Source: Lunularia cruciata
Lineage: Eukaryota; Streptophyta; Marchantiopsida; Lunulariales; Lunulariaceae
NCBI GenBank assembly: GCA_948567375.1
Contig: OX419755.1
Coordinates: 64,856,944 to 64,920,943, forward strand
Length of the DNA: 64,000 bases
Direction: 5' to 3'
The notes beneath the pieces are model-generated. The model had not been told where the DNA came from. It made no database searches and saw only the letters and a program-made list of their open reading frames with translations. Numbering within the stretch: the stretch's first letter is position 1; each line of letters opens with the position of its first letter. Both the position numbers and the translations under genes were made by a program. This document shows, piece after piece, positions 1 through 64,000 of this stretch.

Positions 1-3000
1 CAACAGCATTGTTACTACAGGACGGACAGTGATTTGCACAATTCATCAACCAAGCCGCCGGCTGTTCCTTTCCTTTGACCACCTTCTGCTCCTAAAGCGT
101 GGTGGACGTACTGTATACTTTGGGCCAATCGGGAAAGATGCAGAAGATCTTCTGGTAAACTGCTAGTTGTATCTCAAATCCACACTCGCTGATATTCCCT
201 TTTGAATCAAAGCTTAGATTCCTCACTTCATCCATCGTGCTCAATGACATCGGATTCATCCTTCATTCCTAATTCTTATAAACGTCGGTGGATTGTAAAG
301 CAGAGCTATTTCCAGTCTCTACTAGGAATGCATGAGTGCGGGGAAGACCAAAACCCAGCATCATATATGCTAGAAATTATTGGAGCAGGCATAGGGCACA
401 CCGCAGATCGAGATTTTGCTTTGGATTATACAAAGTCCTCTCTCAACTTAACTAATTGTGAGTCACCAAGAGTAAACACAAAATTCTGAGATTTCTCCAG
501 GAGCTTTCTCTGTCCCCTAAACCGTATAAGGTCACTGCTTGTCAAGTAGACTTATTTCATTAGGCGAATATACCAACCTCCCTCGACCAAGAAAGAATTG
601 TGATGAGGAAACTTATCCTCTGGCACGGCAGGTGTTTGTGATCCTCTGGCTAGTCCTTTCACTGTATTTTGTTCAGCCTTCGGCAATGTTCTCATGTTAT
701 AGAGAATCACGAATATGACCATAGAACTGTAATATTACATTACAGTTCATTGAACTGTAATATTGATCAAGTTTGTTAGGAAAAAAAGACAACTTCCAAT
801 TTACCTGGTCGGAATGGCTTGATGACTGTGTGCATATATACACTTTTGGAGTTTAGCCGAATTATTGGAAACTTTTAGATTTGGGAAAGGCAAGTTTGGG
901 GACGAACCAACTATTCAGGGATACGCTGCAACTTGGCTGCTGATGTTCATCACAGTTACAACCCGGCAGTACAAAACTTACTGGCGTAATATTGCGTACA
1001 GGTCAGTGGAAATCCCAGCTAGCAATTCAAACCTTGTAATTTCACTGACTCCTGCAGGTCCAGTGACTGCGCGACTACTTTTGCAGCCAACGACTAGCAA
1101 GACAACTTGATCGTCCAAGTATCCGCAGCAGTCTTACCACCCCATGAAACGTTAATTGGGTGGTGAGACTTGCTTGTGACTTCTAACCAGGAGTCCTTTT
1201 TAACATAATTTGGCGTCCTCTGTCCTGTTACGGGATGTTTGGCATATATTCACTTGTGACTTGCACGACCCTAAATTCTAGCATACCATGTCGTTCAGAG
1301 TAGCTATACTGGTGTCAACTCGCAGTATTTGTGGATGTCCCATGCACCTAGAGAACTTAATGTGCTGAAAATTGCGTGTAGTCTGTAGACGAGTTTTTCG
1401 TTCGCCACTGATGACAGTGACAGTTTCAAGTTTTGCTTACCTAAGCCTCTAGAGCTGCATTGTAGTAGAAACTGAGATACCTGAATCCCGTTTCCACAGT
1501 TTCGGGAGGATGATGCTGTCTGCCGTACTCGGGCTACTGCTGGGAAGTGCGTTTTGGCAGGTCCTGGAATAACTCGACTCCTAGTAATTATCAACAGATA
1601 AGCGCTATCCACAGAAGTGTGCGCCAAAATTATTTCGCGTCGTGTATTTTTGGTTTTTAAACAGCTTAAACGTGGTTATCATCAACCTTTTTCCTTTGGT
1701 GTACAATCTATAAGATGTGCTATGTTGTACCACAGTATATATGTCAGTATTCTACTGTCGGAAGTTTCACAAGCTACGTTGTGTAATTGCCTTGGACAAT
1801 TTAAGCTCGTCAAGGAATGCTATTATTTCCTTCTCTGTTCGACCTCAAATATGTATGAAGTATACTTGTGATCTTGAGATCTGTCAGATTTAACGTGGAG
1901 ACTAGCAGAGGATATCAGTGACCATCCATTCCTTTTATGTGAGCAGATTAAGTACGACACAACTCCTGGAATGGCTTCGAGGTTGGGTCTTATCTACTTA
2001 TCAATAGTTTTCATTGCCATTACAAATGCGAACAACATCATTCCACAGGTTTGTGCTGTACAAGAGACTGGCGTTCTTCATTCTTATACCTTGTAGATAG
2101 AAGTTGGTATTCCGGAAAAGTCTAAGAACCAGAACATTCTTTGGTCGTAAGATAAAGATTAGAGCACCTTGTAACTTGTAGATGCCGGGGATTGAATCCT
2201 CCCCACCTGTCGTGCAATGCATAGTGAAAGCTTGTCAATTACCTCGTTCGAGTGGAAATCTTGTAGTATCACCAATGTCTATGTCGTTGCGACAAAATAT
2301 TTCGAATTGTTTCGTACGGTATTCGAGCCAATCTTTTGGTGTGAGTACAGTCGCCAGCTCGTGCTGCGCTTGCCTCTTCAGGTCAATCCTATTAGGGGCA
2401 ACTTCAGTTCTCGGCACTGCTTTTGCTTCAGAGCTACTTATCAAATGTTTCGAAAGCCAGAAGTGCTATTATATTTCAAAGTCTCTGCAAGCCTATTATC
2501 AACTATTCCAGGTGCTATCATTTGCAGTTAAACGCAGAGCGACCTGTCTACTACAGAGAGCGGGCATCTAATATGTACTCTCTCTTGCTGTACAATTTCT
2601 CTTGGACACTTGCTGAGGTAAAGCATGTGAAACTCAAAGAACTATCGTGCATTTCCATCAAACTTGAGTACGCATAGCTTGTGCATGTATGATAGTAATC
2701 ATTTGTCGTTGCAGATCCCATATTTATGTATATCAACTCTCCTATTTTGTGCAATTTGTTTCCCGATGGCTGGGGTTGCTGTCGACTCAGCTCAGCAGTT
2801 CTTTGACTACTGGTTCATTTTCTTTGAGTATGCTGCGAGTATAACCTTTTTCGGCCTCTTCGTGGCTATGCTGACACCGAACGCTGAGGTACAATGCCTA
2901 ATGCACAACTCAAGTCCAAGAGTTTTGGGAAATAATTCCTCATGTTTCGAGAAGCATGTCAACCATCGACCATCTCCTGCATTTGCTTGTATAACGTCGC

Positions 3001-3760
3001 CAGAGATACAAATCCGATAAATCAGCTTATTTGGAACTGTTATCTAGCTTCCTGCAGTTAAAAGTGTTCGTAAGTCAAAGTGTCCATAAATGAAACCGTA
3101 TTCTTCCGCAAATCCACCTCACTGACACAATGTGACTTATCCCCTGCAGACTGCAACAATTATTATCCCTATCATCATAAATTTCTGGTAAGTTTTTACA
3201 TTCATGCATTGTTGCTCGATTTGTGACATAGATGCCATGACCTACTCTGACAGACATCGCTCACATGTGGCCCTTTGGCAACTTCGGTGTCCACTTCCAA
3301 CTTGATGCCGTTTACTCCCGTATTTTCTGTTCTGACTTGCTCCGTCCATTTCTGTGGGTTGCAAAGATTAACTTCTAATGACATGCAAATTCAATTAAAC
3401 AGGAATATGACTTCCGGTTTTATGATACCCAAAGGCGATATACCAAATTTTTGGATATGGCTGTACTGGGTCAACCCCACCACGTACGCACTCAACTCAT
3501 TGAACTCCATAGCTTTCTACTGTGACACAGCTCAACCCCCCTGTAATGCCTGCACGCCGGATCCAAACAGTTGCCCTACTTGCGACTGCGTACGTGTGGT
3601 TGACCAACATAACCTGATTGCATGGACTCTCCTCGCAACGGGAAGATCGTTGAACTATGCAAATCGCACAAGAGACAAGTGGGTTCTGTGCTTCTTCATT
3701 GTAGGATTTTGCGTCCTGGGCCTCCTTGCACTTAGATTTATGCGTTTTGACAGAAGGTGA
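1..3760 (+). CDS. Full-size ABCG (PDR-type) transporter, 3' part of a multi-exon gene
   Basis: This would be an ATP-driven membrane exporter of the PDR/ABCG class; its substrate cannot be told. The gene enters from outside the window. Exons I can support: 1-154 (H-loop HQPS of the second nucleotide-binding domain, then [17 protein letters not shown]; donor GTAAAC at 155), 304-about 460 ([23 protein letters not shown]), possibly 499-533, about 850-999 (RQYKTYWRN before the first membrane segment), 1500-1560 ([17 protein letters not shown]), 1947-2048 ([19 protein letters not shown]), 2527-2617 ([15 protein letters not shown]), 2715-2887 (membrane helices), 3149-3186 and 3403-3760 ([18 protein letters not shown] to the stop). 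GT/AG borders are visible at most joins, and no exon listed has an internal stop, so it may be a working gene. The loop near 3,515-3,595 is very rich in cysteine. The class is firm; exact borders of the smaller exons are provisional. Confidence 0.88.
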
Positions 3761-3763
3761 AGA

Positions 3764-4155
3764 CTATGACAGGCCAAATACAAGACCCATGTTTACACGA
3801 TAGCTTGAAGACAGGTCACACAGGAAAACGCCTTTCTCAGAATTAGGGACTCTAGCCATGGTTACAATATTCCTACAACAGTACCAGTCCCGAATACAGT
3901 GTTTGAGCCACTCGCCAAAAGTTCTACGTCCATGTACACCGGTCAGGGACACTACGAGGCACTTCACTTGGGTACTTGATGCCACCTGCACCCTGAATCT
4001 GACTGCATTCACGTAAAACTAGACTAATTGGCCTGTGTTCACAACGATAAATATCAAAATTGTCTATACTCTCATTAAAGACCTAAATCCTAAAGGAATC
4101 TCTCAAAAAAATTGCAATTCCCTCTTAACAAATTCCGAGATTGGAAAATTCAGAC
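3764..4155. other. Convergent intergenic spacer
   Basis: About 390 bases lie between the stop of the ABCG gene (plus strand) and the stop of the L1-domain gene (minus strand). It should hold both 3' untranslated regions. I see no coding sequence or repeat in it. Confidence 0.6.
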
Positions 4156-4911
4156 TCATTGGAATCCTTCGATTTTCATTGGAAAATCTGGTAGAGCCTG
4201 ATACAAGGGAAGAGCAACAGACTCCAGAGTTTTCAAGTACAAGGCTTGAATGTTGCTCCACTTTTTAGGAACCTGGGAAGCTACTCCCTCCATCACTGCC
4301 TTAACGTTTTCTATAATTTCCTCTTTAGACTGAGAAACTCGGGCTACTTTGATTACGCTACATGAACCAGCTCCTGTGTAGAAAAACGTGGAGTTACACG
4401 CTGCGGTTATTTGACCTTTCCATAGCTGCCTAGTCAACGTCACCGGAATTGGATGTTTTTTCTTCTTGAAGAATGTCTTTCCCAAGAGCTTCGGCAGAGA
4501 AGGGAGAATTCGATCATCAGCAAGAAACAAATCGTATGAACCACAAAGTTTTCTCTTCGCTTCGTGAGGAAAGTAGTCGGTCTTCAGCTTCGAAACACCG
4601 ATCACTTTCGCAATCGAAAGTCCTTCTTCTAGCACTTTCGCCTTCGCATCCTTTGATTTCATTCCCCTGTCCTTGTCATTAATAATTAAGCAAACTTCCT
4701 GTGTGCCATCTAAGGGGAAAAGAGGATGCGGCAACTGTATCCTGTAAGGATTCGTCCGGGACCGTTCGGGAATTTTCTTCAGTGCCACCACCACATAGAG
4801 AAGCTGGTCATCCTCCAGCAGCTGCGACTTGTCCCTCCCTTTCTGCGACTTGCTCCACTTCAGAATTGCGTCCACAGCCTTGCCGACCTGTTCCTCATCT
4901 ACTTTTGCCAT
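4156..4911 (-). CDS. Ribosomal L1 domain-containing protein (RSL1D1/Utp30-like), intronless
   Basis: This is a complete 251-residue open frame with no introns. It resembles the nucleolar L1-domain proteins (animal RSL1D1, yeast Utp30/Cic1) that bind pre-rRNA during ribosome assembly. Visible family signatures are IQLPHPLFPLDGTQEVCLI (about residues 77-95), KLKTDYFPHEAKRKLCGSYD (about 133-152, the core of the L1 fold), FLADDRILPSLPKLLGKTFF directly after it, and a basic KKKKHPIPV stretch. The C-terminal half continues the L1 fold with VSQSKEEIIENVKAVMEGV. The start at 4911 is the first ATG and fits the usual N-terminus. The protein is shorter than animal RSL1D1 because it lacks the long charged tail, which is normal for plant versions. 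The gene points toward the ABCG gene. It appears intact. Confidence 0.9.
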   Translation of the reverse strand: MAKVDEEQVGKAVDAILKWSKSQKGRDKSQLLEDDQLLYVVVALKKIPERSRTNPYRIQLPHPLFPLDGTQEVCLIINDKDRGMKSKDAKAKVLEEGLSIAKVIGVSKLKTDYFPHEAKRKLCGSYDLFLADDRILPSLPKLLGKTFFKKKKHPIPVTLTRQLWKGQITAACNSTFFYTGAGSCSVIKVARVSQSKEEIIENVKAVMEGVASQVPKKWSNIQALYLKTLESVALPLYQALPDFPMKIEGFQ

Positions 4912-5130
4912 GGACTAAAGTACGCCTTCGTTTACCTTGCTTGAATCGATAACGTTCTAACGCTGTTTCGATTACAGACAGAATCAATTTTTTTTGGGCT
5001 TCACATCTACAATTCCTTAAACCCTCAAAGAAGAAGAAAACCCTGACGTGCAAGGAAGCATGTAACCAACCTGCTCTGCATTTTCGGTGGATAAAAAAGT
5101 CTAGCCGGCTTGGTTTAGGGTTTCCTTAGG
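4912..5130 (-). promoter_or_regulatory. Upstream region with telo-box and site-II-like element
   Basis: Upstream of the L1-domain gene, an exact telo-box (AAACCCTAA on the minus strand) lies at 5115-5123, about 205 bases before the ATG. A TGGGCT site-II-like core lies at 4995-5000. A telo-box paired with site II is a known signature of promoters of plant ribosomal-protein and ribosome-biogenesis genes, which agrees with the product. The motifs are seen directly; the promoter function is inferred. Confidence 0.6.
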
Positions 5131-8100
5131 GCAGAGGTGGCCGCGGCAGCTTCCAGTCGGGAGCCGCTCACACTGCAGTAGGATGCCCGATCGTTTGACA
5201 AGCCACTGACGGTACACTAAGCCTGCAAATGGCTAACTCGTGGGATCTACCGTGGACAAAGCATCTACGCCGGCAATATGCCCGTCCACGGTCGAGTTAT
5301 GTGCCCAGAGACGGCCAGGTCAGTACTGAAGCAACTGTAGCAACTGACTGTATCAACCATTCCTCAATGAGGTTACTACCGCAGTCTGTCGTCATTGCTT
5401 TAGCATCCAATGTAATGTAAATAAATCCGGAGTGTATGCAATGCATACTTTAGGCTGACTGACTTACGGCTTGACGGGGTTTTCCCATTTTTCATTTTTT
5501 CTACGCGGTCCTCCTTTCTCTTCTAGGTTGACTTATGAGTTTAGAATTATTCCAATGATAAATAAGACATAATTTCCAGATTTCAGTGTTATCTTCTCAA
5601 TAAATTTATGACATATTCTTCTTCTTCTTTTATATACACTATAGGTTTTACAAGTATAGGACAAGTACTAGAATATTACAAATAGAAATTGATATTATTT
5701 AATTTCACAAACAATAAAAAATATTTATAGTACATAATTTTAAATTTTAAGTCTTTGTTTATTTTGATTAGTCAATCAAATAGGGTATACGTAGTACACA
5801 CCACAAGCCGGACTCCCACTTCAAGCAATTTTCTTCTAGTTCTCCTCAAAATCAAAAAGTAAGAATCCTAAATCTAAAACTTAGTTTTTAAATACTATCT
5901 ATTCTTCCGTGTTCTTTAGAAATGAGATTATAAATGAAATAAATATTATTGCAGATTCCCCATTTTCTCATTTTTAAAAGTAAAATTTATCATCTATATG
6001 TAATGACTATAATCTTGTAAACCTTGGGATTCTACCAAACAATTGACATCAACAACTATGTAATAATAACCATACAAATCTTGTGATTTATATAATAGAT
6101 TAAATTTATTAATATAATTTAATCTTAGTCCATAACTGGAGGAGATAAAAAATTAATATAAGTAATAAATAGTAAGAATAATATTTAACATAATATGTCT
6201 TTGGTATATGAGTGCTTTTAAGTTTTATTATATTTAAAAGAGTGGTATATTAAGTTCAGTGATTGTAACTGAATTATTTACTAACCTTTGTGAGGATTAT
6301 ATTGCTGGTATCTTAAGTAATAAGATCATAACTAAAACTGGTAATTTAAAAATAAGGAGCATAACTTCATTCTAAATTTAATTCTACTATTTAATATAAT
6401 ACAAAAATAATTTATTGCTTCAAAGAAATATAAAATTTAGATTTGGATTTTAGCCCAATAAAATAAATTAAATATACCTTGTTATTCTTGGCATTTAAGT
6501 TATCTGGTTGTTTTGTAATGTCTTATGTCTGCATAATAATAATATTATTATTATGCATCAAAATACAAACTTAAGTAGTTGCAGTAATCACTCTATAGGT
6601 TTAGAAATTTGTTTTAAAGATGAATCATAGAATATTGGAAAATGACTACCCCTTCTATATTTAATATTAAATGAATTATATCTTTGCTTTTATTTTTATA
6701 TAAATTAAATTGTTTTATATAAATATTTCAAATATTTAAAGATAAATTGGGAAGGTGTGTAATGTTTATAAATTAGTGGATATGAAATGGTTCACTTACT
6801 TTTGGATTCCATTTCCATAACTATTGAAAGTTATAAATGTATCTTACAAAACCTTATATTCAAAGTTACTAAAAATGTATCTATAATAAAGATTCAAATT
6901 TGAGATAGTTTCATTAAATTAAATTTCTATATATTTAAGCAATATTATTATATTGGTGCTAATAGGAATTTATTGTGAATGAAATACTTATACATTCCTA
7001 TTTTATATAATAGAATGATATTTTATTCTTGAGAAAATAAGGCAAGTCATCTAAAATATAACTATGTTAATGTAAAATAATTTTACAAACTTATTTATTT
7101 GGTTCTATTTGGAGTTGAATCTTAAATTGTTTTGCCCTTTTACTTTGATGATTGAATTGATTTGAATTGATTTGATAGTGTGCAAGCAAACCTATAATAA
7201 AACCATAATTAAAAAAACACATTATAAAATTGTATTTGGATATTTCATAGTACTATCTTCAATATAAGTTTATGTTTTATTTAAAATGTTAATTTTTGCT
7301 ATCCATTTTGATGTTTAAGTCTTTCACAAGATAAAATTTAATTAATTTTCAGGATTTTAGATTTTTACCCATATCACACTAATAAATTGACTTTTTATTT
7401 TTTAATAAATTTATTTACTTCTTTTTCATTCAATACTACTAGATTAATTTCATTGCACCACAAAATATATTAAAACCCATAGGCTTTCCTATAACATCAT
7501 GTTTGATTAATGAATGTATAGTTTTATTCACCTTCTCATTGATCGGAAGGAATTTATTCAAGATTTTTATTTAAAATTTTTGCTATTTACTGTAGTTACT
7601 TAATTCACATCAATATATACTTGGTTCTATTACTAATTACTAAGTGTATGCACTTATGTATAGTTCAAGTATTTGGTATGTTATAGATAATTGTAAAGGT
7701 GATTTTGATTTCATTTACTTGTATATGTTAGCTCTTTTAATTGAATTATTTGCAAAGATCTCATATATAATATTTGACCTGGAGATAATAATATTCAAAA
7801 CTGATCTTTCAATCAGATTGATTAATCATTATATTTCAACTAGTTTAAGAATTTGCATTCTTGACATTTGTTGAAATACAAGGATAAATACATTAGCTCG
7901 AATAGAAAGACTTGTTTATTTATTTATTTTATGTAGGTGAAATTCCAACTTAAATAAAATACTCAGATAGGGGCTTAGTATTTTTTCAATAGAACTAGAA
8001 TTGAAGAATCTAAACCTTATCTGTTCCAATATAAAATTTGATTCAATTGTGTATCATGTGTAAGTATAATTCCTACTTTATACTAAACCAAAAGTCCCAA

Positions 8101-8430
8101 ATAAGAGAGGTTGATATTCTTCAATTTCAATAAAAATTTTATCCATATTGTGTATATTCTTGTAATTGATTAGTGACTAAGAGTAAGTTATTACCATATG
8201 TATGCTTGTATATTGTGTTTTCTTATTATTGTTCTTATGCTTACGAGTTAGAATTCTAACAAATAATGTATGTAGCTTAAAATTTTGCATAAATTATGAT
8301 TTTATCCATTAGAATGATGAATAGGAAAATATTATTTTGACAACTTAATGTTGACTTACTAATAGTACAATTGATAAGAACTGGTTGTGCACTCAAGGAT
8401 ATTGGATAGAAATGATTAACAACAAGATAA
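5131..8430. other. AT-rich intergenic spacer
   Basis: About 3.3 kb of strongly AT-rich DNA. The open frames here are short and have no recognisable content; those at 5229-5420 and 7644-7874 look random. I found no convincing gene, RNA gene or element apart from the palindrome listed separately. Confidence 0.6.
6530..6557. repeat. 28-bp perfect palindrome
   Basis: TGCATAATAATAAT is followed directly by its exact reverse complement, with no loop. It is made of ATA/ATT triplets inside an AT-rich spacer, so it may simply be a palindromic microsatellite. Confidence 0.8.
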
Positions 8431-8439
8431 AGTGTCGCT

Positions 8440-9450
8440 ATGATGTCTATTTATTGTTTCATGTTTAACCTCATGGGCAAAGTTGATTCCCATCAGATGA
8501 CAATGTTGCCAATATTAAGACACTATAAAAATATGACTAACCAATGATTATGTCCACTATAGTTTGAGTCCCAAAGACTCATGAAGGTAACAATTTATTT
8601 AAATGAAGTTCACTTCACCTCTGAATTTTTGTATCTTCCTCCTTACTCGGCCAAATTTTGGTAATCTATCATTGAAGCATTCTCAATAACTATGATATGT
8701 ATATACATCATGGTGTTTTGTTTGTACAAGATTGGTAGTACTATGGTGCACTACAAATAGTGTCATTATTCACATCATGAAATTTTGTTTGTATGAGATT
8801 GGTAGTACTATGATGCCTTACAAATACTACCATGGAATATGCAAATTGAGGGGGAAATGAGATCTTCCTTGGGTCTAATCACCTTTACAACTACAACTAT
8901 GACATGGTATTTCATCCTTCCCAAAATGCACAACATCATAGAAGTTTGTAATGATCACGATGCTCAATTCTACATGGCAATGTTACTTTATGATACTCTA
9001 GGCATTTGGCCACCTATCTCTATATTGTTCTTGGTATCTACAAAGTACCTAGAGTTGCATACTCCAATTCAACATGAGAGATTCTTCTTACTCATGTTCT
9101 TCTACTCATGCAAGAAGATTCCTTACTCCCATTCAACCAAGCATAGAATCTCTCTTACAATGTGCAAACTAATGCATATACCCCAACTCAAAAATCTTGA
9201 TGGTATCAAGTTTTGTTAATGCAACAAAAGGACACATTGAATGGATAGGGTGTTCATTGGTCATTGCCTAAGCCCCTTATGTGTTTTCTACTCAACTGCA
9301 AAGAAATCCAATGGTTACAAAGAGCTAGAAATCTCTTAATTACATCTAAGGCATCCAATGCTAACAAAATCTTGTCCACTAACCCTAAACCTAATCCTTA
9401 AGCATAGGTGGGCCACAACTACAACCATCTTAGTCTAATCTTTTCTAGCC
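8440..9450. repeat. Dispersed repeat R, copy 1
   Basis: Parts of this stretch recur, diverged, at 30,640-31,640 and 39,690-40,130. Shared blocks include the text around 8,470-8,590 (matching 30,780-30,900 and 39,830-39,920) and the CAATGGTTACAAAG block near 9,310 (CAATAGTTACAAAG near 31,545). It also contains an imperfect direct duplication of about 65 bp at 8,702-8,829. An open frame of 126 codons at 8839-9219 resembles nothing I know and is probably chance. The type of element is unknown; it is probably an old transposon or LTR. Confidence 0.45.
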
Positions 9451-10405
9451 TTAGTTTGTTGACTACTAGACTAACACAAGTCCTTCATACCATATCCTAA
9501 CTACTATGTATGAACTATGTACATGAACAATAGGTCTTGATATATGCCTACTAAATCTAGCTACCTACTTATGAGATGACACTTAGTTGTTTTGACAAAG
9601 CTAGCCATTGCTTGTCTTGTATAAAGTCATTGGTGATATTACTTGTCATTGGTACAAATGAGCTATACCGGTGAAAAATTGCTTGCCTTTGTACATATGT
9701 GTATTAACTCCATAAGTTTGTTCCTATATACTTCAACTATTTTTTTGAACCTAGCCTAGATCTCTATAGATTTGGTGTTAGTATGCTCCTAGAATTTTAT
9801 GGACATTGTAGCAAGTTGGTTATTTATGTACACTTTCCATTCCAATGTGTAAATTTTTATCCAAAGATCCTTCATCTTCATATGTTGGGAGTTCTTACTG
9901 GCCATTCATTCTAACTAGTCTAATAATCAGGTCATTGTGTGCTTGATCATTAAAAGTAACCATGTTTTTCCATTTTCCAAGCTAGTTCATTCACTCAAAA
10001 GCTTCATTTTTTCCTCCACTTCCTCCTCTTATTGCAATTTCAAACTTGTATTTAGGTCCAAGATACAAAGGTCAATAATTTTCATTTATGTTCTTTGGTC
10101 TCTTCTATCCTCATATCATTTCTTGTGCTAAATGGCTTTGCACTCTTGTTTCGCATCCCTAAAACAGAGCTAATGAAGGCTAAATTTCTTGTTAGAGTAT
10201 GTGTCAACTTGGCAATAGGAGTACCTTCATCTTCCTCCTCTAGCTCATGCCTAATCAAATCATACACCTATGACATTAAGAACTCATCACCAAACCATTG
10301 TTTGTAGATGTTAAAAAGTGCCTTGTAGTCAATCAAGTGATTATTTTTTGGGAACCCTATGATGGAGTGGCATGGATAGAGCAGGCATGTTTGACAATCT
10401 TGGAG
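9451..10405. other. Spacer left of E1; no firm gene
   Basis: No recognisable gene. On the minus strand, 10,082-10,267 is open with a charged composition (HELEEEDEGTPIAKLTHTL) and may be a scrap of a transposon gene, but I cannot name it. The right end at 10,406-10,410 is the left target duplication of E1. Confidence 0.4.
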
Positions 10406-10410
10406 CTATG
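10406..10410. repeat. Target-site duplication of E1, left copy (CTATG)
   Basis: CTATG lies directly before the LTR start TGTAATAC. The same five bases follow the right LTR end GTATTACA. This is the typical 5-bp duplication left by a DDE integrase. Confidence 0.9.
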
Positions 10411-11165
10411 TGTAATACTTTAAGGATATGAGACCTGAGAAGAAACACACCATGAGCACTCAACCTCTGATGTCCCAAAAGGGGCACCTTCTCTTTATTA
10501 TATAGACAAAGAGGATCTCATCCATGAAAGCTCCACCGTAGGATTAGGCACACTGATAGGTGACATGTCAGCAAGCTCCACCCTTGGATTACCTACTTGG
10601 ATGGGTGACATGTTGGTCCTGGTCTTATCTGGTTGGTCAAACAAGCTTTTATTGGAGAGAATCTTTTAGAGAATCTTCTTGTAAGAATCTCAGAATCACG
10701 TGGGTGAGGTACCATTGGAAATCTCTTGACGAGACAAAGCAAGGAGAGGGAAGGCCAGCCTTACCTCCATTTGGGGAAGGGGGAGAGTTGAGCCTATTTT
10801 TGAGGCATAATTCATCTGTTTAGGCCTCCAAAATTGCCTTCTAAAATTTTAGGCATATTTCAATTCCTACTCTATTAGTAGAAGTCCCCTTTTGGTGATA
10901 CCTCTTTCTGATCTATTCAATCCATCGGTAACATCCTTCCAGATGTTACAAAACTAAGTCTCACCTTTAAATCATATTTCTAGCTATTGGTTCTAATGTT
11001 TTGAAGTCTATTTTGATTTATGCCATGATTTATGCCATATTAGTAGAAGTACACTTTTGGTGATACTTCTATCTGATCTATTTTGACCATCATGTATAAC
11101 ATCATTCCCGATATTGCCAAACTGAATTTCACATCTAGATCATATGGCTAGCTCTTGGTGTGACA
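10411..11165 (-). repeat. E1 3' LTR
   Basis: It starts TGTAATAC and ends in TGTGACA, a worn form of the TATTACA end seen at 23,332. It aligns along its whole length with the LTRs at 12,776, 18,658 and 22,572. Shared landmarks are the CACCTTCTCTTTATTATA block and the TTAGTAGAAGTCCCCTTTTG block. Confidence 0.9.
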
Positions 11166-11182
11166 AACCTCCCTCCTTTTAA
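11166..11182 (-). other. E1 polypurine tract
   Basis: On the minus strand this reads AAAAGGAGGGAGGTT and abuts the 3' LTR. This is the place and composition of the plus-strand primer of an LTR element. Confidence 0.75.
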
Positions 11183-11390
11183 GACATAATGTCTTTGTTG
11201 TGCAATTGTTGCTCAAATGCTTGCACCAACACCGGTGCATGTGTCAAATTGGCAGCGGGCTCCCTGGTTGCTTCATAAAAAGGGTAACCTTTCCACTATA
11301 CTAGATAGTCCACCCATGGATGCCAAGTACCACACATGCATTTTTGGAGAATATGCTCCACTTCATATTCTTCCGTGCCATCAATGAGTG

Positions 11391-12700
11391 TTAGATAAGG
11401 TTGAATGTCTTGTGTGGAATGATAGGTGCATGATCGGGGAGTATATATACATAGTAGGAAACATGGAGCACTAGATGGATCTTCATGTGTGGTGGTAGCT
11501 CAAGGTGATATGCCACAGTGCCGACTTGACAAAGAATAGAAAAAGGCCCAATAAAATGGGGTTTGAACTTACGAGGGCCAAGGGGTGTGAGGTTGGTTGT
11601 AGACAGCCACACTTGATCCCCAACATTAGACTCTATGTGCAACATACTACTTTGTCAATTTTGTGCAATCTGCAATCTGCAATATGTGCTTGGTGCGCTC
11701 CACACCTTGTTGGATTCTAGAAACAAATGTGTTGACTACATCAACCTTGGTAGCCACCGGACTGATCTTCATCAAGCTAGGAGGTGTGAAGGGATGTTCA
11801 CCATACATGAGGAAGAATAGAGTGACATAGGTGGATGTATTCACTAAATTATTGTAAGTAAATTCCACCAATGGGAGTAGGGTGTCCTACCTCTCTTGCT
11901 TCTCTAAGGTGAAGCCGCATAGCATGTCTTCAATAGTGCAATGAGCCCGCTTTGTTTTTCCATCTATTTGGGAGTAGTAAGCTGTGGACATGGTCAACTT
12001 GGTTTTGATTAAACCAAAGAGTGTTTGCCAAAACAAATTGGTGAATTGAGTACCTCTATCAATGATGAGTACTCGAGATAAGTCATGGTGAGAAAAGACT
12101 ACATCTGAGTATAATTGAGCAAGTTGCAAAGAGGTAACATCCTTGGTAGAAGGGCGTACATGAATCATTTTTTTGAGCCGGTCCACAAAGACCATGATGG
12201 AGTAAAACCCTAAGGCGGTCTTGGTAATTCACATACAAGATCTATACTCACCTATTCCCAATGTTGTGTAGGAGTGGGGAGAGGTTCAAGGAGCATTGTA
12301 GGAGCTTGATTAGAAGCTTTGTTATGTTGATAGAGTAGGCAGTTGTGCATGTTAGTCCATCACGTTGTTGCTCATCTTGGGCCAATAGTAATGGCGTTGG
12401 ATTGCATCCAAGGTCTTGTCCACTCCGACATGACCTACAATGGCCAAATCATGACATTTTGTTCGAATGGTGGTGCGTAATTTTGGGATATTTGGGATCC
12501 ATAATCTACCATCACAAAAGGTGAGTCCTTGGATGATGGTGACGCCTTTGGATGATTGCAATCCTACAATCTATGGATCAATTTTTGTAGCAGCCAGAAT
12601 CTCTAGCCAAAATTTAGGGTTAATCTTAACCTTTGCCACCAAATTGTTTGCCATTGGCATGCGGGTGAATGCATCTGCAAGTTGCTTCTTACCTTCCACA
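11391..12700 (-). pseudogene. E1 integrase remnant
   Basis: A broken integrase in pieces. The zinc-finger part lies at 12,352-12,561 (GHVGVDKTLDAIQRHYYWPK), the catalytic core at 11,887-about 12,250 (SIDLVCELP, then LIIDRGTQFTNLFW), and the C-terminal part at 11,391-11,871 (VGDQVWLSTTNL). The third catalytic residue is lost: the place that reads GQTEQANC in E2 reads GKTKRAHC here, so Glu has become Lys. Stops and frameshifts separate the pieces. Its upstream part is beyond the E2 insertion. Confidence 0.85.
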
Positions 12701-12775
12701 TAGGTGATTGTCATGTTGAAGTGTTGTTGCCACTCTACCTATCAAATCTAGTGACAAGATAGATCTTTCTGTGTA

Positions 12776-13508
12776 TATTATACTCCAAGGACAAGAGAAG
12801 ATAGAAAACACAGATTACACACTCAACATTCTGTGCCCCAAAGGAGCACCTTCTCTTTATTATACAAACAAGAGGATCTCCTCCAAGGAAGCTCCACCAT
12901 AGGATTAGGCACACAGATAGGTGACATGTCATCAAGCTCCAGCCTTGGATTACTTACTTGGATGGATGACATGTTGGTCTAGGTCCTATCTGGTTGGTCA
13001 AACAAGCTTTGACCGGAAGGAATCTTTTAGGGAATCTTCTTGTATGAGTCTCAAAATCACGAGTAAGGTACCGTTGGAAAGCTCTCAACAAGACAAACTA
13101 GGGAGAAGGGAAGGCAGCCTTTCCTCCAATGGGGTGGGAATTTGCACATTTCTTAGGCCTAATTCATCCATTTAGGCCTCCAAAATTACCTTAAAAGATT
13201 TGAGGCATATTTTGGTTCCTACTCTATTAGTAGAAGTCCCCTTTTGGTGATACCTCTTTCTGATCTGTTTAGTCCATCATGTGTAACATCCTTCCAGATG
13301 TTACCAAACCAATTCTCACCTTTAAATCATATATCTAGCTATTGGTTTTAAGGTTCTCAAGTCTATTTTGATTTTTTTTTTATTAGTAAAAGTACTCTTT
13401 TGGTGATACTTCTATCTGATCTATTTTGACCATCATGTATAAAATCATTCTAGATGTTACCAAACCAAATTTCACATTTAGATCATATGGCTAGCTTGTG
13501 GTATTACA
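12776..13508 (-). repeat. E2 3' LTR
   Basis: The left end is worn (TATTATACTCC where the partner has TGTAATACTCC); the right end is GGTATTACA. It is homologous along its length to 18,658-19,392. Confidence 0.85.
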
Positions 13509-13524
13509 AACATCTCTCCTTTTA
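13509..13524 (-). other. E2 polypurine tract
   Basis: On the minus strand this reads AAAAGGAGAGATGTT, directly beside the 3' LTR. Confidence 0.7.
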
Positions 13525-13615
13525 AGACGCAACGTCCTCGTTGTGCAATTGTTGCTCAAATTTTTTCACTAACACCGGTGCATGTGTCAAATTGGCAGTA
13601 GACTCCCATGTTGCT

Positions 13616-14905
13616 TCATAGAGGAGGTAACCTTTCCACTGTACAAGATAGTCCTCCCACGGATGGCGAGTACCACACATGCGTTTTTGAAGATACGCTC
13701 CACTTCATATTCTTTTGTGCCATCAATGAGTGTTGGACATGGTCAAATGTCTTGTGTGGAATGATCCTAGCCTGATTGGGGAGCATATCTACATAGTAGG
13801 GAAACATGGAACACTAGACGGATCTTCATGTGTGGTGGTAGTTCAAGGTGATAAGCCACAGCGCCAACGTGACAAAGAATCGAGAAAGGCCCAATAAAAC
13901 GAGGTCTGAGCTTATGAGGTCCAACTAATGTGAGTTTAGTTGTTGATAGCCACACTTGATCCCCAACATTGAACTCCATGTGCCTATGGTGTGCATCAAC
14001 ATACTGCTTCTGTTGATTTTGTGCAATCAGTAATCTGTGTTTGGCGCTCTCCACACCGTGTTGGATTCTAGAAACAAATATGTTGACAGCATCAACCTTG
14101 GTAGCCACTGGACGGATCTTCATCAAGCTAGAAGGTGTGAAGGGATGCTCACTATACACGAGGAAGATTGGATTGACCTGGGTGGATGCATTCACTAAAT
14201 TGTTGTAGGTGAATTCCACCAACGGGAGTAGGGTGTCCCACCTCTCTTGCTCTTCTAAGGTGAAGTCGCGTAACATGTCTTCAATCGTGCAATTAGCCTG
14301 CTCTGTTTGGCCATCTATTTGTGGGTGATAAGTTGTGGACATGGCCAACTTGGTTTTGAAGAAACCAAAGAGTGTTCACCAAAATAAATTGGTGAATTGA
14401 GTGCCTCTATCGGTGATAAGTACTCTAGACAAGCCATGGTGAGAGAAGATTGCATCTAAGTATAATTGAGCTAGTTGTGGAGCGGTCATATCCCTGGTGG
14501 TAGGGCGTACATGAATCATTTTGTTGAGCCGGTCCACAAACACCATAATGGAGTCAAACCCTGAGGTGGTCTTGGGTAATTCACAAACGAGATCCATACT
14601 CACTTGTTCCCAATGTTGGGTAGGTGTGGGGAGAGGTTGAAGGAGCCCTACAGGAGGTTGATTAGAGGCTTTGTTCTATTGACAAAGTAGGCATCTGCGC
14701 ATGTAGTTCATCATGTTGTTGCTCATCTTGGGCCAATAGTAATGGCATTGGACTGCATCCAAGGTCTTATCCACTCTAACATGACCTGCCATGGCCAAAT
14801 CATGACACTCCGCTAGAATGGTGGTGCGTAATTCAGGGACATTTGGGATCCATAATCTGCCATCACAAAAGGTGAGTCCTTGGGTGCTGGTGACACCTTT
14901 GGATG
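13616..14905 (-). pseudogene. E2 integrase, nearly complete but broken
   Basis: The zinc-binding N-terminus lies around 14,690-14,800 (GHVRVDKTLDAVQCHYYWPK, then a CLLC pair). The catalytic core follows with Asp in SMDLVCELP (about 14,590), Asp in LITDRGTQFTNLFW (about 14,400) and Glu in GQTEQANCTIEDML (about 14,300), so the full D,D,E triad is present. The C-terminal part from 13,767 contains VGDQVWLSTTKL and KLRPRFIGPFSI, typical of the gypsy integrase tail. No chromodomain is seen. A break near 14,350-14,376 and stops upstream prevent a single frame. Confidence 0.87.
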
Positions 14906-14983
14906 ATTGTGCTTCTACAATCTGTAGATCAGTTTTTGTAGTAGCCAGAATCTTTGGCCAAAATTCAGGGTCAATCTATACCT

Positions 14984-15621
14984 CTACGACCAAGTTGTTT
15001 GCCATTGGCATACGAGTGAATGCATCTGCAAGTTGCTTCTTACCTTCCACGTAGGTGATTGATATGCTGAAGCATTATTGCCACTCTGTCCCATCGAATT
15101 TGGCAACGAGATAGATCCTTCTGCATCTCGAGGTAGACTAGAGGTTTGTGGTCTATCTCTACTACAAATGCCTTCTCGCCCAAAGAGTGCTTCCAATGCT
15201 TGGTTGCCAGAACAATGGTCAGCTCTTCTTGTTTGGTGGTGTGGTAGTTGCGCTCTGACGGTAACAACTTTTGAGAGAAATATGCAATTAGATGCCATCT
15301 GTCATGCCACTCTCGTTGTAGGACTGCTCCTATTGCTACGCTTGATGCATCTATAGCCAACTTGATTGGTCATTTTGGGTCATACCACTTCAAGATTGGT
15401 GCATGTAGCAAGGTGGGTTTCAATTCTTGAAAGTCCAACTCTTGTGCGGTTCCCCATGTCCACTTCTTCCTCTTGCCAAGTAGTGCCGTAAAAGGTTGTG
15501 CAACCTTAGAGAAGTCCTTGATAAATCTATGATAGAATCCCGTCAACCCCAAGAAGCTCTTGAGTTGAGTTTGATCTTTTAGTGCATGCCATTTTTGAAT
15601 GACCTCTATTTTATCTGTCAA
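14984..15621 (-). pseudogene. E2 RNase H and RT connection domain
   Basis: 15,370-15,621 carries the end of RT (SFLGLTGFYHRFIKDFSKVA). 15,040-15,360 carries RNase H: AIDASSVAIGAVL, then YFSQKLLPSERNY, then EIDHKPLVYL. The start Asp, the central Glu and IDHKPL match the Ty3/gypsy RNase H. A stop separates the two pieces. Confidence 0.87.
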
Positions 15622-15639
15622 TACTTGAATGCCTTCTAC

Positions 15640-16350
15640 ACTTACTCTATGCTACAGGTAGTCTACTTCACACTTGCCAAACTCGCACTTTGAGATTTTG
15701 GTGTACAATTGATTTTGTCTTAGAATTTGGATGACTTCTTGTAGATGTTGTTTGTGTTTTGTCATTGTGCTATTGTATACTAAGATATCATCCAAGAAGA
15801 CAATAACAGACTTATCCAAGTATGGACGAAATATGTCATTCATTAGACTCATGAAAGTGGCAGGTGCATTGGTGAGGCTAAAAGGCATCACAAGATACTC
15901 AAAGTGGCCATACTTGGTTTGAAAGGCAGGTTTGTACACATCCTCCTCTACAATTCAGATTTGATGCCAATTTGGTGAAGTATCTCGTTCCATGGAGTTG
16001 ATCAAACAGGTCATCCATCCCAAGGTAAGGGGTATTTATTCTTCACCGTTTATTGATTGAGACCTTGATAGTCAATGCACATGCGCATTGTACTATCCTT
16101 CTTCTTCACAAACAAGATAGGAGCCCCGTATGGTGATATGCTAGGTTGGATGAACCCCTTCTATAGCATCTCCTCAATTTGAGTCTTACACTCCTCCAAC
16201 TCATGAGGTGATAGGCGATATGGGGCCTTACAAGGAGGTGTCTTCCCCGGGAGTGTCTCAATTTTATAATCTACTCTCCTTTTTGGTGGTAATCCTGAGG
16301 GTAGATCATTAGGAAAGACATCTTGAAATTCATCTACCACAATCTTCAAT
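15640..16350 (-). pseudogene. E2 reverse transcriptase
   Basis: The N-terminal entry is DVFPNDLPSGLPPKRRVD at about 16,280-16,340. The palm motifs lie at 15,652-15,939: [20 protein letters not shown] and the active site [11 protein letters not shown] (an F-L-D-D box). Stops and a frame break near 15,940-16,160 disrupt the fingers. This order and wording are typical of plant Ty3/gypsy elements. Confidence 0.88.
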
Positions 16351-16599
16351 TTCTCATGAATTTATCTATTGAGTTGTGCACTCTGGACTTCTCTTATTAG
16401 ACCCATGAAACATATATTGGTCTTATAGACAGTTGTCGTCCCTATGATATATAGAGGCAGATACTACTTGGGTGATTTTTCTTTAACCCCAATGATTGAC
16501 CATTGGTGGGTTCTCACTACTTTCTTCCTCCAATCTACCATAGGGTTGTAATGCTCTATCCATGGCATGCTTAAGATTGCATCATAACGAGCTAATTGT

Positions 16600-16850
16600 A
16601 TCACTCGCCACTCAATTGCTTCCTAATATTCTCCTATAGAGAGTGTTACTCGTCTAGGCAATGATTCAATCCTCTTTATTTGCCCATTAAGCAACTCTAC
16701 TTCTTCACTCCTATCTCTCTCAAGATCCATTCCCAATCTTATTGCAATAGAGTGAGATAAGAAATTCTCTGTTGCTCTCGAATCAATTAATACTCTCACT
16801 TGATTGCCTTCTAGGACTCCATTCTTGACAATCAATTAGGAGGTTGCCTT
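16600..16850 (-). pseudogene. E2 retroviral-type aspartic protease
   Basis: The 70-codon piece has QVRVLIDSRATENFLS, the family D-S-G-A-T active-site box with Gly changed to Arg, then SIAIRLGMDLERD. The altered Gly should kill the enzyme. A downstream GMPWMEHYN-like flap is better seen in E1. Confidence 0.8.
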
Positions 16851-16859
16851 TTAGGATCT

Positions 16860-18645
16860 TTGTACATTAGTCTTCTTCCTTCCCTTGCTTCTCTTCTTCC
16901 TTTTTGAGCGAGTAAGGCCACAAGGTATATTTACTGGCAATCTTTGTTTTCCAAAGTGATTTCCACCTCCTCCTCTTCAATGCGCCTCTCTATGTTGTTC
17001 AAAGATTGCATATACAAAGGCCGAGGGCCTCTAGGGAAACGGGTGTAATAGTTGGTAGATATGTGCCCAATACGACCACAATTGTAACAACGACGTTGTT
17101 CTCCTCAAGTTCCTTCTCCTTGTGGGACTCCATCTCTTTGTTCTTCTACCCGTCTACGCTCTCCTTGAAGTGGTCATGCTCCTTGATCTCGAAATCAAAG
17201 GTTGCCCAAATCCATTGGTATTGGTCCACCCATATGTGGCATTTCTGCCCAATAATGTTGAGGTGGAACTACTCCTTCACCTCCACCCAATGCTCCTGCT
17301 ATTCTTTATTCACAAGCAATGGCTTCAAATACCATGCAAGGATTTTTCACCATGACTTCTTGGCAAATCCGCTCCTTTAACCCTTGTTTGAAATTGTCGA
17401 GAGCCTCTACTGGACTCATATCGGTTATTGAGACTTGTAGATCCAAAAATGCCTCCACATACTCTTGTATGCTATTCTTCTGTCTTAATCTCTATAGTTG
17501 GGTTCAAGCCATCTGTACAGAATCCACCAATTGAAATTCTTCAGCAATCCTTCCTGCATTGTTGTCCATGTGAACTCCCTTCTCTCCGCCAACATGGATC
17601 ATTCCCAAGCATCATACCATATGAGTGCTTTATTGGTCAAGTACCCACATGCAAATATGCCTGCAGCATGCTTTAGAACTATCGGAAATATCGATTCATT
17701 CTTGAGATCCAATTTTCCACTACTCCCAACTATTGGAAATATCAATTCATTCTTGAGATCCAATTTTCCACTACTCCCATCATACGCTGCACCTTGTAAG
17801 GCTCAATGTTCCAGGTCTTCTTCATCTAGAGTAGCAATGTGGCTTCATCATTGATAGGGTTCGTAGGCACAAGTGCCTCTCCAAGTACCTCTATAGCAAG
17901 TAATGGGTTTTAAGATGGCTCTTCTTCTTGCATGGCTTGATTGTTCCCGAGGATTTGCACTTGACTTTGTAATGTCTCCATGTTCATCTTAATCTCTTGA
18001 AATTCATTCAATATCCCTTGCATTCCTTGCACTAGCTCTTGCAATTGCGGATCCATGGTTCCTACAACACTCAATTGCTAATGTCTACTTCAATACGGAG
18101 TCAATATGATCACTCTGGACAACACACAAACTATCGGAACTACCATTGGGACCTTAGAAGCTATCACTCGTTGAAAATACTCCTCGCCAAAATTCCTAAC
18201 TACAAAATCTCTAAAAATCACTTTCGGTCTCCCTACATAACGGATTTCTACTTGAGTGTTGAAAGGGAGAGGATTTGGGACATTCACATCCATATTATCA
18301 TAATAGAATGTAGATTGTCAAATCCCACTCTCTTTCATATATCACCACAAGTAGAATCATTGGGTTTGGAGAGTTCATCACCCTATCTATGAATTTTGCA
18401 CCAAAGTGATAAACTAGCAATACCCACATTTGCTCACACTGGATGTAAATAACCTTGATGTGGAATGGATTTGAGAATGGAAAGCTAGGTGTGGGAACCC
18501 ATCCCATCCCAACCCATCCCATCTACTCTCTAAAGTCCTTCCTAAGTCTAACAATTACTCTATGTTCTCCACCTCAAATTACTCAGTTTCAGTAGTTTGT
18601 GCTCTTCCAAGAGAGGTGATCCACTCTCTTGGACTAAGACACTCA
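16860..18645 (-). pseudogene. E2 gag remnant
   Basis: On the minus strand, fragments of gag are readable. These include an AFLDLQVSITDMSPVEALDN stretch (about 17,400-17,460) and a zinc knuckle at 17,049-17,097 reading RCYNCGRIGHISTNYY, in which the last Cys position is Tyr. An in-frame 51-bp tandem duplication lies at 17,677-17,778. Several stops interrupt it. The long plus-strand open frames here are shadows. Confidence 0.75.
17677..17778. repeat. 51-bp tandem duplication in E2 gag
   Basis: 17,677-17,727 and 17,728-17,778 differ at only two positions by eye. At 51 bp (17 codons) the duplication keeps the frame. Confidence 0.85.
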
Positions 18646-18646
18646 C

Positions 18647-18657
18647 TCTGATACCAT
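18647..18657 (-). other. E2 primer binding site (initiator Met tRNA)
   Basis: On the minus strand, TGGTATCAGAG directly follows the 5' LTR. It matches the 3' end of plant initiator methionine tRNA. Confidence 0.9.
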
Positions 18658-19392
18658 TGTAATACTCCAATGACAAGAGAGGAGAGAAAACAAAGATTAC
18701 ACACTCAACATTCGGTGCCCCAAAGGAGCACCTTCTCTTTATTATATAGAAAAAGAGGATCTCTTCCAAGGAAGCTCCACCATAGGATTAGGCACACAGA
18801 TAGGTGACATGTCATCAAGCTCCACCCTTGGATTACTTACTTGGATGGGTGACATGTTGGTCTCGGTCCTATTTGGTTGGTCAAACAAGCTTTGACCAAA
18901 GGGAATATTTTAGGGAATCTTCTTGAAGGAGTCTCAGAATCACATGAGTAAGGTACCATTGGAAAGCTCTCGATGAGACAAACCAGGTGAAGAAAGCAAA
19001 TTTTCCTCTATTGGGGGGAGAGCATCTGTACCTTTTCCAGGCCTAATTCATCCATTTAGGCCTTCTAAATTGCCTTCAAAGATTTGAGGCATATTTTGGT
19101 TCCTACTCTACTAGTAGAAGTCCCTTTTTGGTGATACCTCTTTCTGGTCTGTTTAGTCCATCATGTGCAATATCCTTCCAAATGTTACCAAACCAATTCT
19201 CACCTTTAAATCATATGTCTAGCTATTGGTTCTAAGGTTCTCAAGTCCATTTTGGTTTTTGCTCTATAAGTAGAAGTACTCTTTTGGTGATACTTCTATC
19301 TGATCTATTTTGACCATCATGTATGAAATCATTCTAGATGTTACCAAACCAAATTTCACATCTAGATCATATGGCTAGCTTGTGGTATTATA
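18658..19392 (-). repeat. E2 5' LTR
   Basis: It runs from TGTAATACTCC to GGTATTATA and is homologous to 12,776-13,508. It lies between the E2 primer binding site and the point where E1 coding text resumes. Confidence 0.88.
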
Positions 19393-19890
19393 ACATCTCG
19401 AGGTAGACTAGAGGTTTGTGGTCTATCTCCACTACAAATGCCCTCTTGCCTAGATAGTGCTTCTAATGCTTGGTTGTAAGGACAATGGCCAGCTCTTCTC
19501 ATTTTGCAGTTGATAGTTGCGCTCTGCCGGTATAACTTTTGAGAGAAATATGCAATTGGATGCCAATTGGCATGCCACTCTTGTTGTTGGACTGCTCCTA
19601 TTGCTATGCCTGATGCATCTATAGCCAACTTGATTGGACATTTTAGGTCATACCACTTCAAGATTGGTGCATGTAGCAAGGCAGATTTCAATTCTTAAAA
19701 GGCCAACTCTTGTGTGGTTCCCCACATCCACATCTTTTCCTTGCCAAGTAGTGTTGTTAAAGGTTGTGCAACCTTGGAGAAATCCTTGAAAATTTGATGA
19801 TAGAATCCCGTCAACCCCAAGAAGCTCTTGGGGTTGGCGGGTTTGTTGAGTTTGATCTTTTGGGGTACACCATTTTCAAATGACATCTAT
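19393..19890 (-). pseudogene. E1 RNase H / RT end, split by E2
   Basis: 19,695-19,886 has SFLGLTGFYHQIFKDFSKVA (end of RT), and 19,450-19,691 has LAIDASGIAIGAV and YFSQKL (RNase H). The sequence continues past E2 at 12,770 and below. Frameshifts and stops are present. Confidence 0.83.
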
Positions 19891-19894
19891 TTTA

Positions 19895-20600
19895 TCTATC
19901 AATACTTGAATACCCCCTACACTTACTCTATGCTTTAATGGTCTACTTTAGACTTGCCAAACTTGCACTTTGAGAGTTTGGCATATAATCAATTCTGTCC
20001 TAGAATCTGAAGAGCTTCTTGTAGGTGTTGTTTGTGTTCTATCATTGTGCTACTATATACTAAGATGTCATCCAGGAAGACAATAACAGACTTATCTAAA
20101 TATAGATAAAATATGTCAATATCAGACTCATGAAAGTGGCCGGTGCGTTGGTGAGGCCAAAAGGCATCATGAGATACTCGAAGTGGCTATACTTGGTTTG
20201 AATGGTAGTTTTGTACACATCCTCCTCTAAAATTTGGATTTGATTGTAATTGTTGTGCAAGTCCAGTTTGGTGAAGTGTCTTGCTCTGTTGAGTTGATCA
20301 AACAAGTCATCCATGCAAGGTAAGGGGTATTTGTTCTTCACTTTTTGCTGATTGAGATCCCGATAGTCAATGCACATGTGCATTGTACCATCCTTCTTCT
20401 TCACAAACAAGAAAGGAGCCCCATATGGTGATACGTTGGGTTGGATTAACCCTTTTCACAGCATATCCTCAATTTGATTCTTACACTCCTCCAACTCATG
20501 AGGTGATAGGCAATATGGTGCCTTACAAGGAGGTGTTTTCCCTGGGAGTGTCTAAGTTTTATGATCTACTCTCCTTTTTGGTGGTAATCCTATAGGTAGA
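19895..20600 (-). pseudogene. E1 reverse transcriptase
   Basis: 20,096-20,410 is open and reads [20 protein letters not shown], then [11 protein letters not shown], then [15 protein letters not shown]. The VIVFLDDIL active-site box follows at about 20,064-20,090 after a break. The N-terminal LPPKR-like entry is at about 20,550-20,600. Confidence 0.87.
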
Positions 20601-20647
20601 TCATCAAGAAAGATATCTTGAAACTCATTTACCACATTCTTCAATTT

Positions 20648-21120
20648 CTAAGGAATTTGTCTATCAAGTTGTGCACTTTGGACTTCTCTTATTAGACCCA
20701 TGAAACATCTATCAGTCTTACAAATAGTTGTTGTCCCTATGACATATAGAGGCAATTCTTGCTTGCGTGATTTTTCTTTAACCCCACTAATCAACCATTT
20801 GTGGGTTCTCACTATTTTCTTCCTCCAATCTATTATAAGGTTGTAATGCTCCATCCATGGCATGCCTAAGATTGCATCATACCGAGCTAATTGTATCACT
20901 TGCCACTCAATTGCTTCTTGATATTCTCCTACAGAGAGTGTTACCTATTTAGGTAATGATTCAATTGTCTTTGTTTGCCCGTTAGGTACCTACTTCTTTG
21001 CTCTCATCTCTCTCTAGGTCCATTCCCAATCTTATTTCAATAGAGCAAGACAAGAAATTTTTTGTTGCTCAAGGATCTATTAATACTCTCACTTGGTTGC
21101 CTTCTAGGACTTCATTCACA
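20648..21120 (-). pseudogene. E1 protease and downstream linker
   Basis: 20,648-20,899 carries ARYDAILGMPWMEHYNLIID, the flap/second loop of the gypsy protease, then a basic linker to RT. The active-site box near 21,070 reads VLIDP followed by a stop, so it is destroyed. Confidence 0.78.
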
Positions 21121-21129
21121 ACAATCAAT

Positions 21130-22555
21130 TGCAAGGTTGCCTTTTGGGACCTTTGCACTCTTATCTTCTTCCTTCCCTTGCTTTTTTGTGTCCTTATTGA
21201 GCCATTAAGGCCACAAGGTACATTTACTGGCAATCTCCATTTTCCAAAGTGATTTCCATCTCCTCCTCTTTAGTGCGTCTCTCTATGTTGTTCAAATATT
21301 ACCTATATGAAGGCCAAGGGCCTCTGGGGAGACAAGCACAATAGTTGGTAGATATGTGCCCAATACGACCACAATTGTAACAACAACGTTATTCTCCTCA
21401 ATATCCTTCTCCTTATGGGACTCCATCTCACCGTTCTTCTACCTATCCTCGCTCTCCTTGAAGCGGTTGTGCTCCTTGGTCTCAAGACCAAAGGTTACCC
21501 AGTTCCATTGGTACTGGTCCACCCATGTGTGACATTTGTGCCCAATAATGTTGAGGTGGAACTACTCCTTCACCTCCACTCAATGCCCCTACTATTCTCT
21601 ACGTACAAGCAATGGCTTCAAATATCGTGTGAGGATTTTGAACCATGACTTCTTGGCAAATCCACTCCTTCAACCCTCATTTGAAATTATTGAGAGCCTC
21701 TATTGGACTCATGTTGGTTATTGTGACTTGTAGATCCAAAAATGCCTCCACATACTCTTGTATGTTCTTCTCCTATTTCAATCCCCATAGTCGGATCCGG
21801 GCCATCTGCACGGAATCCATTGATTGGAAATTCTTCAACAATCCTTCTTGCATTGCTTGATCATTCCGAAGGGTCTGTACTTGACCTTGTAATGGCTCCA
21901 TGGTCATCTTAATCTCTCAAAATTTGTTCACCATCCCCTACATTCCTTACACCAACTCCTACAACTATGGATCCATGGTTCCTACAACACTCAATTGTTA
22001 TTGTCTATTTCAATAGAGAGTTAATATGATCACTCTAGAGTGCACACAAACTAATGAAACTACTATTGTGACCTCTAAAGCTACCACTCGTTGATAATAT
22101 TCCTCACCAAAATCCTAACCACAAAATCTCTAAACATCACTTTTGGTCTCACTACATAACAAATCTCTACTTGAGTGTTAAAAGGAAAAGGATTTGGGAC
22201 ATTCAAATCCATCACAACAAAATCTAGATGGTCAAATCCCACTCTCTATTGTAAATCACTACAAGCAGAATCATTGAGTTTGGCAAATTCATCACTATAT
22301 CCATGAACTTTGCTCCAAAGTGAAAAATCAGATACACTCTCACTTGCTCATATTGAATGTACATAATCTTGATGTGGATTGGATTCAAGAATGGAAAGCA
22401 AGGTGTTGGATATTGTCCTCCCGGAGCCTCCATTCCATCCTCTCTCTAGCACTCCTAATCTACCAATTACACCAAGCTATCTCTCCTCAAAATTACTCAA
22501 TCTAAGTAGCCCATGTTCTTCCAAGAAGGGTGATCCGCTCTCTTAGATGACAACA
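21130..22555 (-). pseudogene. E1 gag remnant
   Basis: A zinc knuckle lies at about 21,336-21,390 (RCYNCGRIGHISTNYC). Upstream text parallels the E2 gag but lacks roughly 370 bases (near 21,850). Many stops. The last Cys of the knuckle is displaced by one residue, as in E2. Confidence 0.7.
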
Positions 22556-22559
22556 CCTA

Positions 22560-22570
22560 CTCTGATACCA
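22560..22570 (-). other. E1 primer binding site (initiator Met tRNA)
   Basis: TGGTATCAGAG on the minus strand, one base from the 5' LTR end. Confidence 0.9.
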
Positions 22571-22571
22571 T

Positions 22572-23332
22572 TGTAATACTCTGAGGATATGAGACCTAAG
22601 AAGAAACACACCATGAGAAACACACAATTTTGCACTCAACCTCCAATGCCCCAAAGGAGCACCTTCTCTTTATTATATAGACAAAGAGGATCTCCTCTAC
22701 GAAAGCTCCACCCTAGGATTAGGCACACTAATAGGTGACATGTCAGCAAGGTCCGCCCTTGGATTACCTACTTGGATGGGTGACATGTCGGTCCTGGTCC
22801 TATATGGTTGGTCAAACAAGCTTTGACCAAAGAGAATCTTTTAGGGAGTCTTCTTGTAGGAATCTCATAATCACATGGGTGAGGTACCATTGGAAAGCTC
22901 TCTATAAGACAAAGCAGGGGGAGGGAAAGCCAGCCTTTCCTCCATTGAGGAGATGGGAGGAGGTTTTGCATATTTTTGAGGCCTAATTCATCCGTTTAGG
23001 TCTCCAAAATTGACTGCAAAGATTTCAAGCATTTTTCAATTTCTACTCTATTAGTAGAAGTCCCCTTTTGGTGATATCTCTTTCTGATCTATTCAATCCA
23101 TCATGTGTAACATCCTTCCAGATGTTACCAAACCAATTCTCACCTTTAAATCATATGTTTAGCTATTGGTTCTAAGGTTTTCAAATCTATCTTGGTTTAT
23201 GCTCTATTAGTTGAAGTACCCTTTTGGTGATACTTCTATCTGATCTATTTTGACCATCATGTATGATATCATTCCAAATGTTACCAAACTGAATTTCACA
23301 TCTAGATCATATGACTAGCTCTTGGTATTACA
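22572..23332 (-). repeat. E1 5' LTR
   Basis: It begins TGTAATACTC and ends GGTATTACA, followed by the CTATG target duplication at 23,333-23,337. It is the LTR partner of 10,411-11,165. Confidence 0.92.
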
Positions 23333-23337
23333 CTATG

Positions 23338-24495
23338 TCAAACAATATTTTGGTTTTGTGGTGTCTGACAAGCCTTGAGTTTTCACATCCATTGTTAAGT
23401 TAGGAGAAAAAGCTTCCACTCTTGATATAAGGAATTATCCCACAAACAACTTTTAGCTTCCATTAAGCTCAAGCAAAAGGTCACAAATGATAGGATTTTT
23501 GAACCCAATATTGAACCACACACACTACTAATGTTTGGGTGAGAAAGGCACAAAAGGGGTTTTGGCTAGAGATGTTTGGCATATACCCTCTTAGGAGGAA
23601 CCATTATGGTTCTTTCCCTGCTAATTGTCCTTGCAGCATGAGGGGTTCCTTGTTGTTCTTAAGGTGGGCACAGTTTGGGGCATGATTGCAAATGTTCCTC
23701 AAAGATGTTCTCTACCTGAAGATAAACCCAAAGAAAACCCATATGGGACACATAGTGGAAAAGAAGGCATCTCAAGAAATTGGCTCAATGGAGCCATATG
23801 ACCCAAAAGGCACCCCATATAGGTTCTTTTCTAAAACCCTTGGTCTGACTTGTGGCCTAGTAGATTGTTACCATTTACAAGCAAAAGGCATGACTACATC
23901 CTTTTGTGTGCATTCTTGATACAACATCATATTAATTAAAACATGAACAAAAAGCCCATAGGGTAATGCCTTTTTGGCCCTATATTTCACTATAGAATGA
24001 AAGCCCCTATTATGCACATGTGACTCATCATGCCATATAGCATCCTTTAGTTCCTATTATGTGCGTATCTAAGAAAACATTGCTACTTAAATGGTGCACA
24101 TTGAAAATCTGAGTTGTTTCACTTGGCTGCACATGGAGCCAATCTCTTGCTCCAAGGAAGGAGCTCATGGTGATGGCAAAATATATTATTTTCCATTGAA
24201 AAAATCACATCAAAAACAAACAAAGCATACAAAGAGAGAGCATTCACTATGATGTACATAGAGTCCCATAAATTGCTTTATAGACTTCCAACCCTTCCAG
24301 TTCAAGAAACAAAACTGCAAAGGTAAAAGCTTCAAACAAGAGGTGAGAGAAAGGGCCATGGCCAGCCTTCCCTTTTCATTATTGAGGTCCTTCATATGCA
24401 CATTGACATATATCCCTACATTTCTTAAGGCTTGGACAATGAGGCATCACTTGTCATTGCACTAATAGATTATTTGCATGACATCCTTTCTTTGA
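23338..24495. other. Spacer without recognisable genes
   Basis: No open frame here looks coding. The composition is less AT-rich than the spacers on either side, so it is probably old repeat DNA, but I could not match it to anything else in the window. Confidence 0.4.
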
Positions 24496-24501
24496 TCCTA
24501 G

Positions 24502-24646
24502 TTTTTGTGTAGAGTGTACCATATTCTTCTAGGGAATGTGCACACAATGTATTTTTCATAATTAATCCTCTATGGAGGTCAGAATTGTGCAAAATGCAAT
24601 GTGTGTGCACAATCCTTGGAAAAATGTGCGGCACTCTACACAAAAA
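24502..24646. repeat. Foldback / MITE-like inverted repeat
   Basis: The arms begin TTTTTGTGTAGAGTG at 24,502-24,516 and end CACTCTACACAAAAA at 24,632-24,646. They stay complementary, with mismatches, for roughly 55 bases each, including a TGTGCACAC block in both. A short middle of about 30 bases holds CCTCTATGGAGG, itself nearly palindromic. No clear target duplication is seen. Confidence 0.65.
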
Positions 24647-24749
24647 GTCCACCTTATATAAGCCTAGGGTTACCCCATTCACCAATTTTGGCTACTCAAG
24701 TGCTCTTTGAATTGTATGAGATATTTACCTATCACACAACAACTCTCTA

Positions 24750-25700
24750 ATCTAACTTTTATTGGAGCTCTTTCCTCTTGAACTAGCATAACTCTATATT
24801 TGTATCAATTGTAGGAGATAACAAATGGGCTTCATCATTGCTACCTTCCACATTTATTTCCTTGTTTTTGGGTGATAAGATCAAGGTGAAGTAATTATCA
24901 CTCCTACTTTCTTGCTTTCTAACAAGGTTTCTATCCTACTTGTTTGTGGAGCGGATTGCTTGGCCTCACTCCTTTCTTCTAGTTCTTTGTTGTTTTCAAG
25001 GACATCTTTCCTTCCACTATTGTTGGACAATACTTCTATTGTCTACACCCCTCATTTGTGCTTCTTGGAAGCTTGAATCTTGAGCTTGGTACTAGTATGC
25101 TTCTTGCATAGTATGATCATATTATAGGTCTCTCTATGGTCTCTCTATGTCTCTCTTGTGACAACTCATCAAAATTGGGTCTTTAAGATCTTCTTTTTTA
25201 TACCCATTTTCCGACTTTCCTCTCACAAATAAGTCATCAATCCTATCCTTCAAGTATTTTCTTAGATGACCATGTCGATTTTCCATGTGGTATGAATAAA
25301 TAGTGAGCACTCTTATCCTATTACTCATTGCTAGTGATCTTCAATCCACAATTTCAAACATGTTGTCAACCTCCTACCACTCATGTCAATATTATTATGA
25401 ATTTCTTCTAGCATGGAGACATCAAATAGACTCCAATTCCACAGCAAGAATTCCAACCTTTGACTCTAGAGATAACCCGACCTATAATACAAATCCTATC
25501 CAAAAATCTCTAGAGATTTGCTCACTAGTTCTTCCAATTGCTTTTTTTTCCATCCTTAGCAATTTGTCATGCCATCACTAAATTCGTTAGACTTGTGAAT
25601 CTACCCTATCACCAACACTCTCTTACACAATCTCCCAAACTCATCATGTGCTTTGTTGGCAAAAAGGTGAGTCTTGTCAATGGCAACAATGTTTTCCTAT
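24750..25700 (-). pseudogene. Possible decayed coding relic, unidentified
   Basis: On the minus strand several stretches read as charged, protein-like sequence broken by stops, the longest at 25,134-25,328 (HLRKYLKDRIDDLFVRGKSE). I do not recognise a family. A retrotransposon gag relic is possible; chance is also possible. Confidence 0.25.
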
Positions 25701-28700
25701 AACACGATAAAACCTTGATTGCAACAAAATAAAATGAAAAGTGAAAATTTCTCCTTGCGGGTGTGGGACACTAATATTATAGTCTAGTCTAGTTTGTCCT
25801 TCATCCATTATGGCACTTGTTAAGTTGTCATGATTATGTTATAAATGCATGTTGCTTGAAATCAAACAGCCATAGTAGTTCTTTTGTAGTGTGTTCATGC
25901 AAGAAGCATGAATTTGCTATTGGCACCAAATTGGATGGCACTTTGACTAATTGTAGAAACTCATATTTACATGACTTTGTTTTCATTAATCTTCATAATG
26001 ATATCATCTTGTGTCAACGAATCTTTGTAGAGTAAAAAACATAATAAGGGATCTTTGTAGTGATTCTCCTTGCAAGGACAATAAGGGTCAAGAAACCTAG
26101 TTACAATACAAACACTATGTCGCCATCCTTTGGAATTGGGTTGGATTCATCATATAAGGGAATTATTCACTTTGTGAGATGCTTGTGTAAGGATTAATGA
26201 CATTTTATATTTTTCTACAACATTCTATCATGCACGTGCTAGAATTTCTAAAATAAAATAGAAATGAAATTTGGGTCCAAGGAAGTTAAGGTGTGTTACT
26301 ACAGTTATAAACTCTTTGACAATACATGGATAATTGTGCATCATCAAATTTAGCTTCCATCGTTTTGCTTCAATCTTCACTGAAAAGATTAAATTAGAAA
26401 CAAATTTACAGATGAAAAGTATCAAACATTTTAAACTAAGTAAAATAAGCCAATAGAGTGATATCTTGGAACTTATTTCTATTCCTTGTATTCTTTTTAC
26501 TAAAATCACACATTTCAGAAATCAAGTTACAATTTATTATTGTGACTAATGTGTACACTTTGTTATTTTGATAAATTATATCATTTTAACTCATTCATGA
26601 TGATCAATAATGATTGATTCTGTGTTATTTTAAGACCATAATAAAATCTCACACAAAGTGGTGTTTTCAATCCTAAATAATATATATAACTTTGCTTTTT
26701 TTTTTTTCATTATGACTTATATACTTTACTTATCAAGATGAAGCAAGCATGAGAATATGGATACCGCTTACAAGGACAAGTGAACATGTAAACTGAGTGG
26801 AATAATTGTTTTTTCTCTTTTGCTCTATGTTCCATTGATTACCTAGCACACAAGAATGTGTGGATATAAGATATTAATTATGATATAAAAAAAATTATTT
26901 TTTCTATGTATAATAATAAAAAATATACACATTTATTATTTGGTTGCATTGTGTATTTATAATATAACAAGTCTTAAGAAAGATTGAAGATATGAAATTT
27001 TATATAAGTTTATTTTTCATATTGTATGAACTTGTTCAATGATATTCTGCGAAACCATCATATATGTTATTTTAAGATAAATAAAGAACTTCATACTATA
27101 TTTTCTACATACCTTGATAAGATTAGGTATGATTATTTTTCTCCTGCGCAATATGCGCTAATGTAGATATGCTTTATGCTTTATTTAGTGGTGCAAATAA
27201 AAAGATTAAAAAGGCTGTATTTTGCAAAATGCCTAAGCGCAAATCATTTGAACCAAGTCGGGAAAAATTCATGATACTAAGTCTCTTTGAGCATCAAACA
27301 TAGCTAACCTTGAGGATGCTAAAGGCATGTTTGGGAATGATTTGCATAGAAACCTAGATATATATTTTCTCTTAGCATTGTATGCACATAATTACTCAAA
27401 TGCGTTCTAGTACACACTGCTTTGTGCCTATAAAATATGATGTCAATTTACACTTTGTTTTTTGAATTGTTCCCATTTCTCAAACAACATTTGTTCTTTT
27501 TCTACACAAACCATTGTTGTGTTTTTTATTTCTTATTCTTTTCATAACTTTTGTCACATCTTCCTTGGTGATGACAATTTGTGAAAAAAAACACATGGTA
27601 AGCAACCATAGCATACACTTTTAAAGGATGTTTTAGATGCAAGAGAAGAGTGAATCTTCATATACTTCATAGAGAGGTTATAGATATTGGTGCAACTAAT
27701 AGCATTTGATTATTATACACTATTTATTAGTATGAATCATGTGAATGCAAAAGGTATCTTTATAAAATTAATCATATTACTTGATTGAGTAGCTCAAGAC
27801 TTAACCAAGAAAAATGTGTTCTTCCATATAATAATAATAAATTATAATTTTATTCTCTTATTACAAGAATAATTTTCAAAATTAGATCAAGTGTTTGCAT
27901 TACTCAACTCATTTAGACATCTTATCTATCTATTTTTTTGGCAACTTTTAACTGAGCAATGATAATAACTTAACCTAAATAATTGATCAAACAAATAGAT
28001 TAAAAGTTCAAGCTTTACTATATGAAAACTCAATCTTTCTAATTCGTATTAGTATATAGATAATTGGATATTTTGTATTAAAAGTACATTATTGTTGTTG
28101 GAATAATTTAAATAATGGGGAGTATTATTTGAAACAAATTACAATAAGCAAATTTTACCTACTTGTTAGAAATTTCCTCCAATGAGATCAAGAGACTTAT
28201 GATAAAAAATTTATTTCAATAATATTAAATTTCAAATAATTATATTATTACCTATTCTGAGGTTTCAATGTAACTCACACTAATTTAAAGATCCAAATCT
28301 CATTGCTTTTATCCATAATATATTATGTTGGTGGAGAGGCTCAAGAATCATGCTTATGAAGGTGAGAACTATTATTTATAAAATATCAGTGATTTTTAAT
28401 ACCAAAATTTAAATGATTATGATTAAATATCCAATTTATGTATACGATAAGATTCAGATCACATTGTGTGTTTCAAGGCAAATCAGTGTGAACAACTACA
28501 TCAAGAATGTTGAAAAAACTTGTTAAGATATTACCATATTAAGTTGTGTGATAGAAAGATACATTAGTTACATTACAATACAAAAAACTTGAAGTAAATA
28601 TGCAAAAATATAAGACATGTGTTTGGAAGTGTATTTCCTGTAGAGTAACATCGAGTCAACTATCCAGATAAATAAAAATAGGCTTTTTAATCTTAAAAAC

Positions 28701-29430
28701 TTGACTTGTACAATTCTATATCTACCTTTCATCATGAATTTAAAGAATATTTGTATTTATAGATAAATATAAGAGAATTAACTTTAATAAGATGGTTCAA
28801 GATGTAAGTAGTCTACCCATGAAAATTGGTTTATAGTTTAGATTGTAATCTTAAATTTAATTTTTTGAGCATATTGATTGATCCAAATATTAAGAATTGA
28901 TTTATTACTCAATATTAGTCTTCAATAAGTTTTTCATCATGCACTAGTTTTATACATGAAATGTAGAAAGTAATATTGAGGAGCACAAACTTACATTGAT
29001 GATTCACCAAACAAGCTTGATTTGATTTTCTATTTCTTCTTTAAGTTTGAAGTTGGTCTTTTGTAGCGTATTTAATACAAGGGAAGTTAAAACCAATGAT
29101 TTTGATACAAAATTATAATCTTGTTATTTATAAACACAAGCAAACTATGAGTTTAAATACTATATCTTGAAATGAAATAATAAATAGAGTAGTATACAAT
29201 TGCAAGAAATTCATGAATATTATTAATTTGTAGCCACAAAAAGAACCACAAAACATCTTATTGTAAATTTAAGAAATTTGTCAGCCACTAATAAAATTAT
29301 GATAGGAATTTTCAAAATTAAAAAATAATTTATAAACACAATTTAAGTTAAATGGAATTTTAGGCTTTCAAGAACATAATTTTTGCCATATCACACTATT
29401 AACTATAGTGTTAGCACATAGAATGAAATA
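25701..29430. other. AT-rich spacer
   Basis: About 3.7 kb, strongly AT-rich, with no open frame of note beyond random ones (for example 26,228-26,509). No gene or element recognised. Confidence 0.55.
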
Positions 29431-29435
29431 ATTAA

Positions 29436-29512
29436 AAAAAACTATCTTAAGCTTCTTTATGACTATATAGAGAAATCTATGTAGTCACAAACAAGCTTAA
29501 GATAGCTATTTT
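29436..29512. repeat. Strong short hairpin
   Basis: The left arm, ACTATCTTAAGCTTCTTTAT followed by GACTATATAG (29,441-29,470), pairs with the right arm CTATGTAGTCACAAACAAGC followed by TTAAGATAGCTATTTT. The stem is about 30 bp with few mismatches and the loop is about 8 bases. The size is compatible with a tiny foldback element or a microRNA-type precursor. There is no evidence of expression. Confidence 0.6.
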
Positions 29513-29514
29513 GT

Positions 29515-30625
29515 CATTTGTCTTATGTATACTTCAACCAAATGATTGATGTCCATTGTAATTTATGTCACGTATTGCATTTAAAGATCAATTAAGTATG
29601 CACAATTTCCTAGTATATTGTGCCAAAAATAATTCTTACAAGCTTTGAAGGAGTAAAACAGTAAACTATAGTAGCTTTATCCTAAAAAACTAGAATTAAG
29701 ATCTAATTTTATATTGATCATATTTGGTGATGTTTATTAAATATAAAAATTTACTTCTAAATAAAAATTTATTTTTATATATTTAAATGTTATCAATCAT
29801 TTGTAGGTTTTTGCATGTCATAGGTTTTATAAGGTTGGAAATCTTTGTTGAGGTAATTGAATATTTACCATTAAGCTACTAAACTTAAATTTCCACATCT
29901 TTAATGAACATTATTTTTCAAAAATCTTAATTTATAAATAAGTAATGTACATGGGTAGAATTAATAGATAATTGCTTTTTGGGAAAAAATATAGTAAAGT
30001 GAAAATGTTAATGAGTATGTTACATTAGGTTTACTTAGTCCAATTTTGTTATAGCCTTGCTATATATAAAATATTAAAAACAATATATTTAGGAACCCAA
30101 ATGGAAGACAACTCTTCTTGGTTGGGAAACACTAATTTCATATAGTAGTTTATGGATGGTTTCATAAAATGTATATAGGGCATAATGTATTGTGTAACAA
30201 GATGATCTTCAACATTTTGAAGTACTAATTCCATTTATGTAGTTAAGTCATGTTTCTATATTGATTACTTCTTTCTAAAGTATTAGAAATTTCCAAATTT
30301 TATTTTCCAATCTTCTTCATTTTGGAGCAAGTGAAAATTTACTTATCCTATTAACCTATGCAAAAGTAAACTTAATCTTCTAGCTTTTTCATAAAATTTG
30401 AGAGAAAAATACTTTAACAGATTACAAGCTAAAAGAACTTACTAATTTATCAAAGGGGTTACCTTTTGACCAAGAAGGGTGTATATCCTAACCAAGTCCC
30501 TATATTTATTCTCCCAAAAGGACTGGAATGTTTAATTTAAATCAACTTTAGGTCAAAACCACAATTTTTTTTATAGAAAATATGTAACAACAAAATATCA
30601 TTCAAATTTTTAATACTGCAATAAG
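29515..30625. other. AT-rich spacer
   Basis: No gene recognised. The 61-codon minus-strand frame at 30,049-30,234 has no recognisable content. Confidence 0.5.
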
Positions 30626-30639
30626 AATAATTTGATCCC

Positions 30640-31640
30640 ACAAGGATACAAGTTAGATATGACTAAAAAAGTTTTAATATTGAGGTAAGATTCAGTTGAT
30701 CCACAAGGATACAAGTTAGATATGACCAAAAACAAGGTGAAAGTATCACAAAGCTAACAATCTATTGTTTTGTTTTTAACCTTTTGGGAAAAGTTATTCC
30801 TAGAAGAGGGTAGTATCACCACTATTAGCACACTGCAAAAGATGTACATGATTGCTAATCACTTTCACTATAATTTCAGTCCATAAGAGTCTAGAAGACG
30901 GTGGATCATTTGTAACAAAGGTTACTTTGCCTTGGAAATTCTAATTAGCCTGACTGAATTTAGACTTCCTCTAATCATGACAATTCTATGATATACCATC
31001 TACACCACATTACAAATGTTTGATTAGACTTCCTCTAATCATGACAATTCTATGATATACCATCTACACCACATTACAAATGTTTGATCATATGAGATAG
31101 TCAAGTCTTAAAGTGACTCATGAACAAAAGGATGAAATGCACAAACTACATTGGATTCAAATCTCTCAAGGGTCCTATCTATCCGTCATCAATGATTGTA
31201 GCATAGTGTTCTAGCTTTCCTAGAGGGAACTAAATTATATAGGAGGTTAGAATGATTCATATTACTTAGTCTCCCAATCTATGGTACTTAAAAATACCTA
31301 GGCTTATAAAAGTCTATTATGATATTGTTTTTGGCATATGTATAGCACCTAGAGGTCCACCCTTTTATGCTAATATTTCTCACAAATAAGTGACTAGGTA
31401 TGAAGACATTCATACTAAGAGTAGAACCACATATCCAAAATCTTGGAAGAACCTCATTTGTAGCAATGGAAATATTAACCAAATGAACACAATAAACATT
31501 GGGTCTAAGCCCTATATACATTTCCTACTTTGCCGCCAAAGAGATCCAATAGTTACAAAGTGTTAGAGATCGTCTAATTACATCTTGTCCTTATTAATTT
31601 TATCTCAACGTTATCCTAATCTAATCTCCAAGTGGGCACG
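30640..31640. repeat. Dispersed repeat R, copy 2
   Basis: It shares diverged blocks with 8,440-9,450 and 39,690-40,130. Inside are two local duplications: ACAAGGATACAAGTTAGATA occurs twice at about 30,643-30,730, and a perfect 64-bp tandem duplication lies at 30,961-31,088. Confidence 0.45.
30961..31088. repeat. Perfect 64-bp tandem duplication
   Basis: 30,961-31,024 is repeated without change at 31,025-31,088. The unit starts TAGACTTCCTCTAATCATGA. Identity implies a recent event. Confidence 0.92.
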
Positions 31641-32095
31641 ATTGACATGGAGTTGCCACCTCAATGGATTTTTTGTATCTTTATTTGTTGTGTAGGGATC
31701 CACTTGGGTTTCATATTGACACTAAGGTGTATGAGTTATTTACAAGTACAAAGTGTCTTTAATATAATTATGAGATAAAAACATGCCTCTTTATTTATAA
31801 CATGGGCATCAAATAATGCAAACAAGCTAATTGTGGCTCCCAAGGAGAATTAAATGTGGTTAAATGCAACAATCATAGAAAACAACACAAATATTCATTT
31901 ATCTTTTTAATAAAACTTGATGGCCTACAAATTTTTGAACTGTTTTTCATGAAGAATACACTCAAGCAAGAAGTCACTTGAAGAGGCTCAAGCATTATCT
32001 TTCTCCCACTTGACAATCAAGAAATTGCTCTCAATAATAGATGTATCAATAAATGTTATTGTGAGCCCACCATAAACCTCATGTAGTTGCAAGAA
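31641..32095. other. Spacer next to the hAT-like relic
   Basis: No coding sequence recognised. It may include the outer part of the transposon whose relic starts near 32,100. Confidence 0.35.
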
Positions 32096-32099
32096 CCCA

Positions 32100-34760
32100 T
32101 CTTGGGCCAGCTTCCAACCACCTTCAAAAGAGGTTCAATGATCACACTTATCTAAGATAGCTTTAAAACTGCTCTCACAATTGTATGCCACTTGAAGATC
32201 TTAGAACTCTTGCTTGATTGCTTTGATCTATGTTTACAACAAGCTATGCTACAAGTGATAGATATGAACCTTCATAATATTGGCAAATTCTTGACCTTGA
32301 AGTGCTACCAATTGATGTAGAAGTACAAGAAGCATCTCTTTGGCAGGACATTTGATGAGTTGTGCTTAGCAACAATAGAGATCAAGCATGCAATAAGATT
32401 GATTGTGCAATCAGTAGGATCCTATAGAGGTGCTGCCATTTTTTTCATTATTAGTCCCTTCCAACTTGTTGATCACAAACCCGCCAAGGTCTTAGAGCAT
32501 TGCCTTGACATCAAAAAGTAGTAGCAAATATATATGATCATTAGAGATGATGTCAACTTCCAAATCAATTGCGTCTACCTTTGCAATAGATAGTGACCTT
32601 GTTGCATTGAACCAACATACATAAGTACCATGCAAATTTTCCAATGCTTCACACTACTGTGACACTAAGGTCACAAGCCCTTTGAGGTTGCAAAACATTT
32701 CCATTGCCTTAGACAAAATTTTCTCAATGAACATCATCACAATCCACCAAGACAAATTTGATACCATCATAGGCTTTTTTTCATCCAAATATCCCATACA
32801 CTCCATGTGATACTTCTTGAACCAGGATGCAACACTACTCATAGACTCCCATTGATTTTTAGTGACAACTGGTGGCTCAAATTTCAACTATATAGTAAAA
32901 AATTTATGCATATGCAAATACGCAATCAACATTGTAAAATTTCAATAGAACTCCTCTCCCATTAAGGATTTGAAGCTAAAGGTCAAGCTGGTGCAAATAA
33001 TACCAAATGCAGTACAAACCATGTAAAGTAGCCTGCTCAAAGCAAGTCACCACACCTTGGATGCACCTTACCATCTTGCATTTACCATTAGTAGAAATTG
33101 AAACCATAATACTCTTCCTGCCATGTAAGATCTATGAGCCGGTCTGTCTCTCACTCAAGATGAACCTCTGATGGCTATTATGGTAGCACACCATGGACTA
33201 AGAAGGCAAGGAACCCCAACTCCACCATACTTCTCCAAGGCTAACACTCCAAGACTCAATACATTGCTCACTAGAGAACTCAATGAGAGAGAGCTAGTTG
33301 CAAATGAAATGATGTTGAGTACCTCCTCACCCCTTGTTTATATAGTTGTGAAAAAATTACACACCAAAGTTACTAATTACCATAGTAACTCAAGTAACTA
33401 GACTAAAAGTCAAGTAAAGTCAAAAAGTAGAAAGGAATATCCATTCATATGGGCATATTCCACTAGCATGTGATCTTATCTTGACCCAACCACTAAGTCA
33501 AGGATTCCTTCACATGGGCTATCCTTGGACTATAGAAGAATCCAAAACAAAAAGGCTTGTGGGCCCAAGAGTTCTCAACTCTTTCCTCAAAGCTAAACAC
33601 CTAGGAATAATACCAAGTCAACACACTAGAATCCAAAATAGTGATGCTTATCTTTTCCACCTCCTCTAAAGTAAGGTCCTCTCTATCTTAGCTATGAATG
33701 ACTTTAGCTAATCATGACTAATTTAGAACCATCCTTTATCTCTATATAAATAATATCTCTCAAGTAATTGTAATACCAAGCTAAATAGCACAATACCACA
33801 CACATGCATAGATAGGTGTTACAGATCAATTAAAGGCTTTGACAACATGCAAATATATATTCTCTGACTTGTGTTGAGTGAGCATTGGGATTGCAAACAA
33901 GCAAGATTAAAAAATATTGCACTTTTAGTGCAATCTGATGCAAACATCAAGGTATGAGGTGGTGATATGAGTAGACATGTCCATTGAAGTGGAAAACATC
34001 CACACACATTTGAGCAAATCATGCATGCATTGATTGAAGGTTTAAGGCACACACATATTTAGCAAACATGGCAACTTTTCCATCACATAGAGAACCAAGA
34101 GATGCTAAGCCAATTTGCTCTTTCTTCATCCTTAAAATTTGCACATCCATTTGGCAGGACACTTTCACATTGAGATAATCAAAATTGAGGGAGAATTGAG
34201 CAGGATTCATCACTTTATTTTGGTATCTCAATGCAACAACATCAACTCTATTACCATCCATGGCTTCTGATTTGTCTAGGACATCTTCAAAGATATAGAG
34301 CACAATCTTTATTGGTGTCATTAATTTTAAAACAATTTGCCAATAATAACATCAATGATATCCTTGCACACAAACAAATGAATGTGAGCATATGAACCAC
34401 CAAAGTGTGATTTGATGGTGTTGTGGAAAGCAATAGGAGCATTGCTGTCAAAAAGGTTTGTCTTCTTGCAATTTTTGAGTGCAAAGTAGTCCTTCTAGCA
34501 CTGGGGATGTTGAATTCCCATGTGTCTATGGTACATGTCTGCAAAAAATGGTTTTTTGAAATACATGATGTTGGTTGTCTCATTGTGTTTTGTGCCAATA
34601 TTCACCTTGTGGTCAAAGTGAACGTAGAACGTGAAAGAGATTGACACCACTACCTTGGTCTTAGCATTTTGCTTGCAGATTTTGATGCAAAACTGCAAAT
34701 AATGTTCCTTCTTGAATGGTGTGGAGCGTGACATTACAAGAGAATGATCAACAAGCAAAG
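32100..34760 (-). pseudogene. hAT-like transposase relic, interrupted by an insertion
   Basis: Read on the minus strand, the pieces fall in transposase order. At 34,758-34,495 there is a possible BED-type zinc finger (FCIKICKQN at one end, RHMGIQHPQC at the other). 34,321-33,830 is a middle region. At about 33,115-32,960 comes VSISTNGKCKMVRCIQGVVT and then LHGLYCIWYYLHQLDL; this resembles the hAT block that reads S-T-D-G, M-G and, further on, H-x-L-x-L. A C-terminal part lies at 32,887-32,654 (VTKNQWESMSSVASWFKKYH). Stops and frameshifts are throughout, and the catalytic Asp of the STDG-like box is Asn. A 705-bp insertion lies between the middle and the catalytic part. The superfamily call is an inference from short motifs. 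Confidence 0.5.
33124..33828. mobile_element. Putative solo LTR or small insertion inside the transposase relic
   Basis: Transposase text stops at about 33,829 and resumes near 33,115. The sequence between starts TGTAAGATC and ends GGTGTTACA, with TG...CA ends and a length (705 bp) that suit a solo LTR. A clean target duplication is not visible. It holds small open frames of no recognised content. Confidence 0.4.
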
Positions 34761-35325
34761 TGTATTTCTAGCTATTTTCAGAAAAGAAAATTTGGATTTT
34801 TAGAGATGGCTTATATTAGCACTATTTTAGTTTTGCACAATTCCTACTTTGGGACTGTGATCAAAACATATTAGGGCTTGCTAATTTAATTTTCTATGTC
34901 AAAGGTTCTGCAATGTCATAAGAAGTTTTGCTATAATGTGGCACTGCACAACATTTATATGTGCCTAAATGGGGCATTTCCACAAAAAAATCTGCATATA
35001 AAGAGGACTGGATATAAATGATCAACAAGTTATGAACAAGCTACAAGACAAGAACAACTACAAATGAATTGCTTACAATACATCTATTGTAACTTGGTTG
35101 CTAAGACATTGTCAAGGTTGTTACTTGGTTGCAAGATAATTTGGCAATGTCAGTTATAAACTAATTGCACCTTACTAATTCCAATGAGCTTAAAAATGAC
35201 CTCCATTTATGACAAGTGAGTACTTGTACAAAACTAGTATGCACTCTAGAACTTGGAGTTAATACGGCCATAAGCATCTCCATGAACATAAGGTGCAAGA
35301 AGAACTGCCAACCAAAAAGAACAAT
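34761..35325. other. Spacer without recognisable genes
   Basis: No gene recognised. It lies between the hAT-like relic and the minisatellite. Confidence 0.4.
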
Positions 35326-35329
35326 GTCC

Positions 35330-35620
35330 AAGTATGAGGTAGAGATGAGGTATGAAATACAAAGTATGAGGTAAAAGGTATGAGCTCCTAAGTAGGAGGT
35401 GAGGTATGAGGCAAAGTATGAGATACAAAGTATGAGGTGAGGTATGAGATGAAGTATGAGATACAAAATGCAAGGTATAAGGTACAAGACAAAGTACAAG
35501 GTATGAGGTATGTAATATGCATTGACATACAAGGAGGTATGAGGTATAAGACAAAGTACAAGATATGTGGTGCATAATGAAGTATGAGATACAAAGTACA
35601 AGGTACAAGGAACTAGGGAG
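35330..35620. repeat. Degenerate minisatellite (GTATGAGGTA / GATACAAAGTAC type)
   Basis: About 290 bases made almost entirely of variants of AAGTATGAGGTATGAGATAC with only A, G and T prominent, so the strands are strongly skewed in composition. Units vary in length from roughly 10 to 25 bases. The 183-codon minus-strand frame across it (LCLIPHTSLY-like repeats) is a by-product of the repeat and not a gene. Confidence 0.8.
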
Positions 35621-35639
35621 TTGATCCATGTAGAAGTAC

Positions 35640-38600
35640 ATATGGTCATATGGTTGTAGCTTTTGCTACAACCATATGCTACAAATGCTAAAATTTTGGT
35701 TGCAATGAACAACTATTGAACAAACACTTCTAAAAAAGAAAATCTCAATATATTTGGGCATGTAACAATAGAAATATCAGCCTTGTCATGCTCCAAGATG
35801 TTTTAGACTAAAGGTCTTTCATGTTGATGATGTTCTAGGATGATGATCTTCCATTGAGTAGATTTTATCATTTTGGAATTCTTCATTCACAAAATTTGGC
35901 CTTATGGTTGTCACCATTGAGAAATCTTTATCACAATATCACAAAGATCATGATCACAAAAATCCAACCATGAGGATCATTGTCTTTGTGATCCATAGGT
36001 TTGGAGTAGCCATGTTTTTTTTCTTCTATCATCTTTTTGTCCTCCTATGTGGTTACTTTCTACATTGATGATAATTGGCATAATCTCCTATTGTAGCCTT
36101 AATAGCGTTCTGAAACTCTCATTACTTTATGAAAATTGGAAAACAAATATATAAAAATAACATGAAGGTGGATCACCACTATATGATATATTCCTACCTT
36201 CAAACATGGCTTTTAGTTTAAGAAGTCATCTCGTTCCTAATTTAGACTACATTCATACAATAAAATCTTTGAATATATCACCTCTAAATGCAACTTAGCT
36301 CTTAGGTCATTTAGATACCATAACCATAATACCATGAAAATAATTTGTAGCTTATTCAAATTGCATAACTCTTTAGCCAAACTATACCTATGTTGCTTTT
36401 GTGGTTTCTTATTCACCAAGTCATAAGATGACTCATACCAACCTTCTATTATTTAAAATGTAATTTTTCGCAACATCCTATTTTGAAAATAGTACTAGAA
36501 AGCCCAAGGTAAGATATTATTACACAACAAGAACCTACATCTGATAAATATAATAGGCATGGCTCTACATCTAAAAGTCACTTGGTTTTTTATGAAATTC
36601 CAAACTTTAGCGCTTGGATTCAATGCATTCTAGAGCAAGCTATGTCGTAATCTGGAAATTAGTATTCAATGCATCCTTTCCTTTAGTCTAATAAATCCAT
36701 AAATCCATATAAGACTAAAACCTCAACTCAATGCAAAGTGTAGCTTCATTTGTCTTATCAAGATGACTGATACTTAAGGGTGGTAGAGTCTACAAAACCA
36801 CTCTATCTATGTTATAAAATTGGTAATGGATTTAATTTTTTTCATCTTGTGAATCTTATAAAAGGAGGTGAACTACAAACCTTTGGACCCTCACTAATTG
36901 AGGTTTGCAATCACTTCAAGAATAGTTATTCAAGTTTGACTATCTTTATAAGACAACCATATATCTAAACCTTATCAAGTATCATCTATGTTAGCCTTGA
37001 AATCATCATAGTACATCCTTATTATGAGTATAATACTATGAATATTTACTACTAATCTTATTTGTGGTTCAACATAGAAATGTGAAATGCATTGCTATAA
37101 GTTGTTATAACATGTCAAAAACCTTCTTGTCAACACTATGTTATATAAACCAAACTCTCTAATTCTTGAGTTTGTTTTCATAAACATCCAATAGTGGACT
37201 CTCAATTGCTCCACCACGGCTTTGAGATCTTCAATCCGGCTCATCAAAACTTAAACTCTTATTAGTAATTCTTGAACTAGCATTTACTTTAGACTTAAGA
37301 TCATTAGATTTGCTCCTAAAGATGAAATTTAAGAAAAAAGATGATAGTGCCATGATTGAAGAATAAAAAACTGTATGAAATCAAGCTAAAAGATCAAACT
37401 ATGGATCTATAAATGTCAACTTTTAAGATATGTCTATCACAATAAATAAACATGTGAGATTATGCCAAAGTATATCCACGTCTTTCTTGAAATGATTGTA
37501 GTTTCCTTACCTATTAGCTAAGGCACAACTAATTTGATCAATCTCCTTCTTCCTATATTCAGTTATGGTTATTTTATTCCTACCTTGCTTGTTTGCTTCT
37601 AAAGTCTAATTGTAATGCAGCAAGACTTTGTCTTGGAATGACTTTGCCTTTTTTTTCCTTTCCAATCTACAATACAATTTAGCTTGCAAAATGCTCCTTT
37701 TGCAAAACTTGGTCCAACACTATTGCATTAATTTTTCCTTTGTGTGTAGAAAATCATTGTGTCAAAGTCCAAAATGAGACAATATCTTCACTCCATATTA
37801 GACCTATTCACTCCAAGCTTTTTAAAGCACAAAGTATGAAGAAGGATTTTCTTTCTCTTCTTCTACAAATGCTTGACCATACTATGCTTTAATTTCTTAT
37901 TCTTTGGTAGTAAGGTCTAGTTTGGACCTTCTTTTAGCATACCTACAAATTCAAAGTCACATTTAGATCTCCAAATATCACCTTGATTAACACAAATCCT
38001 ATAAGAATGTAAAGTTCTAAGTTATAGGGTTGTAGATCAAACAATCAAACAATTGTTGGTATTTTCTACTTCATATTATGGTATTTTTTGCCTTACACCC
38101 CAAATAATAACCAAAGAAAATTTTATATCTTACTCTTTACATGGTTCATAAGAGAATCAAAGAACTTTCTATGACCACCTCAACTACTTTTAATATATAC
38201 ATTTAGATTTAAACTGCACAAAAACTCAACAAATATACATTATATATCTTTGTTTGTTTCAACATTTATGAATTTGGATATCAAGATTATTATTAAGTTG
38301 CATTTGATCCTTAGATCTTAAGATTTTGGTCTCCAAATTGTGAATTGAACTATCAAGAAGAAAAACTTATATATTTTTTATATTTTATAAATTCTGTATT
38401 AAATGTAAATTTTCTTTGATTTTTATCTCATGGGATAGAAAAAGTAATTTTTAACACAAATACAATTATCTTGAACAAACACCAAGTTGAAATTTTACCA
38501 ATACTACATAAATCAAATATGTTACATTAAAACACTTTAATAAATTTAGTCTAAAAACCATAAAGTCTTAATTTGTAAACCTTAAACCCACTATTCTTTA

Positions 38601-39680
38601 TGTTAACTAATTTCCATGAACCAATTATGAACCCTAGTTCCAAAAAAAGCATCCAAATATATAATCTTAGACTTCATTTTGACACTTATGAACCAATTAC
38701 TGAGCTATACTTTCCTAGTTCATGACATCATCCTTTTAGTCTTTTATACTCTATTCATAGTCTAATACTTGACCTACCATTTGTCTTTGATTTATCAAGG
38801 AGATATTTTAAATTGAATTAATCACTCAAACTCTTTGTGTTGGAAAAATCATATATTCTACTTTTCAAATTTATTACTAATATACAATATAAAAATTTGT
38901 TGATTAGTTCATTATCATAAAGGATAAAAGAAGGGTACTTGACAAAAAGTACTACCTTTTTTATAGTATTTCCATATTGAAACCAATCATTATTGTGAAG
39001 AAAATATATCATATGTGTGAACAAGCTATTCAATTGGAGAATAGTCAAAGCATAGACAGATGAGTGAATTTTTATTAAGTGTGACAAGGATCCTTTATTC
39101 CTAAATATCTCAAGGAAAACCTCTTCTGCATCTTCCATTGAAAATATTTGTCATAAGCTTGGTTGTTCTATATAGGAACTTGAATGTTATTAACACAAAC
39201 ATGTTAAATATAATATAATTTTATAGAGCCTTGAAATTTCAAGAAGATAAATTATTTAATATTTTATATTTTATTAAAGATTAAGTATTTATTTTTAAAA
39301 TCAAGATTTGTTACATTAAATAAAAATGACTTTTTGATAAATTAATTATGAAATCCTTATCATATCTATAGATAACAAGCACACATAAGAGGCATTTTAC
39401 TTATAGATTTGCCTTCTAAAATCCATATTAAATATTTCTTTGCATTCTACAACTATTTTTATTGAACAAAAAAAAGTGTAATTTTGATCTATATAATTAA
39501 TTCCAAGTCTCAGCCTTTCATTATGCAATCAATGTTTGTCTCATAAACAAGTTAGATCATTGATGTTGAGAGTTCAAGTAGTTTGTTTGTAATCAAGGTC
39601 ATGATTTTCAATTAATACTTAATAAGGAGTAACATAATATATTTTCAAGTAGAGGAGAAAAAAAACAAAATATTAATGCA
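35640..39680. other. AT-rich spacer
   Basis: About 4 kb without a recognisable gene. The longest frame, 38,818-39,138 on the minus strand (106 codons), has no known motif and is probably chance. Confidence 0.5.
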
Positions 39681-39689
39681 AAGATAATG

Positions 39690-40130
39690 TGGTAACCCAG
39701 TGTTTACAAAAAAGAGGTATAACTCCAGGTAATAGGTTGTTTTCTTCAGGATTAGGGTAGAAAATGGCTAGTTTTGAAGAGGAATGTCAGAACTTACAAT
39801 TCTTTATTGTTACCTAATTAACCTCTTTGCAATAACTACTCAAGGAGAGGGTAGTGTCATCACTATAACACACTAGGGCAAGAAGGTCAACTTAAAGATC
39901 ACTTTCATTATGAATATATTCCAACTATTTCATGAAGGCAATGCTTTAATCAAGTTCAAAGGGGCAACTTCACTACAAAGATATTCAACTCCAAAGAATG
40001 CATTCTACCCTTCCTAAAACGCAAAACTTGCAAAGACACTTTGCATTGATGCAATTCTTTGACCACTTTTGTGGTGCTATTTAACACTATAGTTTATGTT
40101 TTATCCACTAGATATTGTTTTGTTCCTTAA
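39690..40130. repeat. Dispersed repeat R, copy 3
   Basis: The GAGAGGGTAGTGTCATCACT block near 39,845 parallels AGAGGGTAGTATCACCACTA near 30,807. Neighbouring text about Ca 100 bases long also matches. The copy is shorter and more diverged. Confidence 0.4.
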
Positions 40131-40571
40131 GAGAGTGTAACTATCATGGTGGGCCAAAACTAGGTATTTATAGTTAGATCATATGAAATCCCCACACAAA
40201 CACATCTTAAGAGTAGCAATTAAGGTCCAAAAATACCACTCTCAAGGATCCCACACCATAGTTATAAGTAAAAATGTTCATACATTCAACTACTTGAGCT
40301 CCTACTACAAAGTTTCTTCATAATCACTCAAAAAGGCATGCATCAATGCTTGGAGTTTAAGCAAAAGTGATGAAGAATGTCTATCCCTTTTCCTTTATTC
40401 ATATTCAGATGGCTGAATGAATTACTTAGAACTAGGTTGAAGCCTTAAATAACACTTCCTACTTAAAGCCAAAGAAATATGATGCTAATCTTATCTTCTG
40501 GTCTTATCATGTTCTACTCACATGTAGATTAATTAGGTGCCTTACATTGTGAGTAAGGTGTACACCATCGG

Positions 40572-41060
40572 TTAGACAATCTAAAGGTGAAAATTGGGTC
40601 AGTAATATCTTTAGAGGAGTTATACATGATGGTCTAAGTTGGTTGGATAGATAAGTCACCAAAAGAGGACTTCTACTAACAAGGTAGAGGTCATAAACAC
40701 ACTTATTCAAAGCCAATTTTAGAAATCTAAACAAAATAATTAAGCCTCAAAAGTTATAATTTTACCCTCCATCCTCCTTGAAGAAGAGGTGTTGCTTTAC
40801 TTCTCCTTGGTTTGTCTCATCTAGACCTTTTCAATGGTACCATTTCCATCATGTTTTGAGCTTTCTACAAGATACAAAAGGATTTCCAAAAGATTCTCTA
40901 TGTTCAAACTTGTTTGACCAACCAATTAGGACTAAGGTTGAAATATCACCAATCTATGTATCTAATCCAAGGGTGGAGTTCTATTGGAGAGGTTCTTCTA
41001 TGCTATATTATAGATTTAGAGTGTCATCAAAGTATTGGAAAATTTCAATCTTATGTTCTT
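40572..41060 (+). repeat. Diverged LTR of the E family, plus orientation
   Basis: Reverse-complementing the E1 and E2 LTRs gives a matching order of blocks here: the AAAGGTGAAAATTGGGTCAG region, CACCAAAAGAGGACTTCTAC, the GGTACCATTTCC block, GATTCTCTATGTTCAAACTT GTTTGACCAACC and ATCCAAGGGTGGAGTTCTAT. Both ends are worn away, so it is a relic (solo LTR or truncated element) of a copy in the other orientation. Confidence 0.65.
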
Positions 41061-41349
41061 CTATCTTTGGACTATTATAGAAGGTATAAATTATTTACCA
41101 ATGAAAAATTGCATTTTTTTCTTTGGATTTCCTACTCCAAAGCTTACATCCATAAAGGTCCTAAAACTAAGAAATTATCTACAATTTCAAAGAACTTCTA
41201 TTGCCAAGATATTTGGCCTAAAGTACCACTACAAAGAACTACCTTTGCCTCTACAACTCCTAAGGAGTTTAGGGTTTAGTCTAGATAGCCAATGATCTTT
41301 AGGCCCAGGTTATTGTAGGACCTCATCAATTTCATGTGTGTATGTTCTC

Positions 41350-42350
41350 TAAGTCTAATTGCTAATTGGTCCATCTTTGTACTTCTCCTCCTCTAGTTTC
41401 TAGACTTGTAATTTCAGCTTGTCTAATATTGTCTTGGCAATCTTACCTTGAGCTTTTGCGTCCATCATTGCCATCAATTGATCCCAAACTTCCTTGATTT
41501 ATTGGAGGCTTTTTTGGGTTCCTTAGAGTTGATGTTTAATACTTTGACTTCCTTAGCTACCTCATCTACTAGTTGGGGTTAGTATGTACACTTACTTACT
41601 TCTCCTTCTTCAATTAGTTGGCAATTGTTGCACATTATGTAGCCACTTAATTCTTGTATTCATACATATGGAACTCCAAAGTAACTAGCTTGACCTTTTA
41701 TGATTTGAGTTCTCCTTACATGTTGAATACCTTTTCATCTTATACCCTGAGTTGCTAATACACTTATTGTTTCTACTTGTGTTCAAGCTAAATAGCTCTT
41801 AGATCTTCTTGAAAATTTTGAATGCCTTCTTTGTATTGGTTCCAAGATGTAACAAGCAAAGTATTTTGGCCCTTCACTTTATATTTCTTGTACATGAGTG
41901 CATTCACCTTTTGGCTTTTCTCCTTGTAAAAATTCTTCTCCACCTCTTCTACCTACCATGCTTCAACTTCCATGTAAATATGTTATTTTATAGCCTTTGG
42001 ACAAGGGAGGTCTAGTAATGACATCTGCATAAACCTCTTGATATTGAGGTAATATCATTTCTATAAGTTTTAGCACTAGTTCCACCAAATTAAGAATAAA
42101 ATTTAAGCCATCTATTATTTGTACTTGTGTAGTGTCTCCTTCTCTCTTCTACAATACTCCACTCAAATGGACTTTGTCTTTGTCTTCAATGTTTATCTTC
42201 TCTTTGGTTATCCACCTTCTCTTCTTCTTCTTCTTGGTGTACTTTCTTCATTTGTTCTTCTTGAATCAAACTAAGGTGTTACTTAGTCTGGTGTTGGGTT
42301 TCTTCTTTTTGCTCCACCTTGGCTCTAATCTTCTTGATCTAGACTCTACT
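41350..42350 (-). pseudogene. Possible coiled-coil gag-like relic, unidentified
   Basis: On the minus strand, about 41,370-41,520 reads as a clear charged helix (EVWDQLMAMMDAKAQGKIAK followed by TILDKLKLQV). Broken text of similar style extends to about 42,350. It resembles the kind of sequence seen in retrotransposon gag proteins but I cannot name a family. The plus-strand frames here are shadows of this composition. Confidence 0.3.
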
Positions 42351-42399
42351 CTTCAGAGTTTGGTGTAAATTGTAAATCTTTGTATTATAATCAATCTTT

Positions 42400-42828
42400 G
42401 GACTCAAATTGTAATAATATGGAGTTAGCAACAAAGTTAGTCAAGGATAACAAAGTAGTGAATAGGCCAAACAAGCCTAGAATATCCTAGAAGTATCTAG
42501 GAAGCTTCTTAGGAAGTGTCCCATTAGATTAGCTTGCACCCTAAGTAAATAGTTTCTAAAAGGAAGCTTATAGAAGCTCCCAACCAGCTTAGTTTGCACG
42601 TCAAGAAGGAAATTTCTTTAGGAGCTTCTCGGTTGACTTAGCTTGCACTCCAAGAAAGTGACTCAAGGAAACTTCTTGAGAAGCTTCTCAAGAGCCTTGT
42701 ATGATCCCTATAAATATGAGAGCCAAAGCTAGAAAAAAAGCTCATGCTAGGCATTAAAAGTTTCCCTTATGCAAGTGTCCCAATGTGAGCTTCCATTCTC
42801 CTATTTCTCTCCTTGGTCTTGGTCTTTT
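42400..42828 (+). repeat. Element C 5' LTR (right part, with TATA box)
   Basis: The stretch just upstream of a perfect primer binding site. It contains a TATAAATA box at 42,709-42,716, about 115 bases before the primer site. Upstream of that are three spaced copies of TTAGCTTGCAC-type sequence (42,529; 42,589; 42,638). The left border is not defined. Confidence 0.6.
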
Positions 42829-42830
42829 AT

Positions 42831-42842
42831 TGGTATCAGAGC
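42831..42842 (+). other. Element C primer binding site (initiator Met tRNA)
   Basis: TGGTATCAGAGC, an exact match to the usual plant initiator-Met primer site. About 250 bases of leader follow before family A sequence begins at 43,096. Confidence 0.88.
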
Positions 42843-43095
42843 AAGAATGGGATGGATGGAATATATGGAACACTAAATCCACTTCCACCAAACCATTGGG
42901 ATTTTTGTGTCCAGATACTACCCAAGCATCATCTCACACAATTCATCATCTCATGCTTTGGACAAGATTTTTTGCATATGATCACCTTGTCTAAGGAATC
43001 CTTGGTGCTTCTGGTTGTAACTTATGGATAATGGTGGATGTGTTGGATTTATGTGTTAATAAATTAGATAATTGGGAATAGTGTGATAGAGTAGA

Positions 43096-43545
43096 TGTCA
43101 CGCCATTTGTAGTTCCGCATCTAGATGCTCGGACACTGGAGTTCTAGTGATAGTAGTTAGAGTTATTCTAGCTGTTTCTCAGGGACTACTTTCCGACGGT
43201 TAGATTTTGTGTTTGGGGTACTGACTTCACGGTGGGGCCCACCGTCACTTTGCACCGTTTGCACCGTCAAGTGTGCCGTCAGCGGGACTATTAGGGTTTC
43301 AGGGCTAGCTCGAGTCCAGGGAGTATAGTTTTGAAGTGAGCTCCAGAGAGCTCACTTCTCTGATGTTGAGCCTTCGAGTTCCTGGCTATGGTGGACAGAG
43401 GCCGGCGAGCGTCACCTGGATTCTCTATGCTTGAGTGGGTGTGGCTTGACTGTAATCAGTGCCCAGTTGTTGGCAGTTTATAGAGTGACAGATCAAGTAC
43501 TGATCTGAGTTGAGTTGAGTTGAGAGTGTTAAGCAATCTGATTAC
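43096..43545 (+). repeat. A1 left terminal repeat
   Basis: Homologous to 53,840-54,287 and 63,195-63,642. It contains the GTGGGGCCCACCG near-palindrome (about 43,230) present in all copies. Confidence 0.8.
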
Positions 43546-44846
43546 ATCAGAGAAGTGAAGTCAGGGGGAAATCGGGTGCAGGAACGTTGAGTGTTGGTGG
43601 TATCTCCAAGCTCGGTGGATCGTGGTAGCTCGATTCAGGTTCTGTGTTTCCCTAGTGTGCAGAAGCTCGTGTAGTTGATGCAAATTTGGCAGTCAGGCGG
43701 ACGGTGAGCGGAAGCGCTGGCCAAATTTCGAGCAAAGAAGGAGCAATTTTCGAGCAGTGTTGTGATTTTGAGCTCAGGAGGTGAAGGCAGGACCAATTTG
43801 CTGCGAGTTGGGCTCAGAAAGTGAAATTGAAGGTGGAGTTGGAAAGCTCTTCTCATGAAATTGTGATTTGGAAAAACCCGTTTTGTCAATTTGGCTCGAG
43901 TGGAAAGTTAGCGGGGGATTTGGCGGACATCCATCTTTAGGGTTTACGTCAGATTTTACGTCAGATTTACGTCAGATTTTGGGCCAGAATTGGAGGAGTT
44001 TCACTGTTTGGCCAGATTTGGAGAAGTTTCGCTAGTTTGGAGGAGTTTTGTAGATTTGGAGAAGTTTCGCCAATTTTGGAGGAGGTTCGAAGTGGCAGCA
44101 AGAAAGGCCTCATTTGGCTGAATTTTGGCATTTCGAGGCTTTGAGGCATACGGCTGTGGGCTATGAGAGGCTACGAAGGCCTAGAAGGGCCAGCAAGCCA
44201 GCTTGCTGGCGTGAGGCTAGCTAGTTTAGTGTAGATCTTGGTCATTGGTTGGCAAAATCTGCCTTTCTTGCTAGATTAAGCGCAACAAGGTTTGACCCCT
44301 AGATCTCTTGTTCCTAGACTGGTGCCCTAGCCAATTGGTCCACCCTCACTTGTTGTCATAGTGACTGTGCCAATGTTATCTATACACATGTAGCTTTGGC
44401 TAGGAGAGGCAGTTTGATCCCATTCTTGGTGATCCTGGTAGCTTAGGACTTAGATACGAACTACTCTTATGTCAAATGCCAAATGGTGGCAGAGTCAGTC
44501 CCGTGTTGTGTTATGAGATGGAGGGTTTTCGTTTAGATTTCTTGTGATTGGATCCCCTCCATTCTCTGCTTCCTGTTTGTGCACCATGTTTGTGTGAGGT
44601 GCCTTGACTTTTGAGCGTTGGTGCTCTGGTGTGCTCTCGGTGGTGAGGCTGGAGTGATGACCAGTCAGACTACCTTTGTTTCTCTCCGGTGAAGCAGGAA
44701 GTGATGACCTGCAGACCGTGAGAGTGCGTGTTATGATGGCAGGTTACAGGTTGCCCTTCCCCTAGTGTAGTTATCTCGGTTAGAGTTACATTAGTGGGTG
44801 GTGTCTAGTTGGTGTTGGCACTTGGTGGGGCACTTGCAGTTGCGAC
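43546..44846 (+). other. A1 untranslated leader
   Basis: About 1.3 kb with no long open frame. It holds repeats of TTTGGAGAAGTTTCGC type (about 43,985-44,095), ACGTCAGATTTT repeats (43,945-43,980) and a perfect hairpin GCCAGCAAGC-CA-GCTTGCTGGC at 44,189-44,210. A TGGTGGCAGAG at 44,484 resembles a primer site. Confidence 0.6.
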
Positions 44847-46069
44847 TTGCGGTTGCAGTTGGTGGTTCGGGTTTGCTATTGCAGTTACATGGTCACGACG
44901 GAGTTCTTTGGAGATTCCAGAGGAGTTAGCCCTGCAGTACGCAGTGGGTTTACTCGGAGTGGTACTCGGTATCAGCCTGTATCTCAGGTCCCAGTGAGGG
45001 AGGAGATTGACTCTGAGTTGGAGTTTGACACAGGAGCTGATTCAGTTGAGAGTGCACTTGGTGTGTCCGCACCGTTGTTGTGGGACATGGACGAGATTTA
45101 TGGGGCCTCCAAAGGCCCTAGGCATTACTCTGGTATAGTGGGTACTATTGAGTTGGATGATTTCATCCAGGAGTTCGATAGTTGGTGTGATCTGCAGCAG
45201 ATGTGGAACCCGACTTTGTTCACACCCTTCATGGCATGGAAGGGGTTGTTTCAGCACTTGGAGGGTCCACCGATGGACGACTACCATGAGTTCAGGAGAG
45301 CTCATTTGGAGGAGATTGAGTTATGGAGACAATATTGGTCTCCACACTATGTCTCCATCACTTCAGGTTCGGTGGCCAGGAGTAGGTCGGTTGTACCTAC
45401 GAGTTCTAGCTCGAGTAGTGTTGGTGGAGCTAGTGGAGGTGCACTAGCTGGAGATAGTGCTACTACGAGTGGAGGTACCGCTGCAGGAGGTGGTGTGGTA
45501 CCGGGGTTTAACCCCATGGTGGAGTTCTTCCTATGTTTGAGGCAGAACTACCAAGGAGTGCGGACTGACAAGCTGAGGAGCTTGCAAGAGTTCCAGCGGA
45601 AGGCTGGAGAGAGCCTACGCGAGGCATACACTCGCATGAGGCGGCTGATCAGTTTCACTCAGGGAGTTATTGAGGCCCAAGCAGTCCAGTTTTGGTATGG
45701 GATACTGGATAGGGAGTTGCGATGTAGAGTTCGTGATGCTACGTTGTTGCAGGCTACTTTGCCCACTTTGGCAGTAGTCTTTGGTTTGGCTGAGCGTATT
45801 GAGCTCAACATGGTGGAGGAGAGAGTGGTGACATCTGGATTTGGTAGGGAGACCTCATCCATGGTTGTGACTTCTTCTAGAGTGCAGCAGAGTGCACCAT
45901 GCCCAGTTGGTTTTTGAGGACAGGGTGGACAGCCCAGATCCTATGGAGCGAGTGGAGAGCCTAGTGGAGTTAGACCCTTACCCTCATTTTCAGGTCAGCA
46001 GCAGCCAGTGAGTGGTGGTGTTGCTTGTTGGACTTGTGGTGGACCTCACCATAGGAGAGAGTGTACGCC
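44847..46069 (+). CDS. A1 gag, open for 356 codons then one in-frame TGA before the zinc knuckle
   Basis: Capsid-type protein of a Ty3/gypsy element. The first frame, 44,847-45,917, is uninterrupted. It has an acidic N-terminus, the conserved WDMDEIYGASKGPRHYSG and ELDDFIQEFDSWCDL, a Ser/Gly-rich linker at about residues 185-215, and the retrotransposon gag core LQEFQRKAGESLREAYTRMR at about residues 247-266. A TGA at 45,915-45,917 follows VGF. The same frame then continues GQGGQPRSYG to a knuckle ACWTCGGPHHRRECT. The full copy B has a TGA at the identical place. It was chosen to start at the ATG at 44,847; the later ATG at 44,889 (MVTTEFFGDSRG) is an equally good start because homology begins there. 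Confidence 0.8.
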
Positions 46070-46074
46070 ATGGC

Positions 46075-46930
46075 GACGGATACACAAAGTTCTCCTTGCT
46101 ATGCAATAACAAATTGAGCACCTTACTCAATTGTTTGATGAGCAAGACCATCATAGACAAGAGCACGTAGAGAGAGCACCAGTACAAGAAGGATACAAGA
46201 AAATCTGATTTCCAAAGCCTAAGGTATTTGAAGGCAAGAACCTTCCAAGTGTAGTGGAAAATTTTGTGGTTGATTGTGAACGTTACTTCAAAGCAACAAA
46301 CCTTCAAGATGAACAAAGATAGATTCTATTTGTCTCAAGTCAATTGGATGGAGTGTCTAAATTATGGTGGCAATTTAGAGTGGAACAAGCTAAGTGGCAG
46401 TTTGTCATGCCAATCTTGATATAGGAAGAATTTAAGAATGCAAGAATTGGACAATTCAAAGCTATTAATGCCACACGGGCCGCACAAGATAAGTTGGCAA
46501 AATTGAAGTAGATTGGCTAGGTAAGAATCTATATCACTCAAGTCCAAAACACCATTATGCAAATTCTGGATATACTAGATGGAGAAGCTCTATATTGCTT
46601 TGTGAGAGGCTTGAAGTCATGCACCAGGTGACTATGCATGAGCTCAAATTCTTGGAGGAAGCCATGCAATTGGCTGAACGCTTTGCTTCCTTGGTTGCGA
46701 CAACTTGGTCTTCCCCAACCTTGGCCTTCCCCAAACCCATCCACACACTACACACAGGTGGAGGAGCCAATAACAATGGAGATCAATGCCATCCAATGAA
46801 GACCATTTGGCACAATAGATGATGAAAGATTATGACAAAATAGTGGATGTTTCTGTTATTGCCAAATTGGACACCGCATTGCAGAGTTTCCACTCAAGAA
46901 TAAGCAACCTCAACAAGTTGCCCAAATGAA
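46075..46930 (+). pseudogene. Element C gag remnant
   Basis: It begins MATDTQSS right after the A1 junction. It then reads FPKPKVFEGKNLPSVVENFV and RYFKATNLQDEQR, typical of a gypsy gag, with LVSSQLDGVSKLWW downstream. ALYCFVRGLKS and TMHELKFLEEAMQLAERFAS follow. A worn zinc knuckle lies near 46,855-46,890 (CYCQIGHRIAEF, last Cys lost). Many stops. Confidence 0.8.
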
Positions 46931-46999
46931 ATTTGTGGAGCAAAATGATTAGGGAAACAAGGAATCTCAATAAGAGATTTCGAGCCACCTATTGGGAAC

Positions 47000-47345
47000 T
47001 TGATTAGTTCCAATGGTGTTGAAGGCTCAATCTATGCAAGTTTACTTCACTTGCAAGGTATGATATCTGATTGTGGTTGTAGGATTTTGGTTGATTCTAG
47101 AAGTTCAAAGAATTGTATGTTTATGCAATTAGCAAAGGAATTGGGTATTCCTATCAAGCCAGTAATTAGAAGTAGATTGATCATGGCAAATGGTAGAAAG
47201 GGATTGAATTCTATACCTCATATCTTGTTACTTTCAAGGTTGGGAAGGAGCATTTGGAGTATATGAAGTTTGTAGTGGCACCTCTACACTATGATATGAT
47301 TCTAGGACTACCTTGGCTTGAATGTCATCAGGTTCAATTTGATTG
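47000..47345 (+). pseudogene. Element C protease remnant
   Basis: CRILVDSRSSKNCMFMQLAK corresponds to the protease active-site box V-D-S-G-S-S with Gly changed to Arg. Downstream the flap region reads HYDMILGLPWLECHQVQFD. Confidence 0.78.
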
Positions 47346-47761
47346 GACCCAATGATAATTCAAGTATAACACTAAGGTAGGAATTTCTTATTAGATTGTT
47401 TGGCAGCTTTGAGTAAGACACCTAAGGATAGTCAATCCCAAGGTAGAAATTTTGTAAAGAAAGCAACCATAGAGCAAGCTTTGGAAGGAGAGAAGCCCCT
47501 AGATGGGAAGTTTTTCAGGAAAGCTCTATAAAGAAAGCAACCATGGAGCAAGCTTTGAAGGAAAAGAAGTCTTAAAATGGGAAGTTTGTCAGGAAAGTAG
47601 CCATAAAGCAAGCCATGAAGGAAGATAAGTCTTTAGAGGGGAAGTTTGTTAGTGAAGCAGCTATAGAGCAAGCTTTGGAGGAAGATAAGTCTATTTTTGT
47701 AGTGTGGATCAATTTGATTGCACAAGGATAATGTGAGGAGAGTCAAGAGCCTCATCGAGTA

Positions 47762-48440
47762 ATGGTTGATCACATAGTTCAAGAGTTTGCATATGTGTTT
47801 CTAGATGATCTGCCAAAGGGATTACACTTTGATTGTGGTATGCCCCTCAAGATTGAGTTAGTACTAGGAAGTACTCCAATGAGTAGACCAATCTATCAGC
47901 TCTCACTAAAGGAGTTGGAAGAGTTGCAAACAACACTTATGGAGTTGTTGGAGAAGGATTTCATACAACATAGTACATTTGCTTGGAAAACACCGGTACT
48001 ATTTGTTCCAAAGAAAGATGGGGGACTATATTTTTGTATTGATTACCATGGGCTTAATAAATAGACAATGAAGAATGCATACCCTTTGCTCCAAATTGAT
48101 GACTTGCTTGATCAATTGAGTGGAGCATGATATTTTTCCAAGCTGGATCTTTGCAGTGGCTACTAGAAAATCCCATTGATAAGGAGGATGTACAAAAGAA
48201 TACCCTTCACACAAGGTATGGACATTTTGAGTGGAGAGTTTTACCTTTTGGGCTCACTAATGCTCTAGAAGTCTTCATGGATCAGATGCAACCAGTATTG
48301 GATGGATTGTTGGATTGGTACATAGTGATGTTCTTGGATGATATCACAATCTTTAGCAAGATAGAGATAGAAAACATGTAAAGCATGTGCAAGAAGTCCT
48401 AAGATAACTAAGATAGTGAAATTTTTATTGCAAGAAGGCA
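47762..48440 (+). pseudogene. Element C reverse transcriptase
   Basis: The entry FVPKKDGGLYFCIDYHGLNK is at about 48,003, then YPLLQIDDLLDQL, then a frameshifted palm. WRVLPFGLTNALEVFMDQM and YIVMFLDDITIFSK (F-L-D-D box) are at 48,230-48,360. Stops and shifts inactivate it. Confidence 0.85.
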
Positions 48441-49140
48441 AAGAGTGCCTTTTGGTAAAAGGGAGTTACCTTCTTGGGTTCACAAGATCTCATCAGAGTG
48501 GATCAAGATAGAAGAGGAGAAAATCAAAACCATCACTGATTGGCCTACTCTAAAGGATGCTAGCAAAGTACGGGCATTTAATAGATTGGCTAGTTTTTAC
48601 CAATGGTTCATCCACAACTATGCCCATGTGGCCGCACCATTGATCCATCTCTTTGAGAAGAACTTGAGCTTTCAATGGACCAACAAGCACAAAGAAGCAT
48701 TCCAAAAGTTGAAACATATGGTGTCTTCAAGACCAAATTTTCAACCATATGATCCTCAACTACCATGTGTGGTTGATTTTGATGCTTCTAACTTTGCAAT
48801 TAGAGCCATTTTGCAATAGGAATTCATAGATGGATTACATTCTATTGCTTTTATGTCTCATAGACAAAATACAACAATAAGGAATTACTCTACTCAAGAT
48901 TGAGAACAACCAGCAATGATATATGCCACTAAGGTATGGAGGCATTATCTCTTGGAGAAACAAGTGGTCATGCAAACTAATCACAAGCCCTTGTTGCAAA
49001 TATTATATTTGGAACACATGAAGAGTTGACATCATCAATAGGAGGAACAACTACAATTGTTTGACATCAAACTTGAGTAAAAACTTGGTTGGTTCCATGT
49101 CATCCTTGATGCCCTATCATGACGAATTGATTTGAAGTCT
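48441..49140 (+). pseudogene. Element C RT connection and RNase H
   Basis: 48,445-48,819 carries KVRAFNRLASFYQWFIHNYA, the conserved end of RT. FQPYDPQLPCVVDFDASNFA follows as the start of RNase H. A QVVMQTNHKPLLQ-like block near 48,965-49,000 marks its second half. Confidence 0.82.
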
Positions 49141-49229
49141 CTTCCTCTCAACATGGTGGTAATTACAACAGTGTAAGTTGACTCCAAAGTCCAAACCAAG
49201 TTTAGGACAACTCTACAACAAGATCCATT

Positions 49230-49915
49230 CTTTCAAATGGTACAAGGTTATCTTGTAGCATGCGACAAACAGTACAACACCTTCTCCTTCAAGGAAGACC
49301 TTCTATTCTATGAGGACCAGATCTATGTTCCAGCCAAAGGTGATCTCCGACTTGTGGGCCTTCAAGAAGCCCATGATTTACCAATTGCTGGTCACATGGA
49401 TGTAGACAAGACCTTGGGTACCCTCTAATGCCAATGGTGGTGGTCCAACATGGCACGAGATGTTCAAGAGTTTGTTTGATCATGTAAGAGCTGCCAGTGC
49501 AACAACGCCAATAACCAAAAACCAAGTGGACTCCATCAACCACTCTCTATTCTATCTACTTTTTTGGAACATGTGAGCTTAGATCTCATCACCTCCTTGC
49601 CCAAGACAAAGCAAGATCACACAACAATTGTGGTGTTTGTTGATAAGCTTAGTAAGCAAATCCATTTGGCACCAATAGTTGATATTATAGATGCTCCAAC
49701 CTTGGCATAGATCTACTTTGATAATGTATTCAAACATCATGAGATGCCATATGTACTCATCTTTGATCGTGATCCTCAATTCACCAGGAAATTTTAGCAA
49801 GCACTCTTCTAGATACTTGGCACCAAGCTTGCTTTGTCCACTGCCTATCATCCTCAAAGTAATGGATGAATTGAATGTGAAAATTGCACCTTAGAGGATA
49901 TTCTTTGTGCCTTGA
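49230..49915 (+). pseudogene. Element C integrase, cut by A3
   Basis: The zinc-binding part reads GHMDVDKTLG, then CKSCQC, at 49,380-49,500. The core follows with Asp in SLDLITSLPK, Asp in LIFDRDPQF and Glu in IECENCTLEDIL (about 49,575-49,910). Several Arg and Gln codons have become Cys or stop, in keeping with C-to-T decay. The gene ends at the edge of the inverted family A copy near 49,917. Confidence 0.83.
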
Positions 49916-49916
49916 T

Positions 49917-50318
49917 GCAACATATACTTGATTCTTCACTCAAGCACTCCTTCACAATCAAGCACTAATTATAAACAAAGTCACACCCACTCTAACTAAG
50001 AGACTCCAAGTGATGCCTACCACTCCTTGTCTACCATAGCCAGGAACTCAAAGGCTCAACAAGAAGTGAGCTCTTTGGAGAAACACTTCAAAGGTATACC
50101 TTCTACTCAACCTATGTTTCTAACCCTAATAGCAGTGCTAATGGTACATTTGATGGTGCAAATGGTGCAAGTGATGGTGGGTCTCACCATGTGATAAGTA
50201 ACCCTAACATGAAATTAGATGACCAACAAGTAGTCTATGAGTAACTACAAAAATACCTATGACTACCAACACTACCACTCTAGCATCCAAGCAAACTAGC
50301 TTTGGCACTACAAATGTC
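49917..50318 (-). repeat. A3 terminal repeat (A-type), truncated
   Basis: On the minus strand it starts TGTCATGACATTTGTAG and matches the first 400 or so bases of the B terminal repeat, with clear divergence. It ends against element C integrase. Confidence 0.75.
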
Positions 50319-50425
50319 ATGACAATTTTTGTGCATATATACATTGCTTTATAACATACATCATTATCAATATCATACACGATAAAATTACAACTCACAC
50401 ATAAGTTGTATATGAGTTTTAAAGT
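50319..50425 (-). repeat. A3 B-type repeat with polypurine tract
   Basis: On the minus strand, AGGGGGAAA precedes TTGTGGCACTTTA and about 100 bases homologous to 63,087-63,194. The A-type repeat begins directly after it. Confidence 0.7.
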
Positions 50426-50659
50426 GCCACAATTTCCCCCTATTTGGCAACAAGGCCTTTCTAATTCCAAATAGCCATTTACTCCAAGTATGTAATATGC
50501 CCTATGGTAGGCAAAGATCAAGAGGCCAAGTGCTATCAAGTCCCATCATTAGTTGCTAATGTGCAATCTATACCAACCACATAAAGGATGAACTAGCTAT
50601 GAGTCAAGTATATCTAGAGCATAATCATTGTCCTTGAGGAACCACTATGAAGGCAAGAG

Positions 50660-50902
50660 TCAAACATGCCATATGCCATCCTTCAAACAACTATCACACA
50701 CCAACATAGTAGCAGCTCCACCAAAAGAGCCACATAACATACACCTCAAACCTACACATACAAGTGCCAAGCTTAGGTTTATAGTGCCATCAATGTTTGG
50801 GAGGTGGCATAACACACAATAACACACGTGATCCTTCCAAAAAACACCATCATGTCCTTCCAACATGAGGACTCTAAAAGATAAAACCTTGTAGACTCTC
50901 AA
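50660..50902 (-). pseudogene. A3 integrase tail and PHD finger remnant
   Basis: On the minus strand it reads LRCMLCGSFGGAATMLVCDS and then a frame break before WHV. It matches the PHD finger of copy B residue for residue around the first four cysteines. The text before it (LEGHDGVFWKDHV) is the end of integrase. Confidence 0.82.
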
Positions 50903-51117
50903 GATAGTGTGACCTATAGTAACATCAAGTATTGTTGATGCAATCTACTATAGATATACATAGTCACTTGGATGAAATTGACATATCAAGGATCTATAAC
51001 CTCCTCCTCAAATAGTAGCATATTTTAAGATATCCCTATGTTGAGCAATCATTAAGTTCTCAAAGTCCATCAACATCACTCTCCAAAAGATCTCTACCTG
51101 TTGAGAACATGCGCTAC

Positions 51118-51342
51118 CTATTGAGAACATATGTATAGATTATCCAAGTCCAAAACTATAGTAGCATCACAATGAATGGCTAAAGGTAAATTTGGATCTT
51201 GTCCAAAAAGTAGAAAGTAAGGAGAGAAGGATGCTAAGGAGGCTTTCCGGCTGAATTGATAATCCATAGCTAAGGAGGCTTTTTGGATTGATAGCCTCAA
51301 AAATATACATATACATATGTACATATAGAAAGGTAGATGCAT
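51118..51342 (-). pseudogene. A3 integrase fragment
   Basis: QFSRKASLASFSPYFLLFGQ and then DPNLPLAI match the region after the catalytic Glu in copy B (62,268-62,350). Confidence 0.82.
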
Positions 51343-52166
51343 GCCAACCTAACACCATCTCCTTATCAGTCTCACCATGCCAATGTGTTCCAATCTGATC
51401 TTGTTGGCTAGAACATGGGTTCTACTCAACCTATTTGCATCATGGTTCACCACTCCAAGTCTATGAATAACCATGAAATCATTCTCTTGTAAAATTAGAG
51501 TCCATCATGCAAGCTTCCTTGAAAGTTTGTTGGACTCTATCAACCACTTTAATGGTTAATGATTAGTGACAAGAGTGAAGGGATACCAAATAGGTAACAT
51601 TAGAAATGTACTACTGCACATATTACTACCAAGCACTCTCTCTCATATGAACTATATGTTGCCTCTATTGAATTGTTGGAATGGCTAGCATAAACCACCA
51701 CAAACTTCTTCTGCTCATCATCTAGTTGGGTGAGCAATGCTCCAAACCCCAACATACTCCAATCAATATGAACCTAGAATGGTCATCCTCTAATTTATAT
51801 CTTAAGAATGGTTTTTACCAATACTAAATGACCTTTTATCCTACTAAGAAAACAATTGGTATCATAAGAAAAAGTAGGCGTATAGCAGAGCAATTATTAT
51901 ATGAGAAAATGTCAACCTGTCCTTGAGCTTTATAAAAGCTCTCTCCTACTCATCTCCCCAACACCCCTCATGTGTAAACTTGATCAACTTTTTCAAGGCC
52001 TTGACAATAGCAAAAAATCCTCTAATATATTGATGATAGAAGTTCAACAACCCAAGGAATGCTTGCACTTTGCTCACATCCATAGGCTAATGAATATGTG
52101 CAATGGTCTCCACCTTGGTCTTCTTGAATACCAAGTCCTCCATGGTAGATAGTGTGACCCAAATGT

Positions 52167-52760
52167 TCAACCTACTTGTAGAAGAATACACTTCCCAAGA
52201 TGTAATTTGAGTCTTTGAACCCTTAACCTCTCAATTACTTCCAACAAATGGCTCTCATGCTTCTCCAAAGAAGTGTTATAAACCAAAATATTATCAATAT
52301 AACATTGAGTAAAATTCAATCCTACTAAGATCCTATCCATGACACTTTGGAACTTTAACCCAAATGGTAAGAACCTCCATTGATATAATACATCCTTGCC
52401 GTGAGGATAAATAGCCCAAAATCTTCTCTTGGACTTTTCCTCCTCCTTGATCAGCAATTGATGATACCTTGCTCAAAAATCCAAAGTATTGAAGACCTTT
52501 GTATGCCCAATCACATCAAACATCTCCTCTAGTGTTTGCATGGCATACCAATTAGCCCTACTCTATTGGTTGATAAGATGGTAATCTCCGCACATCCACC
52601 TAGCTATGTAGTTACCATGCATATCTTTCTTAACTAGGATCATTGTGGCTAAAGCATACTCTCCATGTGAAATCTCCACCAAACTAGCCTCAAAAGGTCT
52701 CTACTCCGGCTCTAAATCAATGCTTTCTCCATGTGACTATATCTACATAGACATCAAAAA
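52167..52760 (-). pseudogene. A3 reverse transcriptase remnant
   Basis: GEISHGEYALATMILVKKDM, then CGDYHLINQ, lie at 52,560-52,700. FWAIYPHGKDVLYQWRFLPF follows, with YIDNILVYN at 52,167-52,457, where the Y-I-D-D box has become Y-I-D-N. Confidence 0.83.
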
Positions 52761-53270
52761 ACCAATGTATTACTAGGAAGCTCAATATAAATATTTGGTC
52801 CTTTTAGAGCACCAAAATCTTTCATATTGAAGGTAAAAGAACTTGTGTAGCTCCTCAAGAACCTCCAAACTCTCCGTCTTTCTCCTCTTGTAAGCTTGGG
52901 TTCAATTTTTGGCTGCCAAGTATCCTCTACAACTAATGTAGGAGTGGAAGATGTACTAATTGGCTGCTACACTAGGCACTTGAAAGCAATAATGTCATGC
53001 CTCCAACCACTAGAGTTCCTAACCTCATTGTAGAAAACTCTCTCTTCTCTAGCTGCAAGCTCCATTCATCATCTAGCTGGATCCCAAGTAGACCAAAAAG
53101 TGTAACCCAAGTAGACAACATTCACTTAGATGGACCCCAAGTACACCACTCTCACTAATAGGTCTTGTTTATGTCCTAATAATACCTTTTGCACTTGGTC
53201 TATTGCTTCTAGCATATGCCAAAATTGTCTTGATATGCATAGAGCTCACAAGTTCAAAATGGTGAGGCCT

Positions 53271-53839
53271 ATTAGTGGATCTTATGCTACTCTACAAAGC
53301 CAAGGTTCACAATCCAAGTCAAATAATTCAAGTCTATAGCTTGACCTAATGCCTAGATGCCTCTAACATTATTATAAAAACAATAATATTAGTATGGAAA
53401 CCCATCACCCATTCCCTCTCATAGGCATTGTGCTCCAGCAATTGCTTTTATTGTGAGTGCCAAACAAGTCCAAGATCTCCCTTTAAAAAATCATGGGAGT
53501 TTGGGAAACTCATAAGTGTGGGAAAAGTAGCTTTGGGCTATCCAACAAGGTTCACCACTACCATAGGTGACATTTCATCACTTATTAGCATTTGAGACTA
53601 GCACCCAACATCCAAAATTTTATCAATAGTAGAGTGATCTAGTCATTGAATCCCATCATAAGCACATTGTAGAAACTCTCTAAGTAAGAGGTTCATCCAC
53701 TAGAGGTGAAGAAAATGACCCTATGATCCCACTTGAGCAACATCTACTAACATTGTAGGTCCCATCCAAGAATGGACCTAACGTGTACTTGCCACCACCA
53801 ATGAATGAGAATCACCCATCAACATGACATTTTCCATAT
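53271..53839 (-). pseudogene. A3 DNA methyltransferase, motifs VI to X
   Basis: On the minus strand, MENVMLMGDS (motif VI, Met codon at 53,835-53,837) starts at the very edge of the B insertion. A worn motif VIII lies near 53,697-53,735. SPMVVVNLVG and FPTLMSFPNSH come next, then motif IX (EREWVMGF, about 53,410-53,445). Motif X (IDLNYLTWIVNLG after a frameshift) is at about 53,290-53,360. All align in order with copy B at 58,928-59,470. It is dead, but it proves that the domain was present in another, older copy. Confidence 0.83.
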
Positions 53840-54287
53840 TGTCATGCCATTTGTAGTGCCGCGTCTAGATGCTTGGACAATGGAGTTCCAGTGATAGTAG
53901 TTAGAGTTATTCTAGCAGTTTCTCAAAGACTACTTTCCAATGATAAGATTTTGTGTTTGGGATACTGACTTCACGGTGGGGCCCACCGTCACTTTCACCG
54001 TTTGCACCATCGAGTGTGCCATCAGCGGGACCGTTAAGGTTTCAGTGCTAGCTTGAGTCTAGGGGGTATAGTTTTGAAGTGAGCTCTAAAGAGCTCACTT
54101 CTCTGATGTTGAGCCTTTGAGTTCCTGGCTATGGTGGATAGAGGCCGGCGAGCTTCACCTCGATTCTCTATGCTTGAGTGGGTGTGGCTTGACTGTAATC
54201 AGTGCCCAATTGTTGGTAGTTTATAGAATGACAGATCAAGTACTGATCTGAGTTGAATTGAGTTGAGAGTGGTAAGCAATCTGATTA
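53840..54287 (+). repeat. Copy B left terminal repeat (A1 unit)
   Basis: It starts TGTCATGCCATTTGTAG and aligns with 63,195-63,642 until CAATCTGATTA. After that the left copy goes on into the leader and the right copy goes on into a second B-type repeat. The visible repeat is therefore about 448 bp. Confidence 0.8.
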
Positions 54288-55593
54288 CATCAGAGAAGTG
54301 AAGTCAAGGGGAAATTGGGTGTAGGAACTGTGAGTGTTCGTGGTATTTCCAAGCTTGGTGGATCGTTGGTAGATCGATTCAAGTTCTGTGTTTCCCTAGT
54401 GTGTAGAAGATCATCGATTGATGCAGATTTGGCAGTTAGGCGGACAGTGTGCGGAAGCGCTGGCCAAATTTTGAGCAAAGAAGGAGCAATTTTTGAGCAG
54501 TGTTGTGATTTTGAGCTCAAGAGGTGAAGGCAAGACCAATTTGCTGCGAGTTGGGCTCAGAAAGTCAAATTGAAGGTGGAGTTGGGAAGCTCTTCTCATG
54601 AAATTGTGATTTGGATAAACCCGTTTTGTCAATTTGGCTCGAGTGGAAAGTTAGCGGGGGATTTGGCGGACAGTCATCTTTAGGGTTTATGTCAGATTTT
54701 ATGTCAGATTTTGGGCCAGATTTGGAGGAGTTTTTGCTGTTTGGCCAGATTTGGAGGAGTTTTGCTAGTTTGGAGGAGTTTCATAGATTTGGAGAAGTTT
54801 TGCCAATTTTGGAGGAGGTTTGAAGTGGCAACAAGAAAGGCCACATTTGGCTGAATTTTGGCATTTTGAGGCTTCGAGGCATAGGGCTGTGGGCTATGAG
54901 AGGCTATGAAGGCCTAGAAGAGCAAGCAAGCCAGCTTGCTGGCGTGAAGCTAGCTAGTTTAGAGTAGATCTTGGTCATTGGTTGGCAAAATCTGCCTTTC
55001 CTACTAGATTGTGCGCAATAGGGTTTGACCCCTAGATCTCTTGTTCCTAAACTAGTGCCCTAGCTAACTGGTCCACCCTCACTTGTTGTCTTAGTGATTG
55101 TGCCACTGTTATCTATACACATGTAGCTTTGGCTAGGAGAGACAGTTTGATCCCATTCTTGGTGATCCTGGAAACTTAGGACTTAGATACCAACTCCTCT
55201 TATGTCAAATGCCAAATGGTGCCAGAGTTAGTCCCGTGTTGTGTTATGGGATGGAGTGTTTTTGTTTAGATTTCTTGTGATTGGACTCCCTCCATTCTCT
55301 ACTTCTTGTTTGTGCACCATGTTTGTGTGAGGTGCCAGATTTTTGAGCGTTGGTGCTCTGGTGTGCTCTCGGTGGTGAGGCTGGAGTGATGACCAATCAG
55401 ACTACATTTGTTTCTCTCTGGTGAGGCAGGAAGTGATGACTTGCAGACCGTGAAAGTGCGTGTTATGATGGCAAGTTACAGGTTGCACTTCTCCTAGTGT
55501 AGTTATCTTGGTTAGAGTTACATTAGTGGGTGGTGCTTAGTTGGTATTGGCACTTGGTGGTGTTGGCACTTGGTGGGGTACTTGCGGTAGCAG
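54288..55593 (+). other. Copy B untranslated leader
   Basis: Colinear with 43,546-44,846. It carries four or five imperfect TTTGGAGGAGTTT units at about 54,718-54,825 and the GCAAGCCAGCTTGC hairpin near 54,925. TGGTGCCAGAG at 55,217-55,227 resembles an initiator-Met primer site with two changes. If that is the true primer site, the LTR would be about 1.37 kb and the right one would be truncated. Confidence 0.6.
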
Positions 55594-57178
55594 TTGGTAG
55601 TTTGGGTTTGCTGTTGTGGTTACTTTGTCACGACTGAGTTCTTTGGAGATTCTAGAGGAGTTAGCCCTGCAGTACGCAGTGGGTTCACTCGGAGTGGTGT
55701 TTGGTATCAGCTTGTATCTCAGGTCCCAGTGAGGGAGGAGATTGACTCTGAGTTAGAGTTTGACACAAGAGCTGATTCAGTTGAGAGTGCACTTGGTGTG
55801 TCCGCACCGTTGTTGTGGGACATGGACAAGATTTATGGGGCCTCCAAAGGCCCTAGGCGTTACTCTGGTACAATGGGTACCATTGAGTTGGATGACTTCA
55901 TCCAGGAGTTTGATAGTTGGTGTGATCTGCAGCAGATGCGGAACTCGACTTTGTTCACACCCTTCATGGCATGGAAGGGGTTGTTTCAGCATCTGGAGGG
56001 TCCGCCGATGGATGACTACCATGAGTTTAGGAGAGCTCATTTGGAGGAGATTGAGTTATGGAGACAGTATTGGTCTCCACACTATGTCTCCATCACTTCA
56101 GGCTTGGTGGCGAGGAGTAGATCGGCTGTACCCACGAGTTCTAGCTTGAGTAGTGTTGGTGGAGCTAGTGGAGGTGCACTAGTTGGAGATAGTGCTACTA
56201 TGAGTGGAGGTACAATTGTAGGAGGTGGTGTGGTATTGGGGTTTAACCCCATGGTGGAGTTCTTTCTATGTTTGAGGCAGAACTACTAGGGAGTGCGGAT
56301 TGACAAGCTGAGGAGCTTGCAAGCGGAAGGCTGGAGAGAGCCTACGCGAGGCATACACTTGCATGAGGCGGCTGATCAGTTTCACTCAGGAGGTTACTGA
56401 GACCCAGGCAGTCTAGTTTTGGTATGGGATACTGGACTGGGAGTTGTGATGTAGAGTTCGTGATGCTACGTTGTTGTAGGCTACTTTGCCCACTTTGGCA
56501 GTAGTCTTTGGTTTGGCTGAGCTTATTGAGCTCAACATGGTGGAGGAGAGAGTGGTGACATCTAGATTTGGTAGGGAGACCTCATCCACGACTGTGACTT
56601 CTTCTAGAGTGTAGCAAAGTGCACCACGCCCAGTTGGTTTTTGAGGACAGGGTGGACAGCCCAGATCCTATGGAGCGAGTGGAGGGCCTAGTGGAGTTAG
56701 ACCCTTACCTTCATTTTTGGGTCAGCAGCAGCCAGTGAGTGGTGGTGTTGCTTGTTGGACTTGTGGTGGACCTCACTATAGGAGAGAGTGTACTCGGGGC
56801 AGCGGACCTGATACCTTTGGTGCATCACAGCCAGCACAGAGGCAGTGTGAGCATTGCCACAGATTTGGTCACACTAGTGACCAGTGTTTTGACCTACACC
56901 CGGAGTTACGGAGTGGTAAGGCTGCTATGGCAAGTAGTAGAGGAGCTCCAGTTCATGGAGGACGAGGTGGTAGAGGTGGTGGTAGAGGATCCACACCTAG
57001 TAGGGGTGCAGTACCTGCCCTTACTTCTGACACAGCTATGGCTACTCGGATTGAGCAGTTGGAGCAGAGATTGGCTAGTATGGCTATTGCTTATAGGAGA
57101 TCAGATTCGGGTGCTGAGGCTTCCACTTCATATGCTGGTGATAGAGATACTTTGGACTTCATGTGTAGAGCAGCATAG
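55594..57178 (+). pseudogene. Copy B gag with two zinc knuckles
   Basis: 55,594-56,289 is open (231 codons) and closely matches the A1 gag. It then breaks at a TAG and an 8-base deletion near 56,320. 56,717-57,178 is open and carries two knuckles: CWTCGGPHYRREC (one residue short of the usual spacing) and the canonical CEHCHRFGHTSDQC. An RGG-rich segment GGRGGRGGGRG, which should bind nucleic acid, follows. A TGA at 56,642-56,644 is shared with A1. Confidence 0.82.
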
Positions 57179-57206
57179 GTAGATGCATCTGCAGCAGTGA
57201 CTAGGA

Positions 57207-58380
57207 GTGCAGTATGTGCTCCAGAGCCTAGAGGAGCATCAGTGGGAGTTGGACTCACAAAGAGGAGAGGTTGGGAGACAGGTCAGACTTCCCCAGTCTT
57301 TCATGCTATTTGAGGCATTGCAGACGACATCCATGGTTCCTAGACGTCCCAGTGCAGGTGTGGTAGGTGGTGATGGAGTACATGATGGACTACCTGCTAG
57401 TCAACCACCTGCTACTACACAGACTGAGTCTAGCATGATGTTGGGGGCGGCTCAATTGATTATGCGGCGTCCTTTGTTTTTGGCCAATGATATGTTTACA
57501 TTGGAAGTTGACCCAGCCCCAGTGTTCCCGTTGGCTACCACGTTGTGTGAGAGTAGGGAAGGTGCAGTTCCTACTACTAGAGTAGAGGTGGTTGGTAGTG
57601 GAGCTGACTTGGTTGAGGAGCATGGGATCCGTTCAGCGACCAGTGGTTTATGGCAGGTAGCAGCGGCTAGACTAGAGGAGTTGCTAGCTAGACCAGCCTT
57701 TGAGAGAGCGCGGTTTACACCTGGTGTTGTCTTATTGGATAACCAGAGGGGGATTTTTTGTTTGGTGGGACCTTCAAGGAAGGTCTATACACCACAGAGA
57801 GTCTTGTTAGACTTAGGTGCGCAGGCCCTTATGTTGGGGAAGGCTGCAGTTGTTGGTATGGAGTTACGGAAGACCGATGTGGAGAGGTGTCCATTTCAGA
57901 TCTAGACATCTCTTAGTGGTGGTTCGACACAATACATCACATGTGGAGAGCTTGTTGTCCAGGTTCAGCTTGGTCATCCGACTGATAGCTTGGTGGTGAG
58001 AGCTTAGGCTATTGTGACGATAGCTGAGTCATATGATGTGCTAGTTGGGGGAGCAGTGTTATACCCCATGGGTTTCAGCATTGACTATTGGGAGGAGATA
58101 GCCTCTTATAGACCTGGTTGGCAGTCTAGTGAGGGACGGGTATGTCGCCAACCAATACGCTTTAGTAGTGGTAGTCTTGGCTCACTACAGTCCGGGACCA
58201 TGGTAGCATCAATTTTAGCTTTCAGCGGTGCAATTACTTGGCCTGGTGAGTTGTTAGAGGGGAACGCCCATGCAGAGGATACTCTAGTACCAAAGGTGAT
58301 CACTCGGCTTTGGAGTACGAGAGGGATTGTTCCATCCACCTTGGATGTTCCATTGTGGAGTTCAGAGGAGGCATTGTAGC
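57207..58380 (+). pseudogene. Copy B aspartic protease region
   Basis: The frame starts in a long variable linker. The protease core reads VYTPQRVLLDLGAQALMLGK (about 57,780-57,840), where D-L-G-A stands for the usual D-S-G-A, a change explained by one C-to-T. ESYDVLVGGAVLYPMGFSID (about 58,026-58,085) is the flap/second-loop region. Stops are TAG at 57,903 and 58,005 and TAG at 58,377. The frame runs on without shift into the methyltransferase. Confidence 0.72.
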
Positions 58381-58394
58381 AACATGCAGATCAG

Positions 58395-59510
58395 TTGGTG
58401 CAGCAAGCTTGGAGTGGAGCCTTCGTACCATCAGGAGATGAGTGTGAGGATGAGCCTCCAAAGGCAATTGCTTTGACACCTCTGGATACCACACTCATTG
58501 CTTGGCAGTATCCAATAGAGGGGATATGCCTATTGGAGTTGTTTGGTGGGATCAGCACCGGACTAGCTACGGTGTTACAGGCGGGTATACGAGTACAGAG
58601 GTACTTATATGTAGAGAGAGATGAGACTGCTAGGTGAGTCCCTCTACATCATGTGGCACACTTGACCTATCGGTATCCGGAGTTATTACCAATGTCAACG
58701 GTCAGAGGTTACCAAAAGGCCCTACCATGAGACATTTCCTTACTAGGGACGCATGACCTAGAGAGACATGGGCTATTCACTTGGTGATTTCCGGATGGCC
58801 ATGTTAGGGACATACACGTGCTGGTAGAGGATTGGGTCTTCAGGATCCTCGTTCTGGTGTGTTTTGGGAGATGTTACGGATATTACGACATCTCCAGGTT
58901 CATCAGTCCGTTTCTCCAGCTTACCTTATGGAGAACGTTCCTTTGATGGGTGATTCTCGCACTAGAGTAGTGGCGAGTACACATCAGGTCCATTCTTGGA
59001 TGGGACTTGCTATTTTGTTAGATGCAGCCAGAGTGGGATCACGGGCTCATCGTCTTCGTCTTTGGTGGACGAACCTCTTACCCAGAGAGGTTCTACAACG
59101 TGCTTATGATGGGATTCAGTGACTTGACCACATCCTTGTTGATGATATCTTGGATGTTGAGCATCAGTCTCAGACAACGGTTGTGGCTGATAGGTCACCT
59201 ATGGTAGTGGTGAACCTAGTTGGACAGCCTAGAGCCGCATTTCCCACACTCATGAGTTTCCCAAGCTCTCATGCTTCTTGAGAGAGAGAACCTGGACTTG
59301 TTTGGGACTCACAGTTACAGCAGTTGGTGGAGCCCAATGCTGATGAGAGAGAGCGGGCGATGGGTTTTTGCACCGGTATTACCGTTGTTCTAATAGTGTT
59401 AGAGGCATCCAGGCGTCAGGTGTTAGGAGAGGCTATGGACCTGAATTGTTTGACCTGGATTGTGAGCCTTGGCTTGGCAGAGCAGCGTAGGATGCGCTTG
59501 ATAGGCATCA
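58395..59510 (+). pseudogene. Copy B cytosine-C5 DNA methyltransferase domain
   Basis: An enzyme of the DNMT/Dcm superfamily that would transfer a methyl group from SAM to cytosine C5. Motifs in order: I, LLELFGGISTG (58,530-58,562, SAM binding), then YLYVERDETAR (motif II-like); IV, ISGWPC followed by a TAG (catalytic Cys codon 58,802-58,804); GLGLQDPRSGVFWEMLRIL; VI, MENVP (58,928-58,942); VIII, RAHRLRLWWTNL (59,042-59,077); a recognition region; IX, DERERAMGF (about 59,342-59,368); X, RRQVLGEAMDLN (59,411-59,446). Every motif needed for catalysis can be read. One frameshift at about 58,735-58,780 separates motif I from the rest, and stops lie at 58,635, 58,728, 58,754, 58,805, 59,120 and 59,279. 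Motif VIII looks DNMT3-like, while the PC-x-G...GL-x-D-x-RS block also recalls bacterial enzymes, so the subfamily is open. From motif IV on it is in frame with RT. Confidence 0.88.
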
Positions 59511-59806
59511 CCACTCAGACACTTGTGAGCCCTGTGCCTATCGAGACGATTCAGGCACATGCTGGGGGGGATGGACCGAGTGGACATGGTATTCTTGGGA
59601 CATATCCAGTAGCTACTAGGGAGAGTGGTCTACTTGGAGTCCATCCAAGTGAGCGTGGGCTACTTGGATTACACCCTTGGTCCACATGGAATGCAGCTAG
59701 AGGACGTGTGGAGCTTGCAGCCAGAGTGGAGGGAGTTTTTCACACAGAGGTTGGGACCTCTAGTGGTCGAGAGCATGACACTATTGCTCCCAAGGGCCTA
59801 GTGTAG

Positions 59807-60670
59807 CAGTCAGTCAGTACGTCTTCCACTCCTACTATAGTTACAGAGGATACTTGGGAGCCAGATCTTGGACCCAAGCTTACTGGAGAGGAAAGACGGA
59901 GGGTTTGGAGGTTCTTGAGGAGTCACATGAGTTGTTTTGCCTTCAGTATGAAGGATTTGGGTGCTCTGAAGGGACCTGGTATATGGATTGAGCTGATTAG
60001 TGACACACCAGTTTTCCGATGTCCTTATTGATATAGTGATATGGAGAGGACATTGATTCAAAGCCGGAGTAGTGACCTTTTTGAGGCTGGTTTGGTGGAG
60101 ATTTCACATGGAGAGTATGCATCAGCGATAGTGATGCCATCCAAGAAGGATACGCATGGCAACTATACAAATAGGCGGATGTGTGGAGATTATCGTCCTA
60201 TCAACCAACAGACCAAGGCTGATCGATATGCCATGCCTACACCTGAGGAGATTTTTGATGCGATTGGGCATGCAAAGGTCTTCAGTACTTTGGATCTTTG
60301 AGCGGGATATCATCAATTGCCGATCAGGGAGGAGGATAAGTCCAAGATAGCATTTTGGGCTATTGATCCTCATGGCAAGGATGTGTTATATCAGTGGAGG
60401 TTCTTATCATTTGGGTTGAAGAACGCTCCTGCTGAGTTCTTGAGGGTCATGGATAGGACCCTAGCTGGATTGGATTTTGCTCGGTGCTATATTGATGACA
60501 TTTTGGTTTATAGCACTACTGTGGAGGAGCATGAGAGACAATTGTTGGAGGTGTTTGAGAGGTTGAGATCTCATGGACTCAAATTACATCCTGGGAAGTG
60601 TAGGTTCTTCCACGAGCAGGTTGAGTATTTGGGTCACACTATCTACCCCAGAGGACTTGGTGTTTAGCAG
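59807..60670 (+). pseudogene. Copy B reverse transcriptase
   Basis: GEERRRVWRFLRSHMSCFAF starts the domain. HGEYASAIVMPSKKD, MCGDYRPINQQTKADRYAMP, TLDL, QWRFLSFGLKNAPAEFLRVM and the active site CYIDDILVYS (about 60,485-60,514, a Y-I-D-D box) follow, all in one frame. Stops at 60,029 (TGA), 60,299 (TGA) and 60,665 (TAG) sit where close relatives would carry Arg or Gln. The same frame continues upstream through the methyltransferase. Confidence 0.9.
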
Positions 60671-61340
60671 ACCAAGGTAGAGGCTATTGCACGTATTCCT
60701 CGGCCTACGGATGTGAGCAGAGTGCGAGCATTCCTTGGGTTGGTGAACTTCTATCGCCGCTATGTTAGAGGATTTAGTGCCATTGCCAAGGCCTTGACAA
60801 AGCAGACCAAGCTTATACAGGAGTGGTGTTGGGGAGATGAGCAGGAGAGAGCTTTTGTAGAGCTCAAGGAGAGGTTGACATCTGCTCCTATTTTGAGGAG
60901 ACCAATCAGGGGACGACCATTTCAGGTTCACACTGATTGGAGTATGTTGGGGCTTGGAGCGGTGCTCACCCAACATGATGATGAGGAGAAGGATTTTGTG
61001 GTGGCCTATGCTAGTTGCTCCAACAATTTAGCGGAGGCAAAGTATAGTTCATATGAGGGAGAGTACTTGGCAGCAGTTTGGGCAGTAGCACATTTCCAAT
61101 GTTACCTATTTGGTAACCCCTTCACTTTCATCACTAATCATCAGCCACTGAAGTGGTTGATGGAGTCCAACAAGCTTTCAAGGAAGCTTGCACGATGGGC
61201 TCTGATTTTACAGGAGTATGATTTCACGGTTGTTCATAGACCTGGAGTGGTGAACCGTGATGCAGATGGGTTGAGTAGAAACCCATGTCCGAGCCAACAG
61301 GATCAGACCGGAGCACGTTGGCATGGTGAGACAGATGAGG
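60671..61340 (+). pseudogene. Copy B RT thumb/connection and RNase H
   Basis: RVRAFLGLVNFYRRYVRGFS leads into RNase H: FQVHTDWSMLGLGAVLTQHD, KYSSYEGEYLAAVWAVAHFQ and FTFITNHQPLKWLMES. HRPGVVNRDADGLSR is the standard linker to integrase. This 314-codon frame (60,713-61,657) has no internal stop, so this part of pol is the best preserved. Confidence 0.9.
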
Positions 61341-62777
61341 AGATGGTGCCAGGTTGGCATGCATCAGCCTTTCTGTGTATATTTGTAGAGGCTTTGGTGG
61401 TATCTCTCTCAGTGCATACAAGAGGAGTTATTGAGGTCACAGATTCAAAGAGTGAAGATATTGGTACAGTTCAACGAGACATTCATGATGATGTCTTAGT
61501 GATGGACTATCTTTGCACTGGTGTTGTGGGTGGCACAATTGTGGCCAAGGAGAGAGACCGTGTTCTTCAGCAAGCCAGACGGTTCAAATTGGAGGGTAGA
61601 CACCTTTTGCATGTTTGGGAGGATGGTAGAGTGCGAGTAGTACCACTTCCATCATAGAGACCACAGTTGGTATGTCATGCTCATGAGGAGCTAGGACATT
61701 TTGGAGTAAAGCATACATATAGCTTACTCCATAGTCATTATTGGTGGCTCGGTATGCAGACCAAGGTACAGCAATTTGTTGCCAGATGTGTGGTTTGTGA
61801 CTTAGTTAGAGCATCATTCAATGCTCCTACGCCATAGTTACACCCATTACCTATCATGGGATTGGGTTACCGTTGGAGTTTGGACTTTGCTGGACCTTTA
61901 CTGCTGACTGTGAGACATCATCGGTATGTTTTGGTGATGGTGGAGCACTTCTCCAAGTGGATTGAGTTGGTGGCACTTCCTGACAAGTCTAGTGAAGGGA
62001 CAGCTTACTCGTTCGTGGATTGAGTTCTTAGTTATTTTGGTGCACCAGCTGAGGTTTTGACTGATCAAGGTATAGAGTTCTTGGGGGAGTTTCAAGTCTT
62101 GTGTGACAAGGCTTTGATTGATCATTGTACTACATCCTGAGATCACCCTGAGGCAGATGGCTTAGTAGAGAGTGGTTCAGACGGTGAAGAGAGGATTGCG
62201 AAAGTATGATTTGCAGAGAGGCCACTTGGGAGATTGGGATCTCCAGTTACCTTGGTTGGCCATGGGCTATCGGTTCAGCCGGCAAGCCTCCTTAGCATCC
62301 TTCTCTCCATACTTTCTACTCTATGGACGAGATCCAGATTTACCTGCAGCCATTCGTCGAGATGCTACTGTAGTTTTGGACTTGGATGACCCTGATGTAT
62401 GGATGAGCGCATGTTCTCAGCGGGCAGAGATCTTTCAGAGAGTGATGCCGATGGCCTTTGAGAACTTGGCGATTGCTCAGCATAGAGATACTTTACGCTA
62501 TGCTACCATTCGAGGAGGAGGTTATAGACCCTCGATCCGTCGATTTCATCCAGGCGACTATGTATATCTACAGCAGACAGCACCGACGACACTTGATGTT
62601 TCTACGGGCCGCACTATCTTGAGAGTGCGTGAGGTTTTGCCATCTGGAGTCCTTGTGTTAGAAGGACGTGATGGTGTTGTTTGGAAGGATCATGTGCGCA
62701 ATTGTGCGCCATGCCACCTTCCAAACATTGATGGTACTATGGACCCAAGCTTGGCACTTGTACGTGCAGGCTTGAGG
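61341..62777 (+). pseudogene. Copy B DDE integrase
   Basis: Zinc-binding H-H-C-C: AHEELGHFGVKHTYSLLHSH and CVVC (61,676-61,800). The core has Asp in RWSLDFAGPL (about 61,880), Asp in LTDQGIEF (about 62,060) and Glu in EADGLVE (62,168-62,170), a complete D,D,E triad. A 2-base deletion after the Glu shifts the frame; the C-terminal part is open at 62,172-62,894 (QLPWLAMGYRFSRQASLASF, FHPGDYVYLQQTA, LEGRDGVVWKDHV). Stops are TAG at 61,655 and 61,835 and TGA at 62,021 and 62,138. There is no chromodomain; the tail runs into a PHD finger. Confidence 0.88.
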
Positions 62778-62918
62778 TGTATGTTATGTGGCTCTTCTGG
62801 TGGAGCTGCTACTATGTTAGTGTGTGATAGCTGTTCGAGAGGATGGCATATGGCATGTATGACTCCTCCCCTCATGGTGGTTCCTCAGGGATAGTGGTTA
62901 TGTCCTAGATGTACTTGA
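62778..62918 (+). pseudogene. Copy B PHD finger at the integrase C-terminus
   Basis: CMLCGSSGGAATMLVCDSC, then SRGWHMAC, then WLCPRC give the C4-H-C3 pattern of a PHD zinc finger, including the W two residues before the last C pair. PHD fingers usually read histone H3 tails. One TAG (62,892-62,894) interrupts the loop before the last pair. The natural stop is TGA at 62,916. The same finger is present in A3. The position matches that of chromodomains in chromoviruses. Confidence 0.87.
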
Positions 62919-63086
62919 ACTATAGCTAGTTCATTCTTTATATGGTATAGATTGCAAACAGGCGACTAATGATGGGGCTCCATAGCACCTGGCCTCCTGA
63001 TCTTTGCCCATTAGAGGGTATACCATATACTTAGAGTAGATGGCTATCTGGAGTTAGAGGGACCTAACCGCCATCTAGGGGGGTGA
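62919..63086 (+). other. Copy B 3' untranslated end with polypurine tract
   Basis: Non-coding. It ends in AGGGGGGTGA at about 63,076-63,085, a good polypurine primer, directly before the first B-type repeat. Confidence 0.65.
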
Positions 63087-63194
63087 TTGTGGCACTTTAG
63101 ATTTTATGTATGACTTATGTGTGAGTTGTGCTTCTATAGTGTATGATATTGACAGCAATGTATGTTGTGTAGCAATGTATGTACGCACGATAGC
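63087..63194 (+). repeat. B-type terminal repeat, unit B1
   Basis: TTGTGGCACTTTAGA to GCACGATAGC, about 108 bp. It recurs at 63,643-63,739 and, inverted, at 50,319-50,425. Confidence 0.78.
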
Positions 63195-63642
63195 TGTCAC
63201 GCCATTTGTAGTGCCGCGTCTAGATGCTTGGACATTAGAGTTCCAGTGATAGTAGTTAGAGTTATTCTAGCAGTTTCTCAAAGACTACTTTCTGACGGTT
63301 AGATTTTGTGTTCGGGGTACTGACTTCACGGTGGGGCCCACCGTCACTTTGCACCGTTTTCACCATCGAGTGTGCCGTCAGTAGGACCGTTAGGGTTTCA
63401 GTGCTAGCTTGAGTCCAGGGGGTATAGTTTTGAAGTGAGCTCCAGAGAGCTCACTTCTCTGATGTTGAGCCTTCGAGTTCCTGGCTATGGTGGATAGAGG
63501 CCAGCGATCGTCACCTGGATTCTCTATGCTTGAGTGGGTGTGGCTTGACTGTAATCAGTGCCTAGTTGTTGGCAGTTTATAGAATGATAGATCAAGTACT
63601 GATCTGAGTTGAGTTGAGTTGAGAGTGGTAAGCAATCTGATT
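63195..63642 (+). repeat. A-type terminal repeat, unit A2
   Basis: Starts TGTCACGCCATTTG and matches 53,840-54,287 to the end. It is followed at once by a second B-type repeat and not by leader sequence. Confidence 0.82.
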
Positions 63643-63739
63643 ATTGTGGCACTTTAGAGTCTATGTGTGAGTTGTGCTTCTATAGTGTATGATGTTGACA
63701 GTGATGTATGTTGTGTAGCAATGTATATATGCACAACAA
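63643..63739 (+). repeat. B-type terminal repeat, unit B2, right end of copy B
   Basis: TTGTGGCACTTTAGA to GCACAACAA. It ends at the same point as B1, and A3 methyltransferase sequence follows straight after. Compared with B1 it lacks about ten bases near its start. Confidence 0.78.
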
Positions 63740-64000
63740 CATTATTAGATGGAGAAATGGACCAATGAACCTAAAGTTGTCATAGTATATGTAACATCTC
63801 CCAAAACATACAAGTGTGGAGATTGCATAACTTGAATAACTAGCCTTAAACTTGACCAACATGGTGTTGTGTTGTGGTTTGCATAACCTATGAAAAAGTA
63901 AACTAGTGTGGTTTATCTTCACAAAGATGGAGTAGGTAGTATGATGGATCCCACGGTTGAGCTATTGCCATGTATGCAATCTATGTGCATTTAAGTGATT
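63740..64000 (-). pseudogene. A3 methyltransferase, continuation beyond copy B
   Basis: Plus-strand 63,745-63,815 aligns with the reverse complement of copy B at about 58,858-58,925 (for example GTAACATCTCCCAAAACA in both). That is the stretch between motifs IV and VI. Beyond about 63,825 the similarity fades, and I cannot follow A3 to the end of the window. Confidence 0.65.

Follow-up and report, generated by a model that had tools for sequence, protein, structure and literature searches.

Plants silence mobile DNA by cytosine methylation, and a mobile element in the genome of Lunularia cruciata seems to encode that very mark. The element lies in a 64,000-nucleotide stretch of contig OX419755.1 (the window) and raises the question of what a cytosine-C5 methyltransferase would do inside a retrotransposon.

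The methyltransferase domain and the element that carries it

The domain lies at 58395-59492, which aligns with residues 2-368 of P0002, a homologue with the domain complete. Motif I was read by eye at 58521-58562, and direct reading placed motif IV (GWPC) at 58793-58804, motif VI (ENV) at 58928-58939, motif VIII at about 59051-59080 and ERERAMGF at about 59343-59366. The C5 methyltransferase order from I to X is unrearranged, and the motif IV Cys, the ENV of motif VI and the RxR of motif VIII are all present. The coordinates and motif order claimed in a preliminary description of this DNA are thus borne out by the homologue and by direct reading, and the window translations again show the motif I piece in the protease frame and motif IV onward in the frame of reverse transcriptase (RT). 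With stops masked as X, the motif IV-X frame matched the Pfam profile PF00145 at 1e-6 (28.8 bits, cut-off 22), so that the profile search suggested in that description returned a C5 methyltransferase. The open piece 58808-59122 by itself scored below the cut-off (1.4e-3, 18.6 bits), the motif I piece alone gave zero Pfam matches, and NCBIfam dcm matched the masked frame at 7e-6, under that model's own cut-off. The masked frame also matched 205 proteins, the best among those listed at 69% identity and 98% coverage. Profile ranking put the domain nearer DNMT3 than DRM, DNMT1-type or DNMT2 chains. A structure model from alignment A3 (pLDDT 90.6) was used for fold comparison, a first model from alignment A2 having been discarded (pLDDT 47); the best fold match was DNMT3, which by profile and fold is far ahead of DNMT2. 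Judged by profile and modelled fold, the domain is a DNMT3-type cytosine-C5 methyltransferase, with predicted activity on DNA.

The surrounding element, which we call element B, is an old broken copy spanning 53840-63738 on the plus strand. It is nested inside the methyltransferase gene of another family member, copy C (boundaries 53838-53840 and 63738-63760). The features are as follows; copy C, the UAG, the split repeats and the terminal PHD finger go beyond the preliminary description.

53836-53839 (no strand): left target-site duplication ATAT, with ACAT on the right at 63739-63742 (3 of 4 letters match)
53840-54287 (+): repeat A1, the 5' end of element B (TGTCA...), not followed by a B repeat
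55591-57178 (+): Gag region with CCHC knuckles, frame broken (translation read by eye)
57800-57830 (+): retropepsin active-site motif by reading, LLDLGAQ here; two young copies read LLDSGAQ or LLDSGVQ
58395-59492 (+): C5 methyltransferase domain, DNMT3-type, decayed by one frameshift and in-frame stops (profile, homologue and motif matches)
59804-59812 (+): conserved UAG in a type-I readthrough context, TAG CAG TCA in this copy
60032-60667 (+): reverse transcriptase (PF00078, 8.3e-30)
60668-61649 (+): RNase H and linker (PF17917, 1.2e-31)
61650-62570 (+): broken integrase, with zinc-binding region and DDE core; approximate limits, offset from copy L028, whose homologous frame matches PF17921 and PF00665
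62778-62915 (+): C-terminal PHD finger (PF00628, 3.2e-7)
63086-63194 (+): repeat B1 and B1-A2 junction GATAGCTGTC, directly after the G-rich tract AGGGGGGTGA
63195-63643 (+): repeat A2, 93.5% identical to A1 (K2P 0.066)
63644-63738 (+): repeat B2, the 3' end of the element (..ACAACA)
49954-53838 (-): copy C, same family, with the C-terminal methyltransferase half, the UAG and RT onward; 79% identical to B in the methyltransferase-RT part
43092-46066 (+): copy A, with only repeat A1, leader and gag; 92% identical to B

Between A1 and gag, the leaders of copies B and A hold short tandem arrays (54686-54822 and 43943-44089; units of 11-12, 19 and 28-29 bp). The window also contains a host gene for a UTP30/RSL1D1-like ribosomal L1 domain protein (4156-4914, minus strand), whose best named matches come from two species of Riccia, R. 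fluitans (81%) and R. sorocarpa (79%), and from Calypogeia fissa (79 and 77%); the match in Marchantia paleacea, at 62%, falls under a lycophyte's 67%. Riccia and Calypogeia are liverworts, and this one gene makes the host very probably a liverwort too. By reading, 3251-3760 (plus strand) looks like the last part of an ABCG transporter gene. A different repeat family, in which gypsy-type fragments of RT and integrase were read, occupies 10411-23332 and 40579-40978 in several copies (main block 81-91% alike, with a 156-bp internal tandem repeat), and an additional gypsy-like RT fragment was read at 47455-48819, with 60-74 bp tandem repeats upstream.

An abundant family in the genome

We searched the genome (565.8 Mb in 74 contigs) with P0002. 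From 13,362 first-look places 111 were scored, and all 111 matched the query at 72-74% identity; the domain is stop-free in 66 of them. Twenty of the 111 copies were fetched whole, chosen mostly by long open frames, so this set leans to young copies. Its methyltransferase is without a stop in 19 of 20, PCQ and ENV are retained in every one, and the RT-integrase part is interrupted by stops or shifts in most. Since young copies read the whole stretch in one frame, the frameshift in the window copy represents decay of that copy. The gypsy-type family is abundant and recently active, and the methyltransferase is one of its regular domains.

A conserved UAG after the methyltransferase

Young copies have Gag, protease and methyltransferase in a single open frame (Gag-PR-MTase) that ends in TAG CAG CCA, with a stop-to-stop length of 1,428 aa in most full-length copies and up to 1,448. 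RT, RNase H, integrase and PHD finger follow downstream of the UAG, in phase with this frame. The sequence TAG CAG CCA was found in all 20 fetched copies and in copy C. Genome-wide, the 17 letters after the stop occur 876 times, preceded by TAG in 858 cases and by a triplet with another first letter in 6, a count of copies that share recent ancestry and are not independent. UAG-CAR-YYA is described as the type-I readthrough motif of tobamoviruses (PMC3542737), and the context in this family fits it. The preliminary description had made the domain part of the pol polyprotein. It is indeed integral to a multi-copy gypsy-type element, and its place is between protease and RT; the host, as had been supposed, is a probable land plant. 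The domain does not share one uninterrupted Pol with RT, since the UAG stands between them. A UAG in a readthrough context that ends the Gag-PR-MTase frame before RT means that the methyltransferase may be made at Gag levels.

It is somewhat unlikely that the UAG is no readthrough site and simply closes the structural frame, with RT reached through splicing, through re-initiation or from a separate RNA. Eight predicted proteins fuse the methyltransferase with RT or RNase H (P0035 from Riccia; P0124, P0126, P0129, P0131 and P0133 from Marchantia; P0142 from Sphagnum; P0164 from Closterium), and elements of a second layout, described below, have no stop at that place. The fusions, known as predicted proteins alone, could reflect splicing, annotation around the stop, or absence of the stop. 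By eye, the proteins P0118 (Sphagnum jensenii), P0015 (Calypogeia) and P0121, P0122 and P0127 (Marchantia) end at about the same place as the Lunularia frame. What speaks for readthrough is that copies differing by about 21% still have CAR-YYA as the six letters 3' of the UAG (CAG CCA, CAG TCA) and that the RT frame runs on in phase.

Split repeats with integrase-type ends

The repeats of the element are arranged A1-coding-B1-A2-B2, with A of 449 bp and B of about 106 bp. Of the 20 fetched copies, 17 could be checked at both ends (L009, L021 and L024 lack a terminal repeat or have one cut in the stretch), and all 17, like the window copy, show A-coding-B-A-B. Exact 4-bp target duplications flank TG..CA ends in 16 of these 17 (one of the four letters differs in the window copy); L013 has none because a further A follows its B2. 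The two B repeats of a copy agree at 102-105 of 105 sites; for the window copy the figure is 85 of 91. The B1-A2 junction is the palindrome GACAGCTGTC in 13 of 17 copies and corresponds to two element ends joined, with GC between CA and TG; the G-rich tract upstream of B1 reads AGGGGGGCGA in most copies. Exact junction counts across the genome were 560 for B1-A2, 1,546 for A1-coding and 2,156 for A2-B2, with 0 for backward controls; these counts may differ through decay of CpG-bearing patterns and through partial copies. No primer-binding site was identified; a 7-letter resemblance to the initiator-tRNA site, located after A1, is not taken as one.

A classical LTR element has two like LTRs, and here the 5' end is A alone and the 3' end B-A-B; the TG..CA ends and a target duplication of 4-6 bp are nevertheless those of the classical type. 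As read from its repeats and domains, the element is not of the plain LTR type and combines DIRS-like split repeats with a DDE integrase. Membership in DIRS was considered and rejected, since the frames scanned (L028, P0143, P0147, P0162) gave no family match to a tyrosine recombinase and matched the rve integrase instead.

We suggest that reverse transcription would start at the G-rich tract and yield a B-A-coding-B-A cDNA, the ends of which would join into a circular or end-joined form. Integrase would then cut the palindromic B-A junction and leave the integrated form A-coding-B-A-B; the permuted repeats would be explained because the cut falls at the B-A junction of circular or end-joined cDNA. 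There is a precedent in the prototype foamy virus integrase, which is reported to cut palindromic LTR-LTR junctions, leaving 2-nt 5' overhangs (PMC1180852).

The same layout could arise by a DIRS-like pathway, through a circle and recombination at an internal complementary region, and it is identical to that of DIRS. We regard this as unlikely, given the DDE integrase family matches, the lack of a tyrosine recombinase in the scanned frames, and the 4-bp target duplications with TG..CA ends of the family; DIRS elements are not known to have either of the latter. Cutting of the palindrome by integrase is the route that we propose.

Age, constraint and decay

The distance between A1 and A2 in 17 copies was 0.0065-0.035 (median 0.0135), and 0.066 in element B. 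If rates of 5e-9 to 1.3e-8 are assumed, the median copy is about 0.5-1.4 million years old and element B about 2.5-6.6 million. Values of pN/pS among copies were 0.34 for the methyltransferase (n=20), 0.42 for RT (n=19), 0.51 for gag (n=17), 0.53 for protease (n=17) and 0.56 for the tail (n=20), and carry no significance test because the copies share recent ancestry. Identity to Marchantia proteins was 60-69% for the methyltransferase (5 proteins), 66 and 76% for RT (2), 75-80% for the RNase H part (3), 52-62% for gag (3) and 44-53% for protease plus linker (5); the Gag region of a young copy was 59-62% identical to P0121 and P0122. Taken together, these two measures indicate that the methyltransferase is held tighter than gag and protease, and somewhat less tightly than or like RT. 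It is apparently under constraint.

Decay was followed in ORF1 by comparing old copy B with L011, which gave 146 C>T/G>A changes, 52 T>C/A>G changes and 39 transversions. C>T rates there were 0.143 at CG, 0.148 at CHG and 0.025 at CHH, and the excess of CG and CHG over CHH was about 6-fold in ORF1 and about 8-13-fold in RT-IN. The pattern is as expected for DNA that would have been methylated. Two pairs of young copies showed no C>T excess (17 vs 20; 21 vs 41), the direction being arbitrary in such pairs.

This decay bears on the possibility that the enzyme mainly marks or restrains: it would methylate the site of insertion, or other copies in trans, and so lower activity to a tolerable level. 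C-to-T decay in copy B is strongest at CG and CHG, as in methylated DNA, and the integrase end carries a PHD finger. The decay context is silent on which enzyme did the methylating, and plant elements without such an enzyme are, as is generally known, also methylated and decay alike; we hold this role to be doubtful.

A proposed function

The reading that we favour, with a probability of roughly 0.6, joins these observations as follows. Translation would mostly end at the UAG and give Gag-PR-MTase at structural-protein levels, and a small readthrough fraction would give the full Gag-Pol. Because Gag-PR-MTase would be made at such levels, the enzyme may be packaged in the particle and act on new cDNA, which it would methylate de novo, probably at CG, before integration. 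Integrase would cut the B-A junction, and the PHD finger may read a histone tail and so influence the choice of integration site. Since its cDNA would already be methylated, a new copy would enter the genome resembling silent host DNA. Within this scheme, packaging with Gag and methylation of element cDNA before integration is the most likely role of the enzyme.

One published result counts against this function: the Klebsormidium gypsy enzyme, the closest known, gave no methylation in yeast, an outcome that its authors call 'inconclusive', whereas DIRS enzymes methylated CG in the same kind of assay (PMC5890265). That silence on yeast DNA would also suit an enzyme whose substrate is RNA, or element RNA inside the particle in a DNMT2-like use, instead of cDNA, and de Mendoza et al. 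raised RNA methylation for their LINE enzyme (PMC5890265). With DNMT3 far above DNMT2 by profile and fold, we consider an RNA substrate decidedly improbable and keep to methylation of cDNA.

Relatives and domain orders

Protein searches returned 205 matches, 120 of them listed, and a second search gave 47 matches from 8,000 candidates scored. Among the matches listed were proteins of Sphagnum, Marchantia polymorpha, Marchantia paleacea, Riccia sorocarpa, Calypogeia fissa and Closterium sp. NIES-53, and many further relatives were metagenome proteins; none named K. nitens stood among the 120 listed of the 205 or among the listed matches of the second search. In the 47 long matches the methyltransferase lies 3' of the protease in 24 and 3' of RNase H in 19; three more read methyltransferase-integrase-PHD with nothing detected upstream, and one has the methyltransferase before RT with protease undetected. 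The split of 24 to 19 defines two main layouts. In the second, found in metagenomic relatives, the methyltransferase lies between RNase H and integrase. Second-layout proteins (P0143-P0163, P0165) often have GWECQ in motif IV instead of GWPCQ, and some relatives of this layout have altered letters after EN or before the motif IV Cys. A more distant element protein, P0167 (31% identity), has the order methyltransferase-RT-RNase H-integrase.

The PHD finger is of the C4HC3 type, complete in six young copies, with matches in 16 homologous proteins. It was seen in 15 of 22 second-layout proteins (19 plus the three just mentioned); all 24 first-layout proteins end before it, and within the first layout it was seen only in the window's own genome.

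In a tree of 137 columns, 44 element rows stand apart from host DNMT3-like and DRM rows (support 91/98); the tree fixes neither its root nor how the two domain orders are related, and does not tell single from repeated capture. When viral_contigs was scanned with P0003 and genome_contigs with P0001, no viral or prokaryotic relative was confirmed. Retroelements do trap host genes, as is generally known, and the preliminary description had allowed for a host gene fragment caught once, in the window insertion; that reading is rejected as having next to no probability, given a stop-free domain in 66 of 111 scored copies, the same domain neighbourhood in Marchantia, Riccia, Sphagnum and Closterium proteins, and a tree that leaves the host DNMT3-like exons (L051) and DRM genes outside the element rows.

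More tentatively, and as a possibility that we do not favour, the family may belong to a widespread green-lineage class of gypsy elements, with a DNMT3 writer at Gag stoichiometry, a PHD reader on the integrase, self-methylation of cDNA, B-A cutting that gives the permuted integrated form, and a writer relocated at least once (protease/RT versus RNase H/integrase).

Comparison with known systems

The preliminary description mentioned C5 methyltransferases in algal and dinoflagellate retrotransposons, and these are indeed on record: KnitGypsy-Dnmt3 of Klebsormidium nitens has DNMT3 in Pol, DIRS-like repeats and Ka/Ks <0.2 for the domain, and Symbiodinium has DIRS and LINE elements with DNMT3 (de Mendoza et al., 2018; PMC5890265). 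Those authors proposed cDNA methylation for the DIRS case and judged the Klebsormidium gypsy case an independent capture (PMC5890265). A paper from 2025 mentions the streptophyte case as LTR Copia (PMC12344493), where PMC5890265 has Gypsy. In its available text, a paper on liverwort genomes describes bursts of Ty3/Gypsy elements in Lunularia without using the word 'methyltransferase', and the available text of PMC9033089 and PMC12477816 has nothing on the Lunularia family; the latter describes an Ectocarpus DNA transposon with a 4mC/6mA-type methyltransferase. In open-licence literature we found no land-plant report of such an element.

From its published description, the closest known element is KnitGypsy-Dnmt3, which has in common with the Lunularia family the gypsy-type domains, an intronless DNMT3-type enzyme in the coding region and DIRS-like repeats; gypsy RT, RNase H, DDE integrase and the DNMT3-type domain are all present in Lunularia. 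A difference is that the Lunularia family resides in a land plant in hundreds of copies. Its methyltransferase ends the Gag-PR frame before the UAG; the DNMT3 of KnitGypsy-Dnmt3 is described as lying in Pol. For the Lunularia family we describe a UAG readthrough context, a PHD finger, TG..CA ends with 4-bp duplications and a palindromic junction; the main text of the KnitGypsy-Dnmt3 paper is without the words PHD, split and direct repeat (PMC5890265). SymbioDIRS-Dnmt3 of dinoflagellates likewise has DNMT3 in a retrotransposon, the A-coding-B-A-B layout and two coexisting domain orders (PMC5890265), but is described with DIRS RT and a tyrosine recombinase where the Lunularia family has gypsy RT and a DDE integrase. 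With prototype foamy virus integrase (PMC1180852) the family shares the fused-end palindrome, the cutting being proposed for Lunularia from sequence alone. Animal DNMT3A and DNMT3B are about 20-27% identical to the family methyltransferase in alignments; their ADD and PWWP domains are absent from the Pfam matches of the window pieces and P0122, and the family has a PHD finger at its integrase end in their place.

The combination of split repeats with a DDE integrase raises a concrete question about the origin of retroelement cDNA ends. The family is of further interest because its function is testable in Marchantia: an apparently constrained, predicted de novo methyltransferase in liverwort and moss elements, in hundreds of copies, makes the algal and dinoflagellate puzzle testable in Marchantia polymorpha. 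As far as the literature searched shows, the kind of element is already known, and what is new is the land-plant family, the readthrough context after a Gag-linked methyltransferase, the PHD finger, the integrase-type ends with their palindrome, and the two domain orders.
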